Shown one piece after another: positions 1-64,000 of a stretch of DNA of 64,000 nucleotides. The notes under the pieces were generated by a model. That model was not told the origin of the DNA, made no database searches, and saw only the letters and a list, made by a program, of their open reading frames with translations. A program made the translations under genes and the position numbers. Positions within the stretch are counted from its first letter, which is position 1. Each line of letters begins with the position of its first letter. Where the stretch lies: NCBI GenBank assembly GCA_017415145.1, contig JAFQJE010000001.1, positions 1 to 64,000 on the forward strand, given 5' to 3'. This DNA is from Clostridia bacterium (GTDB taxonomy: Bacteria > Bacillota > Clostridia > UBA1381 > UBA9506).

Positions 1-18
1 GTCTATAAGTTGAGCCAA
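1..18 (-). CDS. rpsE: Ribosomal protein S5, N-terminal fragment
   Basis: Only the first six codons are inside the window. On the minus strand a GGAGG (27-31) lies 8 nt before a TTG codon (16-18), which opens the peptide MAQLID. This fits the usual Clostridia S5 start and the expected gene after L18. The gene runs off the left edge. The TTG start is inferred from the ribosome-binding-site spacing. Confidence 0.75.
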
Positions 19-36
19 AACTATTTCCTCCTTTTC

Positions 37-393
37 TTAGAATTTAAGACCGGCTTCTCTTGCACCATCTGCAAGTTCCTGTACACGGCCGTGGTATATA
101 TATCCGCCTCTGTCGAATACTACGTTTTCAATACCTTTTTCTAAAGCTTTCTTGGCTACTAATTCGCCGACTTTTTTCGCTGCTTCTTTGTTACCGCCGA
201 ATTCGCCCTTAAGTTCTAAGGATGAAGCTGCAACTAAAGTTGTGCCTTTAACGTCGTCGATTATCTGAGCATAAATGTTCTTAAGACTTCTGAACACACA
301 AAGTCTGGGGCAAGCGGATGTACCGCTGATAGCCTTACGTACTCTTGCGTGACGTCTGAGTCTTGCAACATTACTTGACTGCTTGTTAATCAA
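37..393 (-). CDS. rplR: Large-subunit ribosomal protein L18
   Basis: 118 aa. L18 binds 5S rRNA and helps place it in the central protuberance of the 50S subunit. The core [11 protein letters not shown]...[18 protein letters not shown] and the C-terminal [15 protein letters not shown] are typical. The first codon is TTG (391-393), preceded by AAAAGGAG; the residues after it (MINKQ) match the family start, so TTG is the likely initiator. It sits between rplF and rpsE as in other Firmicutes. Confidence 0.97.
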
Positions 394-483
394 TTCGATT
401 CACTCCTTTTGATTTTTACTGTTTACGAAGCCATAGATTTTGCCATAGCTCCTAACACCAAAAAGATTACTTCCGGTGACTTA

Positions 484-1029
484 TTATTTCTTACCGCCGG
501 TTTTACCTTCTTTTCTTCTGATACGCTCTGTTGCGTATTTGATACCCTTGCCCTTGTAGGGTTCAGGCGGTCTCTTTTCACGAACCTTCGCCGCGAATTC
601 ACCAACGATCTGCTTATCGATACCTTTGATGATGATTTCGTTAGCTGAAGGAGCTTCAATTGTGATACCGTCTACTGGAACCATTTCAACCTGGTGTGAA
701 TAACCAAGGTTCATTACAAGGTTTTTGCCCTGCATCTGTACTCTGTAACCAACACCGTTTACTTCAAGTTTCTTTTCGTAACCCTCTGTAACACCGATTA
801 CCATGTTGTTTAAGAGTGTTCTTGTTAAACCGTGCAGTGCCTTGTGAGCTTTTATTTCAGAAGGTCTTGAAACTGTGATTTCAGCGCCTTCCTGTTTGAT
901 AATCATATCAGGATGTAATTCCTTTGTAAGTGTGCCTTTAGGTCCCTTAACTGTAACTACGTTTCCGCTTGCCACTTCAACTGTTACGCCTGCGGGAACC
1001 GCGATAGGCATTCTTCCGATTCTGGACAC
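484..1029 (-). CDS. rplF: Large-subunit ribosomal protein L6
   Basis: 181 aa. L6 is a two-domain 23S rRNA binder near the factor-binding site. The ends [14 protein letters not shown] and [16 protein letters not shown] are diagnostic. I place the start at GTG 1027-1029, 8 nt after GGAGG (1038-1042), giving MSRIGR. A GTG three codons earlier (1036-1038) overlaps the Shine-Dalgarno sequence and cannot be the real start. Confidence 0.97.
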
Positions 1030-1058
1030 TGTGTGCACCTCCTAAATTTCTTTGCGTA

Positions 1059-1454
1059 TTACCATACGAATGCCATTACTTCGCCGCCAACATTTTCCTT
1101 TCGAGCTTTCTTGTCAGTCATAATGCCTTTGGATGTTGAAACAATAGCGATACCGAGACCCTTTAATACCTTGGGTAACTCTTCTTTACTCTTGTATATT
1201 CTGAGGCCGGGTGTTGAAACTCTCTTGATACCAGAGATTGCTCTCTCTTTACCGTTGTACTTTAAAGCGATACGGATGATATCCTGTTTGCCGTCCTCGA
1301 TTATCTGATAGTTCTTAATGTAACCTTCTTCTAATAAGATTTCAGCAATTGCCTTCTTTACATTAGAAGCGGGAACATCAACGCAAATGTGCTTTGCAGC
1401 GTTTGCATTTCTGATTCTTGTAAGCATATCTGCGATAGGATCGGTTGTATGCAT
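1059..1454 (-). CDS. rpsH: Small-subunit ribosomal protein S8
   Basis: 131 aa. S8 is a primary 16S rRNA binder at helix 21; in many bacteria it is also the translational repressor of the spc operon. The N-terminus [15 protein letters not shown] and the C-terminus [20 protein letters not shown] are canonical. The ATG follows GGAGG closely. It lies between the Zn-type S14 gene and rplF. Confidence 0.98.
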
Positions 1455-1488
1455 ATTTATTACCTCCTTCTTCCGAATTCAATAAATT

Positions 1489-1674
1489 TTACCAGCTTGC
1501 CTTCTTCACACCGGGAATCTGACCTTTGTAAGCCAATTCACGGAAACAGATACGGCAGATACCGTACTTTCTGAGATACGCATGGGGGCGTCCGCAGATT
1601 TTACATCTGTTGTACTGTCTTGAGCTGAATTTAGGCGTTTTTTGCTGCTTTAATTTCATTGCAAGTTTAGCCAT
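1489..1674 (-). CDS. rpsZ: Small-subunit ribosomal protein S14, zinc-binding (type Z)
   Basis: 61 aa, the short C+ form of S14. The zinc ligands are C24, C27, C40 and C43 in the pattern CKIC...CRIC. It assembles in the 30S head. The short Zn form in the spc position is usual in Clostridia. Some bacteria keep a second, Zn-free S14 elsewhere, which cannot be judged from this window. Confidence 0.97.
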
Positions 1675-1699
1675 TTAATAATCCTCCTCTTTACCCTGA

Positions 1700-2242
1700 T
1701 TATTTGGTTGAAAACGGCGCGCCCATTAATGAGAGAAGCTCTCTTGCTTCTTCATCTGTCTTCGCTGTTGTAACCATAATAATATCCATGCCTCTTAACT
1801 TATCAATCTTATCGTAGTCGATTTCGGGGAAAATCAACTGTTCCTTAACGCCTACGCAGTAGTTACCGCGGCCGTCAAATGAATTGGGGTTGATACCACG
1901 AAAGTCCCTTACTCGGGGAAGTGCTACGTTGAAGAATCTGTCTAAGAATTCGTACATCTTAGCGCCACGAAGTGTAACTTTGCAGCCGATTGACATACCT
2001 TCTCTGATTTTGAAAGTAGCGACAGATTTTCTTGCTTTTGTGATTACGGGCTTCTGACCTGTAATCGCCTGTAAATCGCTAACTGCGCCGTCTAAAGCTT
2101 TTGCATTGTCTTTAGCTTCGCCACAGCCGATATTTATTACAATTTTTTCGAGCTTAGGAATCTGCATTGTGCTCTTGTAGCTGTATTTAGCCATTAAAGC
2201 AGGTGCAACTTCCTTGCTGTATTTTTCCTGTAATCTAGCCAT
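1700..2242 (-). CDS. rplE: Large-subunit ribosomal protein L5
   Basis: 180 aa, the usual family length. L5 binds 5S rRNA with L18 and contacts P-site tRNA. Recognised from [18 protein letters not shown] and from the C-terminal [18 protein letters not shown]. Next to rplX and rpsZ in standard spc order, with a good GGAGG upstream of the ATG. Confidence 0.98.
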
Positions 2243-2269
2243 CTGCTTAGTTTACCTCCTCTTACAAAA

Positions 2270-2593
2270 TTAGTCGTTAAAGGTTTCTCCGCACTTCTTG
2301 CAGTAACGTACTGATGTGCCGTCTTCAAGCACCTTTCTTGCTGCTCTTGTTGCTTTTTTGCACTTTGAGCAAACTACCATTACGTTTGAAGCATCAATTG
2401 CTGCTTCCTGCTTGATGATGCCGCCAGGCTGCTGCTGACTGCGGGGCTTTTTATGCATTGTAGCTACTGCTACGCCTTCAACGATTGCTTTACCCTTACC
2501 AGGCAAAACTTCGATTACTTTACCTTTTTTACCCTTATCTTTACCTGCGATTACTACTACTTCATCGCCGGATTTAATATTCATTTTTGCCAT
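2270..2593 (-). CDS. rplX: Large-subunit ribosomal protein L24, Cys-rich C-terminus
   Basis: 107 aa. L24 is an assembly initiator protein of the 50S subunit with an N-terminal KOW fold (IKSGDEVVVIAGKDKGKKGK). The C-terminal third carries two cysteine pairs, C75/C78 and C98/C101 (CSKC...CKKC), arranged like a zinc ribbon. Such C+ forms of L24 are known in some bacteria; zinc binding here is inferred from spacing only. Confidence 0.97.
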   Translation of the reverse strand: MAKMNIKSGDEVVVIAGKDKGKKGKVIEVLPGKGKAIVEGVAVATMHKKPRSQQQPGGIIKQEAAIDASNVMVVCSKCKKATRAARKVLEDGTSVRYCKKCGETFND

Positions 2594-2624
2594 TTTGTGG
2601 GCTCCTCCTTAATTTTAATTTAAA

Positions 2625-2993
2625 TTAGAGTACCTCAGGCGCCAAAGAAAGAATCTTCATGTATTCTTTTTCACGAAGCTCTCTTGCAACGGGTCCAAAA
2701 ATACGTGTTCCTCTTGGGTTCTTGTCGTCCTTTATAATAACTGCTGCGTTTTCGTCAAATTTGATGTATGTGCCATCGTTACGTCTTACGCCTGAAACTG
2801 ATCTAACAACTACAGCCTTTACTACGTCACCCTTTTTAACAACGCCGCCGGGTGTTGACTTTTTAACTGAAGCAACGATTACATCGCCGATTGCAGCATA
2901 TCTTCTCTTAGAACCGCCCAATACTCTGATACACATCAACTCTTTTGCTCCGGTATTATCCGCAACCTTCAAAAGTGTCTGCTGTTGAATCAT
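2625..2993 (-). CDS. rplN: Large-subunit ribosomal protein L14
   Basis: 122 aa. It starts [20 protein letters not shown] and ends with a [16 protein letters not shown] helix, both hallmarks of L14. It lies at the subunit interface. First gene of the spc half after rpsQ, in conserved order. Confidence 0.98.
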
Positions 2994-3021
2994 AATTGGT
3001 AACCTCCGTTTCTTAATTCAA

Positions 3022-3282
3022 TTACTGTGCCTTTTCTAAAATTTCCACAAGTCTCCATCTCTTATCGCGAGAGAGTTTTCTTGTTTCCATTACTAACACC
3101 TTATCGCCAATTCCGCACATATTGTTCTCGTCATGGGCTTTAAGTTTGTATGTCTTCTTCATGATCTTGCCATAAAGAGGATGCTTTACGTTATATTCGA
3201 TAGCAACTACGATTGTTTTGTCCATTTTGTTGCTAACAACTTTACCGATTCTCTGTTTTCTAAAGTTTCTTGTTTCTGCCAT
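3022..3282 (-). CDS. rpsQ: Small-subunit ribosomal protein S17
   Basis: 86 aa OB-fold primary 16S rRNA binder. Recognised by [19 protein letters not shown] and [19 protein letters not shown]. Its place between rpmC and rplN is the standard S10-to-spc junction. The ATG is preceded by AAAGGAGTG. Confidence 0.98.
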
Positions 3283-3313
3283 GATTTCACTCCTTTCAAG
3301 GACTTATTTATCC

Positions 3314-3508
3314 TTATTCTGCAAGTTTTCTCTCAGCCATTACTGTCTTAACCTTGGCTATTGTCTTCTTAACCTCAACGATTCTCATGGGGTTTTCCAA
3401 CTGATTTGTAGCATTCTGGAATCTGAGGTTAAAGAGTTCTTTCTTAAGGTCAGCAAGATTGCTTTCGAGTTCTTCTGTGCTTAATGCACGGATTTCGTTT
3501 ACCTTCAT
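3314..3508 (-). CDS. rpmC: Large-subunit ribosomal protein L29
   Basis: 64 aa helical hairpin protein near the exit tunnel, where trigger factor and SRP dock with L23. Recognised by [20 protein letters not shown] and [16 protein letters not shown]. It begins 4 nt after the stop of rplP, so translation is probably coupled. Confidence 0.98.
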
Positions 3509-3512
3509 TAAA

Positions 3513-3938
3513 TTAACCCTCCATTTCTTCAGTTTCTTTTGCTACAAACTTACATTTAATAGGAAGTTTGTGCATAGCAAGACGAAGTGCTTCTCTTGCA
3601 ACTTCTTCTGAAACGCCGTCGATTTCGAAGAGCACTCTGCCGGGCTTAACTACTGCTACCCAGTACTCAGGTGAACCCTTACCACTACCCATACGTGTTT
3701 CAGCAGGTTTTTCTGTAACCGGTTTATCCGGGAAAATCTTGATCCAAACTTTACCGCCACGCTTGATGTAACGTGTCATAGCGATACGGGCAGCTTCGAT
3801 CTGGTTTGATGTAATCCAAGAAGCTTCTAATGCCTGTAAACCGAATGAGCCGTTTGTTACTTTGTTACCACGTAACGCCTGACCCTTCATTCTACCGCGC
3901 ATTACTCTTCTGTATTTTACTCTTTTAGGTAATAACAT
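3513..3938 (-). CDS. rplP: Large-subunit ribosomal protein L16
   Basis: 141 aa. L16 lies near the peptidyl-transferase centre and positions the A-site tRNA elbow. It shows [19 protein letters not shown] and [19 protein letters not shown], both conserved. Only 2 nt separate it from rpsC, so the two are likely translationally coupled. Confidence 0.98.
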
Positions 3939-3940
3939 TC

Positions 3941-4603
3941 TTATTTACCTCCCTCAGTCTTAATCTTCTTGCTCTCGGGAAGGATTTCTCCTTTGTAGAT
4001 CCAGACTTTAACACCGATTTTACCGTATGTTGTGTTTGCTTCAGCAAAACCGTAGTCGATGTCTGCTCTTAATGTCTGGAGCGGAATTGTACCTTCGTGG
4101 TAGTGCTCTGATCTTGCGATTTCTGCACCGCCAAGACGGCCAGAACATGTTGTTTTAATACCCTTAGCACCTAACTTCATTGCTCTGCCCATAACTGATT
4201 TCATTGCTTTTCTGAAAGAAATACGTCTTTCTAACTGTGAAGCGATGTTTTCAGCTACTAACTGTGCATTCATATCAGGCTGCTTTACTTCTTCGATATT
4301 TAAAGCAACTGTCTTATTTGTTAAGCTTTCAAGCTCTTTTTTAACCTTCTCGATTTCAGCGCCGCCCTTACCAATGATGATACCGGGTTTTGCTGCAAAA
4401 ATGTTGATTTTTACTCTTTTAGCTGTACGCTCGATTTCTACTTTCGCAATACCTGCAGCGTAGAGCTTATTCTTTAAGAATTTTCTTAATTTATAATCTT
4501 CAACCAGGTAATCACCGAAGTCCTTATCATTTGCGAACCACTTTGAATCCCAGTCTTTAATTACGCCTACTCTTAAACCGTGTGGATTAACTTTCTGTCC
4601 CAA
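3941..4603 (-). CDS. rpsC: Small-subunit ribosomal protein S3
   Basis: 220 aa. S3 has a type II KH domain ([20 protein letters not shown]) and a C-terminal domain ([15 protein letters not shown]). It lines the mRNA entry tunnel with S4 and S5. The N-terminus [20 protein letters not shown] is canonical. RBS AGGAGG precedes the ATG. Confidence 0.98.
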
Positions 4604-4627
4604 GACTTATACCTCCTTCTCTAAGTT

Positions 4628-4966
4628 TTACTGACCAAGCTCTTTTAAAACTATTGTAATATGGCTTGTTCTTTTTCTTATTCTGAACGCTCTGCCCTGT
4701 GCTCTGGGTCGAACTCTTTTGAGTGTGGGACCCTGGTTTGCATAAATTTCTGCAATGTACAGGTTGTTTTTGTCCATGTTGTGGTTGTTTTCAGCATTTG
4801 CGATAGCTGAAGCAAGGAGTTTTATGAGTAACTCACTTGCAGCTTTGGGTGTATTCTTTAAGATACCCATAGCAACGTCAACAGGTTTATTTCTGATCAT
4901 ATCAATTACGATCTTAACTTTTCTTGATGAAATACGAGCGTAACTAAGTTTTGCTCTCGCTTCCAC
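4628..4966 (-). CDS. rplV: Large-subunit ribosomal protein L22
   Basis: 112 aa. The extended beta-hairpin of L22 lines the exit tunnel, and changes in it cause macrolide resistance in other bacteria. Recognised by [20 protein letters not shown] and by the loop [20 protein letters not shown]. Normal length, no odd features. Confidence 0.98.
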
Positions 4967-4995
4967 TATAACTCCTCCTCTCTTAAAAGGAAATA

Positions 4996-5271
4996 TTATT
5001 TACCGCTTGTTTTATTGCCGGCATGGCCCTTGTATGTTCTTGTGGGTGCAAACTCACCGAGCTTGTGACCAACCATATCTTCTGAAATGAACACCGGAAC
5101 GTGTTTTCTTCCGTCGTGTACGGCGATTGTATGGCCTACCATATCAGGGAAAATGGTTGAGCTTCTTGACCATGTCTTTAAAACTCTTTTTTCATTTGTT
5201 TCGTTCATTTTCATGATGCGAGCTAAAAGCTTTGCATGCACGAAAGGTCCTTTTTTAACAGATCTACTCAA
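4996..5271 (-). CDS. rpsS: Small-subunit ribosomal protein S19
   Basis: 91 aa. S19 forms a complex with S13 in the 30S head. The start [19 protein letters not shown] and the core [20 protein letters not shown] are diagnostic. Between rplB and rplV in the usual order. Confidence 0.98.
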
Positions 5272-5329
5272 TTTAAATCCTCCTTCGCCATATATTTCCG
5301 AGGGAGTTCCTCGATATCGTTACGAAATA

Positions 5330-6163
5330 TTATTTATCGTTTCTTCTCTTAACAATGAACTTGTCGTTAAGATTCTTTTTCTTTCTTGTCTTAAGACCAA
5401 GTGCAGGCTTACCCCAAGGTGTAACAGGACCGGGTCTACCAACAGGTGAACGACCTTCACCACCACCGTGGGGGTGATCGCAGGGGTTCATTACAGAACC
5501 ACGAACTGTAGGTCTCCATCCCATGTGACGTTTTCTACCAGCTTTACCGATAGATACGTTTTCATGATCCAAGTTACCAATCTGACCGATTGTAGCCATA
5601 CAGTTAAGAGCAATAAGTCTAACTTCGCCTGAGGGAAGTCTAACCTGAGCATACTTACCTTCTTTAGCCATAAGCTGTGCACTAGCACCTGCTGTTCTTA
5701 CTAACTGACCACCTTTACCGGGCTGAAGCTCGATGTTGTGGATGATTGTACCAACAGGGATGTTAGCGATGTACATTGCGTTACCGGGCTTGATGTCTGC
5801 GCCAGCAGGATCTGTTACGATTTCCATACCGTCTGTAACACCTAAAGGTGCTAAGATGTATCTCATTTCGCCGTCTTCATACTGAATTAAAGCGATGTTT
5901 GCAGATCTGTTAGGATCGTACTCGATACCGATAACCTTTGCTGTACCAACTTTATTTCTCTTAAAGTCGATTATTCTGTATTTTCTTCTGTTGCCGCCGC
6001 CTCTGTGACGAACGGTGATTCTGCCATAATTGTTTCTACCGCCTGCTTTGTTTAAAGATTCAAGTAATGATCTTTCAGGTTCTGACTTTGTGATTTCCTC
6101 GAATGTGGAAACTGTCATAAAACGTCTTGCAGGTGAGGTAGGATTATATCTCTTTGTCGGCAT
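5330..6163 (-). CDS. rplB: Large-subunit ribosomal protein L2
   Basis: 277 aa, normal length. L2 is needed for subunit association and peptidyl transfer. The conserved histidine region is intact: [18 protein letters not shown]. The C-terminus ([17 protein letters not shown]) is basic as expected. It lies between rplW and rpsS. Confidence 0.98.
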
Positions 6164-6188
6164 ATCCTAATTCACTCCTTATTATTAA

Positions 6189-6482
6189 TTAAACCATGCT
6201 CTCGAAGAATTCGATTGTTTTGCTGTCAGCTGTAAGCTTTACTACTGCTTTTTTGTATGCAGCACGTCTGCCTTCGAATCTTCCCATTCTCTTGAGCTTG
6301 CCGTCGAAGTTCATTGTTGTAACCTTTTCAACTTTTACGCCGAAGATTTCTTCAACAGCTTTTTTAATTTCAACTTTGTTAGCGTCTGTAGCCACTTTAA
6401 ATGTGTACTTCTTATCAGCGATCATATCCATACTAGCTTCTGTAACTACAGGCTTAATGATAACGTCATAAGGGCTTTTCAT
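6189..6482 (-). CDS. rplW: Large-subunit ribosomal protein L23
   Basis: 97 aa exit-tunnel protein and docking site for trigger factor and SRP. Recognised by [15 protein letters not shown] and [20 protein letters not shown]. Its ATG overlaps the stop of rplD by one base (TAATG), which suggests translational coupling. Confidence 0.98.
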
Positions 6483-7105
6483 TACGCGTACACCTCCCCT
6501 AATTTTTCGGCAGCGTCTTTAACCATGATTACTTTCTTGTACTTTAATAATTCGTACACGTTAACCATACCTACGTAAGACACGCCAACTCCGGGAATGT
6601 TTCTTGCAGAAAGATAAACCTGTTCGTTATTTTCTGAAAGAACAATGAGAGTTTTTTCTGTTACGTTTAAGTTTTTGAGCATTTCTGCTATTGTCTTTGT
6701 CTTGATTTCTTCTACTGTGATGTTGTCTAAGAAGAGCATTTCGTTATCAGCAAGCTTTGCAGATAATGCTGATCTCATTGCTAACTGCTTAATCTTCTTA
6801 TTAACACTTGTTCTGTAGCTTCTCGGTTTGGGAGCGAATACTACGCCACCACCTGTCCACTGAGGGCTTCTTGTTGAACCCTGACGAGCACGGCCTGTAC
6901 CCTTCTGTCTCCAGGGTTTGATGCCACCGCCGCGTACTTCTGCACGAGTGAGTGCGCTCTGTGTGCCCTGTCTCTGGTTGCCGAGGTAGCTAACTACTAC
7001 TGTATGCATAGCTGACTTGCTGGGTTCGATACCGAACACTGCATCGTTTAATGCGAGCTTGCCAACTTCTTTACCTTCCATATTCAATAATGTTGCGTTA
7101 GGCAT
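6482..7105 (-). CDS. rplD: Large-subunit ribosomal protein L4
   Basis: 207 aa. L4 extends a loop into the exit tunnel; that loop is visible as [20 protein letters not shown]. In E. coli L4 also represses the S10 operon through its leader; whether that holds here is unknown. Followed by rplW with a one-base overlap. Confidence 0.98.
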
Positions 7106-7137
7106 TTAACTTCTCCTCCTTTCGTATCCGTTATTTG

Positions 7138-7767
7138 TTATGCCTTAACAGAATCTTTAATGATTACCATGCCGCCCTTAGGACCGGGAATTGCACCTTT
7201 GATTGCAATTACGTTCTTGCTAGCGTCTACTAATACAACTTCAAGATTCTGGATTGTTACTTTTTCAACACCGAGGTGACCTGCAAGCTTCTTGCCCTTC
7301 ATAACTCTTGAAGGTGTAGAACAAGCACCTAATGAACCGGGGCCTCTGTGGTAGCCTGAACCGTGTGTCATAGGACCTCTGTGTGCTCCCCATCTCTTAA
7401 TGGGACCAGCATAACCTTTACCTTTTGTGATACCTGTTACGTCAACAGATTCACCGGCAGCGAATACGTCTGCTTTGATTTCGTCGCCAACGTTCATTTC
7501 AGCGGCAGAATCTAACTTGAGTTCTCTTAAGTATCTCATGTAGCCTGTGCCAGCCTTTTTGAAGTGGCCCTGCATAGCCTTTGTGGTATGCTTTTCTTTC
7601 TTTTCGCCGAAGCCAACCTGAACAGCGGAATATCCGTCGTTTTCAATTGTCTTCTTCTGGATTACTCTGCAAGGACCAGCTTCTACAACTGTTACGGGAA
7701 TCATAACGCCTTCTTCTGTGAAGAGCTGTGTCATGCCGAGCTTTGTGCCTAAAATTGCTTTCTTCAT
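7138..7767 (-). CDS. rplC: Large-subunit ribosomal protein L3
   Basis: 209 aa. L3 starts 50S assembly, and its central extension reaches the peptidyl-transferase centre (GPMTHGSGYHRGPGSLGA). The start is MKKAILGTKLGMTQLF. Unlike most genes of the operon, it is separated from its upstream neighbour rpsJ by 99 nt that can form three tandem hairpins. Confidence 0.98.
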   Translation of the reverse strand: MKKAILGTKLGMTQLFTEEGVMIPVTVVEAGPCRVIQKKTIENDGYSAVQVGFGEKKEKHTTKAMQGHFKKAGTGYMRYLRELKLDSAAEMNVGDEIKADVFAAGESVDVTGITKGKGYAGPIKRWGAHRGPMTHGSGYHRGPGSLGACSTPSRVMKGKKLAGHLGVEKVTIQNLEVVLVDASKNVIAIKGAIPGPKGGMVIIKDSVKA

Positions 7768-7794
7768 AAAAGCACCTCCTAAAATTGGTTATTG

Positions 7795-7865
7795 GTTTGC
7801 TTTTTCGCAAACATGACCCTGAGTTTTACTCAAGGGTGCCTTTTGACAAACCGCTTAGCAGTTTG
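7795..7865 (-). promoter_or_regulatory. Three tandem hairpins between rpsJ and rplC
   Basis: Three inverted repeats fit in 71 nt. GTTTGC (7795-7800) pairs with GCAAAC (7807-7812). ACCCTGAGT (7816-7824) pairs with ACTCAAGGGT (7828-7837) with one bulge. CAAAC (7847-7851) pairs with GTTTG (7861-7865), with a small inner stem GC/GC. None has a long U tract on the minus strand. They could be mRNA processing or stability elements, or an internal regulatory site for L3; the role is unproven. Confidence 0.55.
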
Positions 7866-7866
7866 C

Positions 7867-8181
7867 TCAGTTCTTTATCTCGATGTCTACACCAGCGGGG
7901 AGTTCGATGCGCATTAAAGCATCTACTGTCTTTGCTGTGGGCATTAAGATTTCGATGAGTCTTTTGTGAGTTCTCATTTCAAACTGTTCTCTAGAGTCCT
8001 TGTACTTATGAACAGCTCTTAAGATTGTTACGATTTCCTTCTTTGTAGGAAGCGGAATAGGGCCTGATACCTTAGCTCCGTTTCTTCTGGCTGTTTCAAC
8101 AATCTTCTCAGCTGACTGGTCTAAAAGTACGTGGTCGTAAGACTTCAGTCTGATTCTCATTTTCTGGTTTGCCTGTGCCAT
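7867..8181 (-). CDS. rpsJ: Small-subunit ribosomal protein S10
   Basis: 104 aa, first gene of the operon. S10 is a 30S head protein and, as NusE, also joins transcription antitermination complexes with NusB. Recognised by [20 protein letters not shown] and [20 protein letters not shown]. The ATG at 8179-8181 is 8 nt after GGAGG. An internal ATG at codon 8 is less well placed. The str genes do not precede it here; it has its own promoter. Confidence 0.97.
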
Positions 8182-8497
8182 TTGTGTTTCCTCCTTATAA
8201 ATTTTGTGTCTGTGAATTGGAACGACAGCATCTTTTTTTGAAAACCGAGCCGGGTGTTTTGCGGCATCTCATAAATAATGCCGAAAACCGTATCGGTCTC
8301 CGGGTTCAAGATGTAGTCTTCTTCTGCACAAACGGACACACGCGCAAAAAGGGCATAGTTGCCCCGTTCTTGCCAAATAGTATTACCGTTTTTGCAATGA
8401 CTCTGTCGCCCGGTTTCAATGAATCGGACATTCTCCATGGAAAAACCCGCGTCGCTACGCGGCAACCTCCCACTTCCTCGTATGCCATGTCACAGCT
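8182..8497 (-). promoter_or_regulatory. S10 operon 5' leader with early terminator-like hairpin
   Basis: About 310 nt of untranslated leader lie between the predicted start of transcription and rpsJ. Near its 5' end a perfect 6-bp stem CCGCGT/ACGCGG with a 4-nt loop (8447-8462) is followed on the minus strand by GTTTTT, like a short intrinsic terminator or pause site. The leader is richer in GC than other intergenic DNA here. Two open frames cross it (8306-8488 and 8157-8465), but neither has a well-placed ribosome-binding site. Confidence 0.6.
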
Positions 8498-8502
8498 CTT
8501 AC

Positions 8503-8531
8503 ATTATACCTTATATAATAGGTAAAAGCAA
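8503..8531 (-). promoter_or_regulatory. Promoter of the S10-spc ribosomal operon
   Basis: Sigma-A type elements on the minus strand: -35 TTGCTT (8526-8531), a 17-nt spacer, and a perfect -10 TATAAT (8503-8508). It faces away from the rluA-family gene on the other strand. Confidence 0.85.
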
Positions 8532-8624
8532 GCTTTTTTTCAATTTTGATGCAAAAAATAATTCACAAAGTTTTCTCTGGTATATTTTATATTTTTGTGC
8601 AATATTACAACATCTTTTTTGGTA

Positions 8625-8653
8625 TTGATACGGACATATTTTTATGGTATACT
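8625..8653 (+). promoter_or_regulatory. Promoter of the rluA-luxS-mtnN operon
   Basis: -35 TTGATA (8625-8630), 17-nt spacer, -10 TATACT (8648-8653). The start codon follows only about 15 nt downstream of the likely transcription start, so the leader is very short. Confidence 0.8.
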
Positions 8654-8674
8654 ATAAATATTGGAGGGCTTCTC

Positions 8675-9634
8675 ATGAAATCACTTACCGTAACAAAAAA
8701 CGACTCAGGTCAGCGACTTGATAAATTCTTAATTAAATATTTATCCTCTATGCCCAAGAGCCTAGTGTATAAGTCGCTACGCAAAAAGCGTGTCAAAGTT
8801 AACGGCAAACGTGCAACAGAAACTCTTATATTAAATGAAGGGGATTTTTTGGAGCTTTACATAAATGACGAGTTCTTCGAGGTTAAGGATTCTGTTCATG
8901 AGTTTATGAGCTTAACGTCCGCCGGGCTTGACGTCATATATGAAGATGAAAACATCATTATCGTTAACAAGCCTCAGGGCTTGTCAGTTCATGCAGACGA
9001 GTCAAAAACTCCTGACACTCTCATAAACAGAATACAAAAATATCTCTATGATAAGGGCGAATATAACCCCGATGCAGATTTGACATTTTCCCCTACCCTT
9101 GCCCACCGCATTGACAAAAATACAATGGGGTTGGTAATTGCAGCAAAGAACGCAGAGGCCTTGCGTGTATTAAACGAAAAAATCAAATATAAGGAAATCA
9201 GGAAGTTTTACCTGTGTATTATTCGCGGACATATATATAAGGAAGAAGATACTTTATCAGCTTTCCATTTAAAAGACGAAAAGTCAAAGCTGGCAGTCAT
9301 TTCTGACACAAAAAAACCAGGCTTTAAAGAAATGATAACAAAATATAAGGTATTAAGAAAATATAAAAACCACGACCTGCTAGAGGTTGAATTAATAACA
9401 GGCAGAACCCATCAGATAAGAGCACACTTTGCTCACTTGGGACACCCCCTGCTTGGTGACGGCAAATACGGGAAGTTAGATAAAAACTCACTTCTCCGCC
9501 GTCAGGCATTGATTGCCTGTCGCCTCATCTTTGATTTTAGTGGTGACGCAGGCGTTCTTAACTACCTGAACAATAAGGAAATAAAAATACCACGTCCACA
9601 ATTGATAACAAAAGAAATCGAGGAAAAACTATGA
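8675..9634 (+). CDS. RluA-family 23S rRNA pseudouridine synthase
   Basis: 319 aa. Enzymes of this family turn specific rRNA or tRNA uridines into pseudouridine. The N-terminal 70 residues look like an S4-type RNA-binding domain (GQRLDKFLIKYL...KVNGKRA). The catalytic motif is HRIDKNTMG at residues 144-152, with D147 as the expected nucleophile. A second conserved block is ELITGRTHQIRAHFAHLGHP. The start is ATG 8675 after GGAGGG (8663-8668); an earlier in-frame ATG at 8546 lies upstream of the promoter. RluC/RluD/YlyB subfamily is unresolved. Its stop overlaps luxS by four bases (ATGA). Confidence 0.93.
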   Translation: MKSLTVTKNDSGQRLDKFLIKYLSSMPKSLVYKSLRKKRVKVNGKRATETLILNEGDFLELYINDEFFEVKDSVHEFMSLTSAGLDVIYEDENIIIVNKPQGLSVHADESKTPDTLINRIQKYLYDKGEYNPDADLTFSPTLAHRIDKNTMGLVIAAKNAEALRVLNEKIKYKEIRKFYLCIIRGHIYKEEDTLSAFHLKDEKSKLAVISDTKKPGFKEMITKYKVLRKYKNHDLLEVELITGRTHQIRAHFAHLGHPLLGDGKYGKLDKNSLLRRQALIACRLIFDFSGDAGVLNYLNNKEIKIPRPQLITKEIEEKL

Positions 9635-10092
9635 AAAAGATAACCAGCTTTACTGTTGACCACAGATACATTACAGAAGGGATTTACATTTCCCGTGTAG
9701 ACGGTGCAGTTACTACTTATGATTTGAGAACAAGAAAGCCAAATTGCGGCGACTATATGGATAACGAAACCATGCACACCTTTGAGCATATGTTTGCCAC
9801 CTTTGTAAGAAATTCACCCATAGCGGATGATGTCTTATATTTTGGCCCTATGGGTTGCCAGACAGGGTTTTACCTTCTGGTACAGAATGCTGATAACGAT
9901 ATTGTACGTAAGACGGTAATTGACGTGCTCAAAAAAATAATAGCACACAAGGGCGAGGTTTTTGGCAATTCTGAAATCGAGTGCGGAAACTACAAATCCT
10001 TGAACTTAGAAAAAGCTAAAAGTGAGGCAATAAGATTTTTGGATAATCTTTTGCGCGATACAAATAATTTTATTTACCCAAAAGGAGAGTAA
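9631..10092 (+). CDS. luxS: S-ribosylhomocysteine lyase (AI-2 synthase)
   Basis: 153 aa, normal length. LuxS cleaves S-ribosylhomocysteine to homocysteine and DPD, the precursor of autoinducer-2. Metal ligands H49, H53 (HTFEH) and C118 (ECGNY) and the catalytic C76 (PMGCQTGFY) are all present. It overlaps the preceding pseudouridine synthase gene by 4 nt and is followed after 3 nt by mtnN, which makes its substrate, so the two form a complete SAH detoxification pair. Confidence 0.97.
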   Translation: MKKITSFTVDHRYITEGIYISRVDGAVTTYDLRTRKPNCGDYMDNETMHTFEHMFATFVRNSPIADDVLYFGPMGCQTGFYLLVQNADNDIVRKTVIDVLKKIIAHKGEVFGNSEIECGNYKSLNLEKAKSEAIRFLDNLLRDTNNFIYPKGE

Positions 10093-10095
10093 CAT

Positions 10096-10782
10096 ATGAT
10101 AGGAATTATAGGTGCTATGGGCATTGAGATTCGTGCCCTTGCTGATTTGTTGGAAGATAAAAAATCAAAAACTTTTTCAGGCGTAGAATATATGTCGGGT
10201 AAAATTTATGGTAAAGATGTAGTTTTGGCAGTGTGCGGTATCGGCAAAGTATTTGCCGCAATTTGTGCACAAACTATGATTTTAAAATACAATCCTGACG
10301 TAATCATCAACACAGGCGTCGCAGGGACATTATCCGACAAACTCTCCATCGGCGACATTGCAATCGCTGACAGCGTGGTTCAGCACGATATGGATACTTC
10401 CCCCTTGGGTGACCCAGTAGGTTTATTGTCAGGTATTAATATTGTAAAGATTCCTGCAGACAAAGATACAGTCACAAAGATTGAGTCTTGTGTAAAAGAG
10501 ACAGGTGCAAATTACGAAATAGGCACAATTGCATCAGGTGACCAGTTCTTAGCATCAAACGATGTGAAGACCCGTATAGTTAAAAATTTCGGTGCAATAG
10601 CAGGCGAGATGGAGGGTGGTGCCATTGGTCATGTGTGCTATGTAAATAACAAACCCTTCTGCGTGCTTCGTGCAATTTCTGACTGCGCTGACGGTTCGGG
10701 TGCTGAAAACTACATGGAATTTTTGAGTCACGCTGCAGAAAATGCCACAATGATAATGGCGCGTTTTATAAAAGAATATTAA
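10096..10782 (+). CDS. mtnN: 5'-methylthioadenosine/S-adenosylhomocysteine nucleosidase
   Basis: 228 aa. It hydrolyses adenine from MTA and SAH. The N-terminal block IGIIGAMGIEIRAL keeps the conserved Glu (E11), although the two preceding acidic residues of the common AMEEE motif are G and I here. The C-terminal GEMEGGAIGHV and LRAISDCADG carry the ribose-binding Met-Glu and the catalytic Asp. A strong RBS (AAAGGAG) precedes it. Last gene of the operon. Confidence 0.96.
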   Translation: MIGIIGAMGIEIRALADLLEDKKSKTFSGVEYMSGKIYGKDVVLAVCGIGKVFAAICAQTMILKYNPDVIINTGVAGTLSDKLSIGDIAIADSVVQHDMDTSPLGDPVGLLSGINIVKIPADKDTVTKIESCVKETGANYEIGTIASGDQFLASNDVKTRIVKNFGAIAGEMEGGAIGHVCYVNNKPFCVLRAISDCADGSGAENYMEFLSHAAENATMIMARFIKEY

Positions 10783-10845
10783 AGCCTTCCCCTCAAGGGG
10801 AAGGCTAAATAAAGAAAAAGGAAAGCGAAAATTCGCTTTCCTTTT
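10783..10845. terminator. Convergent terminators between mtnN and the secreted-protein gene
   Basis: Two hairpins. The first has a 10-bp perfect stem AGCCTTCCCC/GGGGAAGGCT with loop TCAA (10783-10806). The second has a 14-bp perfect stem (10816-10829 with 10832-10845), followed by TTTTATTATT on the plus strand and TTTTTCTTTATT-like runs on the minus strand, so it can serve both converging genes. Confidence 0.9.
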
Positions 10846-10862
10846 ATTATTGCTATTTAAAA

Positions 10863-13148
10863 TTATTTTTCAATAGCATCTGCTATAGGTTCACAGTTAA
10901 CCATATCAGCCCAGAGCATAATTTTGTTTGTAGCGCCTGCTGTAAAGCCTGCAGGAACTGCTAATTCTGCTGAACCGCCTGCTGTAGCAACTGAGATTGT
11001 TGCTGTCTTCCAGCTTGTCATCTTTCCGTAAGCATCGTATGCTGCCCAGATAACTGTACCGCTCTTAACTTCGGGAGATACAAATGTTACTGTGTAGCTT
11101 GCATCTGCTGTGAATGATATTTCTGTAACTGCAGGAGCTGCAGGAACTTCAACTCTGACAGGTGTACCGAAGTAGCCTGCTGATGAAACAGGAAGAACTT
11201 CGATATACTTAACTTTGTCCACATTAGCTTCTGTGATAGCATATGTGTTTTCACCTGTTAAAATAGCTAATGTACCGCCATTTTCGCTTAATACTTTAAC
11301 GATTGAAGCGTCATATGCCCCTGCGATTGTTTTCCATCCATAGGTAGCACCAATTGCAGAACCTGCCTCCTTTGTGCCTGTTACTGTTAAACCTGTAACT
11401 GAAGGAATAATACCGAGAGGCTTCTGAATGAATTCTATATTATCTACAAAAGCATAAACTCTTCCAGAATCCATTGAGCTTGTACCTGTACCTGGAGTGC
11501 CGTCTGATTCTTTATGTGAGAAGTACAGCTTTGCTGCTGTTGCATCTGCAGGAACTGTAAATTCAACATCACAGTCTTGCCACGTGTTGTCGGTAGTTGT
11601 TGTAACTGTTGTAAGCGGTACTATGCTATCGCCTGATGCTGTGGTATAAACCATACCGATATCAACAGGACCTGCTGAGTTCCATGAACCTGCTCTTAAT
11701 TTTGCTTTCAACTGATATTTAGCACCTGCTGTAAGGTCAGCTGCTGCATAAATCTTTGTATCAAAAGCTTTAAATTCTAACATTACAGATGCTGCTGTAC
11801 TGTCAGTTACACCTGTAGCACTGTCATAGCCGTAACCAACCATCGGCTTAACAGTGTTGGTTCCATCAACTGACCAAGCAAAGTAATCTGCACCTATCAT
11901 ATGCGATTCGCTTACAGAAGATGAACCTAAGCCATCACCAGAGTTGTAGAATATTCTCCAGTTAGCTGTTACTGCAGCGTCACCATTTATAACAGGTCCG
12001 AAGTCGATTACCTTTACATCATCGATACCAATAACCATGGTATCGCCAGCTACTTCAGAGTTGCCTGAAGACATCCAGAAAGTAAGAGGTAAGGTGTTTG
12101 TATTCATACCTGCATCAGATGAATTCATTAAGAAATTCAATGTTGCCCATGTATCATCATTTTTAAATGTATTTGTAAAATGTACACGCAAGGTAGAGGT
12201 GTTAATCCTTAGTCTTACATGGGGCCATACGTCTTCCGCCTGAGCTGTGCCGCCTACCGCACCATCTTTTACCTTTACCTTCATCTGAAGCAAATATTTG
12301 CCGCCGGGCTTAAGGTTTTCGGGAAGTGTGATATTTGCTGTAGCAATTTCTGTTGTGCTGTTATCTGTGAGTTCAAAATATCCGCCATTGTTTAAAGCAC
12401 CTGCGATGCCGTTTGCTGATGCAATACCGTTTGTGTTTTCAGAAAAATCGTTTGAATAGATTACTCTATTGCTTAAATTTTTGTCTGCTGCCACATCGGC
12501 ACTTGTATCATGACTAACTGAGAATTCGATTTCGTCAACATAAAATTCAGGTGCAGCAATGCTTGAATCTACAACAGCATTTCTTGCTAAACGGTCACCA
12601 AACTGGAAGCAGATACCATAGTCTCCGTCGATTTTTGCTGTAACAGGAGCTACGTACTCAAAGGATACCTTCTGCCATGTATTGAGTAATGTAGGATCGA
12701 ATGTAGCCAAGTCACCTGATAAACCATCAGTAGCATTAGAATCAATAAACGCACTGGAACTTGAACTGTGCATCATAAATCTGATATTACCTGTCTGGTA
12801 AGCATAGGGAATCTTAACATACATTGAGAACTTTACAGTATCTCCTGCTGTAACAACATAATCCCCACCTGAGATGAGACCATTATTGCTGTGGAGCAAT
12901 CTGTAAAATGTAAACTTTGCTGTATCGATTGTCATCTTAGCAGCCTTGTCTGTGCCAAGTGCGCCGCCGTCAACAACACTAACTGTTGCAGAACCTGTCT
13001 CTGCTGTAGATAAACGTGTTTCACCGTCTTCAAAGCCGATATGGTTATAGGGCCAGCCGTAAACTGCAGCAGCAGCTGAAGCAGGTACTACACAGAACAA
13101 TGACGCAATCATAGCAACTGCTAAAATTACTGATAATAATTTTTTCAT
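10863..13148 (-). CDS. Large secreted protein with carbohydrate-binding-like modules
   Basis: 761 aa. The N-terminus is a clear Sec signal peptide (MKKLLSVILAVAMIASLFCV, with a cut expected near ASA-A at residue 26). The body reads as two or three beta-rich modules of the CBM4/9 or galactose-binding type: each has a patch like TWQKVSFEYVAP or TWQDCDVEFTVP followed by a block ending in YVDEIEF or FVDNIEF. The last 70 residues (ending KIMLWADMVNCEPIADAIEK) resemble a short C-terminal module common on large extracellular Clostridia proteins. I see no catalytic motif, SLH domain or sortase signal, so its function and attachment are unknown. It stands alone between its own promoter and terminator. 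Confidence 0.75.
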   Translation of the reverse strand: MKKLLSVILAVAMIASLFCVVPASAAAAVYGWPYNHIGFEDGETRLSTAETGSATVSVVDGGALGTDKAAKMTIDTAKFTFYRLLHSNNGLISGGDYVVTAGDTVKFSMYVKIPYAYQTGNIRFMMHSSSSSAFIDSNATDGLSGDLATFDPTLLNTWQKVSFEYVAPVTAKIDGDYGICFQFGDRLARNAVVDSSIAAPEFYVDEIEFSVSHDTSADVAADKNLSNRVIYSNDFSENTNGIASANGIAGALNNGGYFELTDNSTTEIATANITLPENLKPGGKYLLQMKVKVKDGAVGGTAQAEDVWPHVRLRINTSTLRVHFTNTFKNDDTWATLNFLMNSSDAGMNTNTLPLTFWMSSGNSEVAGDTMVIGIDDVKVIDFGPVINGDAAVTANWRIFYNSGDGLGSSSVSESHMIGADYFAWSVDGTNTVKPMVGYGYDSATGVTDSTAASVMLEFKAFDTKIYAAADLTAGAKYQLKAKLRAGSWNSAGPVDIGMVYTTASGDSIVPLTTVTTTTDNTWQDCDVEFTVPADATAAKLYFSHKESDGTPGTGTSSMDSGRVYAFVDNIEFIQKPLGIIPSVTGLTVTGTKEAGSAIGATYGWKTIAGAYDASIVKVLSENGGTLAILTGENTYAITEANVDKVKYIEVLPVSSAGYFGTPVRVEVPAAPAVTEISFTADASYTVTFVSPEVKSGTVIWAAYDAYGKMTSWKTATISVATAGGSAELAVPAGFTAGATNKIMLWADMVNCEPIADAIEK

Positions 13149-13464
13149 TGTTTTACTGAAACTCCTTTCGTTTCTTTACTTAAATGAATGGTAAAATACT
13201 TATTCGTTTTTAAAACGAATACACAAAACCAAGCCAAAAAACTTATTTTTTTACAAAATAAGCCTCTCGACCGTAATGTAAGATATTTTACCTGTATCGG
13301 AGCCGTCTTTTAAACATAATTTAAAATATAATTTGATTTTTCATTCCCCCCGGTTTTACTAAACCAAATAAGACTGACTCCTGCTTGTGTTCAAAACCCG
13401 AACAGATAAAAATTATCAGGGTGCAACTGACAAATTTATCTATTCACACTATAACACATTATTA
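13149..13464 (-). promoter_or_regulatory. Long structured 5' leader of the secreted-protein gene
   Basis: About 310 nt lie between the predicted transcription start and the ATG. On the minus strand I see: a GGTTT/AAACC hairpin followed by six G's; an AU-rich stem CTTATTTT/AAAATAAG-type hairpin directly followed by TTTTTT (near 13227-13255), which looks like an attenuator; and an almost perfect palindrome TATTCGTTTT/AAAACGAATA (13200-13221) just before the RBS. I do not recognise a known riboswitch class in it. Confidence 0.5.
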
Positions 13465-13492
13465 ATTATAACATAATTAAATAAAAAGTCAA
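13465..13492 (-). promoter_or_regulatory. Promoter of the secreted-protein gene
   Basis: -35 TTGACT (13487-13492), 16-nt AT-rich spacer, perfect -10 TATAAT (13465-13470), on the minus strand. Confidence 0.8.
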
Positions 13493-13552
13493 GAAATCTT
13501 TGTAATTTTTTTGTAAAATATATACAACAGGACTTTAATGTACCCAAAATGC

Positions 13553-13576
13553 AAAAAAGAACGGGCTTGCCCGTTC
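13553..13576 (-). terminator. Intrinsic terminator of the B12/ECF operon
   Basis: On the minus strand GAACGGGC-AA-GCCCGTTC is followed by TTTTTT. It lies 27 nt after the stop of the fused ECF gene. Confidence 0.88.
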
Positions 13577-13602
13577 CCTGAAAATTTGCAAAAATATTTC
13601 GT

Positions 13603-15894
13603 CTATATATCATACTTTGTTTTTATTCTTCCTATGGTGTCCATAAAAATTCCCGACAAAAGCCACAAAAACACTGCCGTAGACACACCTAAAACAGCGT
13701 CATAAGGAATACCTGCTATAACTGTAGATATGAACATATCAAATGTAGGTTCAGGATTCCACATAATCAGTGACGCAGGGTTCATTATAAGTCCGTATAT
13801 GGCAATTGATGATACTATGCCATAAATTGATAAAGTTATTTTTGTGGGCTTGATTTTTTTAAAAATTAATGCAGACACCATACCCACTACACCCATAGCA
13901 AACATCTGCCAGGGTGTCCACGCTCCCTGCCCTGCAAACATATTTGACACAAATGCCGTAACCGCACCCGTCAAAAATCCTGCCTCTGCTCCTAGAGTTG
14001 CTCCCGCCAATATAATTATCGCCAGTACCGGCTTTACCTCGGGAAAGGGCGTAAATATAAATCTGCCCGCTACCGCTATGGCAGAAAGCGTCGCTATCAT
14101 CACTATTTTCCGTGATTTGTTTTTTTCCTTTTCAAAGGATACAGCAAATGCGACCAATGCCTCGCATATTACCATTAAACTCATAAGGTAATATTTTTTA
14201 TCCTCTAAAACATACACTCCAAAAAGCAACGTCAGGGGAATTGCAATTAAAAGTCCGATATATGACAATGCAGTATATTTGTTAATACTCGCCCTTTTCT
14301 TCTGTTTCGCGATAGGTTGTTGAGTCTGTACTGCCGTACATTTTTTCTCCGTTTTTTCCTTCTCAGGTGTTTTTGCACCTAATGCTTTTATCAGCTCCTC
14401 AGGCAATATCAATTCATCTGCCAAACCTCTTGCCATTCTGTTTGCAGAAGTTGTATAAAATGCCTTTTTAGAGAAAAATTCACAGGTTTTATCAACAGAG
14501 GTAAACTCCCCGTTAAATAAAAGCGCACATCTGTCACAAACGAGGGCACAAAATTCTACATCGTGCGAAACCATTACGACAGTTTTTTTCTGTTCTGTCA
14601 AGGTCTTTAAAATTTGTTCAAAGTCCTGCTTAAATTCTGCATCCATCCCCTTTGTAGGCTCGTCTAACAGCACAACGTCGCTGTCTGTCAGCAAAACCTT
14701 ACAAAGAGCCGCACGCTCGCTCTCTCCTCCCGATAAGTCCCCCGGATGACGGTATAATAAATGTTCTATACCGCAAAGTCTTGCGTATTCTTTGATGGTT
14801 TCTTCGTCTTTTGTTATTTCTTTTAAATCCTCATAAACGGTTTTATATACAAAAAGATTTTCGCAATTCTGGGGCAGCATGGCACATGCGCCTTTTACTT
14901 TAACACTTCCCATATAGGGTTTTTTTATGCCACACAAAACAGATAACAATGTACTTTTTCCGCTGCCGTTTCCCCCAAGTATACCAAATATCTCACCTGA
15001 CTTAATTTCTGCAGTTACGCCGTTTAATACGTTTATACCATTTTCGCCATACCTTGCATAAAGACCATTGATTTTTACTGCAATCGCATCGTGATGTTCC
15101 TGCGTTCTTTCCTTATTTATTATATTAATACTCTGAGTCGCAAGCCAAGCCCTTCCTTCTTTTATAGTCAAGGGTACAGCTCCTGAATCTAAAGATTTAA
15201 AAACTTTAGCAGGTACAGGAAGGTAGGAAAAAGGAATTTTTTCCCCTATCTCTTTAGGACTACATACATCAAGTGCGCCGCCGTCCATCATCCACACGGA
15301 ATCTGCAAGCTGCAACGCCTCTTCCAGTCTATGCTCGGACAGTATAATTGTGGTTCCCAATTCTTCGTTAATTCTTTTGACCATTGCCAAAAAATCCGTC
15401 GCAGCAATGGGGTCAAGCTGAGACAGAGGTTCATCAAGTATTAAAACATCAGGGTCCATTACCATTACAGAGGCAAGATTTAATATCTGCTTTTGTCCGC
15501 CTGACAGTTTCTGAGTATCTCTATCAAACCATTTCTCAATACCAAAAAACGTCGCCATCTCAGAAACCTTAGCACGAATGTCAAGAGGCTTTATTCCCAT
15601 ATTTTCAAGACCAAAGGCAAGCTCATGCCACACCTTGTCGCAAACTATCTGGTTGTGGGGATTTTGCCCCACATAGCCCACATAATCTGCATTGACTGTT
15701 ATTTCACCAAAACTTTCACCTGCAGGTCTGATTTCTTTTTTCAACTGGGACAAAAGTGTAGTTTTACCGCTTCCCGATGGACCTAACAATACTATAAATT
15801 CTCCTGTATTAACAGAAACGCAAATATCTGACAGTGCCGCATTTGTTTCCTGGGGGTATGTAAATGTAAAATGTTCTATTTTAATTTTTTCCAT
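13603..15894 (-). CDS. ECF transporter: fused ATPase-ATPase-membrane (S-component-like) protein
   Basis: 763 aa carrying three parts usually made as separate proteins. ATPase 1: Walker A GPSGSGKTT at 38-46, signature LSGGQ 130-134, Walker B LILDEP 151-156. ATPase 2: Walker A GGNGSGKST 307-315, signature LSGGE 387-391, Walker B VVLLDEP 407-413. After a charged linker (about 505-538), residues 540-755 form a hydrophobic domain of roughly six or seven helices with S-component-like features (GATLGAEAGFLTGAVTAFVS, GAWTPWQMFAMGVVG). The start is ATG 15892-15894 after GGGAGG; it overlaps EcfT by 19 nt. Because the operon is under a cobalamin riboswitch, the likely cargo is cobalamin or a corrinoid; this is inference. 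Confidence 0.88.
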   Translation of the reverse strand: MEKIKIEHFTFTYPQETNAALSDICVSVNTGEFIVLLGPSGSGKTTLLSQLKKEIRPAGESFGEITVNADYVGYVGQNPHNQIVCDKVWHELAFGLENMGIKPLDIRAKVSEMATFFGIEKWFDRDTQKLSGGQKQILNLASVMVMDPDVLILDEPLSQLDPIAATDFLAMVKRINEELGTTIILSEHRLEEALQLADSVWMMDGGALDVCSPKEIGEKIPFSYLPVPAKVFKSLDSGAVPLTIKEGRAWLATQSINIINKERTQEHHDAIAVKINGLYARYGENGINVLNGVTAEIKSGEIFGILGGNGSGKSTLLSVLCGIKKPYMGSVKVKGACAMLPQNCENLFVYKTVYEDLKEITKDEETIKEYARLCGIEHLLYRHPGDLSGGESERAALCKVLLTDSDVVLLDEPTKGMDAEFKQDFEQILKTLTEQKKTVVMVSHDVEFCALVCDRCALLFNGEFTSVDKTCEFFSKKAFYTTSANRMARGLADELILPEELIKALGAKTPEKEKTEKKCTAVQTQQPIAKQKKRASINKYTALSYIGLLIAIPLTLLFGVYVLEDKKYYLMSLMVICEALVAFAVSFEKEKNKSRKIVMIATLSAIAVAGRFIFTPFPEVKPVLAIIILAGATLGAEAGFLTGAVTAFVSNMFAGQGAWTPWQMFAMGVVGMVSALIFKKIKPTKITLSIYGIVSSIAIYGLIMNPASLIMWNPEPTFDMFISTVIAGIPYDAVLGVSTAVFLWLLSGIFMDTIGRIKTKYDI

Positions 15895-16730
15895 CTTATT
15901 ACCTCCCAAAGTTCAAAAATCAAAGGTGTTAAAGAAAGCAGTACATAGGCTATAACGGTCAGGGGTGAAATCTTTCCAAATATTATATCGGGAAAATACG
16001 TAGCCTTTGTTTCTCCCCACAAAACGCCTGCAAGGGTTAGTACGCCAAAAATAAATATGATACACAATAGGACGGCATCCCTTTTTGTAAATTTATAGTT
16101 TGAAAAGCTGGTACGCTTTGCACTGCCGTAACATCTTGCTTTCATACTGTCTGCCGTCTTTACGCCATTTTCCAGGGAAACTCTCAAAAACGCAGAAAAG
16201 GATTTTTTAAGTCTTATAAATTTATTTTCTTCGCCCTTTCCTATGGCAACTCTTCCTTGATTTATGCTTTTAAAATTCCGTATAAATTCAGGCACAAACT
16301 TAAGTATCATTGAAATCACCAAAGATATGACAGGCAAAATCCCACCAAACAGGCAAATTATTTTTTCAGGTGTAATTATTTTATTTACGCTCATAAACCA
16401 TATTACAACGGAAGAAAGCATAACACCCGACGCCACACCAAAGGCAAGGCTTTCTAAGGTCAGTATATTTCCATTCGGAAAATACCAAAGGGCTGTTGCT
16501 CCCTGATGGTTAAAAAGGACGTTAAACAAAGCAGTCGCCAATGCTGTAAATATTCCCACAACCACTATCTGCAACGTTCTTTTCACACCTGCAAAGACAA
16601 GGGAAACACTAACACTTCCCAGTAATGCTATACCCAGACATACAGGGTGCATCAAGGTTACTGCAAACGTGAGTACGGATACAAAAAATATTAAATTTAC
16701 AATGGGATGACACCTTGTGAATTCTTTCAT
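15876..16730 (-). CDS. ECF transporter T component (transmembrane energy-coupling subunit)
   Basis: 284 aa integral membrane protein with several hydrophobic helices and a long cytoplasmic part. The T-component signature with Ala-Arg-Gly-like coupling residues is seen as ADSMKARCYGSAKRTSF around residue 190. EcfT couples ATP hydrolysis in the A subunits to toppling of the S component. Both A domains and a candidate S domain are in the next gene, overlapping by 19 nt, so a full ECF complex could be made from these two polypeptides. Confidence 0.9.
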   Translation of the reverse strand: MKEFTRCHPIVNLIFFVSVLTFAVTLMHPVCLGIALLGSVSVSLVFAGVKRTLQIVVVGIFTALATALFNVLFNHQGATALWYFPNGNILTLESLAFGVASGVMLSSVVIWFMSVNKIITPEKIICLFGGILPVISLVISMILKFVPEFIRNFKSINQGRVAIGKGEENKFIRLKKSFSAFLRVSLENGVKTADSMKARCYGSAKRTSFSNYKFTKRDAVLLCIIFIFGVLTLAGVLWGETKATYFPDIIFGKISPLTVIAYVLLSLTPLIFELWEVIRWKKLK

Positions 16731-16732
16731 AA

Positions 16733-17332
16733 TTAATATCCTATTACTTTATAGAAAAATACTATTTTATCAGATGGTTTTACCAAAACATCTGAGCATC
16801 CTACCCTGGGAACTTCACCATTTACCGAGAATTTCCACCCTGAACGCTCACCGCAATCAAATTCATAAAGATTTCCTATACCCTCTATATATGCACTATT
16901 ATACACAGGTGTAAGGGAAAATTCAAGATGCACACCCGATGAAATAAGTGCTCGCTTCAACACATCAAAAACACTGTCGCCCTCTTGAATTTCTTCTTTG
17001 GAATTTGTATACATTATGCCGTTTTGGGGAATAACGCCTCTTTTTTCTTCCTTTAAGCTTTCCATATTTTCAAGCACGTCCGTACAGTCAACCATTAGAC
17101 TTACCGTGTTGACCTTTTCGGGTTCGGGAGTGGGTTCCGTTATTTTTTCTGTTTCCTGAACTTTTAGAGGAACTTCTGCCTTTTGTTCAACATTTTTTAA
17201 TGGTTCCTGAGGTTCTGCAGATGATATTACATCTGGGGAGACAGACGATTCAGAATACTTTGTTTCATTCTCTGCACCGCATCCGCATAAAAGTGTCGCT
17301 ATTAAAAAAACAGTTACTAAAATTCTCTTCAT
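16733..17332 (-). CDS. DUF4430 (transcobalamin-C-like) lipoprotein
   Basis: 199 aa. It has a lipoprotein signal peptide (MKRILVTVFLIATLLCGCG, lipobox LCGC), a Pro/Glu-rich spacer (about 25-75), and a C-terminal DUF4430-like domain ending GWKFSVNGEVPRVG...SDKIVFFYKVIGY. DUF4430 (Transcobalamin_C-like) resembles the beta domain of human intrinsic factor and transcobalamin, which caps bound B12. The gene lies 7 nt after the SLH protein and 2 nt before ecfT. Probable role: membrane-anchored B12 relay to the ECF transporter; this is inferred from fold family and context. Confidence 0.85.
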   Translation of the reverse strand: MKRILVTVFLIATLLCGCGAENETKYSESSVSPDVISSAEPQEPLKNVEQKAEVPLKVQETEKITEPTPEPEKVNTVSLMVDCTDVLENMESLKEEKRGVIPQNGIMYTNSKEEIQEGDSVFDVLKRALISSGVHLEFSLTPVYNSAYIEGIGNLYEFDCGERSGWKFSVNGEVPRVGCSDVLVKPSDKIVFFYKVIGY

Positions 17333-17339
17333 AATTTAC

Positions 17340-19382
17340 CTACTTCAAAACATTTTCACAAAATCTCATGAATACTGCGGCAATTTCTCCTCTTGTAGCA
17401 CCATTTGAAGGGTCAAAGCTTCCATCCTCTCGTCCTGATACCAGTCCTAGATTCTTTGCCCAATTTGCGGCATATTTTGCCCAATCAGAAATTTCATTAT
17501 CATCTATAAATTCACCTTCACCTGTGGCTGTATCCAGTTGTTCAAGTTCAGCATATCTCATGAGCATTACCACCAACTGTTCGCGGGTTACTTCGTCATC
17601 TGCTCCGAAAATGCCGTTGCCGTATCCGTTTGTTATGCCTTTTTCCCTTGCCCAGACAGCAGCTTCCTTGTACCATACGCCATCACTGATATCCGAAAAT
17701 TCATTTTCACCATCAGCCGTATCACCACTTAATCTGTACAACATTGTAACAAGCATAGCACGTGTCAGCTTTTTATCGGGTGCAAATTCTCCCTCTCCAA
17801 CGCCGTTCATAATTCCTTTTTTAACTACATATTCCACGGCTTCCTTTGACCAATGGTTAATCACATCATTAAATGCAGGAACTTCGGGAGTTTCCGAAAC
17901 TTCTGGTGTTTCAGGAGTTTCGGAGATTTCAGGTTTTACAGGCTTTGCGGGTTTTGTGTTTGACGAACCTCCGCCGTAGCCATTTCCTCCTCCGCCCAAA
18001 ATACTGCCACCTGTATTTGTCGTTGTCTTTTCTCTATAATAATACCACAAAATTTCATCATTCTCAGTTAATACACAATTCTTCATTCCTACTTCAGGAG
18101 TTTCGCCATTTACTGAGTACATCCATCCTGAATTTGCTCCGTAACTACCTGCAGACATCGTTGTTCCATCTTTTGTTATTGAAGTTATATATCCGTTTTC
18201 TGCGCCTGTTGCACTAATTCCGTCTACAGCTTCTAGTACCGCACAGAAAGCATCATATACTGTTCCATTTTCAGGAATTTCAACCGACATACTCTCTAAC
18301 CAGTATGTGTTATCAGGCTTTATTGATAAAACAACAGTAATTTTATTTATCTCCGGCACACTAGGTGTATCTGTTCCAGGTATTTCTTCTATAATTTGTT
18401 GTCTTCCCGGAATAACCTCTTTACCACTAAAATTATAAATATTAAATGCCTGTCCTTTATACTGCGACAAAGCTACAAGAGCACGAAACCCCTGTTCCGT
18501 CGCCATGAAATTATCATTGCCTGCAAAGGTGAAGCCGTTGTTTGTTTCATTCTTGTAAGACAGGAGCCCATCTATAACTGACGCTTCACTCACAGGATGC
18601 CTCATATCTGCAGGATTATTACCCATCGCTATAAGACCAATAATCACAAAAGCATCGGAATTTGCACTGCCAAAAGAACCGCTTTCTGATATCATACTAT
18701 CAAAAGCTACAAGTATTTCATCACAAAGCGCTTTTGCTTCATTGTTGGTTGCATACAAAGGAGCTAATGCCGCCAAAACTGCTGCTGCAGTGTCAGGGTC
18801 GGGATATTGCACGCCATCCCATTCGTAGCCGAATGTACCGCCTGCTGAATTCTGTTGTAAAATTTCAACAAGTGCATCTGTCTGTACATCAGACAGATTA
18901 ACATTTCCCTGCATATCAGCAAGCAATATCCAAGGAGCTGCATAGTGACCTGATGCGGTATGGTCTGCATTAGCAAGTGCCGCAGCATTATTTACGCGGT
19001 CATTGCTGTTATAAGTGTAAAGTTCCTGTGAATCAACTCCCAGAGACCTTAAAATAATTTCTACGCGTGCACGGTCTGATGCTGTAGCTGTGTATGACGT
19101 TGCTATATCAATACAAGCATTTATTATCTCCTGATTTATGTCATCTGACATTGAGACGGTTGCATCAGGAAGTGCAGAATACGCCGCCATATCAAAAGCA
19201 GTCCAACCGTCTTCTACGTCTTTTAATACTTCTGCAATATTATCACGAAGTGTAATTTCCTCAGCACTTAGTTGATAACTCATTTGTGCGCTTTCCTGTG
19301 TTGTTTCCTCTGCAAATACCCCTACAGAAGAAAATAGCATTAAAAATGCTAAAAGTAGTGCTAAAAGTTTTGTTTTTTTCAT
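17340..19382 (-). CDS. SLH-anchored intrinsic-factor-like protein (alpha/alpha toroid + DUF4430)
   Basis: 680 aa. Signal peptide 1-24 (cut after VFA). Residues about 40-310 look like an alpha/alpha toroid of the prenyltransferase/terpene-cyclase type, with repeated Gly-Phe-Gly/aromatic turns followed by helices (GTFGYEWDGV...DTAAAVLAALAPLY; SGSFGSANSDAFVIIGLIAM; NGFTFAGNDNFMATEQGFRA). Residues 346-450 are a DUF4430 domain (SGWMYSVNGETPEVG...NDEILWYYY). A Gly/Pro/Glu linker (452-502) leads to three SLH repeats (504-680) for binding wall polysaccharide. Human B12 carriers also join an alpha/alpha barrel to this beta domain. I place the start at ATG 19380-19382 after GGAG; the 65-codon upstream extension is riboswitch RNA. 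Confidence 0.87.
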   Translation of the reverse strand: MKKTKLLALLLAFLMLFSSVGVFAEETTQESAQMSYQLSAEEITLRDNIAEVLKDVEDGWTAFDMAAYSALPDATVSMSDDINQEIINACIDIATSYTATASDRARVEIILRSLGVDSQELYTYNSNDRVNNAAALANADHTASGHYAAPWILLADMQGNVNLSDVQTDALVEILQQNSAGGTFGYEWDGVQYPDPDTAAAVLAALAPLYATNNEAKALCDEILVAFDSMISESGSFGSANSDAFVIIGLIAMGNNPADMRHPVSEASVIDGLLSYKNETNNGFTFAGNDNFMATEQGFRALVALSQYKGQAFNIYNFSGKEVIPGRQQIIEEIPGTDTPSVPEINKITVVLSIKPDNTYWLESMSVEIPENGTVYDAFCAVLEAVDGISATGAENGYITSITKDGTTMSAGSYGANSGWMYSVNGETPEVGMKNCVLTENDEILWYYYREKTTTNTGGSILGGGGNGYGGGSSNTKPAKPVKPEISETPETPEVSETPEVPAFNDVINHWSKEAVEYVVKKGIMNGVGEGEFAPDKKLTRAMLVTMLYRLSGDTADGENEFSDISDGVWYKEAAVWAREKGITNGYGNGIFGADDEVTREQLVVMLMRYAELEQLDTATGEGEFIDDNEISDWAKYAANWAKNLGLVSGREDGSFDPSNGATRGEIAAVFMRFCENVLK

Positions 19383-19403
19383 TTTTTCTTCTCCTTTTTT
19401 CGC

Positions 19404-19436
19404 AAAAAAGCCGCAGTAATACACCAACTTACTGCG
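19404..19436 (-). terminator. Terminator of the cobalamin riboswitch
   Basis: On the minus strand an 8-bp stem CGCAGTAA/TTACTGCG (19412-19436) is followed by GGC and TTTTTT (19404-19409). It lies between the aptamer and the ATG of the SLH gene, as expected for control by premature termination. Confidence 0.88.
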
Positions 19437-19665
19437 ACTGTTTTTGTCTAATTTTGTGCTTTTGCACTCGCATATTGCCAAGTCTTCTGACTTATGTATT
19501 ATGGATTTCTCCTGCGAAATACTGCCTACCTTCCCTTTAAGTGGCCGACTTTCGTCGCGGCAATACCCCTCATACAAATACAGCTGTGGGTACAGTTACG
19601 GATTCTAACCGTCTTCCTTTTATCAGCGGCATTGCTACCGCCGACGACAATACGTCTTATTAAAT
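19437..19665 (-). promoter_or_regulatory. Cobalamin (B12) riboswitch
   Basis: On the minus strand the conserved elements appear in order: GGTTAGAATCCGTAACTGTA followed by CCCACAGCTG, then GCCACTT with AAAGGGAAGGTAGGCAG, and the B12 box AAGTCAGAAGACTTGGCA (near 19475-19495). These match the adenosylcobalamin aptamer consensus (AAxTCCxxxxCxGxxCCCGC, GCCACTG, GGGAAGG, AGTCAGAAGACCTGCC). A terminator follows directly. It should shut off the SLH/DUF4430/ECF operon when B12 is plentiful. Confidence 0.93.
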
Positions 19666-19672
19666 TGCTTAT

Positions 19673-19700
19673 ATTTTATCATAATCTGCCGAAATGTCAA
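19673..19700 (-). promoter_or_regulatory. Promoter of the B12 operon
   Basis: -35 TTGACA (19695-19700), 16-nt spacer, -10 TAAAAT (19673-19678), minus strand, immediately upstream of the riboswitch. Confidence 0.78.
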
Positions 19701-19714
19701 GCATTCAAAAATTG

Positions 19715-19747
19715 AAAAAGGGGGAAATTATAGAAATAATTTCTCCC
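19715..19747 (-). terminator. Terminator after the phage lysis genes
   Basis: A 12-bp stem with one G-U pair, 19720-19731 against 19736-19747, loop of 4 nt, followed on the minus strand by TTTTT. It closes the phage cassette 13 nt after the endolysin gene and insulates the B12 operon. Confidence 0.88.
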
Positions 19748-19759
19748 TTTCTCCCCGTT

Positions 19760-20422
19760 TTATTTCCCCATTATATACCTTATAATCCTTCTTGCAATAG
19801 CTGCAACCTCGCCACGTGTGATAGGTTCATTAGGCATAAATCTATTCTCAGTTCTGCCGTTTACAATCCCCATCTGGCAAAGCTCGTTGATTGCATTTTC
19901 CGAGAAATGTCCTTTTGTATCTATAAATTTACTGTCACATTCCATAATCTTCTCCTTAAACTCCTTCCACCTTGCCCAGTCCTCGCCACTCATTGAAGCG
20001 GGACAATTTTTTCTGCTTGCATCATAATGTCTCACCACACGCTCTGCAGGAATATCCAATTCCTTCATCAGATGCTTGGTAAGCTCCACGGCATTTTCAA
20101 AAGCCTTACTGTAATCTCCGTCAGCATTTACACAAATTTCAATGCCCACGGAATTTTGATTTGTAATACCGTATTTTCCTTTGCCGTCGCCTACCTGCCA
20201 TGTATAATACTTAGTGTAGTCATTAACCTGCAAAATTTTTGTGTCATCAACAAAGAAGTCAGCAGAAGAATTACGGTTCCCGCCGTTAAAATATTTAAAG
20301 TGAGCATCAGCATCCGAGCCTTTCGACTTATTACCCGTATCGTGGATAACTATGTACTTTATTGCGGAAGTACGCACTAAACGATTGTAGGCAATCTGCT
20401 TTTTTTCAACATCAGCCATCAT
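19760..20422 (-). CDS. Phage endolysin: N-acetylmuramoyl-L-alanine amidase with an SLH domain
   Basis: 220 aa. Amidase_2 (PGRP-like) zinc amidase that cuts the bond between MurNAc and the stem peptide. Zinc ligands are H27 (YIVIHDTG), H132 (VVRHYDASRKNCP) and C140; E95 is in VGIEICVN. The C-terminus (about 166-217) is one SLH repeat (GHFSENAINELCQMGIVNG...ITRGEVAAIARRI) in place of the usual LysM or SH3 binding domain. No signal peptide, as expected for holin-dependent release. Its ATG overlaps the holin stop (TAATG). Confidence 0.93.
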   Translation of the reverse strand: MMADVEKKQIAYNRLVRTSAIKYIVIHDTGNKSKGSDADAHFKYFNGGNRNSSADFFVDDTKILQVNDYTKYYTWQVGDGKGKYGITNQNSVGIEICVNADGDYSKAFENAVELTKHLMKELDIPAERVVRHYDASRKNCPASMSGEDWARWKEFKEKIMECDSKFIDTKGHFSENAINELCQMGIVNGRTENRFMPNEPITRGEVAAIARRIIRYIMGK

Positions 20423-20838
20423 TAATCATCCTCATCATCCTCTTTCTCAATTTTGTCCTTTAATTGTTCAAGTATGCCCGCAAGATTTCTCGCAACCGGC
20501 ACATTCATTCTGGCACTGTTTTCTAGAATAGATATTCCCTCGTTTGCTATGTAAAAACCAACCGCCAAATCACGAATACCGCCTACACCAATAACGACCT
20601 CAAGCTCATGGGCCAAGACTACAATACACAAAATTGCAAATTTTTTAAGTATCCCTCGAAACCCGACTTCACTGTTGAGCTCTCTCTCATATATTGCAGC
20701 CATAATCCCTGTCACATAATCCACAACGATACAAATTAACAAAGCCGTAAACAACGCATCCAAGCCTCCAAAGATATTCGAAAGTATTGCGGCCACAACG
20801 CCGCAGGCAATTTTGATGCCGCTCATAATATTTTCCAT
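20422..20838 (-). CDS. Phage holin (toxin-secretion/lysis holin family)
   Basis: 138 aa with three to four hydrophobic stretches (IACGVVAAILSNIFGGLDAL; LLICIVVDYVTGIMAAIY; FAILCIVVLAHELEVVIG; VGFYIANEGISILENSA) and an acidic tail KIEKEDDEDD. The VDYVTGIMAA...SEVGFRGILKKFAIL block is typical of Phage_holin_4. It would permeabilise the membrane for the adjacent amidase. The start is ATG 20836-20838 after AAAGAGGTG; a longer frame from 20871 lacks a ribosome-binding site. Confidence 0.9.
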   Translation of the reverse strand: MENIMSGIKIACGVVAAILSNIFGGLDALFTALLICIVVDYVTGIMAAIYERELNSEVGFRGILKKFAILCIVVLAHELEVVIGVGGIRDLAVGFYIANEGISILENSARMNVPVARNLAGILEQLKDKIEKEDDEDD

Positions 20839-20874
20839 ATCACACCTCTTTCCTGCGGCGCACAGCCGCACCTC

Positions 20875-21141
20875 TTATCTCTCCAAAACTTCTGCCTTAA
20901 ACGTTCTGATGTCATCAGGCGTACCATTTGCTACCAAGTCACAAAGCTTTTCGATAGAAGCTTCATCTTTTTCTCTTCTGCACTTTGTGATTACATCGTA
21001 GTGTGCGCCGATGAACTCGCCAGCTTTACGGAGTTCTGCCTCATTAGGCTTATCCTCAGCAATACACATATCACGTGCAACTAAAACATCCTCTCCGGTT
21101 TCCTTTGATTTGTCTAAAATTCTTTTTACTAATTCGTACAT
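20875..21141 (-). CDS. Small phage protein of unknown function
   Basis: 88 aa, predicted mostly helical and charged (MYELVKRILDKSKETGEDVL...). I do not recognise a family. It has a good RBS (AAGGAGG) and fits tightly between another small gene and the holin, so it is likely translated. Genes in this place in related prophages are often lysis accessories or structural cofactors; nothing in the sequence decides. Confidence 0.7.
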   Translation of the reverse strand: MYELVKRILDKSKETGEDVLVARDMCIAEDKPNEAELRKAGEFIGAHYDVITKCRREKDEASIEKLCDLVANGTPDDIRTFKAEVLER

Positions 21142-21154
21142 TTTATGTACCTCC

Positions 21155-21337
21155 TTAATTTAATTTATCTAAAGCCTCTTTTGCTTCAGCCTCTAAGATT
21201 TTGTCGTACTCTTCCAAAGATATTTCCTTGATACCGTCAGCGGTTCTATCTTCTGCCAACTGCATTGTTGTGCCGAAAGTTTCTCCATCTGTTAAAATCA
21301 TACCTTCTTCGGCATATAAAGTAATCATTGTTTTCAT
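21155..21337 (-). CDS. Small phage protein of unknown function
   Basis: 60 aa, acidic. The start MKTMITLYAEEGMILTDGET and the C-terminal EISLEEYDKILEAEAKEA recall short proteins often seen after tail-fibre genes in Clostridia prophages (recalled, not searched). It begins 12 nt after the preceding gene with a GGAG-type RBS. No function can be given. Confidence 0.65.
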   Translation of the reverse strand: MKTMITLYAEEGMILTDGETFGTTMQLAEDRTADGIKEISLEEYDKILEAEAKEALDKLN

Positions 21338-21349
21338 ATCATTTCTCCT

Positions 21350-22171
21350 TTACGCATAACTAAAAGTCCAGTTATCCTTTGAATGCCTGAGTTCGTAAAA
21401 CTTAGAGCCCTCAGGGTATGTAGTTTCATCATCAACATCAATTCCAAAGGCTTCGTTTACCGCCGTCTTTTTTAATGTTAGTGTTTTGCCTGTTGCGGTT
21501 GTTGACAAGGCATTTACAATACTTGTGATACTATCCTTTGTTAAAGGGCTTGAACTAAACGATATCGTAGTTGCTATAACACCCTCTATAACAATGTTTT
21601 TAAGTGCAGTGCAACCATTAAACATACTTGTGTTTGCTGTCGTTTTATTGCCAAAATTCAATTTTTCAATAGTAACCATTTTAGAGCACCCTTCAAACAT
21701 CGATGTACGATTTGTAACAGAAGTCATATCAATTACAGGGAAATTGGTTATAGTAGAATAATAAGCAAATTGCGCACAGTATTGCATCTTTGACAAATCA
21801 AGAGTTACATTCCTTTCCTTCAATATGCCCCTTAAATCTGTTATATTCGCCTCCGCAAAGTACAGTTCAGCATTGACAGGATTAAGCGTTGTTCCTATTG
21901 GCGGTTTAAAAGTTTTATTATTCCACCCTCTTGAACCAAACGCACGTTTGGCTTGACCATAGTTTGATAGTCCTGATAAATAGCTATTCCAAAATTCCTT
22001 GTATTGCGCATATCTTCCATCCTCTTCTCCCTTTAGGACACCATTTTCAAAACCTATATCGCGACATCTGTCAATTTTTGTAGGGATTTCATCCAAGGAA
22101 AGCCTGTCCGTTTCTTTCGTATAGCTCCTTATTTTGTTGGCAATGGTTGTCATTTTTTCATTTACGCTCAT
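21350..22171 (-). CDS. Putative tail-tip receptor-binding protein with BspA/DUF285-like repeats
   Basis: 273 aa. The N-terminal 60 residues (MSVNEKMTTIANKIRSYT...LSLDEIPTKID) are of a type common on phage baseplate proteins. Residues about 110-220 contain BspA/DUF285-like repeats with the pattern TSVTNRTSMFEGCSKMVTIE and TANTSMFNGCTALKNIVIEG. Such repeats on a phage protein suggest binding to a host surface. The start is ATG 22169-22171, overlapping the preceding stop (TAATG); a TTG two codons earlier is less likely. Confidence 0.65.
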   Translation of the reverse strand: MSVNEKMTTIANKIRSYTKETDRLSLDEIPTKIDRCRDIGFENGVLKGEEDGRYAQYKEFWNSYLSGLSNYGQAKRAFGSRGWNNKTFKPPIGTTLNPVNAELYFAEANITDLRGILKERNVTLDLSKMQYCAQFAYYSTITNFPVIDMTSVTNRTSMFEGCSKMVTIEKLNFGNKTTANTSMFNGCTALKNIVIEGVIATTISFSSSPLTKDSITSIVNALSTTATGKTLTLKKTAVNEAFGIDVDDETTYPEGSKFYELRHSKDNWTFSYA

Positions 22172-22713
22172 TACCAAGCACCTCCCAAGATAGCTTCATC
22201 AACATAAGATTTGATTTCAGCTTTATCTTCGTCTGTCCAGTAATCTTCGCCCTTTACAGGAATGGAATCTTCTATAAGTTTGTTTGCCTGGTCGATTTTA
22301 CTTTGTGCTTCATTTAGCAGAGTAACATATACAGAAAGATTATCTGCACCTTCTATAGCAGCTTCGCCTAAACCTTGCACTACTGAAGCAACAATAATTT
22401 TTGTGGTAGCATATCTGCCGGCAGAATCAGACAGCGCAATTTCCATATAAAGCTCCCCCGGAACTGCGTAGAAATTATTTTCAGGAACAAATACTGCGGC
22501 ATTGTCCTGTATATTTCCTGCACCGGCGACAACTACTCCATCTGAACGTTTCGCTCTGACAGATAGTGTATAGTTTGAAATGTCCACCCTTGTACCATTA
22601 TTATAAAATTCAAAAATTAACCTGTTGGATTTTACATCTCCCGAAACAAAACAAATATCAGAGGTAAGAATTTTTTCATCCTGAAAATTTACTTTTATTT
22701 TATAATCAATCAT
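22171..22713 (-). CDS. Baseplate upper protein N-terminal-like (BppU) phage protein
   Basis: 180 aa. An N-terminal beta domain (IDYKIKVNFQDEKILTSDIC...SNRLIFEFYNNGTRVDIS) resembles BppU_N, which attaches receptor-binding proteins to the baseplate in lactococcal phages. A helical segment follows (YVTLLNEAQSKIDQANKLIE), and the C-terminus (KGEDYWTDEDKAEIKSYVDE) is a motif often seen at the ends of Clostridia phage tail proteins. It lies between a fibre-like gene and the DUF285-like gene. Confidence 0.7.
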   Translation of the reverse strand: MIDYKIKVNFQDEKILTSDICFVSGDVKSNRLIFEFYNNGTRVDISNYTLSVRAKRSDGVVVAGAGNIQDNAAVFVPENNFYAVPGELYMEIALSDSAGRYATTKIIVASVVQGLGEAAIEGADNLSVYVTLLNEAQSKIDQANKLIEDSIPVKGEDYWTDEDKAEIKSYVDEAILGGAW

Positions 22714-22722
22714 ATATACCTC

Positions 22723-23628
22723 CTAAAACAATATAAGGTCAATACCAAAACCAACCGGTGTGCCATATTTGCTGTATGCGTTGAGTTCCACAGTTAATTT
22801 TCCATCGTCCATTGAAAATGTGATATATGCCGTTGAATAATTGCTGTTGGGATAATCACGAATATACAGTGAGTGTACACAAACACTGGCATTATAAAGT
22901 TCACCTGATGAGTTGTTTATATTATTGCAATAAAAGCTTAAATATGATGACTCTTTAATGTCGTATATTCCCAGACAAGGAAGCGTCTGACCTGAAACTC
23001 CTCCATCTGCTCTTTTAACATAGGTCAAGATATATTCGAAAGTGTTATTTCCTATATCAAAAGTTCTACTGCCTGTGTAATATCCTGAACCTGTGCTTGT
23101 TACAGATATAGACCCCTGTATTCTCATTACATTTTCTGCAACACTCTGATAACCTGGGAGCTTACCCTTTGCATACGTACGCTTGTCAGTAATCGCACCA
23201 TACTCACTGATTTCGGCAAGCAACACGTAATCTCCCTCAGGTTCAGCTACAGTACAACAGGGATAGCATCTGTTTGTATTAATTAAATCATTTTTTAAGT
23301 AAACGTAGTTTTTAGAGCCCGAAACGTAAGAGAGTGTTTCTCCGCCCGCCTCAATTTCAATTACTGCACCATCGTCAAAAAACGCCTTGCCCGGATTAAT
23401 TAAAATTTTACCATCGCCGGCATCCTCCACCTTTAGCGATAAATAACTCTCGGGTACTGCACCCGATGTATATAATAATTTTCCTGCATCGTTAAATCTC
23501 GAAGCATTATACGCAACACCATCTGTAAAGCTATCCTCTACTCCCGATGTTACAAGCCTTTTTGTTATGGCGTTTATATCATTTGCACCATAAATTTCAT
23601 TATCTGCAAAACTGTATTTATATGCCAT
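22723..23628 (-). CDS. Phage tail fibre/baseplate structural protein
   Basis: 301 aa. The N-terminus MAYKYSFADNEIYGANDINA begins a module common at the start of tail appendage proteins, followed by a region with DAGDGKILINPGKAFFDDGA and EPEGDYVLLAEISEYGAITD, which resembles attachment segments of phage fibres. The rest is beta-rich and unrecognised. No enzyme motif. Context places it between Tal and BppU-like genes. Confidence 0.65.
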   Translation of the reverse strand: MAYKYSFADNEIYGANDINAITKRLVTSGVEDSFTDGVAYNASRFNDAGKLLYTSGAVPESYLSLKVEDAGDGKILINPGKAFFDDGAVIEIEAGGETLSYVSGSKNYVYLKNDLINTNRCYPCCTVAEPEGDYVLLAEISEYGAITDKRTYAKGKLPGYQSVAENVMRIQGSISVTSTGSGYYTGSRTFDIGNNTFEYILTYVKRADGGVSGQTLPCLGIYDIKESSYLSFYCNNINNSSGELYNASVCVHSLYIRDYPNSNYSTAYITFSMDDGKLTVELNAYSKYGTPVGFGIDLILF

Positions 23629-23640
23629 TTTTAACCTCCT

Positions 23641-24744
23641 TTATAAATCTGTCATGGTAGGACTTGCACCTACCCCATCACGTTCTACCCACATATGAAC
23701 GCCCGATACAAGTTTTTTCTTGGTTATGCAACATCCCCCACTGTAAAAACGTGTATTGATAATATCTCCTATTTTATAATCTGTGCCATATTCAAGTCTT
23801 GTTTTAAGCGTCAACATATCCATAGGTTTTTTATCGCTAAATTCTTTTTGGGCATCTGTTTCATTCTTTGCATCAAGTACACCTGTCCATGAAAAAATCC
23901 CTGTATCTTCGGGCATAACTTCTACTAAAAAAGGCTTGGCTTCATCTATTACCTCAAATCCACCATTTTTATCTCTGCAAGCTAAAATATCTCCTTTTTT
24001 TAAGTTAAGTCCCATTCTTTGTCCATCACTTGAAACAACATAATATTTACCATAGTTTTCAGGAGTTATGCTTATTGAGGGAATATTGCTACCTGCGTCA
24101 TATTTACCCATGCAGGTCAGCTCATGGTAGTAGTATCCACCCTGTATATCCTTCTGTATGTCGTGGGTGTAGACGCTTTCATAGGATGTTTTGTACTCAT
24201 CACACAATATTATATCTTTGTTTTCAAGTGCTCTTTTCAACGAAAACTTAAATTTTTTCTCTTTAAAATCTGCACAAAATGAAAACCCTATATCAGGCTG
24301 GTTAATACATTTTTTTATAGCACTGTACATATCCGTTACCTTGTCAAGTGTAAAATCTGACATATCACAATTGTCATCAATCCCGTAAAACTCGAGATTA
24401 AACTCTGCAGGTAAATGGGACAGAATATTTTCTACCGTACCGCTTAAATTTTCTCCTTTAGGTACCTCTTTCACTACGAATTTTGTAAGCAACCACTCCA
24501 AAGTTCTTGTAAATACAGTGCAGGTTTTACCGATGCAGTATCCCGTTACAACGGATTGAATATCTCCTTGAACCAAAAAAAGATGCTTGTTGTGTGTAAG
24601 CAGGGAAACTGTATCAACAGAAGGTACGAATTCTATTTCTCCTGTGCCGAATTCTGAAAATTTTATTTCCCAGTTTGATGCCAAAAAATCAGGAATTATT
24701 GCAACAAGGTCTAGGTTTTCATTATATATTCTTATATCCTTCAA
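23641..24744 (-). CDS. Phage tail-tip protein (Gp37/Tal-like)
   Basis: 367 aa. It resembles the Siphovirus ReqiPepy6 Gp37-like family, the baseplate hub/tail-associated protein: starts MKDIRIYNENLDLVAIIPDF and has LEWLLTKFVVKEVPKGENLS and later LKTRLEYGTDYKIGDIINTR. It directly follows the distal tail gene, as Tal does in siphoviruses. No peptidoglycan-hydrolase domain is visible, so it lacks the lytic tip seen in some relatives. Confidence 0.72.
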   Translation of the reverse strand: MKDIRIYNENLDLVAIIPDFLASNWEIKFSEFGTGEIEFVPSVDTVSLLTHNKHLFLVQGDIQSVVTGYCIGKTCTVFTRTLEWLLTKFVVKEVPKGENLSGTVENILSHLPAEFNLEFYGIDDNCDMSDFTLDKVTDMYSAIKKCINQPDIGFSFCADFKEKKFKFSLKRALENKDIILCDEYKTSYESVYTHDIQKDIQGGYYYHELTCMGKYDAGSNIPSISITPENYGKYYVVSSDGQRMGLNLKKGDILACRDKNGGFEVIDEAKPFLVEVMPEDTGIFSWTGVLDAKNETDAQKEFSDKKPMDMLTLKTRLEYGTDYKIGDIINTRFYSGGCCITKKKLVSGVHMWVERDGVGASPTMTDL

Positions 24745-24758
24745 ACGATTACCTCCCT

Positions 24759-25595
24759 TTATAAACAGACACAGAGATAATTATTGTTGTATATACACTC
24801 GGCATATATCTTACCTTCTGCATCCCATGCGCTGATTTTTACATCTGAAACTCCTGTCTCAAGGAAAAATTCTGATAATGACGTTTCATCATCAAGACAA
24901 AAAATGATATTACCACGGCTACTGCTTGTGATTCGCCTGTTCTTGACATCTACCTTTATCTGTTCATTTGGGGCAATATCCGTATTAAGCTTAATTTTCG
25001 CACCTGTATTAAGGTTTTCAATAATGATTCCATCAGGACATACTGCACCTTCAGGACTTGTAAGAATAAATACAGGTTCTATATTGACATCTCCCTTGTT
25101 TACAATCATAGTCTGTGTCTTTTTTACAGACAAGCTGCAGGGCAATACAAACGGTGATGACAATACCCCTTCACGCTTGCTTACTATTGTCTTGGTATCA
25201 TTTACGTCCTGAAAATAAGGATTTTCCGCCATAAGCTGTAAAACGAACGGTATGTATACACCTTTACGTTTGTTGGTTTCAAAACTGATGCAGCGTGCAA
25301 AAATTTTCCTACTGACGCCACTTGATATTATTGTCATAGCACCAGACTTTGATAATATATGCATCGCACGTGCAGTATTTTTACCCATAGTATCACGTGC
25401 ATCCCCCGAAATGGTAATAATTCTTTCCTGTGAAGCTGATTTATTCACGATGCAACCCGCCATATCGGGATAATACACCGTATCTATATCATTTTCAGGC
25501 ATAGAAAGTCCGCGTATTTCAATGACATTGAAAATACCGTTTCCTCCGCCGTACATAACAACTTTTCCTCTTTCGTTTTCATAAATAATTTTCAT
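24759..25595 (-). CDS. Phage distal tail protein (Dit/Sipho_tail)
   Basis: 278 aa. The pattern IEIRGLSMPENDIDTVYYPDMAG near the N-terminus, then SASQERIITISGDARDTMGK and PFVLQLMAENPYFQD, fits the phage tail family that forms the ring at the end of the tail tube. The second half is a beta domain (NKGDVNIEPVFILTSPEGAV). It follows the tape measure gene as expected. Confidence 0.78.
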   Translation of the reverse strand: MKIIYENERGKVVMYGGGNGIFNVIEIRGLSMPENDIDTVYYPDMAGCIVNKSASQERIITISGDARDTMGKNTARAMHILSKSGAMTIISSGVSRKIFARCISFETNKRKGVYIPFVLQLMAENPYFQDVNDTKTIVSKREGVLSSPFVLPCSLSVKKTQTMIVNKGDVNIEPVFILTSPEGAVCPDGIIIENLNTGAKIKLNTDIAPNEQIKVDVKNRRITSSSRGNIIFCLDDETSLSEFFLETGVSDVKISAWDAEGKIYAECIYNNNYLCVCL

Positions 25596-25606
25596 TGTAT
25601 CCTCCC

Positions 25607-26683
25607 CTACTCCATACCTCTCATATAAGTAAAGAGAGCATCATTTTTCGCCATCATTCTTGTTCTTGACGTACTCGCCCTGTCCCCGTAAAAATAATAA
25701 CTGGGTGAAAATACTGACTGATTTGTGCCCGATTCATTCTGTGATATTTCTATTCCTACCTGAGACAGAAATGTTTCAAGGTCGCACATTAAACCGTCTA
25801 TTTTGCTCATGAAACCCTCTACAAAATTGTCGCCCGTCATTTCGCCATAAGCTAGAAATTCTTCAGGTATTTCGGAAAACGTACTTTCCAGTTCACGACG
25901 CAATTCACTGGCAATACTTTCCGCCTCTGCTTCATAAAAAGATTTAGAAATACTGTCTGACAGTTCATTTCTTTTTTGGTAAGATTCAAAATATTTATTA
26001 AAGTCTGCTTCACCCGCTTTGAGCAATAAGTCCATCATTGCCTGTGCATCTTCTATGGATATGTTGCCTAATTCTGAAAAAAAAGACCTTATGGTCTCAG
26101 GAGATATATTCTGTGCTCTTTCCTTTAATTGCTCAAGACTCTGGCTGAAGTGTTCAAGTTTTTTTATCTCTGCATCAAAATCAGCTAATGTATGCTCTGT
26201 AAAAACCAATGCATCGCCGTTTGGATAATAGTTGCCTATCTGTACCTTGGTACTTTTAAGACCTATTCCGCCTGCAAAATCCTGAAGGTCAGAAGAAAAC
26301 CCTTCCTGCTCCTTTTTCATTTGGGAGTATTTTTGCTGACTTATCTTTAGAATATCATTGAGATTATCCTCTACAGCCTGCTTGTAATTCTCCATTACAC
26401 CTACCTTGTAGTCATATATTTCGGCGGTATATTTGTGCCATTCCTGAGAATTACGGCTAAAATATATATCCCGTATTTGGGCCAGCTTATCATAGTATTC
26501 TTCCTCTGTTATAAGACCGTATTTTAACTGGTATCCTATGGCTTCGTATCTTGTTTTGAAGGCTTGTACAACTTTTGTGTTGGTCTTTAAAAGAGAGTTT
26601 ATGTACCCACTATCATAGGCCTGTGCCATTTGTTCGCCTAACTCTTGTGCCTCTTTAAAAACTTCTTTTATGTTTTCTTCCAT
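25607..26683 (-). CDS. Short phage tail tape-measure protein
   Basis: 358 aa, helical and coiled-coil-rich. A conserved block found at the ends of some Clostridia tape-measure proteins is present: LVFTEHTLADFDAEIKKLEH, then MMDLLLKAGEADFNKYFESY. It lies between the tail chaperone and Dit, the normal tape-measure position. It is unusually short for a siphovirus; at roughly 0.15 nm per residue it would set a tail of only about 50 nm. No transmembrane or lysozyme domain is visible. Confidence 0.72.
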   Translation of the reverse strand: MEENIKEVFKEAQELGEQMAQAYDSGYINSLLKTNTKVVQAFKTRYEAIGYQLKYGLITEEEYYDKLAQIRDIYFSRNSQEWHKYTAEIYDYKVGVMENYKQAVEDNLNDILKISQQKYSQMKKEQEGFSSDLQDFAGGIGLKSTKVQIGNYYPNGDALVFTEHTLADFDAEIKKLEHFSQSLEQLKERAQNISPETIRSFFSELGNISIEDAQAMMDLLLKAGEADFNKYFESYQKRNELSDSISKSFYEAEAESIASELRRELESTFSEIPEEFLAYGEMTGDNFVEGFMSKIDGLMCDLETFLSQVGIEISQNESGTNQSVFSPSYYFYGDRASTSRTRMMAKNDALFTYMRGME

Positions 26684-26695
26684 TGACGCCCTCCT

Positions 26696-27259
26696 TTAAA
26701 ATAAATCTGCTATATTCTCGCCCACATCTACTTCTTTTGAAGAAGTTATCCTGTACTTGGCTTTAAGGGCGGATATTCTGTTGCGTGCTTTGATGTTTTT
26801 TATTTCATTCTCATCAGTTGTCCTGATTTTTATCACGGTTTTAAATGGATTTTCATCTGCTAATGTTTCAAACAGGGAACAAAATTTGTACCAGTGTAAA
26901 TCCTCTTTTTCTAAATCAATTCCGTACTTTGAATAAAAAGCTGAATAAATCAGGTCGCAGTCTGCACAAAATGATGTTATTCTTTCTTTTTTAACCTGAG
27001 GGGACACAGAAAAATCTGTGCCCCTGTTTAAAAATGAAATTGCACCAAGCAACGCTGATGTGCTGTTTGGCGGTAAGTTTTCTTTATAACAAAGCTTTAA
27101 AACCTCTGCCATTATCTTTGGGGCCTTTATGTTCTCCCTTTCTAAAATACAGGAAATCTTTACCCAGTTTTTAAAGCTCGTATGTACAGGATATTCATCA
27201 CCGTATAGTGTAATGCTATCAGGTAAAGCATCTGTGAGTATATTAAATTCCTTACTCAT
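26696..27259 (-). CDS. Phage tail assembly chaperone (Gp15-like)
   Basis: 187 aa. Fits the bacteriophage Gp15 family: YPVHTSFKNWVKISCILERE near the N-terminus and EKEDLHWYKFCSLFETLADE later. Such proteins chaperone the tape measure during tail assembly, as lambda gpG does. It overlaps the tail-tube gene by 8 nt. I did not find evidence for a programmed frameshift product. Confidence 0.8.
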   Translation of the reverse strand: MSKEFNILTDALPDSITLYGDEYPVHTSFKNWVKISCILERENIKAPKIMAEVLKLCYKENLPPNSTSALLGAISFLNRGTDFSVSPQVKKERITSFCADCDLIYSAFYSKYGIDLEKEDLHWYKFCSLFETLADENPFKTVIKIRTTDENEIKNIKARNRISALKAKYRITSSKEVDVGENIADLF

Positions 27260-27749
27260 CGGCGGTAAATGTTAAAGTTTTAGCATCTGCTGAAATTTCA
27301 GCAATACCAAACACTTTTTCGCCCTTTGTGCTCATTGTACCGCTTAGAGTGTATGCATCTGTGGAGTTACCTTCTGTTTCCACCATAACAGAAAAATCAC
27401 GAAGAATCGCAGGACACTTTCCAGCAACGTCCCTTTGAGATACATCTACCAAAACAATAGAACGTACTGCATCTGTGCCTAAAATTTCATTATCAGAAAT
27501 TTTAATAATATCATCGTGCACAGGGTTGCCTGCATATCTGTCAAAGGTAAATGCAATTGACGGACTGATAGCCACAACATCTGTCTGTTCAAAGCTTTCG
27601 TCAATGTATCTGCGTGAATATTCCACAGGATTTTTTGATGTATCCATTTTGGTAAATCCGCACATTCTGTGATATACCACATTTCCGTCTGTGTCCGGTA
27701 CACCGTAATATGCAACTTTTTCATGTCTGCCTATTAACTTTCCTAACAT
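27252..27749 (-). CDS. Phage major tail (tube) protein
   Basis: 165 aa, beta-rich. The sequence YYGVPDTDGNVVYHRMCGFT and SPSIAFTFDRYAGNPVHDDI is of the type seen in major tail proteins of Clostridia siphoviruses. Position fits: after the tail-completion gene and before the Gp15 chaperone. It overlaps the upstream gene by 7 nt. Confidence 0.78.
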   Translation of the reverse strand: MLGKLIGRHEKVAYYGVPDTDGNVVYHRMCGFTKMDTSKNPVEYSRRYIDESFEQTDVVAISPSIAFTFDRYAGNPVHDDIIKISDNEILGTDAVRSIVLVDVSQRDVAGKCPAILRDFSVMVETEGNSTDAYTLSGTMSTKGEKVFGIAEISADAKTLTFTADE

Positions 27750-28177
27750 AATTTACTTCCTTTCTCGTTTGCTTTGTAAAAAGTAAGGGCAAGCTCTGCC
27801 CCGTAAACTGCCGTATCACTAAAATACGAAACATTGTCCCTCGAAAAATTGAGCTCTATATTTATTGCAACCTTGTCCTCGCCCATATCAGGCAAGATTC
27901 CTTTTGCACTTTGTTCCAAAACCCATTTCTGCAAGTTCTCTGCCAGAACACTGTTTTCTGTATTTTTGCTCACGTCGATTCCAAATGGAAGACGGAGCCT
28001 TAACTTGTACACACTTTTTTCCAAAGTGTCTCCATCTGTATATTTTTTCAATATACTGGTACTCGGTCTTCCGCTTATGGAAAGGGAATGTGGATTTTTT
28101 CCCAAAAAATCCACATTCATATTAAAATCCGAAAGAATAGGGCAGTTTTTTAAATAGTCTAAAATGTCTGTAACCAT
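27743..28177 (-). CDS. Phage tail-completion/minor capsid-like protein
   Basis: 144 aa. Starts MVTDILDYLKNCPILSDFNM; contains GRPSTSILKKYTDGDTLEKS and RLRLPFGIDVSKNTENSV. Its length and place before the tail tube gene match tail terminator or minor capsid proteins of siphoviruses. I use ATG 28175-28177, which follows AAAGGA with good spacing; a frame extending to 28243 would overlap the upstream gene and lacks an RBS. Confidence 0.65.
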   Translation of the reverse strand: MVTDILDYLKNCPILSDFNMNVDFLGKNPHSLSISGRPSTSILKKYTDGDTLEKSVYKLRLRLPFGIDVSKNTENSVLAENLQKWVLEQSAKGILPDMGEDKVAINIELNFSRDNVSYFSDTAVYGAELALTFYKANEKGSKLC

Positions 28178-28196
28178 ATCTATCCTTTCTGTAAAT

Positions 28197-28508
28197 TTAT
28201 CTGCACAGGACTTTTGTATGAGATGTGTTTTCTCCGCATCCATTTTTTGTGACAGAAACTACAGCCAATGCATTATAAGGAGGAGTATTTCCGTCATAAG
28301 GCATCATAACAATTCTGTCCGATACTTTAATGTCGCACTCAGTATTTCCCATCACACGCATAACCTGTGACACATTTTTGTCCATAGTATCTGACAGATT
28401 GTAGCTTTCCTTAAACCCTGCAATAAACACATTTTGTATCTCATGTCCTGACCATATATTTTCTTTTTCATCGTATCTGAAAACCTTGATTGTTTTTAAG
28501 TTTTTCAT
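28197..28508 (-). CDS. Phage head-tail joining protein, probable
   Basis: 103 aa. No family is certain. It contains SQVMRVMGNTECDIKVSDRI and YDGNTPPYNALAVVSV, which describe a small beta-rich protein as is usual for head-closure or minor capsid proteins. It overlaps the upstream connector gene by 4 nt. Confidence 0.6.
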   Translation of the reverse strand: MKNLKTIKVFRYDEKENIWSGHEIQNVFIAGFKESYNLSDTMDKNVSQVMRVMGNTECDIKVSDRIVMMPYDGNTPPYNALAVVSVTKNGCGENTSHTKVLCR

Positions 28509-28837
28509 ATACTGCTACCTCCGTAGAGATAACCGCTTGTCTCAAGATATGTAGTCAGTACATCCCACGCCAAAGAGTATGTATTTTGTGTGTCTGCGTA
28601 AGTTACAGAATAGCCGTCACAGGATTCACTCTTTATACTATAGCGCGTTCGTTCTTCGTAAAATATATCGCACAATTCACATAACGCAAAACAGATTGAA
28701 GTATCTGATTCTTCCACTCTGCCTCGTGTTGCGCCCATGAAATATGCACAGGCCTTAGGATAGACCTTGTTGAATTCTTCCTGGGATAAAGTTCCGCAAT
28801 ACACCTCTTTGTAATAAGCATAATCTATAAATTCCAT
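28505..28837 (-). CDS. Phage head-tail connector (gp6/gp15-like adaptor)
   Basis: 110 aa, mainly helical: YYKEVYCGTLSQEEFNKVYP and AYFMGATRGRVEESDTSICF followed by CELCDIFYEERTRYSIKSES. This is the usual profile of the adaptor protein directly after the major capsid gene (SPP1 gp15/HK97 gp6 type). Assignment rests mostly on position and fold-like pattern. Confidence 0.7.
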   Translation of the reverse strand: MEFIDYAYYKEVYCGTLSQEEFNKVYPKACAYFMGATRGRVEESDTSICFALCELCDIFYEERTRYSIKSESCDGYSVTYADTQNTYSLAWDVLTTYLETSGYLYGGSSI

Positions 28838-28855
28838 AAAACCATTCCTTTAGGA

Positions 28856-29728
28856 TTACTCTGCTGTATTAAGATAAATACCCTTTACCTTATTGTCATA
28901 TACAAAGCAATCGTGATAGAGTCTGAACTGGAATTTCCACATATCCTTGTCCTGGTTTTCGTCAGGTGTGAAGATTTTTGGCATTGCAAACTTCTGTACC
29001 TGAAGGACAGAACCGGGATAAACCAGCATAAAGTTGATGTTCTCAGCATCAGTAGCACGTGCAAAACCGCATCCTGTTGTACCATCTGCAAGCTCAAGCT
29101 TTGTTACAAAGCGTGAAGCAGGAACATATACAACCTTCATGCCGTTATACGCACCCATGATTGTATTTACTGCAGCGTCACTGCCGTATGAACGTGAAAC
29201 AGACTGATTGAGTAACAACTGAAGGTCTGAATTTACAAATAAAATTCTGCCCTCTTCGGGAATTTCGTCTGCATCCATCTGCTTTTTAGCCTCATCAATT
29301 GCGGCTAAGATGTTATCTGCTGTAAGTGTGGCTGATGCCTTTGAAATGCCGTCAGTTGATGCATACTTTGAAAATCTGTAGGCGTCAATTTCAGGTACAA
29401 CCCATTCTCTCATAAAGCTGCCTGTTACAGCGCCAAATGCCATACCTAGTGTTTCTTCGTTATCCATACGGTCAATGGATAATTCCTTACCACGTTCAAC
29501 AGAAAGTGTCATCGTTTCCCATGTAGCTGTAACTTCGCCCTTGGGGTATCCGTCTGTTCTTGAGTAGTCACCAAGACCTGTTGTTGATGTCTTTAAAACC
29601 TGAACCTTGTTTGCTCCTACAAAATTCACCTGTGTGTCATTGTCTAACACCTGTGTAACTGACTGTTTCTTATAAATGTCATCAATTACGGGTAAGAATT
29701 TTTCAGCTAGCTGAATGTTGTTTTCCAT
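28856..29728 (-). CDS. Phage major capsid protein
   Basis: 290 aa, of the capsid type common in Clostridia siphoviruses. Typical parts are QLAEKFLPVIDDIYKKQSVT, a QVLKTSTTGLGDYSRTDGYP loop, and RGKELSIDRMDNEETLGMAF. The C-terminal ENINFMLVYPGSVLQVQKFA and DKDMWKFQFRLYHDCFVYDN are also characteristic. It follows a Gp20-type scaffold gene. No separate prohead protease gene is present, consistent with scaffold-driven assembly without cleavage. Confidence 0.85.
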   Translation of the reverse strand: MENNIQLAEKFLPVIDDIYKKQSVTQVLDNDTQVNFVGANKVQVLKTSTTGLGDYSRTDGYPKGEVTATWETMTLSVERGKELSIDRMDNEETLGMAFGAVTGSFMREWVVPEIDAYRFSKYASTDGISKASATLTADNILAAIDEAKKQMDADEIPEEGRILFVNSDLQLLLNQSVSRSYGSDAAVNTIMGAYNGMKVVYVPASRFVTKLELADGTTGCGFARATDAENINFMLVYPGSVLQVQKFAMPKIFTPDENQDKDMWKFQFRLYHDCFVYDNKVKGIYLNTAE

Positions 29729-29746
29729 TATTTATACCTCTTTCTC

Positions 29747-30259
29747 TTAGTTAAGTTTAGCGGCTAAACGAGCAAAACTCGTAAAGCCATCCGTGTTTTT
29801 CTGTGTTGATGAGTGAGCCATACCAGACGAATAGCCGTTGTCGTAAAACAGATATGAGCATTCCTTCTTTACCTCTTCAATCTGTTCTGTCAACCCTTTA
29901 ATTCCTGCGTCGTCTACTGTGATTTTACCCTTGTCAATTAAAGCACCTGCCGCAATTACGTTTTTTGCACCTGCAGAAATCAGAGCTGAGGTAACCGCAC
30001 CTGTCAATTTTGATTCATTTAACTCGACCGTGAGTTTTCCTATGCTTTCCTCAAGCTGCTGATTTTTGCCATCTACCTCAGCTAAACGAGATGCAAGATT
30101 TTCTGCATTCTGCGCTTTTTTGAGGTACTTTTCATTTTCTTCTATAAGTCGTGCATTTTCTGATTTCAGCGAATTAACGGATTCGCCGTACTGTGCCATA
30201 ATTTTGTCGGTAATTTCTTTGGTAAGACCAAGCTCACCTGTTAAAAAATCTCTTTTCAT
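29747..30259 (-). CDS. Phage capsid scaffold protein (minor structural Gp20 family)
   Basis: 170 aa. A long coiled coil (about 25-85: SLKSENARLIEENEKYLKKA) and the TGAVTSALISAGAKNVIAAG segment fit the phage minor structural protein Gp20 scaffold family. It lies between portal and capsid, the standard scaffold position. Expected to be lost from mature heads. Confidence 0.85.
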   Translation of the reverse strand: MKRDFLTGELGLTKEITDKIMAQYGESVNSLKSENARLIEENEKYLKKAQNAENLASRLAEVDGKNQQLEESIGKLTVELNESKLTGAVTSALISAGAKNVIAAGALIDKGKITVDDAGIKGLTEQIEEVKKECSYLFYDNGYSSGMAHSSTQKNTDGFTSFARLAAKLN

Positions 30260-30303
30260 ATTTTTCCTTTCTACGTGCTTTTACGGCGCACGCACCGATA
30301 TAT

Positions 30304-31653
30304 TTAAACCGCAGTCGCGGGAGTATGAACCTCTAAATTCATACTTTTAATTTTTTCTTCTGCTGCTTTCCTCGGCATTTTATATACACGACACAAATAC
30401 TCTGCCGCATCAATAATGTTGTTTTGTACTTCGAGCAGTGCACGCTGTGCTGTCGTTTCGCTGTTTTCAATTATTGAATCATCAAAATTAACAATAACCT
30501 CAGCGTCAGGATTTTCACCCGAAAGATAAAGTATAGCTCTCACCAAATCACGGATTGCACGCTCTGCCACCAGCTCGTGCTTTTTTAAGTTTCTGAACAA
30601 ATCCGATTGCTCCGATACAATCTGTGTAGCGGTCTTGACTCTGCCTGTTGTATAGGTGTATTTTCCTGAACCAAATCCACACAAATCAGACAACAAATCA
30701 ATACTTCTCTGAAGACCTGTTTCATGGGCATCAGCACGAATATCCATATTGATTTCACTGATTGAAAAACTGTCAGGATCAGCCCCGCTCATAGCATAAA
30801 ATTCAGTGTCATTGTCATCAAAGACAGGAAGAATTTCTCCCTGCTGCTCCATTTCAATTTTTGCCATAGTTAGTGGTACAATAATCCTCTTTTTGCCAAG
30901 ACGGAACTCGTTCTGATAACTGTCATACACCAAATCAATACCCTCTAAAACATCAATAGCATTGGCAAATACCGAAATTCCCAAGGGACTGTCGGGGCAG
31001 ATATTGTTGGCAACATTGGGCATAAAAATCTGAAAGAGTGCCACATCTGAATTTGTATAGAATTTCTCACAGATTCCCTGAGGCAGGGGTGCTTCCTTTT
31101 TAGTACGCTCACATATAAGCTTGTTTATCACGACATATTTGCCCTGCTCTATAACATGAATGTTTAAATATGTATGCATTTCTCCATAAATCATCATACG
31201 GCTTGCAAAGGCACATTCTGTTATTTTTCCATTTGCAAAGGACAAAGGATATATCATATCTGCCTTTACATAATCAATTAACACACCGTCTTTTGTCTTG
31301 TGCTCCACAAAAGCACCTGTTCCCAGCGCAAAAGCTAATTCTATCATCCTGTTTGCACAAACTCTGAAATTATTCTTGTCAAGTACGTTGCCGACAATAT
31401 CCTGTAACCGCTTATCAGGCATACTGATTTCAAGCTTTTCGTTAAAAATCATATCTGCCCAATCTTCACAGACACGCTTTGCCATAGAAAGAGATTTTCT
31501 GGTTCTCCTCAGCACTCTTTTTCCGTTGTACTGACGGTATTCATGGAATGATTTAACTTTGCCTTCATACCAGGATTTCCACAAATCAACAGGCATCATC
31601 ATACCGTCAGGGGCAGGTGTGTAACCTAAATCAATTAATGCTTTTTTAATCAT
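30304..31653 (-). CDS. Phage portal protein (SPP1 Gp6-like)
   Basis: 449 aa. Portal proteins form the dodecameric DNA gate at the head vertex. Similar to the SPP1 gp6 family: WKSWYEGKVKSFHEYRQYNG near the start, KRVCEDWADMIFNEKLEIS, then FALGTGAFVEHKTKDGVLID. The C-terminal VKTATQIVSEQSDLFRNLKK is the usual tunnel/crown helix region. It directly follows the large terminase. Confidence 0.88.
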   Translation of the reverse strand: MIKKALIDLGYTPAPDGMMMPVDLWKSWYEGKVKSFHEYRQYNGKRVLRRTRKSLSMAKRVCEDWADMIFNEKLEISMPDKRLQDIVGNVLDKNNFRVCANRMIELAFALGTGAFVEHKTKDGVLIDYVKADMIYPLSFANGKITECAFASRMMIYGEMHTYLNIHVIEQGKYVVINKLICERTKKEAPLPQGICEKFYTNSDVALFQIFMPNVANNICPDSPLGISVFANAIDVLEGIDLVYDSYQNEFRLGKKRIIVPLTMAKIEMEQQGEILPVFDDNDTEFYAMSGADPDSFSISEINMDIRADAHETGLQRSIDLLSDLCGFGSGKYTYTTGRVKTATQIVSEQSDLFRNLKKHELVAERAIRDLVRAILYLSGENPDAEVIVNFDDSIIENSETTAQRALLEVQNNIIDAAEYLCRVYKMPRKAAEEKIKSMNLEVHTPATAV

Positions 31654-31666
31654 TTTTTCTCCTTTT

Positions 31667-32920
31667 TTAAGATACGCTCATCATTTCTTTCATATAGGGT
31701 TCAGCCGCATACTCTAAAGCATCTAATGAATCAACGTTGCGATATCCGTCATCAAGCCTTACATCACATTGCTCACTACTGTCCCATACCGCCTGACACA
31801 AAGCATCGTTTACATTGCAACAACCCTTTAAAACCTCAAATCTATTTGACGCAATAAGTGCATTTATAAAGCGTATCCTGTCTATAATTTTTGTCTTTTT
31901 TGCCTTCTTTACATCAATGGCCAGACCACAATTTATTACGGCGTTTGACAGTCCTCTGATAAGAGTGGTTTCTGCATTGTCGCAATATGCTTCATATACA
32001 CGATATCTTTCCTTCTGCCGCCTGCAAAAGGCAACAAATTCATTACATAGCCTTTCAGGACTTATCTGCTCTTTTAAATAAAATTCGTCTAAAACAACAC
32101 ACCGACGAAAACCCTTCGTAAATCCAAGACAAACAAAGGCATGTGCCGACTTATTTCCCCCGAAATCAACTCCAATGGTAGCAAAGCTAATGTCGTCTTG
32201 GGGCTTGTCCTTTAAAAACTTTTGGGGATTATCAGCATACTCGGGATACACAACACCTTCCGCGGCCACCCATTCACCTTTTATAAACCGCTGATAAAAA
32301 ACACCTGTATATTCGTTCTTAAGACTCTTTACATATTCTTTTGAAAGATAGGGATTATCCTCAATAGAAAATTTTATTCTCAAAAAATCCAGCTCGCCAC
32401 ACTCTGCTCTTTCTATGTAATTTGTCATCAGCCAATGATTGGGAGAATCAGGGTTTGTCGTAGCAAAAAGCTTGGCATCAGGCTCAGAAAGTCTTGACAA
32501 GAGCATCACAAAAAAATCCTCATCAATTAACGTCAGCTCGTCAACATATGCACCGCACAGTGTCAGACCTCGTATTTTATTTTCTGCTCTTACGTCGCTT
32601 GCACCCTCTAAATATATATTTCTTCCAAAAAGTTCTGCTTTTTTTGATGCAATGGAAAACCTGAAATTATCAGTTCCTACCAAAGCAGAGAGCAGATTCA
32701 GATTGTTTCTCTCTAAAGCCGTCAATGTCTTTGCCGCCATCAGGAAGGAAGCGTCTTTTGGTTGAGTTGCAACCCACATTGCCCAGAGCACCAGACTTAT
32801 CCACGTTTTACCTGAACGCACAGACCCCTCTAAAAGATTAATTCTTTTGAGTTTTCCATGTTTTAGGAGGGATATAACCTCTTCTTGTTTTTGCGAAAAT
32901 TCTATCTGCTTATCTGACAT
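31667..32920 (-). CDS. Phage terminase large subunit (PBSX/Terminase_3 type)
   Basis: 417 aa DNA-packaging motor. ATPase: Walker A GSVRSGKT at 32-39, Walker B ending YVDE near 125-128, coupling motif TTNPD 154-158. Nuclease: D252 in GVDFGGNKSAHAFV and a late acidic block SLDALEYAAEP. The start is ATG 32918-32920; a TTG five codons upstream is possible but not needed. It overlaps the TerS-like gene by 11 nt. All key motifs look intact, so packaging could still work. Confidence 0.92.
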   Translation of the reverse strand: MSDKQIEFSQKQEEVISLLKHGKLKRINLLEGSVRSGKTWISLVLWAMWVATQPKDASFLMAAKTLTALERNNLNLLSALVGTDNFRFSIASKKAELFGRNIYLEGASDVRAENKIRGLTLCGAYVDELTLIDEDFFVMLLSRLSEPDAKLFATTNPDSPNHWLMTNYIERAECGELDFLRIKFSIEDNPYLSKEYVKSLKNEYTGVFYQRFIKGEWVAAEGVVYPEYADNPQKFLKDKPQDDISFATIGVDFGGNKSAHAFVCLGFTKGFRRCVVLDEFYLKEQISPERLCNEFVAFCRRQKERYRVYEAYCDNAETTLIRGLSNAVINCGLAIDVKKAKKTKIIDRIRFINALIASNRFEVLKGCCNVNDALCQAVWDSSEQCDVRLDDGYRNVDSLDALEYAAEPYMKEMMSVS

Positions 32921-33179
32921 TTCGCACCGCCTCAATTATTTCGGCAATAGAGCCTGAATCAATCTCTGTTTCTGCCAGTACGCTTCTTATCTCCTTGATT
33001 GCACTGATTTCTCCTGATGATGCTTTTTCAAAAAGCCGTGCGGCTATTAACATTTTGTTGTCGGCATTCGCTTTTTTGATTCCAAGCCCTTCTAAGAATT
33101 CCAGATTTTCCTCCCTGACCTTGAGATTTAAAATATCCGAAAGACATTCTGATAGTTTTTTCTGCTTTTTTCTGGCCAT
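32910..33179 (-). CDS. Putative phage terminase small subunit
   Basis: 89 aa, helical and charged (KKQKKLSECLSDILNLKVRE...NADNKMLIAARLFEKASSGE). It lies directly upstream of and overlaps terL, the normal TerS position. TerS recognises the genome for packaging. It is small for TerS, and I do not see a clear helix-turn-helix, so the call rests mainly on position. RBS GGCGGAG. Confidence 0.65.
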   Translation of the reverse strand: MARKKQKKLSECLSDILNLKVREENLEFLEGLGIKKANADNKMLIAARLFEKASSGEISAIKEIRSVLAETEIDSGSIAEIIEAVRNVR

Positions 33180-33205
33180 AATCTCCGCCTTTCTTTTTGG
33201 ATTGA

Positions 33206-33215
33206 GAACCGGTTC
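33206..33215. promoter_or_regulatory. Palindrome upstream of the phage cassette
   Basis: A perfect 10-bp palindrome GAACCGGTTC lies 26 nt before the start of the TerS-like gene. It resembles half-sites of SOS boxes (GAAC-N4-GTTC) but has a 2-nt centre instead of 4. I could not find a convincing promoter for the cassette in this gap. Confidence 0.35.
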
Positions 33216-33277
33216 ACACTTAATGTATCACAAAAAAATGTGCAATTGTGTGCAAAGAAAATTCCTACCTATATTTA

Positions 33278-33306
33278 TTGACATAGATTGTTTATTGTGA
33301 TAAAAT
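33278..33306 (+). promoter_or_regulatory. Promoter of the acetyltransferase gene with overlapping operator-like repeat
   Basis: -35 TTGACA (33278-33283), 17-nt spacer, -10 TAAAAT (33301-33306). The inverted repeat TTTATTGTGATAAA (33291-33304) covers the end of the spacer and most of the -10. Its reverse complement differs by one base from the repeat in the his promoter. Confidence 0.75.
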
Positions 33307-33352
33307 ACCTATGTATGCGCACATTCCCTAAAAAATAACAAGGGTGATATGT

Positions 33353-33886
33353 ATGATTAAGAGAAAGAATTTAATTTTGATTTTTATAGGGCGTTTTCTT
33401 TACTTTTTTGCTTCAAAACTTCCTGCGTCTTACAGTAGAATAAAAACGGGACAGAAGACTCTTCGCAGCACGTGTGGAAAACTTATCCTTTCAAAATGCG
33501 GAAAAAACGTCAATATAGAAAAAGGAGCAGTTTTTTCATCAAGAGTTACTCTTGGTGATAACTCAGGCATCGGTATTCGTGCATCTATATCCGGTGAAAC
33601 TCACATAGGCAACAACGTAATGATGGGACCTGACTGCATAGTATACACGCGAAACCACGCCTTCTCGCGCACCGATATCCCTATGTGTGAGCAAGGTTTT
33701 CAGGAGGAAAAACCTGTATTTATAGCTGATGACGTATGGATTGGCGGCAGAGTTATAATTCTTCCGGGAGTAAAAATTGGCACAGGAGCTATAATAGGCG
33801 CAGGTTCTGTAGTAACAAAAGATGTGCCCGATTATGCAGTAGTCGGCGGAAATCCCGCTAAAGTATTAAAATACAGAAATCAGTAA
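33353..33886 (+). CDS. Hexapeptide-repeat (LbH) O-acetyltransferase
   Basis: 177 aa. Left-handed beta-helix acyltransferase of the WbbJ/maltose acetyltransferase type. Hexapeptide repeats run from about residue 50 to the end (VTLGDN, GIGIRA, VWIGGRVIILPGVKIGTGAI), with the typical catalytic His in the stretch YTRNHAFSR and the ending SVVTKDVPDYAVVGGNPAKV. The N-terminus is hydrophobic (LILIFIGRFLYFFAS), which may associate with the membrane. The usual role of such enzymes is acetylation of sugars in surface polysaccharides. A GTG at 33344 is a weaker start choice. Confidence 0.87.
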   Translation: MIKRKNLILIFIGRFLYFFASKLPASYSRIKTGQKTLRSTCGKLILSKCGKNVNIEKGAVFSSRVTLGDNSGIGIRASISGETHIGNNVMMGPDCIVYTRNHAFSRTDIPMCEQGFQEEKPVFIADDVWIGGRVIILPGVKIGTGAIIGAGSVVTKDVPDYAVVGGNPAKVLKYRNQ

Positions 33887-33917
33887 AAAGATATGTTTTT
33901 TGCATATCTTTTTACTG
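33881..33917 (+). terminator. Terminator of the acetyltransferase gene
   Basis: A 15-bp perfect stem, 33881-33895 against 33903-33917, with a 7-nt loop, followed by ATTTTTAC. The stop codon lies inside the 5' arm. Confidence 0.88.
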
Positions 33918-33964
33918 ATTTTTACGAAAATAAAAAAACATATCTTAATTTATTAAAAAAAAAC

Positions 33965-33993
33965 TTGACTTTATCACGATAAAGTGGTAAAGT
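33965..33993 (+). promoter_or_regulatory. Promoter of the his operon with internal operator
   Basis: -35 TTGACT (33965-33970), 17-nt spacer, -10 TAAAGT (33988-33993). A perfect inverted repeat ACTTTATC-AC-GATAAAGT (33968-33985) sits across the -35 and the spacer, an ideal site for a repressor. The leader has no T-box or His-codon leader peptide, so control by a DNA-binding regulator is the likely mode. Confidence 0.8.
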
Positions 33994-34055
33994 AATAAAG
34001 TGTTATTGATAATACTGTAAAAATTAGCAGCTTTGATAAAAGGAGAAGACAAAAA

Positions 34056-35132
34056 ATGAAACTCAAATCAGAATATATGCGAACTGAGGAAAAGGTAATT
34101 TTTGCTCTTCGTGAATTATACTCAAAATACGGTTATGCTCAGTTTAAAATGAGCAAGTTTGAAGAATATGATTTATATGTTAAAAATAAGGACTTCTTAG
34201 TTTCTGACAGCGTTATAACATTTAATGACACAAACGGGAAATTACTTGCATTAAAACCCGACGTAACTTTATCTATAATTAAAAACTCCACTGATTCCTC
34301 TGGTGTACAAAAGCTCTACTACAATGAAAACGTTTACAGGGTTTCGAAGAATACTCATTCCTTTAAAGAAATTATGCAAACAGGTCTTGAATGCATCGGA
34401 AATATCGGCACATACAACATTTGCGAGGTTGTGACACTGGCGGCAAAGAGTTTGTCTGCAATTTCCGATAAATTTGTGTTAGACATTTCTCATATGGGAT
34501 TGATTTCATCAGTCCTTGCAGAAATCAATGACGATGTTAAAACTCAGATTTTAAAGTTTATCAGCGAGAAAAACACTCACGATTTGATTTCGCTTTGTGA
34601 TAACGAGGGCGTCGACAGCAAGACGATAGTAAGCCTTATTAATGTAAATGGCACAGTTGATGAGATTAAAGAAAAACTTTTGGCAATCCCATTCCCCGAA
34701 AGTGCTGCCGATGCATTGGAGGAAATATTTACTATTGCTAACATTTTGGAAAATACTCAGGACAAGGACAAAATTCACTTTGATTTCTCCATTGTCAATG
34801 ATATGAACTATTACAGCGGAATCGTATTTAAAGGTTACATCGAAGGAATCCCTACCGGAATTTTGTCAGGCGGAAGATACGACCTTTTAATGAACAAAAT
34901 GGGTAAAAAGTCAGGTGCTATCGGTTTTGCGGTGTACTTAGACTTCCTGGAAAGATTTATGGAAGAAACAAAAGAATACGATACAGATATTTTACTTTTG
35001 TACAATGACACTGACAAGCTTGCAGAAGTTCTAAAAACAGTTGATACCCTTACCACACAGGGCAACAGGGTATTAGCAGAAAAAACTGTACCTGAGGGTT
35101 TAAAATACAAGACTCTTTTAAGGTTTGAATAG
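34056..35132 (+). CDS. hisZ: ATP phosphoribosyltransferase regulatory subunit
   Basis: 358 aa. HisZ is a histidyl-tRNA synthetase paralogue that activates the short form of HisG and makes it sensitive to histidine. It keeps the HisRS-like catalytic core (LALKPDVTLSIIKNS, YYNENVYR, MQTGLECIG, YYSGIVFKGYI, LSGGRYDLLM) but has no anticodon-binding domain, so it is not a synthetase. RBS AAAGGAG. First gene of the operon; its partner hisG follows after 10 nt. Confidence 0.94.
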   Translation: MKLKSEYMRTEEKVIFALRELYSKYGYAQFKMSKFEEYDLYVKNKDFLVSDSVITFNDTNGKLLALKPDVTLSIIKNSTDSSGVQKLYYNENVYRVSKNTHSFKEIMQTGLECIGNIGTYNICEVVTLAAKSLSAISDKFVLDISHMGLISSVLAEINDDVKTQILKFISEKNTHDLISLCDNEGVDSKTIVSLINVNGTVDEIKEKLLAIPFPESAADALEEIFTIANILENTQDKDKIHFDFSIVNDMNYYSGIVFKGYIEGIPTGILSGGRYDLLMNKMGKKSGAIGFAVYLDFLERFMEETKEYDTDILLLYNDTDKLAEVLKTVDTLTTQGNRVLAEKTVPEGLKYKTLLRFE

Positions 35133-35142
35133 AGGTATCAAT

Positions 35143-35781
35143 ATGAAAGATTTTATAAATATAGCCTTGCCTAAGGGCAGATTAGGCGAAAAAGTCTATG
35201 ATATGTTTGAGCGTGCAGGATACCCCTGCCCATCAATCCGTGAAAACAACAGAAAGCTTATATTTGAAAACAGTGATGCGTGCGTGCGTTATTTTTGGGT
35301 AAAGCCTTCTGATGTTGCGATTTATGTAGAACGTGGTGCTGCCGATATCGGTGTTGCGGGTAAGGATATTCTCTTAGAATACGAGCCTGACATCTATGAA
35401 CTTTTAGACCTTGATTTAGGCAAATGCCGAATGGCAGTAGCATCAAAATCAGACTTTCGTGACAATACCGACAAAACCTTGCGTGTTGCCACAAAGTTTG
35501 TAAACATAACAAAAAAATATTACGCAGGCAAAAGCCGTGAAATTGACGTTGTAAAGCTTAATGGTTCTATCGAGATTGCTCCTATTTTGGGACTGTCGGA
35601 CGTTATAGTTGATATTGTGGAAACAGGCACAACACTAAAAGAAAACAACTTGAAAGTCTTTGAAACAATCGTGCCCATTTCTGCCCGACTCATTGCCAAC
35701 AAATCAAGCTATAAATTCAAGGCGGACAAAATAGCCGACATCCGAGAAAAACTTTCAAAACAGGTGATAAAAAATGATTAA
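35143..35781 (+). CDS. hisG: ATP phosphoribosyltransferase, short form
   Basis: 212 aa. It catalyses the first step of histidine synthesis, joining PRPP and ATP. Short HisG lacks the C-terminal regulatory domain and depends on HisZ, which is present next door. Motifs: NIALPKGRLGEKVYDMF at the start, DIGVAGKDILLE, and the PRPP loop DVIVDIVETGTTLKEN. The start is ATG 35143 after AGAGGT; a frame beginning at TTG 35125 overlaps hisZ. It overlaps hisD by 8 nt. Confidence 0.96.
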   Translation: MKDFINIALPKGRLGEKVYDMFERAGYPCPSIRENNRKLIFENSDACVRYFWVKPSDVAIYVERGAADIGVAGKDILLEYEPDIYELLDLDLGKCRMAVASKSDFRDNTDKTLRVATKFVNITKKYYAGKSREIDVVKLNGSIEIAPILGLSDVIVDIVETGTTLKENNLKVFETIVPISARLIANKSSYKFKADKIADIREKLSKQVIKND

Positions 35782-37060
35782 AATATATAAATACGGTGAA
35801 GTGGAAAATTCCGAGATTTTCGCCCGTGTTGAACCAAAAATGAACGTGGAAGAAACGGTTGCTGATATTATAAAGAATGTAAGAAAATTCGGCGACTTTG
35901 CACTTTCTGACTACACTAAAAAATTTGATGGCGTATGTGTAAAAAAACTACAGGTAACAGAGGAGGAAATCAACGAGGCATACTCTTTGGTTGACCCTGA
36001 ATTTATAAGAATTTTAAAACGTGCTGCAGAAAATATCACCCGCTTTCATACTCAGCAAAAGCGGGAAGGCTTTAGTATTGAAAATCCCGACGGCACAATT
36101 ATGGGACAAAAAATCATACCTGTTGACCGCGCAGGACTTTATGTTCCAGGCGGAACTGCGGCGTACCCTTCTACAGTTTTGATGGACAGCATCCCTGCAA
36201 AAATTGCAGGTGTAACTGAACTCATTATGGTAACACCGCCTGATAAACAGGGAAAAATAAACCCCGTAATTTTAGCGGCAGCAAAGGTAGCAGGAGTTGA
36301 CAAAATCTTTAAAATAGGCGGTGCTCAGGCAATTGCAGCCTTAGCTTACGGAACAGAAACAATCCCCAAGGTAGACAAAATTGTAGGACCTGGCAATGCA
36401 TTTGTAGCGGAAGCAAAAAAGCAAGTATACGGGGTAGTTTCAATTGATATGATAGCAGGTCCCAGCGAGATTCTGATTGTGGCAGATGAAAAATCAAACC
36501 CCCGCCATTTAGCCGCAGATTTACTTTCACAGGCAGAACACGACAAACTTGCAAGTGCAGTTTTAGTTACTACAAGTATGGAGTTGGCACAAAAAGTTTC
36601 AGAAGAAATAGAAATTCAACTCGCCGCTCTTCCCCGTGAAGAAATCGCAAGGGCATCTATTGATAATAACGGAAAAATTATAGTGGCTTCAGACCTGTCT
36701 GTTGCCATAGATATTTCAAATGAAATTGCCCCGGAGCATTTAGAGCTTGTGGTTGATAATCCCTTTGATTATCTTGACAAGATAAAACACGCAGGCTCAA
36801 TCTTTATGGGAAGATACTGCCCTGAAGCTTTGGGTGACTATATGGCAGGTGCAAACCACACACTTCCTACAAGTGGCACAGCGAAATTTTCAAGTCCCCT
36901 GTCCGTTGATGACTTTATAAAGAAAACACAGTTTACATATTTTACAAAAGAAGCACTCATTGACATGGCAGAAGACGTTTACTACTTTGCAGAAAAAGAA
37001 GGACTTTCAGCTCACGCTAAAAGTGCGGTTGTAAGAACGAGAGAGGAAAACAATGAGTAA
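35774..37060 (+). CDS. hisD: Histidinol dehydrogenase
   Basis: 428 aa, full length. Zinc enzyme that oxidises L-histidinol to histidine in two NAD-dependent steps. Motifs: GGTAAYPSTVLMDSIPA, GGAQAIAALAYGTETIP, IDMIAGPSEILIVAD, and the metal/His region EHDKLASA and APEHLEL. It overlaps both neighbours by 8 nt. No anomalies. Confidence 0.97.
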   Translation: MIKIYKYGEVENSEIFARVEPKMNVEETVADIIKNVRKFGDFALSDYTKKFDGVCVKKLQVTEEEINEAYSLVDPEFIRILKRAAENITRFHTQQKREGFSIENPDGTIMGQKIIPVDRAGLYVPGGTAAYPSTVLMDSIPAKIAGVTELIMVTPPDKQGKINPVILAAAKVAGVDKIFKIGGAQAIAALAYGTETIPKVDKIVGPGNAFVAEAKKQVYGVVSIDMIAGPSEILIVADEKSNPRHLAADLLSQAEHDKLASAVLVTTSMELAQKVSEEIEIQLAALPREEIARASIDNNGKIIVASDLSVAIDISNEIAPEHLELVVDNPFDYLDKIKHAGSIFMGRYCPEALGDYMAGANHTLPTSGTAKFSSPLSVDDFIKKTQFTYFTKEALIDMAEDVYYFAEKEGLSAHAKSAVVRTREENNE

Positions 37061-38120
37061 ATTTTTAAATGATAATTTAAAAGGATTAGAGGCTTACACT
37101 CCCGGAGAACAGCCAAGGGATAAAAAATACATAAAGCTCAACACAAACGAATCTCCCTACCCTCCTTCACCTGAGGTGATAGCGGCAGTTAATGCGGAAG
37201 AGGTAGCAGATTTACGTCTTTACTCAGACCCTCTGTGCAAAACTTTAAAGGAAAAGCTTGCCATGCGTTACGGCGTATCTTATGAAAATGTATTTGTATC
37301 AAACGGCTCTGATGAATCACTGAACTTTTACTTTATGGCATTTTGTTCAAAGGAAAGCCCGGTGGTGTTCCCTGAAATCTCCTACGGATTTTACAAGGTT
37401 TTTGCTGAACTCTACGGAATTTCTTACGAAACAATTCCACTAAAATCAGACTTTTCAATAGATACTGAGGACTACATAGGCATCAATAAAAACATAGTGA
37501 TTGCAAACCCAAATGCTCCCACAGGCTTGACACTTTCGCTGTCCGACATTGAGCGGATAGTTGCATCAAATCCTGAAAATATCGTCTTAATAGACGAAGC
37601 ATACGTCGACTTTGGTGGAGAGAGTGCGGTTACGCTCACAAATAAGTATGACAATTTACTGGTTGTGCAAACCTTCTCAAAGTCACGGTCGCTTGCAGGT
37701 GCACGACTCGGCTTTGCCATAGGTAACGCTGAAATTATTGCCGACTTGGAAAAGATAAAATACTCAACTAACCCCTATAACATTAACCGATTAACTTTGG
37801 TTGCAGGGGCGGCAGCAATAGATAGCGATAACTATTTTATGGAAAACTGCAAATGCATTATGAAAACCCGCGAATATACAGAAAAAGAACTTACAAAGTT
37901 AGGGTTTTACTGTATTCCTTCCTGTACAAACTTTATCTTTGCTAAAAGTGATAAAATTTCAGGCAGAACCCTGTACGAAAAATTAAAGGATAAAGGCGTA
38001 TTGGTACGTCACTTCTCTTCGCCTAAAATCTGTGATTTTAACAGAATCACAATAGGAACACAATTCGAGATGGAAACCTTTATAGAAAAAGTAAAGGAGT
38101 GCTTAAATGAGAACAAGTGA
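37053..38120 (+). CDS. hisC: Histidinol-phosphate aminotransferase
   Basis: 355 aa fold-type I PLP enzyme that converts imidazole-acetol phosphate to histidinol phosphate. NPNAPTG at 153-159 and the PLP lysine K210 in TFSKSRSLAGARLGF are present; the C-terminal Arg region is TRITIGTQ-like (NRITIGTQFEME). It overlaps hisD by 8 nt and hisB by 14 nt. Confidence 0.96.
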   Translation: MSKFLNDNLKGLEAYTPGEQPRDKKYIKLNTNESPYPPSPEVIAAVNAEEVADLRLYSDPLCKTLKEKLAMRYGVSYENVFVSNGSDESLNFYFMAFCSKESPVVFPEISYGFYKVFAELYGISYETIPLKSDFSIDTEDYIGINKNIVIANPNAPTGLTLSLSDIERIVASNPENIVLIDEAYVDFGGESAVTLTNKYDNLLVVQTFSKSRSLAGARLGFAIGNAEIIADLEKIKYSTNPYNINRLTLVAGAAAIDSDNYFMENCKCIMKTREYTEKELTKLGFYCIPSCTNFIFAKSDKISGRTLYEKLKDKGVLVRHFSSPKICDFNRITIGTQFEMETFIEKVKECLNENK

Positions 38121-38694
38121 AATCATAAGAAACACCAACGAAACCAAAATTTCATTAAGCTTAAATATTGACGGCACGGGAGTGTCACAAATCAACTCAG
38201 GCTGTGGCTTTTTAGACCATATGCTGACACTTTTTGCACGCCACGGTTCATTTGATTTAAACGTTAGTTGTTGTGGTGATACCGAAGTTGATTATCACCA
38301 CACGGTAGAAGATATTGGCATAGCTTTAGGTCAGGCATTAAACGAGGCTTTAGGCGACAAGCGAGGAATTACTCGTTATGGTTTTTTTGTTCTTCCAATG
38401 GACGAGGTTTTAATGCTTTGTGCTATCGACATTTCAGGAAGAGCACATTTAGGCTATCAGGTGGAGTTTGACTCACCCACAATCGGCGACTTTGATACAG
38501 AACTTGTGAAAGAATTTATGCTGGGATTCGTGCGTAATTGCCCTATGTCACTGCATTTCAAGGAATTTTCAGGAGAAAACGCTCATCACCTGGCAGAAGG
38601 AATGTTTAAAGCTTTAGGCAGAGCATTGTCAATTGCTGTTTCTATTGACGAGCGTCACAAAGACGAAATCCCCTCTACGAAAGGCGTATTATAG
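38107..38694 (+). CDS. hisB: Imidazoleglycerol-phosphate dehydratase
   Basis: 195 aa, the monofunctional form without the phosphatase domain (that role is filled by the PHP protein at the end of the operon). Manganese-binding histidine motifs are clear: GFLDHMLTLFARHGSFD, DYHHTVEDIGI, and FKEFSGENAHHLAEGMFKA. Overlaps hisC by 14 nt. Confidence 0.97.
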   Translation: MRTSEIIRNTNETKISLSLNIDGTGVSQINSGCGFLDHMLTLFARHGSFDLNVSCCGDTEVDYHHTVEDIGIALGQALNEALGDKRGITRYGFFVLPMDEVLMLCAIDISGRAHLGYQVEFDSPTIGDFDTELVKEFMLGFVRNCPMSLHFKEFSGENAHHLAEGMFKALGRALSIAVSIDERHKDEIPSTKGVL

Positions 38695-38710
38695 AAAGGC
38701 AGAATACATA

Positions 38711-39328
38711 ATGATTGCAATAGTTGACTACGGCGTAGGAAATATTTTTTCCCTATGCTCATCATTTAAATATATCGGTGCTGATATCGAGCTTACATCA
38801 GATGTAGCCACAATCAAAAAAGCTGACAAGGTGATATTCCCAGGTGTGGGAGCATTCCGTGACGCGCAAAACAAACTTCGCGCAACAGGACTTGACAAGG
38901 TAGTAATTGAAGAGGCAAAAAGCGGTAAACCCTTTTTAGGCATCTGCCTTGGTATGCAGATGATGCTCACAAAAAGCTTTGAATTTGGAGAATTTGACGG
39001 ACTCAACATCATACCCGGAAATGTAGTTTCTATGGAAGGTGTTGTCCCTTCTGATTATAAAATTCCCCACATTGGTTGGAATAAACTTATATTCCCCAAG
39101 AACAAGCCAAAATCACCCATTTTCCGTTATGTGAACGAGGGCGAGCACGTGTACTTTGTGCATTCCTACTATTGTACAGACTGTGCTCCCGATACAATTG
39201 CCACCACCGAATATGGTGCGGAATTAACCGCTGCAATCGCGCGGGACAACGTTTTTGGTGTACAGTTCCACCCAGAAAAAAGCGGTGAAGTTGGTTTAAA
39301 CATTTTAAGAGCATTCAACGAATTATAG
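38711..39328 (+). CDS. hisH: Imidazole glycerol phosphate synthase, glutaminase subunit
   Basis: 205 aa class I glutamine amidotransferase that feeds ammonia to HisF. The triad is intact: C79 (FLGICLGMQ), H187 and E189 (GVQFHPEKS). The correct start is ATG 38711 (MIAIVDYG); an upstream TTG frame overlaps hisB. Followed by hisA after 10 nt. Confidence 0.96.
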   Translation: MIAIVDYGVGNIFSLCSSFKYIGADIELTSDVATIKKADKVIFPGVGAFRDAQNKLRATGLDKVVIEEAKSGKPFLGICLGMQMMLTKSFEFGEFDGLNIIPGNVVSMEGVVPSDYKIPHIGWNKLIFPKNKPKSPIFRYVNEGEHVYFVHSYYCTDCAPDTIATTEYGAELTAAIARDNVFGVQFHPEKSGEVGLNILRAFNEL

Positions 39329-39338
39329 GAGAAAAGCA

Positions 39339-40052
39339 ATGAATATATTTCCTGCAATAGATTTAATAAATGGTCAAGTTGTACGCCTTTTAAAAGGCGA
39401 CTACGATAAAGTGACCGTCTATGGCAACGACCCTGTGTCTGTTGCAAAGGACTTTGAAGCGTGCGGAGCAGAATACATCCACATCGTAGACCTAGACGCA
39501 GCAAAAGACGGCAAAGTTCATAATTTTGATATAATAAAATCCATCTGTGAAAAAACCAATCTCAAGGTTGAAATCGGCGGTGGGGTAAGGTCAGAAGATG
39601 TAATAAAACAGTACATCGACGCAGGCGTTTTTCGTGTAATACTGGGCACAATTGCAATAAAGAACCCCGATTTTACCAAAGAAATGATTAAAAAATATGG
39701 CGAACGTATTGCAATCGGCGTTGACATTTCAGATGGAATGGTAGCCATCCACGGCTGGACGCAAGTTTCTTCAATTTCCTGTGATGAGTTATTCTCTGAT
39801 TTAGAGTGTGCTGGTGCCTCATGTGTCATCTGCACCGACATTTCAAAAGACGGTGCAATGCAAGGTACAAATCTAGAACTTTACCGCGACTTGTCCCAAA
39901 AGTACTCTATCCACATAGTAGCATCAGGCGGTGTTTCATCAATGGATGACATCCGCGCATTAAAGGACATGAACCTCTATGGTGCAATTTTAGGAAAAGC
40001 TCTCTACACTGGAGCGGTTGATTTGAAAGACGCAATTGAGGTGGCAAAATGA
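39339..40052 (+). CDS. hisA: ProFAR isomerase (phosphoribosylformimino-AICAR-P isomerase)
   Basis: 237 aa TIM barrel with two-fold repeat. Opening IFPAIDLINGQVVRLLKGDY and the second-half block GVDISDGMVAIHGWTQ and SGGVSSMDDIRAL identify HisA; the catalytic Asp pair is expected in AIDL (D8-type) and CTDISKDGAMQGTN. It overlaps hisF by 4 nt (ATGA). Confidence 0.96.
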   Translation: MNIFPAIDLINGQVVRLLKGDYDKVTVYGNDPVSVAKDFEACGAEYIHIVDLDAAKDGKVHNFDIIKSICEKTNLKVEIGGGVRSEDVIKQYIDAGVFRVILGTIAIKNPDFTKEMIKKYGERIAIGVDISDGMVAIHGWTQVSSISCDELFSDLECAGASCVICTDISKDGAMQGTNLELYRDLSQKYSIHIVASGGVSSMDDIRALKDMNLYGAILGKALYTGAVDLKDAIEVAK

Positions 40053-40807
40053 TAACAAAAAGAATAATTCCCTGTCTTGATGTTAAAGACGGCAGAGTTG
40101 TAAAAGGCGTAAACTTTAAAGGCTTATCGGATGTTTCAAACCCCGTAGACCTTGCAGATTACTACAGTAAATGCGGTGCTGACGAGCTTGTATTTTATGA
40201 CATTACTGCATCGGCTGAGGGAAGAGGAATTTTTACAGATATTTTACGCGACGCCGCAAGCAAAATCTTTATTCCATTAACAGTTGGTGGCGGAATAAAT
40301 ACACTTGCTGATTTTGATAGAGTACTAAAATGCGGCGCAGACAAAGTTTCTGTAAATTCAGGATCAATAAAAAATCCGAAAATTATAGAAGATGCCGCAA
40401 AATGCTACGGCAGTCAGTGCGTAGTTTTGTCCGTTGACGTAAAACGTGTAAACGGCAAATTTGAGGTATTCTCCCACGGCGGAAGAGTTGCCACAGGTAT
40501 CGACGCCCTTGAATGGATAAAAATGGGAGAATCATCAGGTGCAGGTGAGATTGTTGTAAACAGCATTGACACCGACGGAGTAAAACAGGGCTTTGACTTA
40601 GAAATGTTAAAAGCCGTAGAGGAATTAGTTTCTATCCCTGTTATCGCATCGGGCGGTGCGGGATGTATAGAAGATTTTGTTACATTATTCCGTGAAATCC
40701 CCACAATTGACGCAGGACTAGCTGCTTCAATTTTCCACTTCGGCGAGGTTGCAATACGCGACTTAAAAGAAAATTTGTTGAAAAACAATATAAATGTGAG
40801 GTTATAG
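40049..40807 (+). CDS. hisF: Imidazole glycerol phosphate synthase, cyclase subunit
   Basis: 252 aa TIM barrel that uses ammonia from HisH to form IGP and AICAR. Diagnostic: [20 protein letters not shown], the catalytic region [12 protein letters not shown], and [24 protein letters not shown] released here feeds into the purine pathway encoded just downstream. Confidence 0.97.
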
Positions 40808-40809
40808 AA

Positions 40810-41454
40810 ATGGACATAAATACACTTAAATTTGACGAAAAAGGCTTAATTCCTGCAATCGTAGTGGATGCAGAAACAAAAAAAGTTTTAACACTTGCAT
40901 ATATGAACAAAGAAAGCTTGGAAATCTCGATACGCGAAGGTAAAACCTGCTTTTGGTCACGCTCAAGACAGGAATTGTGGAGAAAAGGTGAAACCTCAGG
41001 AAACTATCAGCAAATCCTGTCAATCACCGCAGACTGCGACAGTGATGCTTTGGTAGTTATGGTCAAAAAAGACGGTCCTGCCTGCCATACGGGAGCAGAT
41101 TCCTGCTTTAATGACACATTTTTTGGGGACGCTCCCATAGATTTTTCCGTTGCATCTCTTTACAAAAAACTTTTGGGAAGAAAAGAGCAAATGCCCGAAG
41201 GCTCATACACAACATACCTTTTTGAAAAAGGCATCGATAAAATCTTAAAAAAGATTGGTGAAGAGTCTACTGAGGTTATCGTTGCAGCCAAGGGTAATGA
41301 CAAAGACGAGACCATCTACGAGCTTGCAGACTTAATGTATCACTCGCTTGTTTTAATGGTAGAAATGGGCATTACTGTTGACGATGTTAGAGCAGAGCTT
41401 GCCTCACGTGATATCATTGAGCACAAAGTAAAACAGGAGAAAATGACAAAATGA
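40810..41454 (+). CDS. hisIE: Bifunctional PR-AMP cyclohydrolase / PR-ATP pyrophosphatase
   Basis: 214 aa fusion. Residues 1-105 are HisI with [18 protein letters not shown] and the metal region [20 protein letters not shown] plus GADSCF. Residues about 110-214 are HisE ([34 protein letters not shown]). Steps 2 and 3 of the pathway. It overlaps hisK by 4 nt. Confidence 0.96.
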
Positions 41455-42263
41455 TTTTATCAAATCTCCACACCCATACAGTATACTGCGACGGAAAAAA
41501 CACCCCTGAAGAAATGGTAAAATCCGCTATAGAAAAAGGTTTTTCTTCCCTCGGGTTTTCAGGTCATGCCTACACTCCTCACGATAACGAATACTGTATG
41601 ACTCCTGATGCCACCTTAAAATACATAGATGAAATCAATCTTTTGAAAGAAAAATATAAGGACAAAATTGAGATTTACCTGGGTTGTGAATGTGACCTAA
41701 ATTCTTTAATTGACAGACCAAAATATGACTACATCATAGGCTCTGTCCACTACGCAAAATCAGATGAAGGTGGGCTTTTCTCTGTCGATAACACAGAAGA
41801 TATCACTTCTGTCTTTGTAAACAACCACTTCGGCGGAAGTTATCTGAAATTTGTGCGTGCTTATTTTGAAGCCGTGGCACAAATAGGTAAGGTAAAACCC
41901 GACATTGTAGGTCACTTTGACCTTGTTGCTAAATTTAACGAGGGCAATAAATACTTTGATGAAAATTCCAAGGAATATCTTGATTTGGCATTCGATGCAA
42001 TAGATGCAGTAACGCCTTATTGTGACCTGTTTGAAGTGAACACAGGAGCAATTTCTCGTGGCTATAAAACCGTGCCCTACCCCGCATTTCCCATATTGAA
42101 AAGACTTTATGATAAAGGCGCGCGCATAACCTTGACATCAGACTGCCACAACACAGATTTTCTTGATTGTAACTTTAATGAATCCATAGAAATCTTAAAA
42201 AATGCAGGCTTTAAATCATCATATTGCCTGTTGGGTGGTAAATTCATAGAGCAACCTCTATAA
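41451..42263 (+). CDS. hisK: Histidinol-phosphatase, PHP type
   Basis: 270 aa PHP-domain phosphatase (HisJ/HisK family), unrelated to the E. coli HisB phosphatase. Metal-binding motifs: [47 protein letters not shown] and [11 protein letters not shown]. It completes the pathway, so the operon encodes every step from PRPP to histidine. Confidence 0.93.
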
Positions 42264-42325
42264 AATAGAACAGAATAAAGCGTCAAAAATCCAAAAAGAT
42301 TATTACTTTTTTTGACAAAATAACA

Positions 42326-42354
42326 TTGACTTTATCGGCATTTTTTTATATACT
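42326..42354 (+). promoter_or_regulatory. Promoter of the purine operon
   Basis: -35 TTGACT (42326-42331), 17-nt spacer, -10 TATACT (42349-42354). Transcription would begin about 30 nt before the ZTP aptamer. The -35 region shares the 11-mer TTGACTTTATC with the his promoter, but there is no second half-site here. Confidence 0.78.
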
Positions 42355-42394
42355 ATATATATGATTATAAGTATATAATTAAGGGGATTTTTTT

Positions 42395-42470
42395 GCAACT
42401 GACGGATTGGCAGAGTTTACTGCCGGGAAGCAGAAAAATTTGGAATAATTGTCGACCGTCTGGGCAGCCC
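42395..42470 (+). promoter_or_regulatory. ZTP riboswitch (pfl motif) aptamer
   Basis: The conserved parts of the pfl motif are present in order: GCAACTGACGGATTGGCAG, CTGCCGGGAAGCAG, then after a variable spacer CGACCGTCTGGGCAGCCC. This RNA senses ZTP/ZMP, the signal of folate-dependent block in purine synthesis, and is commonly found before purE/purH genes. Here it precedes a purine operon that includes both 10-formyl-THF steps and glyA, which makes the one-carbon carrier. Confidence 0.93.
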
Positions 42471-42509
42471 GTTTACATAATTGTAGATAGGTCTGTCCAT
42501 TTTTGTTTT
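42461..42509 (+). terminator. Terminator of the ZTP riboswitch, sharing the aptamer 3' side
   Basis: TGGGCAG (42461-42467), part of the conserved ligand/pseudoknot segment, can pair with CTGTCCA (42493-42499), and inner bases (TTTAC 42472-42476 with GTAGA 42483-42487) extend the hairpin. TTTTTGTTTT follows. Ligand binding would hold TGGGC and block the terminator, giving expression when ZTP is high. Confidence 0.8.
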
Positions 42510-42534
42510 AACCCCTCAGGAAAGGTATGATATT

Positions 42535-43029
42535 ATGAAAAAAGTAGCAATAATTATGGGAAGCGACAGTGACTTACCGGTTGTTGAAAAAGCAATAAAT
42601 ATGCTAGCCGATTTTGACGTGCCCTACACGGTACACGTATTGTCTGCACACAGAACACCCAATGAGGCACATGATCTAGCAGCAAATGCAAGAGATAACG
42701 GCTATGGTGCACTTATTTGTGCCGCAGGCATGGCAGCACATTTAGCCGGTGCAATTGCAGCTAACACTACATTGCCTGTCATCGGCATTCCTGTTAAGTC
42801 TATAAACTTAGACGGTATGGACGCATTACTTTCGACAGTACAGATGCCCACAGGCATCCCTGTTGCAACAGTTGCAATCAACGGTGCAGGAAATGCAGCA
42901 TTACTTGCTATTCAGATTTTAGCAGTAGAAGATAAAGCTTTAGCTGAAAAATTAGATGCGCAGCGCAAAGCTGGAGCCGAAAAAGTTTTATCAAAAAATA
43001 AAGAAATAGCAGAAAAATATAACAACTAA
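42535..43029 (+). CDS. purE: N5-carboxyaminoimidazole ribonucleotide mutase (PurE class I)
   Basis: 164 aa. PurE moves the carboxyl group within N5-CAIR to give CAIR. Motifs: [30 protein letters not shown], and [29 protein letters not shown]. No purK, purC or purB gene is in this operon; these must be elsewhere. Without purK the direct-CO2 (class II-like) route would be needed, but the motif spacing looks class I. Confidence 0.96.
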
Positions 43030-43048
43030 TCCCGAAAGGAGTAACCCC

Positions 43049-44473
43049 ATGGGCGGTTTTTTTGGAGCAGTCAGTAAAAGAAGTGCAATAGGCGACGTAT
43101 TCTTTGGAACTGACTACCACTCACACTTAGGAACAAGACGAGGCGGTATCGCAGCATTCGACGAAAACATTGGTCTTCAACGTGATATCCATAATATTGA
43201 AAACACACCATTTCGCACAAAATTCCACGACGTGTTTGACGATATGCACGGAAATTCTGCAATAGGTTGTATCAGCGGCAACGACCCGCAACCTCTTTTA
43301 ATCCGTTCTAATGTGGGAACTTATGCCATAGCACTTGTGGGCATAGTAAATAACGCAGAGGAATTAATCGAAAAATATTTACTGACCGACGGCGGACACT
43401 TCGGCGTAATGACAGGCGGCAAGGTAAATTCAGTTGAGCTTGTGGCATCCCTTATTAACCAAAAGGACAATTTCGTCGACGGCATAAAATTTGCACAGAG
43501 CGTTATTGTAGGTTCTGCCTCAATTCTCATACTAAAGAACAACGGCAATATTATTGCTGCCCGTGACAAATTTGGCAGACACCCTGTACAAATAGGCAAA
43601 AACGACGAGGGCTTTGCGGTTTCCTTTGAATCCTTCGCATACAAAAAGCTTGATTATGCCGACTACAAAGAATTAGGACCGGGCGAAATTGTAGAACTCA
43701 CAGCCGAAACTCTCACACAGCTTGCTCCTCCTGAAAAAGATATGAAGATATGTGCATTCCTTTGGAGCTACTACGGTTACCCCACCTCAAATTACGAGGG
43801 CATCAATGTGGAGGTAATGAGATGCAGAAACGGCCGCATCATGGCACGAAACGATAAGGCTTTAAAAAATGCAGAGGACTTAGATTATGTCAGTGGCGTT
43901 CCTGATTCAGGTACACCACACGCAATAGGATATGCTAATGAATCGGGTGTTCCTTTTGCAAGACCCTTTATTAAGTATACTCCCACCTGGCCAAGGAGCT
44001 TCTTGCCTCCAAGCCAGGCAGACAGAAATAAAATAGCAAAGATGAAGCAAATTCCCGTACACGAACTCATCGAGGATAAAAAACTGCTTTTTGTTGACGA
44101 CTCGATAGTTCGCGGCACACAGCTTAAAGAAACGGTAGACTTTCTCTACGACAACGGAGCAAAAGAGGTTCATATGCGTTCCGCTTGTCCTCCCATTATG
44201 CACAAGTGCAAGTACCTTGATTTTACAAACGTCAAGAACGAAACTGACTTAATAGCAAGACGCACAGTTTTAGAGCTTGAGGGCGAAGAGGGACTTAACC
44301 ACCTGGACGAATACAGCGACGGAACTACCGAACGAGGCAAAGCGTTGAGGGACGCAATATGCAAAAAACTCAACTTTGCATCTTTAGACTTCCAGTCGTT
44401 AGACGGTCTTATAGAAGCAATCGGCATCGACAGATGCAAACTTTGCACATATTGTTGGAACGGAAAAGAATAG
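43049..44473 (+). CDS. purF: PurF-like amidophosphoribosyltransferase without the catalytic cysteine
   Basis: 474 aa. The phosphoribosyltransferase half is intact: PRPP loop LLFVDDSIVRGTQ at 346-358, SGVPDSGTPHAIGYANESG and the Fe-S-type cysteines C235, C387, C463, C466. The glutaminase half is not: the nucleophile Cys that must follow Met (MCGVFG/MCGFFG in PurF) is Gly (MGGFFGAVSK), and the oxyanion motif AHNGNLVN reads ALVGIVNN. HSHLGTRRGGIAAFD is otherwise normal. The start is fixed by AAAGGAG 7 nt upstream. It may use free ammonia, another glutaminase, or be a regulatory paralogue; no other purF is in the window. Confidence 0.9.
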   Translation: MGGFFGAVSKRSAIGDVFFGTDYHSHLGTRRGGIAAFDENIGLQRDIHNIENTPFRTKFHDVFDDMHGNSAIGCISGNDPQPLLIRSNVGTYAIALVGIVNNAEELIEKYLLTDGGHFGVMTGGKVNSVELVASLINQKDNFVDGIKFAQSVIVGSASILILKNNGNIIAARDKFGRHPVQIGKNDEGFAVSFESFAYKKLDYADYKELGPGEIVELTAETLTQLAPPEKDMKICAFLWSYYGYPTSNYEGINVEVMRCRNGRIMARNDKALKNAEDLDYVSGVPDSGTPHAIGYANESGVPFARPFIKYTPTWPRSFLPPSQADRNKIAKMKQIPVHELIEDKKLLFVDDSIVRGTQLKETVDFLYDNGAKEVHMRSACPPIMHKCKYLDFTNVKNETDLIARRTVLELEGEEGLNHLDEYSDGTTERGKALRDAICKKLNFASLDFQSLDGLIEAIGIDRCKLCTYCWNGKE

Positions 44474-44503
44474 GCACAAGCCTAAACGAAAGGACGAAAT
44501 ATT

Positions 44504-45547
44504 ATGCATTCAAATTCAAAATCAGACAGCTATGCAGCAGCAGGTGTTGATATCACCGCAGGCTACAACGCTGTAAAACTTATGAAAAAACACGTAGAAA
44601 GAACAATGAACGAAGGCGTTATGACGGATATCGGCGGCTTCGGTGGTCTTTTCTTACCCAATATTTCAGGAATGAAGGAACCCGTTTTAGTTTCTGGCAC
44701 AGACGGCGTTGGCACAAAGTTAAAGCTTGCTTTTTTATTGGACAAGCACGACTCAGTTGGTATTGACTGCGTTGCAATGTGTGTAAACGACATTATCTGC
44801 TGCGGTGCAAAACCTTTGTTCTTCTTGGACTACATTGCGTGCGGTAAGAATGTTCCTGAAAAAATTGCAGATATCGTTGCAGGTGTAGCTGAGGGTTGCG
44901 TTCAGTCAGGTGCTGCATTAATCGGCGGCGAAACTGCTGAAATGCCGGGATTTTACCCCATTGACGAATATGACCTTGCAGGTTTCTCTGTAGGTATAGT
45001 TGATAAAGAAAAAATCGTAAACAACAAAACAATCACAGAGGGCGACGTAATCATTGCACTTCCCTCTTCAGGCGTTCATTCAAACGGTTTTTCATTGGTG
45101 CGTAAAGTATTTGATGTAGAAAAAGCAGACATCAAATCACCCGTTGAAGCTTTAGGGGGCAAATCAATAGGCGAAACCTTACTCACACCCACAAAAATTT
45201 ATGTAAAGCCCATGCTCGCACTCTTTGACGAGGTTACAGTAAAGGCTGTATCTCACATCACAGGCGGCGGTTTCTACGAAAATATTCCGAGATCACTTCC
45301 CGAAGGATATTCTGCTAAAATCAAAAAGTCAGATGTTCGCATTCTTCCTATCTTCAAGCTTTTGGAAGAAGTGGGCAACATCCCCGAGCGTGATATGTTC
45401 AACACCTTTAACATGGGCGTTGGTATGAGTGTTGTTGTTGCAAAAGAAGATGCAGAAAAAGCATTAGAAATCTTAAAGAATAACGGCGAAGATGCTTATA
45501 TCCTAGGAGAAGTTGTTAAAGATTCAGAAGGTGTAATCTTATGGTAA
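44504..45547 (+). CDS. purM: Phosphoribosylformylglycinamidine cyclo-ligase (AIR synthetase)
   Basis: 347 aa. ATP-dependent closure of the imidazole ring. Typical: [60 protein letters not shown], and [20 protein letters not shown]. It overlaps purN by 7 nt. Part of the same PurM/PurL/SelD superfamily as PurL. Confidence 0.97.
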
Positions 45548-46134
45548 AGGCAAAAATTGCAGTTTTAGTTTCAGGCGGCGGGACAAACCTTCAGGCGTTA
45601 ATTGATGCCGAAAAATCAGGTATCATCGTTAGCGGCGAAATCATGCTTGTTATTTCAAATAATGAAAACGCCTATGCCCTAACTCGTGCAAAAAACAATA
45701 ATATTGCCACAGCTTACATTCCGTCAAAAGCACCCGACTTTGAAACACAACTTATAAAAATTTTGAAGGACAATGACATAGATATCATTATCCTTGCAGG
45801 CTTTATGAAGATTTTAAGTGGTGACTTTACCAAAACTTTTGAAAACAGAATTATAAACGTGCACCCATCATTAATTCCGTCATTTTGCGGAAAAGGCTTT
45901 TATGGCTTAAAGGTACACGAAGAAGCCTTAAAATACGGCGTTAAAGTAACAGGTGCAACTGTCCATTTTGTAAACGAAATCCCTGACGGTGGAAATATTA
46001 TTTTACAAAAGGCAGTTTATATTGAAGAAGGCGACACCCCCGAAATTCTTCAGAAACGTGTAATGGAGCAGGCAGAATGGAAAATTTTACCCCAGGCAGC
46101 AGAGCTTCTTTCACAAAAATATATCAAGGAGTAA
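45541..46134 (+). CDS. purN: Phosphoribosylglycinamide formyltransferase
   Basis: 197 aa. Uses 10-formyl-THF to formylate [19 protein letters not shown] at the start and the catalytic block [20 protein letters not shown] with [16 protein letters not shown] place the Asn-His-Asp residues. Overlaps purM by 7 nt. One of two folate-dependent steps in this operon. Confidence 0.96.
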
Positions 46135-46138
46135 TATA

Positions 46139-46861
46139 ATGAACGTATATAAAATTGACAGTCTTGCTGACATTTTAGCAAACAACACATACCCCGGCCG
46201 TGGTATTGTTGTAGGTAAAACACCCGACGGCACACGTGCTGCTATTGCCTACTTTATTATGGGCAGAAGCGAAAACTCAAGAAACAGAATTTTTAAAGAA
46301 GAGGGCGAAAATGTTACAATCTACCCCCACGACCCAAGCAAAGTGGAAGACCCCTCATTAATCATATACTCTCCTATCAAGGTTTGGGAGAACAAAACAA
46401 TTGTTACAAACGGTGACCAGACAGATACGGTCTATGACTTTATAAAGAATGGCAAGACATTTGAAGAGGCACTCAAAACTCGCGAATTTGAGCCTGACGC
46501 TCCCAACTTCACACCCAGAATTTCAGCTATGCTCACATTTGATGAAAGCTACACATACAAAATGAGCATTTTAAAGAGTGCAGACGAGACAGGCTCTGCT
46601 TGTAACAGATACACATACTGTTATAACTCAATAGCAGGCCTCGGTCATTTCATCCATACTTATAACTGTGACGGCAACCCCATCCCCACATTTACAGGCG
46701 AACCGGAGCGAGTGGCAATTTTGGATGATATTGATGCTTTTACAGATATGATCTGGACAAACTTAAACAAAGACAACAAGATTTCTCTCTATGTTCGCTA
46801 CATCGACTTAGCGACAGGCGAGGTAGAAAACAGAATGATAAACGGAAAGGAAATCGGCTGA
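46139..46861 (+). CDS. IMP cyclohydrolase, archaeal PurO-like
   Basis: 240 aa. It shows the PurO family pattern: YPGRGIVVGKTPDGTRAAIA followed by MGRSENSRNR, and NFTPRISAM...AGLGHFIHTYNCDG. It should convert FAICAR to IMP, the last step of the pathway, which in most bacteria is done by the N-terminal domain of PurH. It is followed by a PurH-type transformylase that has no such domain, so the two genes together replace PurH. RBS AAGGAG; one-base overlap with the next gene. Confidence 0.88.
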   Translation: MNVYKIDSLADILANNTYPGRGIVVGKTPDGTRAAIAYFIMGRSENSRNRIFKEEGENVTIYPHDPSKVEDPSLIIYSPIKVWENKTIVTNGDQTDTVYDFIKNGKTFEEALKTREFEPDAPNFTPRISAMLTFDESYTYKMSILKSADETGSACNRYTYCYNSIAGLGHFIHTYNCDGNPIPTFTGEPERVAILDDIDAFTDMIWTNLNKDNKISLYVRYIDLATGEVENRMINGKEIG

Positions 46862-48048
46862 TGAAAGAATTTGAATTAAAATACGGCTGTAACCCTAATC
46901 AGAAGCCTTCAAAGATATATATGGAAGACGGTAATGAGCTCCCCATAGAAATCTTAAACGGCAGACCCGGTTACATTAACTTCTTAGATGCGTTTAACAG
47001 CTGGCAGTTGGTTCGTGATTTAAAAGAAGCCTTAGGATTACCTTGTGCTACATCATTTAAACACGTATCACCCACATCAGCAGCTTTAGGACTTCCCATG
47101 AGCGATAAATTAAAGAAAGCTTGCTTCGTAGACGATATTGAGGGACTTGATGAATCTCCCCTGGCTTTGGCTTATGCTCGAGCAAGAGGCACAGACAGAA
47201 TGAGTTCATTCGGTGACTGGATTGCTTTATCTGACAAATGCGACGTAACAACCGCTAAAATTATCGCGCGAGAAGTATCAGACGGTGTTATCGCACCGGA
47301 TTTTGATGATGAAGCTTTAGAAATCTTGAAGGGCAAGAAAAAAGGTGCATACAACGTAATTAAAATTGACCCCGATTTTGTCCCTGCTCCCATTGAGAAA
47401 AAACAGGTTTTTGGTATTACATTTGAACAGGGAAGAAACAACTTTGAGATAAATAAAGAACTTTTATCAGAAATCGTTACAGAGAACAAAAACTTACCAG
47501 AGTCAGCTGTACGTGATTTGATAATTTCTTTAATCACTTTAAAATACACACAGTCAAACTCGGTTTGCTTTGCGGTAGGCGGTCAGGCAATCGGTGTAGG
47601 TGCAGGCCAGCAGTCAAGAATTCACTGTACCCGCTTAGCAGGTCAAAAAGCGGACAACTGGCACTTACGCCAGAGCGACAAGGTTTTAAACCTTCCCTTC
47701 CGCGATGACTTAAAGCGTGCCGACAGGGATAACTGCATTGACTTATACATTTCAGACACCGATTCAGAAGACGTTTTAGCTGAGGGCAAGTGGCAGTACT
47801 ACTTCACCGAAAAACCTGCTGAATTTACAAAAGAAGAAAAGCGCGCTTACTTAGATTCAATTTCAGGTGTATCTGTTGGTTCTGACGCATTCTTCCCCTT
47901 TGGCGACAATGTAGAGCGAGCTGCTAAAAGTGGCGTAACTTACATTGCACAGCCTGGCGGCTCAATCCGTGACGACAATGTAATCGAAACATGTAATAAC
48001 CATGGTATGGTAATGGCATTTACTAAAATGCGTTTATTCCACCACTAG
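46861..48048 (+). CDS. AICAR formyltransferase, stand-alone (PurH C-terminal type)
   Basis: 395 aa. Transfers the formyl group from 10-formyl-THF to AICAR. Matches the AICARFT half of Pur[81 protein letters not shown] and [20 protein letters not shown]. The K-H pair of the catalytic motif SFKHVSP is kept. The MGS-like IMP cyclohydrolase domain is missing; the preceding gene supplies that step. Confidence 0.93.
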
Positions 48049-48064
48049 AACTAGGAGGTTTGAA

Positions 48065-49303
48065 ATGTCCAACTTTTTTGAAAAATTAAACGACTTTGAT
48101 CGTGAGGTTTACGCTGCCTGTGACAGAGAATTAAAACGTCAGCAGCATAACATTGAACTTATCGCATCAGAAAACATCGTATCAGAAGCAGTATTGCTTG
48201 CTGCAGGCGGTGTTTTAACCAATAAATACGCAGAAGGCTATCCCGGCAAACGTTATTATGGCGGTTGCGTACACGTAGACGAAGTAGAAGAGATCGCAAG
48301 ACAGAGAGCTTGTAAACTCTTTGGTGCAGACCACGCAAACGTTCAACCCCACAGTGGTGCAAACGCTAATTTAGCGGTTTTCTTTGCACTCTTAACACCT
48401 GGTGACACAGTAATGGGTATGAACCTTGCACACGGTGGTCACCTCTCACATGGTAGCCCTGTAAACATTTCAGGTAAATACTTCAATATTGTCCCCTACG
48501 GCGTTGACGACGAAACTGGTATGATTGACTACGATGAAATGGAAAGAATTGCAAAAGAGTGCAAACCTAAGTTAATCGTATCAGGAGCATCAGCGTACTC
48601 AAGAACAATTGATTTTGAAAGAATCCGCAAAATCTGTGATGAAGTTGGCGCATATATGATGGTAGACATCGCCCACATTGCAGGTTTAGTTGCGGCAGGT
48701 CTGCATCCCAGTCCGGTACCTTACGCTGACGTTGTTACCACAACAACACATAAGACACTCCGCGGTCCCCGTGGCGGTCTTATCATGTGCAAGGAAGAGC
48801 TGGCACAAAAAATCGACAAAGCAATCTTCCCCGGTATTCAGGGCGGACCTTTGATGCACATCATCACAGCAAAAGCCGTAGCATTTGGTGAGGCGTTAAA
48901 ACCTGAATTCCGTGATTATCAGGCTCAGGTTATAAAGAATGCAAAAGCGTTGAGTGATGCTTTGATTGCTGAAGGTTTTAACATAGTTTCAGGCGGTACA
49001 GATAACCACTTAATGTTATTAGACCTTCGCCCCTTTAACTTAACAGGTAAAGAAATGGAACACCGCTTAGACGAGGTTCACATTACAGCTAATAAAAATA
49101 CTATCCCCAATGACCCTCAGAGTCCCTTTGTTACAAGCGGCGTAAGAATAGGTACACCTGCCGTTACAACAAGAGGCTTCCGTGAGGAAGAAATGAAGAA
49201 AATCGCTCATTGGATAAGACTTGTTGCTGAAGACTTTGAGGGCAATAAAGAAAAGGTATCAGCAGAAGTAATGACACTTTGTGAAAACTTCCCCATTTAC
49301 TAA
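48065..49303 (+). CDS. glyA: Serine hydroxymethyltransferase
   Basis: 412 aa PLP enzyme that makes glycine and 5,10-methylene-THF from serine. PLP lysine in [17 protein letters not shown]; substrate/folate residues in [13 protein letters not shown] and [15 protein letters not shown]. In this operon it supplies glycine for GAR formation and the one-carbon units for PurN and the AICAR transformylase. RBS AGGAGG. Confidence 0.97.
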
Positions 49304-49324
49304 TACAGAAAGGTATCGACTTCT

Positions 49325-50590
49325 ATGAAAATAATGGTTGTAGGCGGCGGCGGCCGCGAGCATACAATAATCAAAAAATTAAAAGAAAACAAAGAAATTA
49401 CCGAAATCTTTGCACTTCCCGGCAATGGCGGTATAGCAGCAGATGCTACTTGCGTTGACATCGGCGCAAAAGACATCGCCGCCATTGTAGAATTTGCAAA
49501 GGAAAAGGGTATTGATTTTGCCGTAGTTGCTCCTGATGACCCACTGGTTTTAGGTGCAGTTGACGCACTTAGTGATGCCGGTATCCCCTGCTTTGGACCA
49601 TCTAAGGCGGCTGCTGAAATTGAGGGCAGTAAGGTATTTTCTAAAAACCTTATGAAAAAGTACGGCATCCCCACAGCAGAGTATGAAGTATTTACAGAAA
49701 TGGATGCAGCTTTAGAATATTTAAAAACAGCTCCCATCCCCACAGTTATCAAAGCAGACGGTTTAGCTTTAGGTAAGGGCGTAATCATCGCAGAAACAAG
49801 AGACGCTGCATACGATGCTGTTAAATCCATGATGGAAGATAAAGTTTTCGGTGCATCAGGCTCAAGAATCGTAATCGAAGAATTTTTGACAGGTCCTGAG
49901 GTTTCAGTTCTTTCATTTACAGATGGTAAGTCAATCGTACCTATGGTTTCATCAATGGACCATAAACGTGCACTCGACGGAGATTGCGGCCTTAACACAG
50001 GCGGTATGGGTACGATTGCCCCCAACCCCTACTATACAGATGATATCGCGAAAGAATGTATGGAAAAGATTTTCTTACCTACAATCAATGCAATGAATGC
50101 AGAGGGAAGAAAGTTTAAGGGGTGCTTGTACTTCGGTCTTATGCTTACACCTAACGGCCCCAAAGTAATCGAATACAACTGCCGATTCGGCGACCCCGAA
50201 ACACAGGTAGTACTTCCTTTACTTGAAACCGACCTTTTAACCATTATGAAAGCAGTAGAGTCAGAAACCTTAGCTGACTTGGATATTAAATTCTCAAAGG
50301 GTGCTGCGGCGTGTGTCGTTATGGCATCAAAAGGTTATCCTGAACATTATGAAAAGGGCTTTGAAATCACAGTAGATGAGACTTGTGAAGCTGAAGTTTT
50401 CGTTGCAGGTGCAGTTCTTCGTGACGGCAAGCTCTTAACCTCAGGCGGCAGAGTTTTGGGCGTTGTAGCAACCGCTGATAACCTGGAAAACGCACTGACT
50501 AAAGCATACAAGGAAGTTGAAAAAGTGCATTTTGATAATGCTTTTTACCGCCACGACATCGGCAAACGTGCATTAGACGCTTTAAAATAA
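49325..50590 (+). CDS. purD: Phosphoribosylamine-glycine ligase
   Basis: 421 aa ATP-grasp ligase that forms GAR. Motifs: MVVGGGGREHTIIKKL, GPSKAAAEIEGSKVFSKNLM, PTVIKADGLALGKGVIIAE, HKRALDGDCGLNTGGMG and EYNCRFGDPETQVVLPLL. Full length. A terminator-like hairpin lies between it and purL. Confidence 0.97.
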   Translation: MKIMVVGGGGREHTIIKKLKENKEITEIFALPGNGGIAADATCVDIGAKDIAAIVEFAKEKGIDFAVVAPDDPLVLGAVDALSDAGIPCFGPSKAAAEIEGSKVFSKNLMKKYGIPTAEYEVFTEMDAALEYLKTAPIPTVIKADGLALGKGVIIAETRDAAYDAVKSMMEDKVFGASGSRIVIEEFLTGPEVSVLSFTDGKSIVPMVSSMDHKRALDGDCGLNTGGMGTIAPNPYYTDDIAKECMEKIFLPTINAMNAEGRKFKGCLYFGLMLTPNGPKVIEYNCRFGDPETQVVLPLLETDLLTIMKAVESETLADLDIKFSKGAAACVVMASKGYPEHYEKGFEITVDETCEAEVFVAGAVLRDGKLLTSGGRVLGVVATADNLENALTKAYKEVEKVHFDNAFYRHDIGKRALDALK

Positions 50591-50650
50591 AAAAGTCGCC
50601 TTCGGCAATTAGCGTTCGCTTCGCTCACAATTTTAAAGGTAGACTTTTTT
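50591..50650 (+). terminator. Terminator-like hairpin between purD and purL
   Basis: AAAAGTC (50591-50597) with CCTT (50599-50602) pairs with AAGG (50636-50639) and GACTTTT (50642-50648); TTTTTT overlaps the 3' arm. The loop holds a GC-rich stretch around TAGCGTTCGCTTCGCTC (50610-50626) unlike the neighbouring DNA. It may reduce readthrough into purL or act in mRNA processing. Confidence 0.6.
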
Positions 50651-50717
50651 GATTTTTCGTCTTTACAACATAAATGTTGTAATTTCCTACAAATTAATCA
50701 AAGAAAGGCTAAATAAT

Positions 50718-53700
50718 ATGGTTTACAGAGTATATGTAGAAAAGAAAAAAGAACTTGCCAATGAAGCCGCTGCTCTATTCAACGACGCAGTTACACTCCT
50801 TGGTATAAAAAGCTTAAAAGGCGTCCGCCTTTTAAACCGCTACGATGTAGAAAATATCGAAAAAGACCTTTTTGACTACGCCGTTAAGACAGTTTTTTCT
50901 GAGCCTCAGTTAGATATCACAACTGACACAGTTAAAAACTCCGACGGTGCTTATGTTTTTGCAACAGAGTACCTGCCTGGACAGTTTGACCAGAGAGCAG
51001 ACTCTGCGTCACAGTGTATCCAGATTATCTCTCAGGGCGAGCGTCCCGTGGTTCGCTCAGCTAAGGTGTACGCATTAGAGGGAGAGCTTACAGACAGCGA
51101 TATTGAAGCTTTCAAAAAATATGTAATCAACCCCGTTGAATCAAGGGAAGCAACACTTGATACATTTAAAACTTTAAAAACTGACTACGAAATTCCAGAA
51201 AGTGTTGCTACACTGGATGGCTTTACTAAGTTAGACGATAAAGGTCTTGCGGATTTCGTAAAAGATTACGGTCTTGCTATGGATACAGATGACATCAGAT
51301 TCTGTCAGCAGTACTTTATCTCCGAAGACCGTGATCCCACAATCACAGAAATCAGAATGATTGATACTTACTGGTCAGACCACTGCAGACACACCACATT
51401 CTTGACCACAATCGACAGTGTTAAATTTGAGGACGAATTATTGCAGAAAACATATGAAGAATATGTGGAAGTGCGTAAAAAATTAGGAAGAACAAAGCCT
51501 ATAAACCTTATGGATTTGGCTACAATCTCAACTAGATTTTTAAAAGCGACAGGCAAACTTCCCAAGATTGACGAATCAGAAGAAATCAATGCCTGCACAG
51601 TAAAAATTGACGTTGACGTTGAGGGCGAAACTCAGAAGTGGTTGCTTTTATTTAAAAACGAAACTCACAACCACCCCACAGAAATTGAGCCCTTTGGTGG
51701 TGCGGCAACCTGTATCGGCGGTGCAATCCGTGATCCCCTATCAGGACGTGCCTATGTATATTCTGCTATGCGTGTAACAGGTGCTGCTGACCCCTTGAAG
51801 CCTATTTCTGAAACAATGAAGGGTAAACTCCCCCAGAGAAAATTAGTTACAACTGCAGCTGCAGGCTATAGTTCATATGGTAACCAGATTGGTCTTGCTA
51901 CCGGTCAGGTAGACGAAATCTACCACGACGGCTACGTAGCTAAGCGTATGGAAATTGGTGCCGTTGTAGGTGCTGCTCCCGCTGAAAATGTTCGCCGTGA
52001 AGTTCCTGCCCCCGGTGATGTAGTAATTTTACTTGGTGGAAGAACAGGTAGAGACGGTTGCGGCGGTGCAACAGGCTCTTCAAAGTCACATACATTAGAA
52101 TCTCTTGACGAATGCGGTGCAGAAGTACAGAAGGGTAACGCACCTGAAGAAAGAAAGCTCCAGAGATTATTCAGAAATAAGGAAGCATCACTCCTTATCA
52201 AGCGTTGCAACGACTTTGGTGCAGGCGGTGTATCAGTTGCTATCGGCGAGCTTGCTGATGGACTTGATATTGATTTAAATGCAGTTCCCAAAAAATATGA
52301 CGGGTTAGACGGCACAGAGCTTGCGATTTCTGAATCTCAGGAAAGAATGGCAGTTGTTGTAGAGGCAAAAGATGTAGAAAAGTTTATGACGTTGGCAGCC
52401 AGCGAAAACTTAGAAGCAACAGTGGTAGCTAAAGTTAAAGAAGATGCCCGCCTTACCATGACATGGAACGGCAAGAAAATCTGCGATATTTCCCGTGATT
52501 TCTTAAACTCAAACGGTGCAGAAAAGCACATTGACATTACTCCTGTTGCCCCTGACACATTTAAAAAGGACTACGGAACAGATTTTGCTGCAGAATATAA
52601 AAAGATTGCAGATGACTTAAATATCTGCTCAAAGAGAGGATTATCTGAGCGTTTTGACTCAACAATAGGCGCAGGCTCAGTACTTATGCCCTTTGGTGGC
52701 AGACATCAGTTAACACCTGTTCAGGCTATGGTAAATAAGATTTCTGTTGAAAAGAAAGACACAACAACAGTATCACTTATGGCTTGGGGTTACAATCCCT
52801 TTATAGCAGAAAAGAGCCCCTACCACAGTGCATATCTGGCAGTTGTTGAATCAGTTTCAAAGCTGATTGCAACAGGTGCAGATTTTAATGAAGTATACCT
52901 TACATTCCAGGAATACTTTGAAAAACCATTAAAGGATGGTAAGCGTTGGGGTAAACCCTTGTCAGCTTTACTTGGTGCATTCAAAGCTCAGATGGATTAT
53001 GAAATTGCATCAATAGGCGGTAAGGACTCAATGAGTGGTTCATTCGAAGATATCGACGTTCCGCCCACACTGGTATCCTTTGCAGTTACAACAGATAACA
53101 TCAAAAATATTATCTCGCCTGAATTTAAAAAGGCAGGAAGCAAGGTAGTTCTCTTAAAACCCGATTACGATGAAAATGGCTTGCCCGTATCATCATCTGT
53201 TAAAGAAATTTATGCAACGGTTGCAAGACTCGTTCGCGAAGGCAAAGTACTTGCTGCATACACACCCACCTACGGTGGTGTGGCTGAAGCTGTTATGAAG
53301 ATGTGCTTCGGTAATAAATTAGGCTTTAAATATGCAGATACAGTTGATTATTCTGACATATTCTCATACCGCTATGGTGCATTTGTTTTAGAGCTTACAG
53401 AAGATATCGATTTAGGTATAGCATTGGGTACAACCGCAGAAGAAAAAGTAATTTCTTATAAAGATACAACACTTTGCTTATGTGAACTCTTAGAAATCTA
53501 CGAGAACAAATTAGAGCCCGTATATTCCTGCAACATCACAAAAGAAGTAAAAACTCTCCCTGACCTTGCATACCCCGCAGCAACAGTTGCACCATCTGCT
53601 ATTAAGGTTGCAAAGCCAAAGGTACTGATTCCTGTATTCCCCGGTACAAACTGCGAATACGATTCAGCCAAAGCTGCAGCTCGAGCAGGACTTGACCCTG

Positions 53701-54410
53701 AAATTATCGTTATCAAGAACCTGACAGCTGCAGGAATCACAGAATCTGTTGACTACTTTGCAAAGAAACTCGAAGATTCACAGATAATCTTCATCCCTGG
53801 TGGTTTTTCAGGCGGTGACGAACCTGACGGTTCAGGTAAGTTTATTACAGCCTTCTTCAGAAACGCAAAAATCAAAGACGCTGTTCACGATTTGCTCAAA
53901 AACCGTGACGGTCTTATGTGCGGTATTTGTAACGGTTTCCAGGCATTGATAAAATTAGGACTTGTTCCTTACGGCGAAATCATTGATACTAAGGATACAG
54001 ACCCCACATTGACATTCAACACAATCAGTCGCCACCAGTCAAGATTAGTCAGAACAAAGGTAGCATCAAATAAATCTCCCTGGTTAATGGGAACACAGCC
54101 CGGCGAAATCTACACAGTTCCGATTTCACACGGCGAGGGCAGATTTATAGCACCTGATAGTCTAATCAAAAAGCTGGCTGAAAACGGACAGATTGCTACA
54201 CAATATGTAGATTTAAATGGTAATCCCACAAACGATGTACAGTTTAATCCCAACAACTCAGACTACGCTATTGAGGGTATCTTATCCCCCGACGGCAGAG
54301 TATTTGGTAAGATGGGACATAGTGAGCGTATTGGTGCAAATCTTTATAAGAATGTAGAGGGGCTTTACGAAATGAATCTCTTTACATCAGCTAAAAAATA
54401 CTACGAATAA
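50718..54410 (+). CDS. purL: Phosphoribosylformylglycinamidine synthase, single-chain large form
   Basis: 1230 aa. One chain with an N-terminal linker domain, two AIR-synthetase-like halves (ENETHNHPTEIEPFGGAATC-like at about 330: FKNETHNHPTEIEPFGGAA; GGKDSMSGSFEDI) and a C-terminal class I glutaminase with the nucleophile in MCGICNGFQ and HGEGRF near the end. The length and clostridial features fit the fused clade rather than PurS/PurL/PurQ, so no purS or purQ is needed. The start is ATG 50718; a TTG at 50649 lies in the hairpin region. Last gene of the operon. Confidence 0.96.
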   Translation: MVYRVYVEKKKELANEAAALFNDAVTLLGIKSLKGVRLLNRYDVENIEKDLFDYAVKTVFSEPQLDITTDTVKNSDGAYVFATEYLPGQFDQRADSASQCIQIISQGERPVVRSAKVYALEGELTDSDIEAFKKYVINPVESREATLDTFKTLKTDYEIPESVATLDGFTKLDDKGLADFVKDYGLAMDTDDIRFCQQYFISEDRDPTITEIRMIDTYWSDHCRHTTFLTTIDSVKFEDELLQKTYEEYVEVRKKLGRTKPINLMDLATISTRFLKATGKLPKIDESEEINACTVKIDVDVEGETQKWLLLFKNETHNHPTEIEPFGGAATCIGGAIRDPLSGRAYVYSAMRVTGAADPLKPISETMKGKLPQRKLVTTAAAGYSSYGNQIGLATGQVDEIYHDGYVAKRMEIGAVVGAAPAENVRREVPAPGDVVILLGGRTGRDGCGGATGSSKSHTLESLDECGAEVQKGNAPEERKLQRLFRNKEASLLIKRCNDFGAGGVSVAIGELADGLDIDLNAVPKKYDGLDGTELAISESQERMAVVVEAKDVEKFMTLAASENLEATVVAKVKEDARLTMTWNGKKICDISRDFLNSNGAEKHIDITPVAPDTFKKDYGTDFAAEYKKIADDLNICSKRGLSERFDSTIGAGSVLMPFGGRHQLTPVQAMVNKISVEKKDTTTVSLMAWGYNPFIAEKSPYHSAYLAVVESVSKLIATGADFNEVYLTFQEYFEKPLKDGKRWGKPLSALLGAFKAQMDYEIASIGGKDSMSGSFEDIDVPPTLVSFAVTTDNIKNIISPEFKKAGSKVVLLKPDYDENGLPVSSSVKEIYATVARLVREGKVLAAYTPTYGGVAEAVMKMCFGNKLGFKYADTVDYSDIFSYRYGAFVLELTEDIDLGIALGTTAEEKVISYKDTTLCLCELLEIYENKLEPVYSCNITKEVKTLPDLAYPAATVAPSAIKVAKPKVLIPVFPGTNCEYDSAKAAARAGLDPEIIVIKNLTAAGITESVDYFAKKLEDSQIIFIPGGFSGGDEPDGSGKFITAFFRNAKIKDAVHDLLKNRDGLMCGICNGFQALIKLGLVPYGEIIDTKDTDPTLTFNTISRHQSRLVRTKVASNKSPWLMGTQPGEIYTVPISHGEGRFIAPDSLIKKLAENGQIATQYVDLNGNPTNDVQFNPNNSDYAIEGILSPDGRVFGKMGHSERIGANLYKNVEGLYEMNLFTSAKKYYE

Positions 54411-54420
54411 AATATATAAA

Positions 54421-54455
54421 AATAAACTCTCGGATTTTCGGGAGTTTATTTTTTT
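54421..54455 (+). terminator. Terminator of the purine operon
   Basis: AATAAACTC...GAGTTTATT stem (54421-54432 with 54439-54450, one G-U pair), loop of 6 nt, then TTTTT. It lies 10 nt after the purL stop. Confidence 0.92.
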
Positions 54456-54477
54456 GCCAAATTACACACAATAAGGT

Positions 54478-54506
54478 TTGATTTATGAAATTATTTATGA
54501 TACAAT
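54478..54506 (+). promoter_or_regulatory. Promoter of the SEDS-degV operon
   Basis: -35 TTGATT (54478-54483), 17-nt spacer, -10 TACAAT (54501-54506). The RBS GAGGTG (54508-54513) begins almost at once, so the leader is only a few nucleotides long or transcription starts slightly differently. Confidence 0.65.
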
Positions 54507-54518
54507 AGAGGTGCTATA

Positions 54519-55610
54519 TTGAAAAAGTATTTTTTTGCAACTGATTTTGTTGTGATAGCATCAGTAACATTTCTGATGTCAATCGGTGCAGTAACGCTTT
54601 TTTCTGCAGCTGACAAAGGAAAAGTACAGGTTCAATTGTTTGCCTATTGTCTGGGGCTTATCTCTATGATTGTGATTTCTTTTTGGGATTACCGCAGCAT
54701 AGAAAGAAGCTCAAACCACATATATTTTTTGAGCATATTTTTGCTTTTAATCGTGTTTGTTTTTGGCATTGGAAAAGAGGAAACAGGAGCAATAAGCTGG
54801 ATTCGTTTTGGTAAAATAGGAGTCCAGCCATCAGAATTTGTAAAGATTCTGTTTTGCCTCTATATTTCCTGCAGTATTTCTTCTATGCTTGAAAAAAACA
54901 CTCTCAATAACCCGAAAGAGCTTTTTATTTTTATATTAAAATGCCTGATGATTATTGGACTTGTTGTATTGCAGAATGATACAGGAACAGCTCTTGTCTT
55001 TGTATTTATGCTTAGCGCATGCCTGTTTACTTCAGGCATTGCACCAAAATTCATTATAACAGCAATAGCTGTTACCTTAGTTATACTTCCCCTTACTTGG
55101 CTTTTAATGTCCGATTACCAAAGGGACAGAATAGAGGTTTTCTTAAATCCTGAAAAAGATTTACTTGGCTCAGGATATCAGGTGTATCTTTCAAAGCTTG
55201 CAGTATCATCAGGTGGTATTTGGGGCACAGGGTATAGACACGGTGCCTTAAACTCGCTTTCCTACCTGCCGGAAAAAGATACAGACTTTATTTTTTCGAT
55301 TTTAGGGGAGGAGTTTGGTTTTTTAGGAACCTCACTTACTTTAATAATATTTATTATTTTGATTTTCAGATGTTTTTATATAGCAAGAAATGCTACCGAT
55401 AATTTAGGACGCATAATATGTACAGGAGTAAGTTCGTGGCTTACATTTCATGTGATTGAAAATGTCAGTATGACGATAGGACTACTCCCTGTAACAGGAA
55501 TACCGCTTCCTTTTGTTAGCTACGGCGGTTCGTCAGTTCTTGCTATCAGTATGGCGATGGGACTAATCCTTTCCGTCAGACGAAAAACATACAATATACA
55601 CTTTAACTAA
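54519..55610 (+). CDS. SEDS-family peptidoglycan polymerase (FtsW/RodA/SpoVE type)
   Basis: 363 aa integral membrane protein with about 10 helices. SEDS proteins polymerise glycan strands from lipid II with a partner class B PBP. Conserved blocks: ISWIRFGKIGVQPSEFVKIL, YLPEKDTDFIFSILGEEFGF (catalytic-Asp loop region) and GIPLPFVSYGGSSVLA. The start is TTG 54519 after GAGGTG. Whether it serves elongation, division or sporulation is not resolved; there is no mre or fts gene beside it. Confidence 0.9.
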   Translation: MKKYFFATDFVVIASVTFLMSIGAVTLFSAADKGKVQVQLFAYCLGLISMIVISFWDYRSIERSSNHIYFLSIFLLLIVFVFGIGKEETGAISWIRFGKIGVQPSEFVKILFCLYISCSISSMLEKNTLNNPKELFIFILKCLMIIGLVVLQNDTGTALVFVFMLSACLFTSGIAPKFIITAIAVTLVILPLTWLLMSDYQRDRIEVFLNPEKDLLGSGYQVYLSKLAVSSGGIWGTGYRHGALNSLSYLPEKDTDFIFSILGEEFGFLGTSLTLIIFIILIFRCFYIARNATDNLGRIICTGVSSWLTFHVIENVSMTIGLLPVTGIPLPFVSYGGSSVLAISMAMGLILSVRRKTYNIHFN

Positions 55611-55630
55611 AACGAAAGGACGATCTATAT

Positions 55631-56482
55631 ATGGCAGAAATTAAAATTATCACAGATGCAGGTGCAGACCTCACAAAAGAACAGCAAGAAGAGTTTGATG
55701 TTGCGGTACTGCCCTTACGTATTTATGCTGACGGCAAAGAGTATCTTGCAGGCGTTGATACATTCTCGGATGATTTTTATGCCCTTTTGGAAAATTTAAA
55801 GGAATTTCCCAAAACCTCTCAGCCCACAACGGGAGAGATCTATGATTTATTGAAAAAATATGTTGACGAAGGAAAAGAAGTTTTATTTATTACCCTTTCT
55901 TCCAAAGCCAGCGGTTTAAATAACAATGCTAACTTAGCAAAGAATATGATTTTAGAAGAGAATCCTGATGCTGTAGTTGAAGTTTTTGACTCTTACGGCT
56001 ACTCCTTCTCTTACGGAATGGCAGTTATTGAGGCAGCAAAGCTTGCCCGTGAAGGTAAAACAATTCCTGAAATAATAGATGCAATTAGAACTCTTATGGA
56101 TAGCTATACTGTCTATTTCATTCCTAACACATTAGAATACCTTGAAAAGGGCGGAAGAATAAACAAAGCATCATTAGTCTTTGGTAATATGTTAGACATT
56201 GTCCCTGTATTATCTTTAGTTGATGGTACAGTTTCTGCAGTAGGCAAGGTTCGAGGCAGAAAGAAAATTGCCAAAAAAATGTTTGACTACGCAATAGAAC
56301 GTCACCCAAATCAGGACGACACCACATTTTATATTCCCAACGGAAAATTGGATGCTGAAGTTGCAGAAATTACCGAAAGATTAAAAGAGAAATTTCCCAA
56401 CTGTAAAGTTATTGAATATAAAGTAGGTCCGTTAATCGCATCACATATCGGACCTGTATGTGGAATTTTCCTCAAAAAATAG
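55631..56482 (+). CDS. DegV family fatty-acid-binding protein
   Basis: 283 aa. DegV proteins bind single fatty acids and in Gram-positive bacteria act as FakB partners of the FakA fatty acid kinase. Typical: IKIITDAGADLTKEQQEEFD, KTSQPTTGEIYDLLKKY, ITLSSKASGLNNNANLAKNM and the YFIPNTLEYLEKGGRINKAS block. It follows the SEDS gene by 20 nt and ends before a bidirectional terminator. Confidence 0.94.
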   Translation: MAEIKIITDAGADLTKEQQEEFDVAVLPLRIYADGKEYLAGVDTFSDDFYALLENLKEFPKTSQPTTGEIYDLLKKYVDEGKEVLFITLSSKASGLNNNANLAKNMILEENPDAVVEVFDSYGYSFSYGMAVIEAAKLAREGKTIPEIIDAIRTLMDSYTVYFIPNTLEYLEKGGRINKASLVFGNMLDIVPVLSLVDGTVSAVGKVRGRKKIAKKMFDYAIERHPNQDDTTFYIPNGKLDAEVAEITERLKEKFPNCKVIEYKVGPLIASHIGPVCGIFLKK

Positions 56483-56524
56483 CAAAGCCTTAGAAAAAAG
56501 CGCAGACCATCAAGAAATTATATT

Positions 56525-56570
56525 TTCTAATAAAAAAATCCCCGCATGTGCGGGGATTTTTTTATTAGAA
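56525..56570. terminator. Bidirectional terminator between degV and the pyr operon
   Basis: A perfect inverted repeat of about 21 bp, arms 56525-56545 and 56550-56570, loop of 4 nt (ATGT): it has a GC core CCCCGC/GCGGGG flanked by A7/T7, so it presents a T tract in both directions. The 3' end lies inside the last codons of the parvulin gene. Confidence 0.93.
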
Positions 56571-57308
56571 CTTGTCTACGGGATATACTATCTTTAACTG
56601 GTTAATTTTTGATTCATACGCCTGCTGACGTTTTTCCTGCATCATAGCATTTTTGAGCTGTGCCTTCACTTCATCAAATGGCATCTCGGATGACTCATTT
56701 TTCGCTGTCAGCTTAATAATGTGATAACCAAACTGTGTTTTTACAGGACCGCGAAGTTCTCCCACTTCCATAGAAAATACTGCTTGATCAAATTCAGGAA
56801 CCATCTGTCCTTTTGTAAATTCGCCTAAAGCGCCGCCGTTTTGTCCTGAAGGACAAGAACTGTTTTTGCGTGCTGCATCTTCAAATGAAACCTCGCCTGC
56901 TTCGATTTTTGCCTTTAATTCATTTACTTTTTCTTCAGAATCTACTAAAATATGACTTGCAGCAACTGATTCGCCTTTTACAAACTGAGCCTTATTTTCT
57001 TCGTAATACTCTTTTAATTCCTCATCTTTTACTTCAACCTTTTCCATTACTTTTGCTACGTTAAAGTTTGCGAGCATTTCATTCTTCATTTTTTCAAGCT
57101 CTGCTTTAAATTCAGCATTGTGCTCCATTAAGTTTTTCTTAGCATCTAATACCATCAGCTTTTTGCCGATTAACTGCTCTAAAATCATTTCTCTTGACTG
57201 AGGTGTGTCTAAATTCTGACCACGAGTAGCGTAAGCCGCCACAACTTCATCAACCTCAGACTGATAAATAGGGTTTCCACCCACATTAGCTAATACTTTG
57301 TTTTCCAT
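56565..57308 (-). CDS. Parvulin-type peptidyl-prolyl isomerase, cytoplasmic
   Basis: 247 aa. An N-terminal SurA/PrsA-like helical region (KVLANVGGNPIYQSEVDEVV...) precedes a rotamase domain: VAASHILVDSEEKVNELKAK, NSSCPSGQNGGALGEFTKGQ, PEFDQAVFSMEVGELRGPVK, FGYHIIKL. No signal peptide or lipobox is present, unlike PrsA, so it should act in the cytoplasm. It is the last gene of the pyr operon, 20 nt after pyrI; the link may be only transcriptional. Confidence 0.9.
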   Translation of the reverse strand: MENKVLANVGGNPIYQSEVDEVVAAYATRGQNLDTPQSREMILEQLIGKKLMVLDAKKNLMEHNAEFKAELEKMKNEMLANFNVAKVMEKVEVKDEELKEYYEENKAQFVKGESVAASHILVDSEEKVNELKAKIEAGEVSFEDAARKNSSCPSGQNGGALGEFTKGQMVPEFDQAVFSMEVGELRGPVKTQFGYHIIKLTAKNESSEMPFDEVKAQLKNAMMQEKRQQAYESKINQLKIVYPVDKF

Positions 57309-57328
57309 TCTTTATTTTACCTCTTTCC

Positions 57329-57745
57329 TTATTTTCCTTGGCTTTCACAATAGATGCATCTGTAAACTTTCTTCTCTCTGTCAGTCAACTTAAATATATG
57401 AGGAAGTTCCTGTTCAGTTGTTGTGATACATCTGGGGTTTTTGCATTTAATAACATTTTTAATTTCTGCAGGAGCTTCTAAATGCTCTCTTTTAAAGAGT
57501 TTTCCGTCTTTAATAACATTTACTGTTACACGTTCATCAAGATACCCTAGAACTTCAAGGTCGATATCAATCGCCTGGTCAATCTTTATAATATCTTTTT
57601 TGCCATGCTTTTTGCTTTCTGCATTTTTGATAATTGCTACCTGACAATCGAGCTTATCAAGCTCAAGTGCTCTATAAATTTCCATACACTTGCCTGCAGT
57701 TATATGGTCTAAAACGATACCGTCTTTAATCTGTCCTATAATCAT
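57329..57745 (-). CDS. pyrI: Aspartate carbamoyltransferase regulatory subunit
   Basis: 138 aa. Allosteric subunit that binds nucleotides and holds the PyrB trimers together. Zinc-binding cysteines at the C-terminus: KCKNPRCI and YRCIYCES. The N-terminal allosteric domain is seen in [19 protein letters not shown]. Overlaps pyrB by 4 nt. Its presence suggests feedback control by CTP. Confidence 0.95.
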
Positions 57746-58659
57746 TTCGTCGCCTCCTCTAAAACCTTTAAAATCAGCGCCATACGCATGAATTTCGCAT
57801 TTAGAACCTGCTTAAAGTAACACGCTCTGGGGTCTTCGTCTACTGCCACTGTGATTTCATTTACTCTCGGTAAGGGATGAAGAATAATCATATCAGACTT
57901 AGCAGGCATCAGCTTTTCGGGAGACAGAATGTAGCTGTCCTTTAAACGGATATAGTCCTGCTCATTGAAAAATCTTTCCTTCTGTACACGTGTCATGTAT
58001 AAGACATCAAGTTCGCCCATGTACTCTTCTAATGATGTTGTTTCCACATACTCCAGACCATGAGCCGCCATATCTTCAAGCATATAATCAGGGAGCTTTA
58101 ACTCCTCAGGAGAAATTAAAACAACCTTGATATTTTCGTATCTTGTAAGGGCGTGAATAAGGGAATGAACAGTTCTTCCGAATTTTAAATCTCCACAAAA
58201 TCCAACTGTCAGATTGTCAAGTGTTCCCTTTTCTCTGTGGATTGTGAGTAAATCCGCCAAAGTCTGAGTAGGGTGGTTGTGTCCGCCGTCACCTGCATTG
58301 ATTACAGGAATATCCGATGCCATTGTTGCAACTAATGCCGCACCCTCTTTGGGATGACGCATAGCAATAACATCTGCATAGCAGTTTACAACCTTGATTG
58401 TATCGTGTACGCTTTCACCTTTTGATGCAGATGATGACTCACCGTCAGAAATGCTCAATACATTTCCTCCAAGCTCATACATTGCCGCTTCAAAGCTCAA
58501 GCGTGTACGGGTAGATGGTTCGAAAAAGAGCGTGGCAAGTTTTTTATGCTTGCACTTCTCACGGTAATTATCGGGGTTTTGAATAATGTCTTCCGCAACA
58601 CTAATAAGCTCTGCAATTTCTTCTTTTGTAAGGTCGAGAATATCGATTACACTTCTCAT
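57742..58659 (-). CDS. pyrB: Aspartate carbamoyltransferase catalytic subunit
   Basis: 305 aa. Makes carbamoyl aspartate. Carbamoyl-phosphate loop [16 protein letters not shown], then the swinging-loop region [27 protein letters not shown] and [10 protein letters not shown] place the start at ATG 58657-58659, 10 nt after AAGGAG; an upstream ATG three codons earlier overlaps the RBS. Confidence 0.96.
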
Positions 58660-58686
58660 AATGCACATTCTCCTTTATGTAAATAA

Positions 58687-59316
58687 TTATTTTATCCAGG
58701 ACTCATCTGAAGGGTTATTACGAAAAGCAATAAGACGAGATTTGTCTTCAGGCTTTATGTAACCTGTTTCTGCAGCAACCTCTACTACTGCATCAAAGTT
58801 CGAAAGACTCACATTCTTGATGTTTGCATCAGTAAGTCTGTCAAGACCTTTCTGCATGCCGTATGTGAAGATGCTTACAACGCCTAAAACATCAGCACCG
58901 GCATCCCTCAATGACTCTACAACCTCAATAACGCTACCGCCTGTTGAGATTAAATCCTCAACAACTACAACCTTCTGACCCTTTTCTAACTTTCCTTCAA
59001 TTTTATTTTGTCTGCCGTGGTCTTTGTTACCTGAACGAACATAACCCATGGGGATACCCATAATGTGTCCGCAGATAGCGGCATGCGCGATACCTGCTGT
59101 TGATGTACCCATAAGCACTTCAACTTCAGGATAATGTTCCTTGATTTTCTCAACAAGACCGTTTTCCACGTGGTTTCTTACCTCGGGAGCGGTAAGAGTC
59201 AGTCTGTTGTCGCAGTAAATAGGGCTTTTGATGCCGCTTGCCCAGGTAAAGGGTTCTTCGGGGCGTAAGAATACTGCCTTGATGTCCAATAAATCTTTAG
59301 CTATTAATTTTTCCAT
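58687..59316 (-). CDS. pyrE: Orotate phosphoribosyltransferase
   Basis: 209 aa. Couples orotate to PRPP to form OMP. PRPP-binding motif [20 protein letters not shown]; other blocks [20 protein letters not shown] and [20 protein letters not shown]. Start ATG 59314-59316 after AGAGGT; a TTG seven codons upstream is less likely. Confidence 0.96.
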
Positions 59317-59329
59317 TTTTTCGTACCTC

Positions 59330-60028
59330 TTATCCAATAAATTCTTTTACACATCTTCTGTAGGCTGCTACGGGGTCTACCGCTGCTGTAATCGGTCTGC
59401 CCACAACAATATAGTCAGAGCCGATTTCTTTTGCACGCTCCGGCGTTGTAACTCTTACCTGATCACCAATATCGCCATCGGCAAATCTCACGCCGGGCGT
59501 AACTGTCAGAAACTCTCTACCGCAAGTATCGTGTACCTTGCCGGCTTCTAAGGGTGAGCAAACTACACCGTCTAAACCTGCATCTCGTGCGGTACGCGCA
59601 TAACTCATAACAACCTCATCAATGGGCTTGTCTATTAAAATTTCATCCGTCATTCTTTCCTGACTTGTAGATGTAAGCTGAGTTACTGCAATGAGTAGCG
59701 GACGTGTGCCGTCTTCACGTGTAAGACCCTCGATTGCAGCAGTCATCATAGCAGATGTGCCTGCTGCATGTAAATTACACATATCAACATCTAAGCGAGA
59801 TAAAACCTCCATAGACTTTTTGACTGTATTGGGGATATCGTGAAGCTTTAAATCAAGAAAAATCTTATGACCTCTTGCCTTGATTTCTCTAACTATCTCA
59901 GGACCTTCAGCGTAGAACAATTCCATACCTATTTTTACAAAGGGCTTTTCCTCTGTAAACTTGTCCAAAAATGCTAAAGCTTCTTTCTTACCTGCAAAGT
60001 CGCAGGCAATGATTACGTCTTTTCCCAT
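59330..60028 (-). CDS. pyrF: Orotidine 5'-phosphate decarboxylase
   Basis: 232 aa, TIM barrel. Converts OMP to UMP. The catalytic Lys/Asp array is [35 protein letters not shown] and [19 protein letters not shown] are the phosphate-binding ends. It starts at the stop of pyrD with a one-base overlap. Confidence 0.96.
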
Positions 60029-60939
60029 TAGTGAGCGCCTCCTATTATATCTGTTAATTTATTAATTCCGTATTTTTTCATAACTCGTGGTAAATCCTCG
60101 ATAATATCACGGCAAGCGTAAGGGTTAACTAAATTTTCTGCCCCTACCTCTACTGCGGTAGCACCGGCAAGCATCATTTCTATAACATCTTCTGCACGAG
60201 CTACACCGCCCATACCGATAACGGGGATTTTCACTGCTTCATATACCTGATAAACCATACGAACAGCCACAGGTAAGATTGCTCTTCCTGAAAAACCGCC
60301 CATCTTATTTGCAACCACAGGTTTCTTTGTCTTTAAATCTATTTTCATACCAAGCAGCGTATTGATTAAGCTGATGCCATCAGCACCTGCTTCTTCGCAG
60401 GCAACCGCAATTGATGCAATGTCCGTTACATTGGGTGAAAGCTTTACATAAACAGGCTTGGTCGTTACAGCCTTAACTGCTTTTACAACCTGTGCTGCAT
60501 TATCAGCAGACGTTCCAAAAGCCATACCTCCATTGTGAACGTTGGGACATGAGATATTAACCTCTAACCAACCTACCTGAGGGCATTTGTCCAAAAGCTC
60601 GCAGGTATACACATATTCTTCAACAGAAAAACCGCTGACATTTGCCATAACAGGTTTTGAAAAACACTGCTTTAACTTAGGTAATTCTTCTTCAATGACC
60701 TTGTGAACACCGGGATTCTGTAATCCTACTGAGTTTATCATACCCTCACGACATTCAGCAATTCTGGGGGTGGGATTTCCAAAACGCGCATCCTTAGTTG
60801 TCCCTTTGAATGAAAATGTGCCCAGCATATTTATATCGTAAAGTTCTGCAAATTCATAACCAAAACCGAATGTTCCACTAGCAGGGATTATAGGATTTGA
60901 AAGCTCTATTCCCGAAAGGATTACTTTTGTATCTACCAT
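60028..60939 (-). CDS. pyrD: Dihydroorotate dehydrogenase class 1B catalytic subunit
   Basis: 303 aa FMN protein that oxidises dihydroorotate and passes electrons through PyrK to NAD+. Active-site C131 is in [13 protein letters not shown], typical of class 1 enzymes. Start ATG 60937-60939 after GGGAGGAG; longer frames overlap pyrK. It overlaps pyrK by 7 nt. Confidence 0.96.
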
Positions 60940-61664
60940 ATTATCTCCTCCCTTACCAATACAGGGCCGTCTTTGCATATTCTCTTGTTGCCGTACTTTG
61001 TCTTGCAGGTGCAACCCATACAAGCACCAAAACCGCAACCCATACGCTCTTCAAAGCTGAACTGACCTGAACCTTTTGCCGTTGTCTCAATTGCTTTAAA
61101 CATCGGCATGGGACCACATGTATAAAAATATGTATAATCAAGATTTTTTAAAACGTCTGTAACAAAACCTTTTGTTCCTACGCTTCCGTCAACTGTAGTA
61201 ATGTAAACATCATCACAGATTGCACAAAATTCATTGTAAGCAAAAATTTCACTTTCTTTATTAAAACCCAGAATCACCTGAGGACGCTTACCTTCGGCAA
61301 TCAACTTTTTAGCTAAACCGTACATAGGCGGAATACCAACACCACCGCCGATGAGTACAGGTCTTTCCCTCGAAACTGAGGTATCAAAACCATTACCAAG
61401 ACCAACTAGGCAATCAAGTTTTTCTCCTGCTTTAATGTCTGTCATCTGCTCTGTGCCTTCTCCAACCACCTTGTAGATAATTGTTAAGGTTTTATCGTCC
61501 CAATCGTAGATTGAGATAGGACGACGCAGGAAAAGCCCTGAAAGCTTAATATTTATAAACTGACCGGGAGCGGTAATTGCATTCGTTTCCCCACTTAACA
61601 CCATTTTATATACATTTTCAGTTAATTTCTCATTAGAAACCACCGTATAATACGCACTTATCAT
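60933..61664 (-). CDS. pyrK: Dihydroorotate dehydrogenase electron-transfer subunit
   Basis: 243 aa. FAD/NAD domain (FLRRPISIYD at 45-54, LIGGGVGIPPMYGLAKKL, YTCGPMPMFKAIE) and a C-terminal [2Fe-2S] cluster with C210, C215, C218 and C230 (MGCGFGACMGCTC...ICKDGPV). It joins PyrD to form the NAD-dependent class 1B enzyme. Start ATG 61662-61664; overlaps pyrC by 4 nt. Confidence 0.96.
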   Translation of the reverse strand: MISAYYTVVSNEKLTENVYKMVLSGETNAITAPGQFINIKLSGLFLRRPISIYDWDDKTLTIIYKVVGEGTEQMTDIKAGEKLDCLVGLGNGFDTSVSRERPVLIGGGVGIPPMYGLAKKLIAEGKRPQVILGFNKESEIFAYNEFCAICDDVYITTVDGSVGTKGFVTDVLKNLDYTYFYTCGPMPMFKAIETTAKGSGQFSFEERMGCGFGACMGCTCKTKYGNKRICKDGPVLVREEIIW

Positions 61665-62875
61665 GTATCTTCCCTCCACACGAGCTTTCCATCACAGAAT
61701 GTAGCCATACATTTACCAAACACTTTTGTGCCGGTAAAAGGCGAGCTTTTTCCGTTTGATTTAAAATCATCAGGGTTTATTTCATACTCACAATTCAAAT
61801 CAAAAACTGTCAAATCGTTTTTATTTATTTCAAACCCAAAACGCTTTCTCGGGTTAATTGCCATAACCTCAATCAGCTTATCCAAGGTGATAACACCTTT
61901 TCTTACAAGATGTGTGTACATTGTGGCAAATGCAGTCTCTAAACCTACAACACCCATCAGACTTTTCTCTAAACCCCTGCCTTTTTCATCAGCACTGTGA
62001 GGTGCATGGTCTGTTGCAATCATATCAATAGTGCCATCTACCAATCCTTCAATGAGTGCCGCCCTGTCACGTTCTGACCTGATTGGCGGATTCATTTTAA
62101 AACGTGCATCCTCTTCGATGTCCATATCAGTAAGTATCAGATAATGAGGTGCAGTTTCGCAGGTAATGTCAACACCCTCCGCCTTAGCTTTTCTTATTAT
62201 ATCAACACTTTCAGCGGTTGAAATATGACAAACGTGATAAGAAACACCTGTCTTTTTTACAAGCTCAATGTCACGGGCAATCTGCTGCCATTCACTCTCA
62301 CGGCATATTCCTCTGTGACCATGGATACGGGCATACTCACCATCGTGAATATATCCTCCACGAAGTAATCCATTCACTTCGCAATGGGCAACAATCATCT
62401 TACCTAAAGACTTTGCTTTTTTCATTGCTTTTTCCATAAGCTCATCACTTTGCACACCGCGACCATCATCAGAAAAACCGCAGACAAACTGTGCCATATC
62501 TTCCATATCAGAAAGAATTTTCCCTTGCTGACCTTCGGTGATAGTGCCGTATGGATGAACCTTTATATGAGCCGTCTGGTCTATTTTTTTTAGCTGAATA
62601 TTTAAAGTCGATAAACTGTCAGGACAAGGATTTAAGTTTGGCATAGTGCAAACATCTGTATATCCGCCACGAGCCGCCGCCAAAGAACCCGATTCGATAG
62701 TTTCTTTATACTCAAAACCCGGTTCACGAAAATGCACATGAACGTCACAAAAAGCAGGAAAAGCCACACATCCGCCAAGATTTAAAACCGTAACGTCTGT
62801 TGTGTTTTTTTCTCCTACTACGGGATTTTTTTCACTTTCATCCCAAAGCTTTACGCCCTTTAATAAATAGTTCAT
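61661..62875 (-). CDS. pyrC: Dihydroorotase
   Basis: 404 aa, type I (PyrC/AllB-like) zinc amidohydrolase that closes carbamoyl aspartate to dihydroorotate. Metal ligands: DVHVHFREPGFEYKETIESG, MIVAHCEVNGL, HVCHISTAES, and the catalytic Asp region MIATDHAPHSADEKG. First gene of the operon. The RBS is AAAGGAGCC. Confidence 0.95.
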   Translation of the reverse strand: MNYLLKGVKLWDESEKNPVVGEKNTTDVTVLNLGGCVAFPAFCDVHVHFREPGFEYKETIESGSLAAARGGYTDVCTMPNLNPCPDSLSTLNIQLKKIDQTAHIKVHPYGTITEGQQGKILSDMEDMAQFVCGFSDDGRGVQSDELMEKAMKKAKSLGKMIVAHCEVNGLLRGGYIHDGEYARIHGHRGICRESEWQQIARDIELVKKTGVSYHVCHISTAESVDIIRKAKAEGVDITCETAPHYLILTDMDIEEDARFKMNPPIRSERDRAALIEGLVDGTIDMIATDHAPHSADEKGRGLEKSLMGVVGLETAFATMYTHLVRKGVITLDKLIEVMAINPRKRFGFEINKNDLTVFDLNCEYEINPDDFKSNGKSSPFTGTKVFGKCMATFCDGKLVWREDT

Positions 62876-63008
62876 TATCCGGCTCCTTTCAGTCTAAATA
62901 CGCAAATAAAAAGGCCTTGTTGATAACAAGGCCTCAATTTCAGCACAAAGGGATGCATTAAACATCAATTAAAACCTTGCAGATAGTCCCAACTACCTTA
63001 AGATTATC
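62876..63008 (-). promoter_or_regulatory. pyr operon attenuator leader
   Basis: About 130 nt. Reading the minus strand: hairpin GGTAGT-TGGG-ACTATC (62982-62997), then GCAAGG (62975-62980), then a strong terminator AGGCCTTGTT/AACAAGGCCT with T run (62908-62934). GCAAGG can pair with CCTTGT in the 5' arm of the terminator, forming a competing antiterminator. I see no PyrR binding-loop consensus. Control by attenuation is inferred from structure. Confidence 0.7.
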
Positions 63009-63014
63009 ATATCT

Positions 63015-63043
63015 ATTTTAGCATATATGATACTTTGTGTCAA
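63015..63043 (-). promoter_or_regulatory. Promoter of the pyr operon
   Basis: -35 TTGACA (63038-63043), 17-nt spacer, -10 TAAAAT (63015-63020), minus strand. The -35 box ends 4 nt from the stop codon of the MATE gene, and no terminator separates them, so readthrough from upstream is possible. Confidence 0.85.
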
Positions 63044-63047
63044 TAAA

Positions 63048-64000
63048 TTAACTCATTTTATTCTGTTCTTTTTTATACTCCCTGAGAGCTTCTCTTCCTG
63101 TTTCTGTTACAGGCATAATCCATCTTTTTGAGAAAAAATGCCGTATGCATAACACCACTTTCGGCCAGTCATCAAAGATAAGACTCAAACCATATACCCA
63201 GATAAAGGGGAGTCTGAAAATATATGCAGAAACCGCCGCGGCTACCACACCAAAAAACCAAAGACATGAAAGGTCATATTTCATACCTGTCTTCGTATCA
63301 CCGCCGGAACGGAAAATCCCTGTAATTACTACGTACAAAAAGTTCCTAAGCGGAAATTCCATAGCATATATGGCCATAATGGAATATGCTGTATCTATAG
63401 TCAACTGAGTTATAGTGCCTGAAGTGTTGAATATACCGATAAGCTCACGTCTGAAAATAATTATACACACGGAAGTTATCGCTGCAAGCAGTGGCACTAA
63501 AAGTGCAAATCTCTTTGCGTCCTTTATAACCATTTTTATTTTTCCGCCGCCTATTTCCTGTCCTACCATAATGCAACAGGAATTGTTAAGACCTACGAAG
63601 AAAGCAAAGACAATATTATCAAAGGTCTTTAATATAGTCATTGCTGCATAGTATTCATAACCCATATTTGAGTAGATTACATTAAGAGTAAATGTACCCA
63701 GACCCCATAGCATTTCATTAATAATTACAGGCAGAGCACGTGTAAAAAACAGTTTCACATCACCCTTTGAAAAGCTCATTAGCTCACGCAATGGCGCACA
63801 CACTATTTCGTCCTTTTGGTAAATCATTATACATAAAACTATCAAAGGACCAACCCAAGCAGAAATAACCGTGGCAATAGCCGCACCCTCAATGCCTAGC
63901 TCAGGCATTCCAAACTTACCAAAAATAAGTCCGTAATCTAAAAAAGCATTTAATACAGTAGTTACTACAGAAACATACATAGGCAGCTTTGCACGTCCTG
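63048..64000 (-). CDS. MATE-family efflux transporter, partial
   Basis: At least 317 aa; the N-terminal half lies outside the window. The open frame continues to the right edge (residues GRAKLP before the first internal Met). Recognised by MYVSVVTTVLNAFLDYGLIF, ELGIEGAAIATVISAWVG, NNSCCIMVGQEIGGG and a set of about eight hydrophobic helices. MATE proteins export drugs or cations in exchange for Na+ or H+. Substrate unknown. The C-terminal tail is basic and hydrophilic. Confidence 0.9.
   Translation of the reverse strand, partial: GRAKLPMYVSVVTTVLNAFLDYGLIFGKFGMPELGIEGAAIATVISAWVGPLIVLCIMIYQKDEIVCAPLRELMSFSKGDVKLFFTRALPVIINEMLWGLGTFTLNVIYSNMGYEYYAAMTILKTFDNIVFAFFVGLNNSCCIMVGQEIGGGKIKMVIKDAKRFALLVPLLAAITSVCIIIFRRELIGIFNTSGTITQLTIDTAYSIMAIYAMEFPLRNFLYVVITGIFRSGGDTKTGMKYDLSCLWFFGVVAAAVSAYIFRLPFIWVYGLSLIFDDWPKVVLCIRHFFSKRWIMPVTETGREALREYKKEQNKMS

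Follow-up and report, generated by a model that had tools for sequence, protein, structure and literature searches.

A Clostridial gene joining both ATPases and the S-component of a probable dedicated vitamin B12 ECF transporter in one chain

The 64,000-nucleotide stretch of Clostridia DNA analysed here (the window) carries a gene in which both ATPases (A and A') and the S-component of an ECF transporter are encoded as a single chain of 763 amino acids. The fusion is confirmed as a real, intact single frame, and the arrangement is common to many Clostridia. Judged by its sequence, the system appears to be a CbrU-CbrT fusion of the known dedicated B12 ECF transporter CbrUVT. The best explanation, which is considered probable, is a dedicated ECF importer of vitamin B12 or a close corrinoid, with CbrU (A-A') and a CbrT-type S-component in one chain and a separate EcfT (CbrV). 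The operon lies on the minus strand and consists, in order of transcription, of a promoter-like site, cobalamin riboswitch, terminator hairpin, SLH surface protein, DUF4430 lipoprotein, EcfT, the A-A'-S fusion and a terminator:

19673-19700 (-): promoter-like site, TTGACA-16-TAAAAT, 11/12 consensus, although sites of this kind are not enriched over shuffled sequence
19460-19666 (-): cobalamin riboswitch RF00174 (Rfam, 53 bits, E 2.3e-10)
19402-19442 (-): terminator-like hairpin with T run, lying after the riboswitch and before the first gene (-15.4 kcal/mol, z -3.9), likely the riboswitch expression platform
17340-19382 (-): secreted alpha-barrel, DUF4430 and SLH protein (Pfam, structure model)
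16733-17332 (-): DUF4430 lipoprotein (PF14478, E 8.8e-16), with a lipoprotein-type N-terminus by sequence reading
15876-16730 (-): EcfT (CbrV-like), overlapping the fusion gene by 19 bases (family profile match to solved EcfT)
13603-15894 (-): A-A'-S fusion gene of CbrU-CbrT type (Pfam, AlphaFold2, ORF reading)
15205-15894 (-): ATPase A, residues 1-230, complete motifs (Pfam, motif conservation)
14455-15090 (-): ATPase A', residues 269-480, complete motifs (Pfam, motif conservation)
14281-14382 (-): flexible charged linker, residues 505-538 (low AlphaFold2 confidence, length variation in relatives)
14134-14280 (-): extra two-helix membrane hairpin, residues 539-587 (AlphaFold2, alignment)
13612-14118 (-): six-helix CbrT-like S-component core, residues 593-761 (Pfam, 6FNP_A match)
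13556-13579 (-): intrinsic terminator downstream of the fusion gene (hairpin folding)

The fusion gene begins with an ATG at 15894, preceded by GGGAGG, and runs without internal stop to a stop codon at 13603-13605; each of the five alternative frames of this interval contains 16-64 stops. Pfam returned ABC_tran twice, then ECF-ribofla_trS at residues 592-737 (44.1 bits, cut-off 26.7) and ECF_trnsprt at residues 595-747 (31.9 bits, cut-off 30.7). A previous sequence-only reading had proposed that A, A' and an S-like membrane domain share one chain, and this is borne out by the intact ORF, the domain matches and the ATPase motifs. Its placement of the linker at 505-538 and of the S region at 540-755 was right in outline, although it missed the extra hairpin and the start of the CbrT-like core at about residue 592. 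An AlphaFold2 model of the full chain (90-row alignment; pLDDT 93.3, pTM 0.88) contains two ATPase domains and eight membrane helices from residue 539 onwards, and the order of domains is ATPase A, ATPase A', a flexible linker of about 34 residues, the two-helix hairpin and the six-helix S-component. The topology of the membrane part, as read from the sequence, is consistent, with the N-terminus and the positive loops inside. In a fold search with the full chain, all 50 matches listed were other ABC-ATPase proteins, so that search was uninformative on the S domain. An assembly error or frameshift read-through was considered and rejected because 40 of 80 independent loci, the Ruminococcus bromii YE282 genome among them, and most matching relatives have the same fusion.

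A further 38 of these 80 related loci carry A-A' as a gene of its own, with the S gene adjacent in nearly all (about 37). Across 81 genomes (that of the window and relatives within the order), the gene was found in 40 at E values up to 1e-60, almost always fused; nearly all of these are single frames of 795-949 amino acids, and the frame in the window is 769. EcfT lies directly upstream in 40/40 fused loci and a DUF4430 gene is present in 37/40. Trees require four to five changes between fused and split states, of which well-supported branches force only one or two, and place the window row on a long branch. In locus L028, the separate S protein opens with a stretch resembling the linker and with a hairpin, suggestive of a secondary split. 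Four split loci show a second EcfT gene immediately after S, in the order EcfT - A-A' - S - EcfT (L035:10358-11230, L036:11279-12175, L038:10336-11184 and L089:10403-11293). Two candidate all-in-one chains of T-A-A'-S (L048, 1175 aa; L083, 1050 aa) were rejected: EcfT is a separate ORF that overlaps their N-terminal extension, and this extension is just open sequence upstream.

Both ATPase halves retain Walker A, Q-loop, LSGG signature, Walker B with the catalytic glutamate, and H-loop, all nearly invariant across relatives, giving the two intact ABC ATPases of an ECF transporter. ATPase A of the window copy has about 12 residues fewer than most relatives, between Walker A and Q-loop (residues 60-120, about 15535-15717). 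The EcfT scaffold is also present: the EcfT protein of the window alone has no Pfam match, the family profile matches EcfT in the PDB at E 6.7e-20, and CbiQ (Pfam) is found in 14/17 relatives.

The identity of the C-terminal domain as an S-component, as originally proposed, holds, since the membrane region passed the Pfam cut-offs of two S-component families and CbrT is the best match among solved structures. When the S part was searched alone, its sole significant match was chain A of 6FNP (CbrT of Lactobacillus delbrueckii, E 7e-10). A 17-row profile of the S domain covered almost all of CbrT at E 1.1e-15, followed by the riboflavin S-component at 1.9e-5, so that CbrT is the nearest of the solved S-components. 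The AxxxA docking motif in helix 1, as in integral membrane S-components of ECF transporters, is retained (A601 in 39/41 fused rows, A605 in 40/41). The S core is strongly conserved, and WTPWQMF is almost invariant in split as well as fused relatives. One departure is residue 735 (13690-13692) in the last S helix (helix 6), which is leucine in the window copy and histidine in CbrT and most relatives; the replacement could affect substrate binding. Almost every split S protein of the family can also be aligned across the hairpin at 539-587, which therefore is not a by-product of fusion.

Between the ATPases and the membrane part, AlphaFold2 confidence falls to a minimum (<50) at residues 520-526, within a wider low-confidence stretch. 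In fused relatives, the segment between window residues 490 and 540 comprises about 50-70 soluble residues, as in the window, or is longer, reaching about 128 and in one case (L047) more than 140 residues, mostly with an additional membrane hairpin; the S segments flanking it are nearly constant in length. Because its length varies so freely, the linker is most simply read as a flexible tether. Some 34 flexible residues would span about 100 angstrom if fully stretched (estimated at about 3.5 angstrom per residue), which should give S room to topple and to undock locally but not to escape from the module. The linker thus looks sufficient for toppling, and the earlier suggestion that fusion would constrain this movement is weakened: toppling in place looks sterically allowed, and only the escape of S would be blocked.

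A transport cycle can be proposed on this basis. The SLH-anchored, transcobalamin-like protein and the DUF4430 lipoprotein would capture a corrinoid outside the cell and hand it to the S domain. Binding and hydrolysis of ATP by the A-A' pair would act through EcfT; the S domain would dock by its AxxxA helix, topple and free the corrinoid inside. It would then be pushed off the EcfT surface, a step modelled on group II transporters, and the flexible cytoplasmic tether would hold it so that the same S re-docks. It seems reasonably likely that the fused systems form a widespread class of ECF importer in which S never leaves the motor, toppling in place or undocking only within reach of the tether. 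If so, ECF transport would not always depend on setting S free in the membrane.

A related possibility, regarded as rather unlikely, is a dedicated B12 importer in which S never undocks at all and rocks or topples on EcfT in a power-stroke cycle without release, the fusion fixing that state. The expulsion of S has not formally been shown to be essential (PMC12075633), and fusion does prevent its exchange; against this, S is a free protein in close split relatives, and linkers predicted to be flexible, ranging from about 50 to 128 residues with no constraint on length, are what would be expected if S moves.

The preferred reading, a tethered S that may undock locally, leaves the substrate to be assigned from context. 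Elsewhere in the genome there is a separate and complete set of EcfA1, EcfA2 and EcfT, so the window module is probably not the shared one. With the genes for T, A-A' and S all in a single operon, and one S encoded with its own module as in group I (dedicated) ECF transporters, the data support a dedicated, group I-like importer for a corrinoid, as the sequence-only reading had anticipated. The corrinoid it had named is supported by the B12 riboswitch, the similarity to CbrT and the transcobalamin-like partner, from which we infer vitamin B12 or a close corrinoid as the substrate. Within the 85%-complete genome, the riboswitch of this operon is the only cobalamin riboswitch detected, a B12 adenosyltransferase is present, a BtuC-type (FecCD) permease was not found, and no B12-using enzyme was clearly found. 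The riboswitch-terminator layout suggests that falling B12 would relieve the riboswitch and switch the operon on. Among the loci surveyed, a cobalamin riboswitch reached the Rfam threshold in 9/17 fused and 2/8 split loci. Seven fused loci (L012, L017, L024, L032, L034, L042 and L080, at about 3300-4130) have low-scoring riboswitches of 123-139 bases, perhaps a compact variant, compared with 173-216 bases elsewhere. Two other regulatory elements were noted in the window: purine-type genes are preceded by a ZMP/ZTP riboswitch (42385-42472), and an S10-Clostridia ribosomal leader lies at 8403-8486. Directly upstream of the operon, about 19760-32935, are phage-type genes (an amidase with SLH, a holin and an SPP1-like portal protein), probably a prophage or its remnant.

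The surface protein encoded by the first gene probably starts at the ATG at 19382 rather than at a TTG at 19577. The best match to its model (pLDDT 69, moderate) was transcobalamin:CD320, a likeness to be taken as a fold lead only. Dockerin type I domains occur in 24/30 aligned relatives of this protein (alignment A2, e.g., L012:5210-6343), so at Ruminococcus-type loci this likely binder of B12 may belong to assemblies that resemble cellulosomes or amylosomes. The presence of a transcobalamin-like surface protein in the operon points to a way in which gut and rumen Clostridia may capture B12.

The same machine might instead carry a precursor of B12 (cobinamide, cobyrinate diamide) or some corrinoid other than cobalamin; this is judged unlikely. 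CbrUVT has been annotated as a cobyrinate diamide uptake system (PMC8123684), ECF-CbrT also carries cobinamide (PMC5997447), and the helix-6 leucine of the window copy departs from the histidine of CbrT; on the other side, the riboswitch and the transcobalamin-like partner point to cobalamin in general. For the genes of later corrinoid assembly, the analysis covered a sample, a single GATase_3 search, which makes for a weak test of this alternative. The divergence of the window copy, seen in its long branch, shortened ATPase A and helix-6 leucine, was counted against its being a B12 importer, as was the failure to find a clear B12-using enzyme in the incomplete genome.

It is highly improbable that S works in trans, with the EcfT of an adjacent complex as its docking site, or that the chain is cut in vivo to give a free S. 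A flexible linker would permit either, and split relatives do work from separate genes, but the linker alignments revealed no conserved cleavage site and docking in cis is simpler given the length of the linker. It is still less probable that the S-like domain serves for sensing or as a scaffold while a separate S carries out transport: the S fold is common to 5TMR receptors and MreD (PMC11109136) and 2/17 family members gave weak 5TMR matches, but AxxxA, the mark of transport-competent S-components, is retained, the S core and WTPWQMF are strongly conserved, and the operon has no other S of the family.

For the favoured reading of a tethered, dedicated importer, the wider interest lies in the release of S. 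Accounts of group II ECF transporters give the expulsion of S a central or essential place in the cycle. A 2025 single-molecule study of ECF-CbrT pointed out that the necessity of expulsion had not been formally shown and that data from group I would be of interest (PMC12075633). A naturally occurring A-A'-S chain for this class of substrate would give a partial answer by design, as its S can neither diffuse away nor be exchanged, and the tether offers a natural test of whether transport requires S to leave the motor in every cycle. With the fusion, the subunit ratio is fixed too, an advantage for reconstitution and single-molecule labelling. ECF subunits have been described as 'sometimes fused into multidomain proteins' (PMC12075633); no description of an A-A'-S fusion turned up in the open-access literature searched, and earlier notice is possible outside that scope.

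Several known systems resemble that of the window. CbrUVT has been listed among the B12 systems of gut bacteria (PMC6593275), and CbrTUV/CbrUVT is a predicted dedicated B12 ECF transporter, e.g., of L. plantarum pMF1298-5 and Levilactobacillus brevis plasmids. It has homologous A-A' and S proteins with EcfT, the same gene order and a DUF4430 gene nearby; on pMF1298-5, EcfT, A-A' and S lie in a row, with the DUF4430 gene two genes further on. The window chain aligns with CbrU plus CbrT of pMF1298-5 over 92% coverage at about 33% identity, with EcfT adjoining in both. In CbrTUV, however, S is a separate gene, whereas here it is linked to A-A', so the window system is best described as a variant of CbrTUV and not a standard member. 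ECF-CbrT of Lactobacillus delbrueckii (PDB 6FNP) has a homologous EcfT and S-component, with the AxxxA and WT..Q.FA motifs aligned, but is a group II transporter in which a free six-helix CbrT, neither fused nor carrying the extra hairpin, shares its module with other S-components. The group I thiamine transporter YkoEDC also combines A-A' in one chain (YkoD) with a dedicated EcfT and S under riboswitch control (PMC5037267), but its S (YkoE) is separate and its substrate is thiamine. YkoD is one of the well-known fusions of A with A', and the earlier statement that ECF subunits are usually separate was accordingly too strong. In mammals, the B12 binders transcobalamin and haptocorrin have an alpha-barrel plus beta domain fold like that of the surface protein, and the DUF4430 domain in common with it (PMC4350170). 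The putative B12 binder of the window differs from them in its low identity (11-15%), the placement of its domains and its SLH anchorage on a bacterium, and the A-A'-S transporter is without counterpart in the mammalian system.

Follow-up and report, generated by a model that had tools for sequence, protein, structure and literature searches.

A pyrC leader in a Clostridia genus without detected PyrR looks like a PyrR-type attenuator with a changed binding loop

The leader of the pyrC operon in a Clostridia bacterium probably derives, on balance, from a PyrR attenuator that has been orphaned; it would be antiterminated by default, and a 5' hairpin, P1, would act without PyrR and cause partial termination. 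This 168-nt region separates a MATE-like gene from pyrC on the minus strand, in the 64,000-nt stretch of DNA that was analysed as a whole (hereafter the window: assembly GCA_017415145.1, contig JAFQJE010000001.1, positions 1-64,000; genome G000). According to this proposal, P1 derives from the loop that PyrR used to bind and would have the role of an anti-antiterminator. The antiterminator would form instead when the 3' arm of P1 pairs with the terminator 5' arm, and by predicted energies it would win once its second half is transcribed, so that read-through would be the default; when P1 holds, the terminator would form and pyr transcription would stop. The genus would have lost pyrR, the loop recognised by PyrR would have drifted, and the rest of the switch would have been kept. 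The intrinsically stable P1 would then compete with the antiterminator, setting the fraction of transcripts that end early without any help from PyrR. The three-state architecture, the absence of a PyrR site and the non-detection of PyrR in the genus are indicated by sequence; that the OFF branch still works is what we infer.

A bolder version, in which the strengthened P1 of this lineage would be a protein-free pyrimidine-responsive attenuator, operating at pyrC and uraA through folding kinetics and nucleotide-dependent polymerase speed, is speculative and we hold it to be rather unlikely. The genus nevertheless offers a natural experiment on an RNA switch after loss of its protein, in which the loop changes, one genus retains the framework of the switch, and a sister genus shows none of it. 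If P1 still controls read-through, this would show a protein-dependent attenuator becoming autonomous. Neither PyrR-less pyr attenuators nor decayed PyrR loops were described in the accessible parts of the papers reached by our literature search, which included PMC3766115, PMC7430163, PMC6296669 and PMC2965389; we make no claim of absence.

Architecture of the pyrC leader

A preliminary description of this DNA, made from the letters, had reported a promoter, a 16-nt hairpin with loop TGGG, an antiterminator segment (GCAAGG) and a terminator in the leader. Scans and folds confirmed all four, and the hairpin was extended to the larger P1. The features of the leader and of the operon are the following.

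57329-61679, minus strand: pyrK, pyrD, pyrF, pyrE, pyrB and pyrI, in that order (ORFs)
61661-62875, minus strand: pyrC, dihydroorotase of 404 aa, first gene of the operon, named by inspecting the translation; relatives found
62889-62883, minus strand: SD-like AAAGGAG, before the pyrC start at 62875
62935-62904, minus strand: intrinsic terminator, an 11-pair stem (62935-62911) followed by a T-rich tail
62938-62926, minus strand: antiterminator 3' half, ATTGAGGCCTTGT, from prefix folds; overlaps the terminator 5' arm
62966-62952, minus strand: P2, small hairpin GATGT/GCATC within the antiterminator loop, from folding and prefix folds
62980-62968, minus strand: antiterminator 5' half, GCAAGGTTTTAAT, from prefix folds; overlaps the P1 3' arm
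63005-62973, minus strand: P1, putative anti-antiterminator hairpin, from folding and comparison with leader L009
63043-63015, minus strand: pyrC promoter, with -35 TTGACA (63043-63038), a 17-nt spacer and an extended -10 TAAAAT (63020-63015)

Among the genes downstream of pyrC, pyrE matches PF00156, and the others are named by inspection only. The promoter agrees with the consensus at 11 of 12 positions and differs at one of 30 nt from that of L009, the pyrC leader of a congener; two promoter-like sites were present in the 501 bases scanned for 1.6 expected, a count that alone is uninformative. A single terminator-like site (62935-62911) was found, compared to 0.3 expected (sd 0.5). P1 is made of a lower stem AATCTT/AAGGTT, a short internal loop AA/TGC, an upper stem GGTAG/CTATC and a terminal loop TTGGGA at 62992-62987, and the 16-nt hairpin GGTAGT-TGGG-ACTATC (62997-62982) is its upper part. 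The segment GCAAGG (62980-62975) begins the helix able to pair with the terminator 5' arm (62938-62926): the 3' arm of P1, GCAAGGTTTTAAT, is predicted to pair with ATTGAGGCCTTGT on the 5' side of the terminator.

When successive prefixes of the transcript were folded, the 82-nt prefix contained P1 (-16.1 kcal/mol), and those of 86, 90 and 94 nt contained the antiterminator helix (-19.0 to -24.3 kcal/mol). A transcript ending within the terminator 5' arm adopted the antiterminator fold, and the full-length leader folded into P1 plus terminator; the prefixes of L009 behaved similarly. Three mutually exclusive helices, the anti-antiterminator, the antiterminator and the terminator, are thus predicted in the pyrC leader, and these predicted folds match the three-state logic of PyrR attenuators as summarised in the accessible part of PMC7430163. 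The whole leader was slightly more stable than its shuffled versions (z -1.84, with 10 of 200 shuffles as stable), and its part preceding the terminator had a z of -0.45. It is therefore not exceptionally stable for its composition, and the evidence for a switch is its architecture and comparison rather than its stability. From the architecture and prefix folds, control by attenuation, proposed at the outset, appears likely. A pseudoknot between the loop and downstream sequence (GGGA with TCCC), seen by eye in the window, was dropped upon its absence from L009.

P1 and the PyrR binding loop

Searching the leader against Rfam gave no family match, and PyrR (RF00515) was absent even at E up to 5; the sole match within that limit was AbsR28, at 18.6 bits for a threshold of 50. 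A new riboswitch of the Rfam type was dropped, the leader having no family match. Rfam is weak in this clade: among eight loci of relatives in which the canonical loop is clear, only L126 passes the PyrR threshold. A missing PyrR match does not imply a new RNA class.

We thus turned to a comparison set of 80 pyrC loci from related Clostridia. Sixteen of them have, near the leader 5' end, the canonical loop TCTTTAA-stem-CNGNGA-stem-GGCAAGA, ten found by regular expression and six by eye (L068, L073, L080, L104, L106 and L122). Hexaloop positions C1, G3 and G5 are invariant in all 16 aligned loops, which is partly circular since the motif guided the selection. In an alignment of 11 sequences, 10 of them distinct, compensated changes affect 5 of the 11 stem pairs (0 of 500 shuffles). 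PyrR was found in 15 of the 16 genomes with a canonical loop, compared to 7 of 62 other searched genomes (Fisher p 6e-10), the lone exception among the 16 being L106 in G026. In this PyrR search, the first 48 genomes had been picked to favour loci with a loop or a terminator, and the remainder were then covered except for L117.

A model, R3, was made of 11 canonical PyrR loops from upstream of pyrC in these relatives; the five others (L078, L081, L106, L122 and L126) were omitted from its alignment for length differences or odd sequence. Over the 64-kb window and loci L009, L010, L138 and L139, with filters off and E up to 10, R3 matched no leader. On the window leader alone (61 nt), its best match fell on P1 in the right orientation and scored 7.1 bits (E 0.054), and the L009 leader scored 8.8 bits, compared to 38.3-58.4 bits at six sites of the PyrR-bearing genomes G034, G038 and G057 and 32.3 bits at one site of G048; two of these seven benchmark leader sites, in four PyrR-bearing genomes, are training sequences. 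These scores support the initial reading that no PyrR consensus loop is present. Whole-genome searches gave matches outside leaders, which we took as noise, at 20.1 and 19.4 bits in G000 (E 3.1 and 4.3) and at 22.9 and 20.3 bits in G001 (E 1.6 and 4.8). R3 scores at degenerate sites are weak, and homology would rest mainly on position and architecture.

Two hallmarks of the binding site are changed in P1. The hexaloop, CNGNGA in canonical relatives, is TTGGGA in the window and CTGGGG in L009, and the 5' side of the internal loop has 2 nt (AA) compared to about 5 (UAAAG) in canonical loops. A purine-rich internal bulge is given as crucial for the PyrR binding site in the accessible part of PMC7430163. 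P1 keeps the position of the canonical loop, its lower stem, the layout of a stem followed by a hexanucleotide, and the CAAGG junction. It looks, as indicated by sequence, like a descendant of the PyrR binding loop in which hexaloop and purine bulge have changed. Since position, architecture and lower-stem sequence point to such a changed loop, the leader, for which a new RNA class had been considered possible, need not be one, and would be a variant of the PyrR-type attenuator.

As in PyrR attenuators (RF00515; B. subtilis pyr operon), a promoter is followed by an anti-antiterminator hairpin at the 5' end; the 3' arm of this hairpin doubles as the 5' half of an antiterminator, which overlaps a terminator, and pyr genes lie downstream. 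The lower stem and CAAG(A/G) context are common to the canonical loops of relatives. Unlike them, the window leader has no CNGNGA hexaloop, a shorter purine-rich bulge and a P1 that is stabler than most canonical loops, and pyrR was not found in the genus.

In the order to which the window belongs, 62 of 95 genomes match PyrR, 61 of them over the cut-off, and R3 matches 18 of the 95 when E is limited to 0.02, 17 of these being PyrR-bearing (p 0.005; stricter filters lose weak matches). By eye, canonical pyrC loops were recognised in five PyrR-bearing genomes of the order that have the same pyrC type (G135, G129, G124, G132 and G134), and none was seen in G122, G123, G126 and G009, all without PyrR; L162 (G133) had no usable leader.

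Two side observations concern PyrR elsewhere. At L096 7947-7985 (G046), a canonical PyrR loop stands right before the pyrC start and a terminator was not found, perhaps reflecting translational control by PyrR. In another genus of the order, a pyrR match in two pieces with a stop (G083:C17:48382-48890) perhaps represents PyrR loss under way.

Other leaders of the genus and of a sister genus

Attenuators were found upstream of pyrC in three species of the genus and upstream of uraA in two. The uraA leaders scored 10.4 bits (G000) and 9.8 bits (G001) with R3, and their loops read CAGGT and TGCGA, respectively. They look intermediate, with loops altered similarly to that of P1. Prefix folds of the G000 uraA leader did not show the antiterminator, which by eye has two mismatches (L138). 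In the same leader (L138 1319-1395), the P1 loop GCAGGT is by eye complementary to the terminator-loop region ACCTGC, a feature absent in G001.

In the pyrC leader of G001 (L010), a terminator is accompanied by an antiterminator helix and by a hairpin with a 6-nt loop, TGGTA-CGCAAA-TGCCA. R3 did not recognise a PyrR-like P1 in this leader (0.7 bits), and we infer that the hairpin is a further-diverged P1. By eye, no attenuator was present at pyrC or uraA in the sister genus G009, itself without PyrR, which suggests that the switch is dispensable.

Is the switch still used?

Between genomes G000 and G002, about 50% of the four-fold sites differ (65 of 139 for pyrC, 61 of 116 for the upstream MATE-like gene). 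Between the window and L009, 34 of the last 35 aligned leader positions, covering the terminator, are identical, the sole difference being the first position. Within P1, 5 of 33 positions have changed, including both members of the top pair in a compensated exchange (T-A to C-G), and the middle of the leader differs at 10 of 34 ungapped positions. The conservation of P1, judged from these two close leader sequences only, has a p of about 1e-4 relative to the four-fold rate and is marginal (p about 0.05) relative to the leader's own middle. The covariation that had been proposed as a check in relatives was thus met with in one pair in L009. Wide leader conservation was dropped: the whole-leader model R1 finds 2 of 95 genomes of the order (the window and G002), and among 25 sources it was convincing in the window and L009 only.

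These data bear on the possibility that the leader is a pure relic: with PyrR gone, the antiterminator would always form and the operon would be constitutively on, P1 and terminator either decaying or being kept as a stop for the upstream gene. Loops that drifted differently at each site (TTGGGA, CTGGGG, CGCAAA and those of uraA) are indeed expected in the absence of a partner, the prefix folds of both window and L009 default to the antiterminator, and G009 by eye shows no attenuators. Transcripts reading through from the upstream gene might also be what the terminator ends. However, a 34-nt identity in the terminator and a compensated change in P1 despite such four-fold divergence argue against mere decay, as does the retention of an attenuator by three species before pyrC and by two before uraA. 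Furthermore, isolated P1 is predicted at -8.9 kcal/mol in the window and -9.2 in L009, stabler than 15 of the 16 canonical segments (range -3.4 to -10.2). Other P1-type hairpins of the genus are at -4.5 (G001 pyrC), -5.9 (G000 uraA) and -9.9 kcal/mol (G001 uraA), so that high P1 stability is not general. Altogether we regard a pure relic as unlikely, if the foremost of the alternatives to a P1 that still acts.

Possible leader peptides and other sensors

The E. coli pyrBI operon is controlled by a coupled, UTP-sensitive attenuator, and a coupled mechanism was among the initial suggestions for the pyrC leader. A leader peptide starting at 62965 would be translated into the terminator during a polymerase pause. 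The ATG has an SD-like AAGG at equal spacing in window and L009, the window frame crosses the terminator (23 codons), and that of L009 stops 2 nt before it (8 codons); as in pyrBI, a terminator precedes pyr genes and a weak ATG frame reaches it. Moreover, a convincing pyrBI-like leader exists in a genome of the same order in which PyrR was not found (L165). Unlike pyrBI, the window leader has an antiterminator structure and no conserved frame: window and L009 disagree in both the frame and its length, and no such frame is listed for L010. The AAGG is weak and lies hidden in P1 as well as in the antiterminator, and the window ORF is not U-rich, unlike that of L165. We judge coupling quite improbable here.

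Leader L165 itself (1261-1383; G126, PyrR not found) has an SD and a U-rich ORF of 21 codons, which stops 6 nt short of the terminator, and is a candidate UTP-sensitive coupled attenuator in Clostridia. Other short leaders were noticed. Upstream of 8001 in L047 (G020, PyrR not over the cut-off), the pyrC leader has a good SD and a 6-codon ORF, MQGSDL, with a stop 2 nt before the terminator. Loci L056, L069 and L071, from three genomes with no PyrR over the cut-off, have in common a very short pyrC leader, GATAAATACAGCGGC-TyGCCGC, immediately followed by a terminator, a putative minimal attenuator.

A new sensor, either a metabolite or another RNA-binding protein, might recognise P1 through its TGGG loop and close the switch. 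The UGGG loop is common to window and L009 although its closing pair has changed in a compensated way, and P1 is retained without PyrR. Against this, the G000 uraA and G001 pyrC leaders have different loops, so that no common recognition motif was seen, and R1 finds the leader in just two of the 95 genomes of the order; we therefore give such a sensor little chance. ANTAR proteins bind dual hexaloops obeying an A1/G4 rule; an ANTAR-type target was dropped, the leader having a single hairpin and loops that do not fit.

Reiterative transcription controls pyrG in Gram-positive bacteria, where a pyrimidine gene is attenuated with no protein regulator. The pyrC leader would resemble it in this respect, but its expected start (GATATG, predicted) has no homopolymer run. 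With no run of three identical bases near that start, the reiterative mechanism put forward earlier is not suggested by the sequence.

Probable loss of pyrR in the genus

Whether pyrR is in the genome had been singled out as a check, and the gene was not found. The NCBIfam PyrR model was over the cut-off in none of the three genomes of the genus, all incomplete (85, 74 and 54%; G000, of 1.12 Mb, is the 85% one), compared to 15 of 17 others in the family. The five family genomes (of 20) without PyrR over the cut-off are the three genus members, G009, and G008, which is 67% complete and likewise misses a pyrC match. In G000, inspection assigned the seven ORFs of the PRTase family to Hpt, Prs, Apt-like, Upp, PyrE, ComF and PurF.

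Synteny was then examined in six PyrR-bearing genomes of the window's order (G135, G136, G124, G132, G134 and G129). The first four have pyrR directly after uraA; G134 has uraA, one gene, pyrR and spoVAD, and G129 has pyrR without uraA in the stretch taken. In G000, spoVAD starts 90 bases past uraA on an unbroken contig and pyrR is absent between them, at the place where its same-order relative carries it. The spoVAD of G000 and that of G134 are 53% identical, both over the NCBIfam spoVAD cut-off, and uraA of G000 is 62% identical to that of G124, which is followed by pyrR. G001 has a different gene after uraA and no pyrR beside it; the contigs of G000 and G001 run at least 1.3 kb past uraA, and the uraA match of G002, a fragment at a contig end, is uninformative. 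With uraA and spoVAD adjacent and pyrR absent, a gap in the assembly is a less likely explanation for G000 than a real loss of the gene. An arrangement with pyrR upstream of uraA as the normal one was dropped: it holds in 6 of 8 more distant PyrR-bearing regions and not in the window's order, where pyrR comes after uraA.

The least probable explanation is that a PyrR encoded in an unassembled part was missed and recognises the altered loop. The genus genomes are incomplete, L098 shows that PyrR can coexist with a non-canonical pyrC loop, and misses do happen, as in G125 (74% complete), where a canonical pyrC loop was seen by eye and PyrR not found; yet three independent absences at once would have a probability of about 2% (0.15 x 0.26 x 0.46), the pyr operon of the window is without pyrR whereas pyrC and pyrR share a contig, about 1 kb apart, in the 15 PyrR-bearing genomes of the family (whose operon order differs from that of the window), and the synteny around uraA in G000 and G001 lowers this explanation further.

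Other features of the window

Three RNA elements of the window were above the Rfam threshold: a ZMP/ZTP riboswitch (42385-42472, plus strand), a cobalamin riboswitch (19460-19666, minus strand) and an S10-Clostridia ribosomal leader (8403-8486, minus strand). Between convergent ORFs, at 56532-56563, lies an A/T-flanked inverted repeat, AAAAAAATCCCCGCATGTGCGGGGATTTTTTT, which is probably a two-way terminator.
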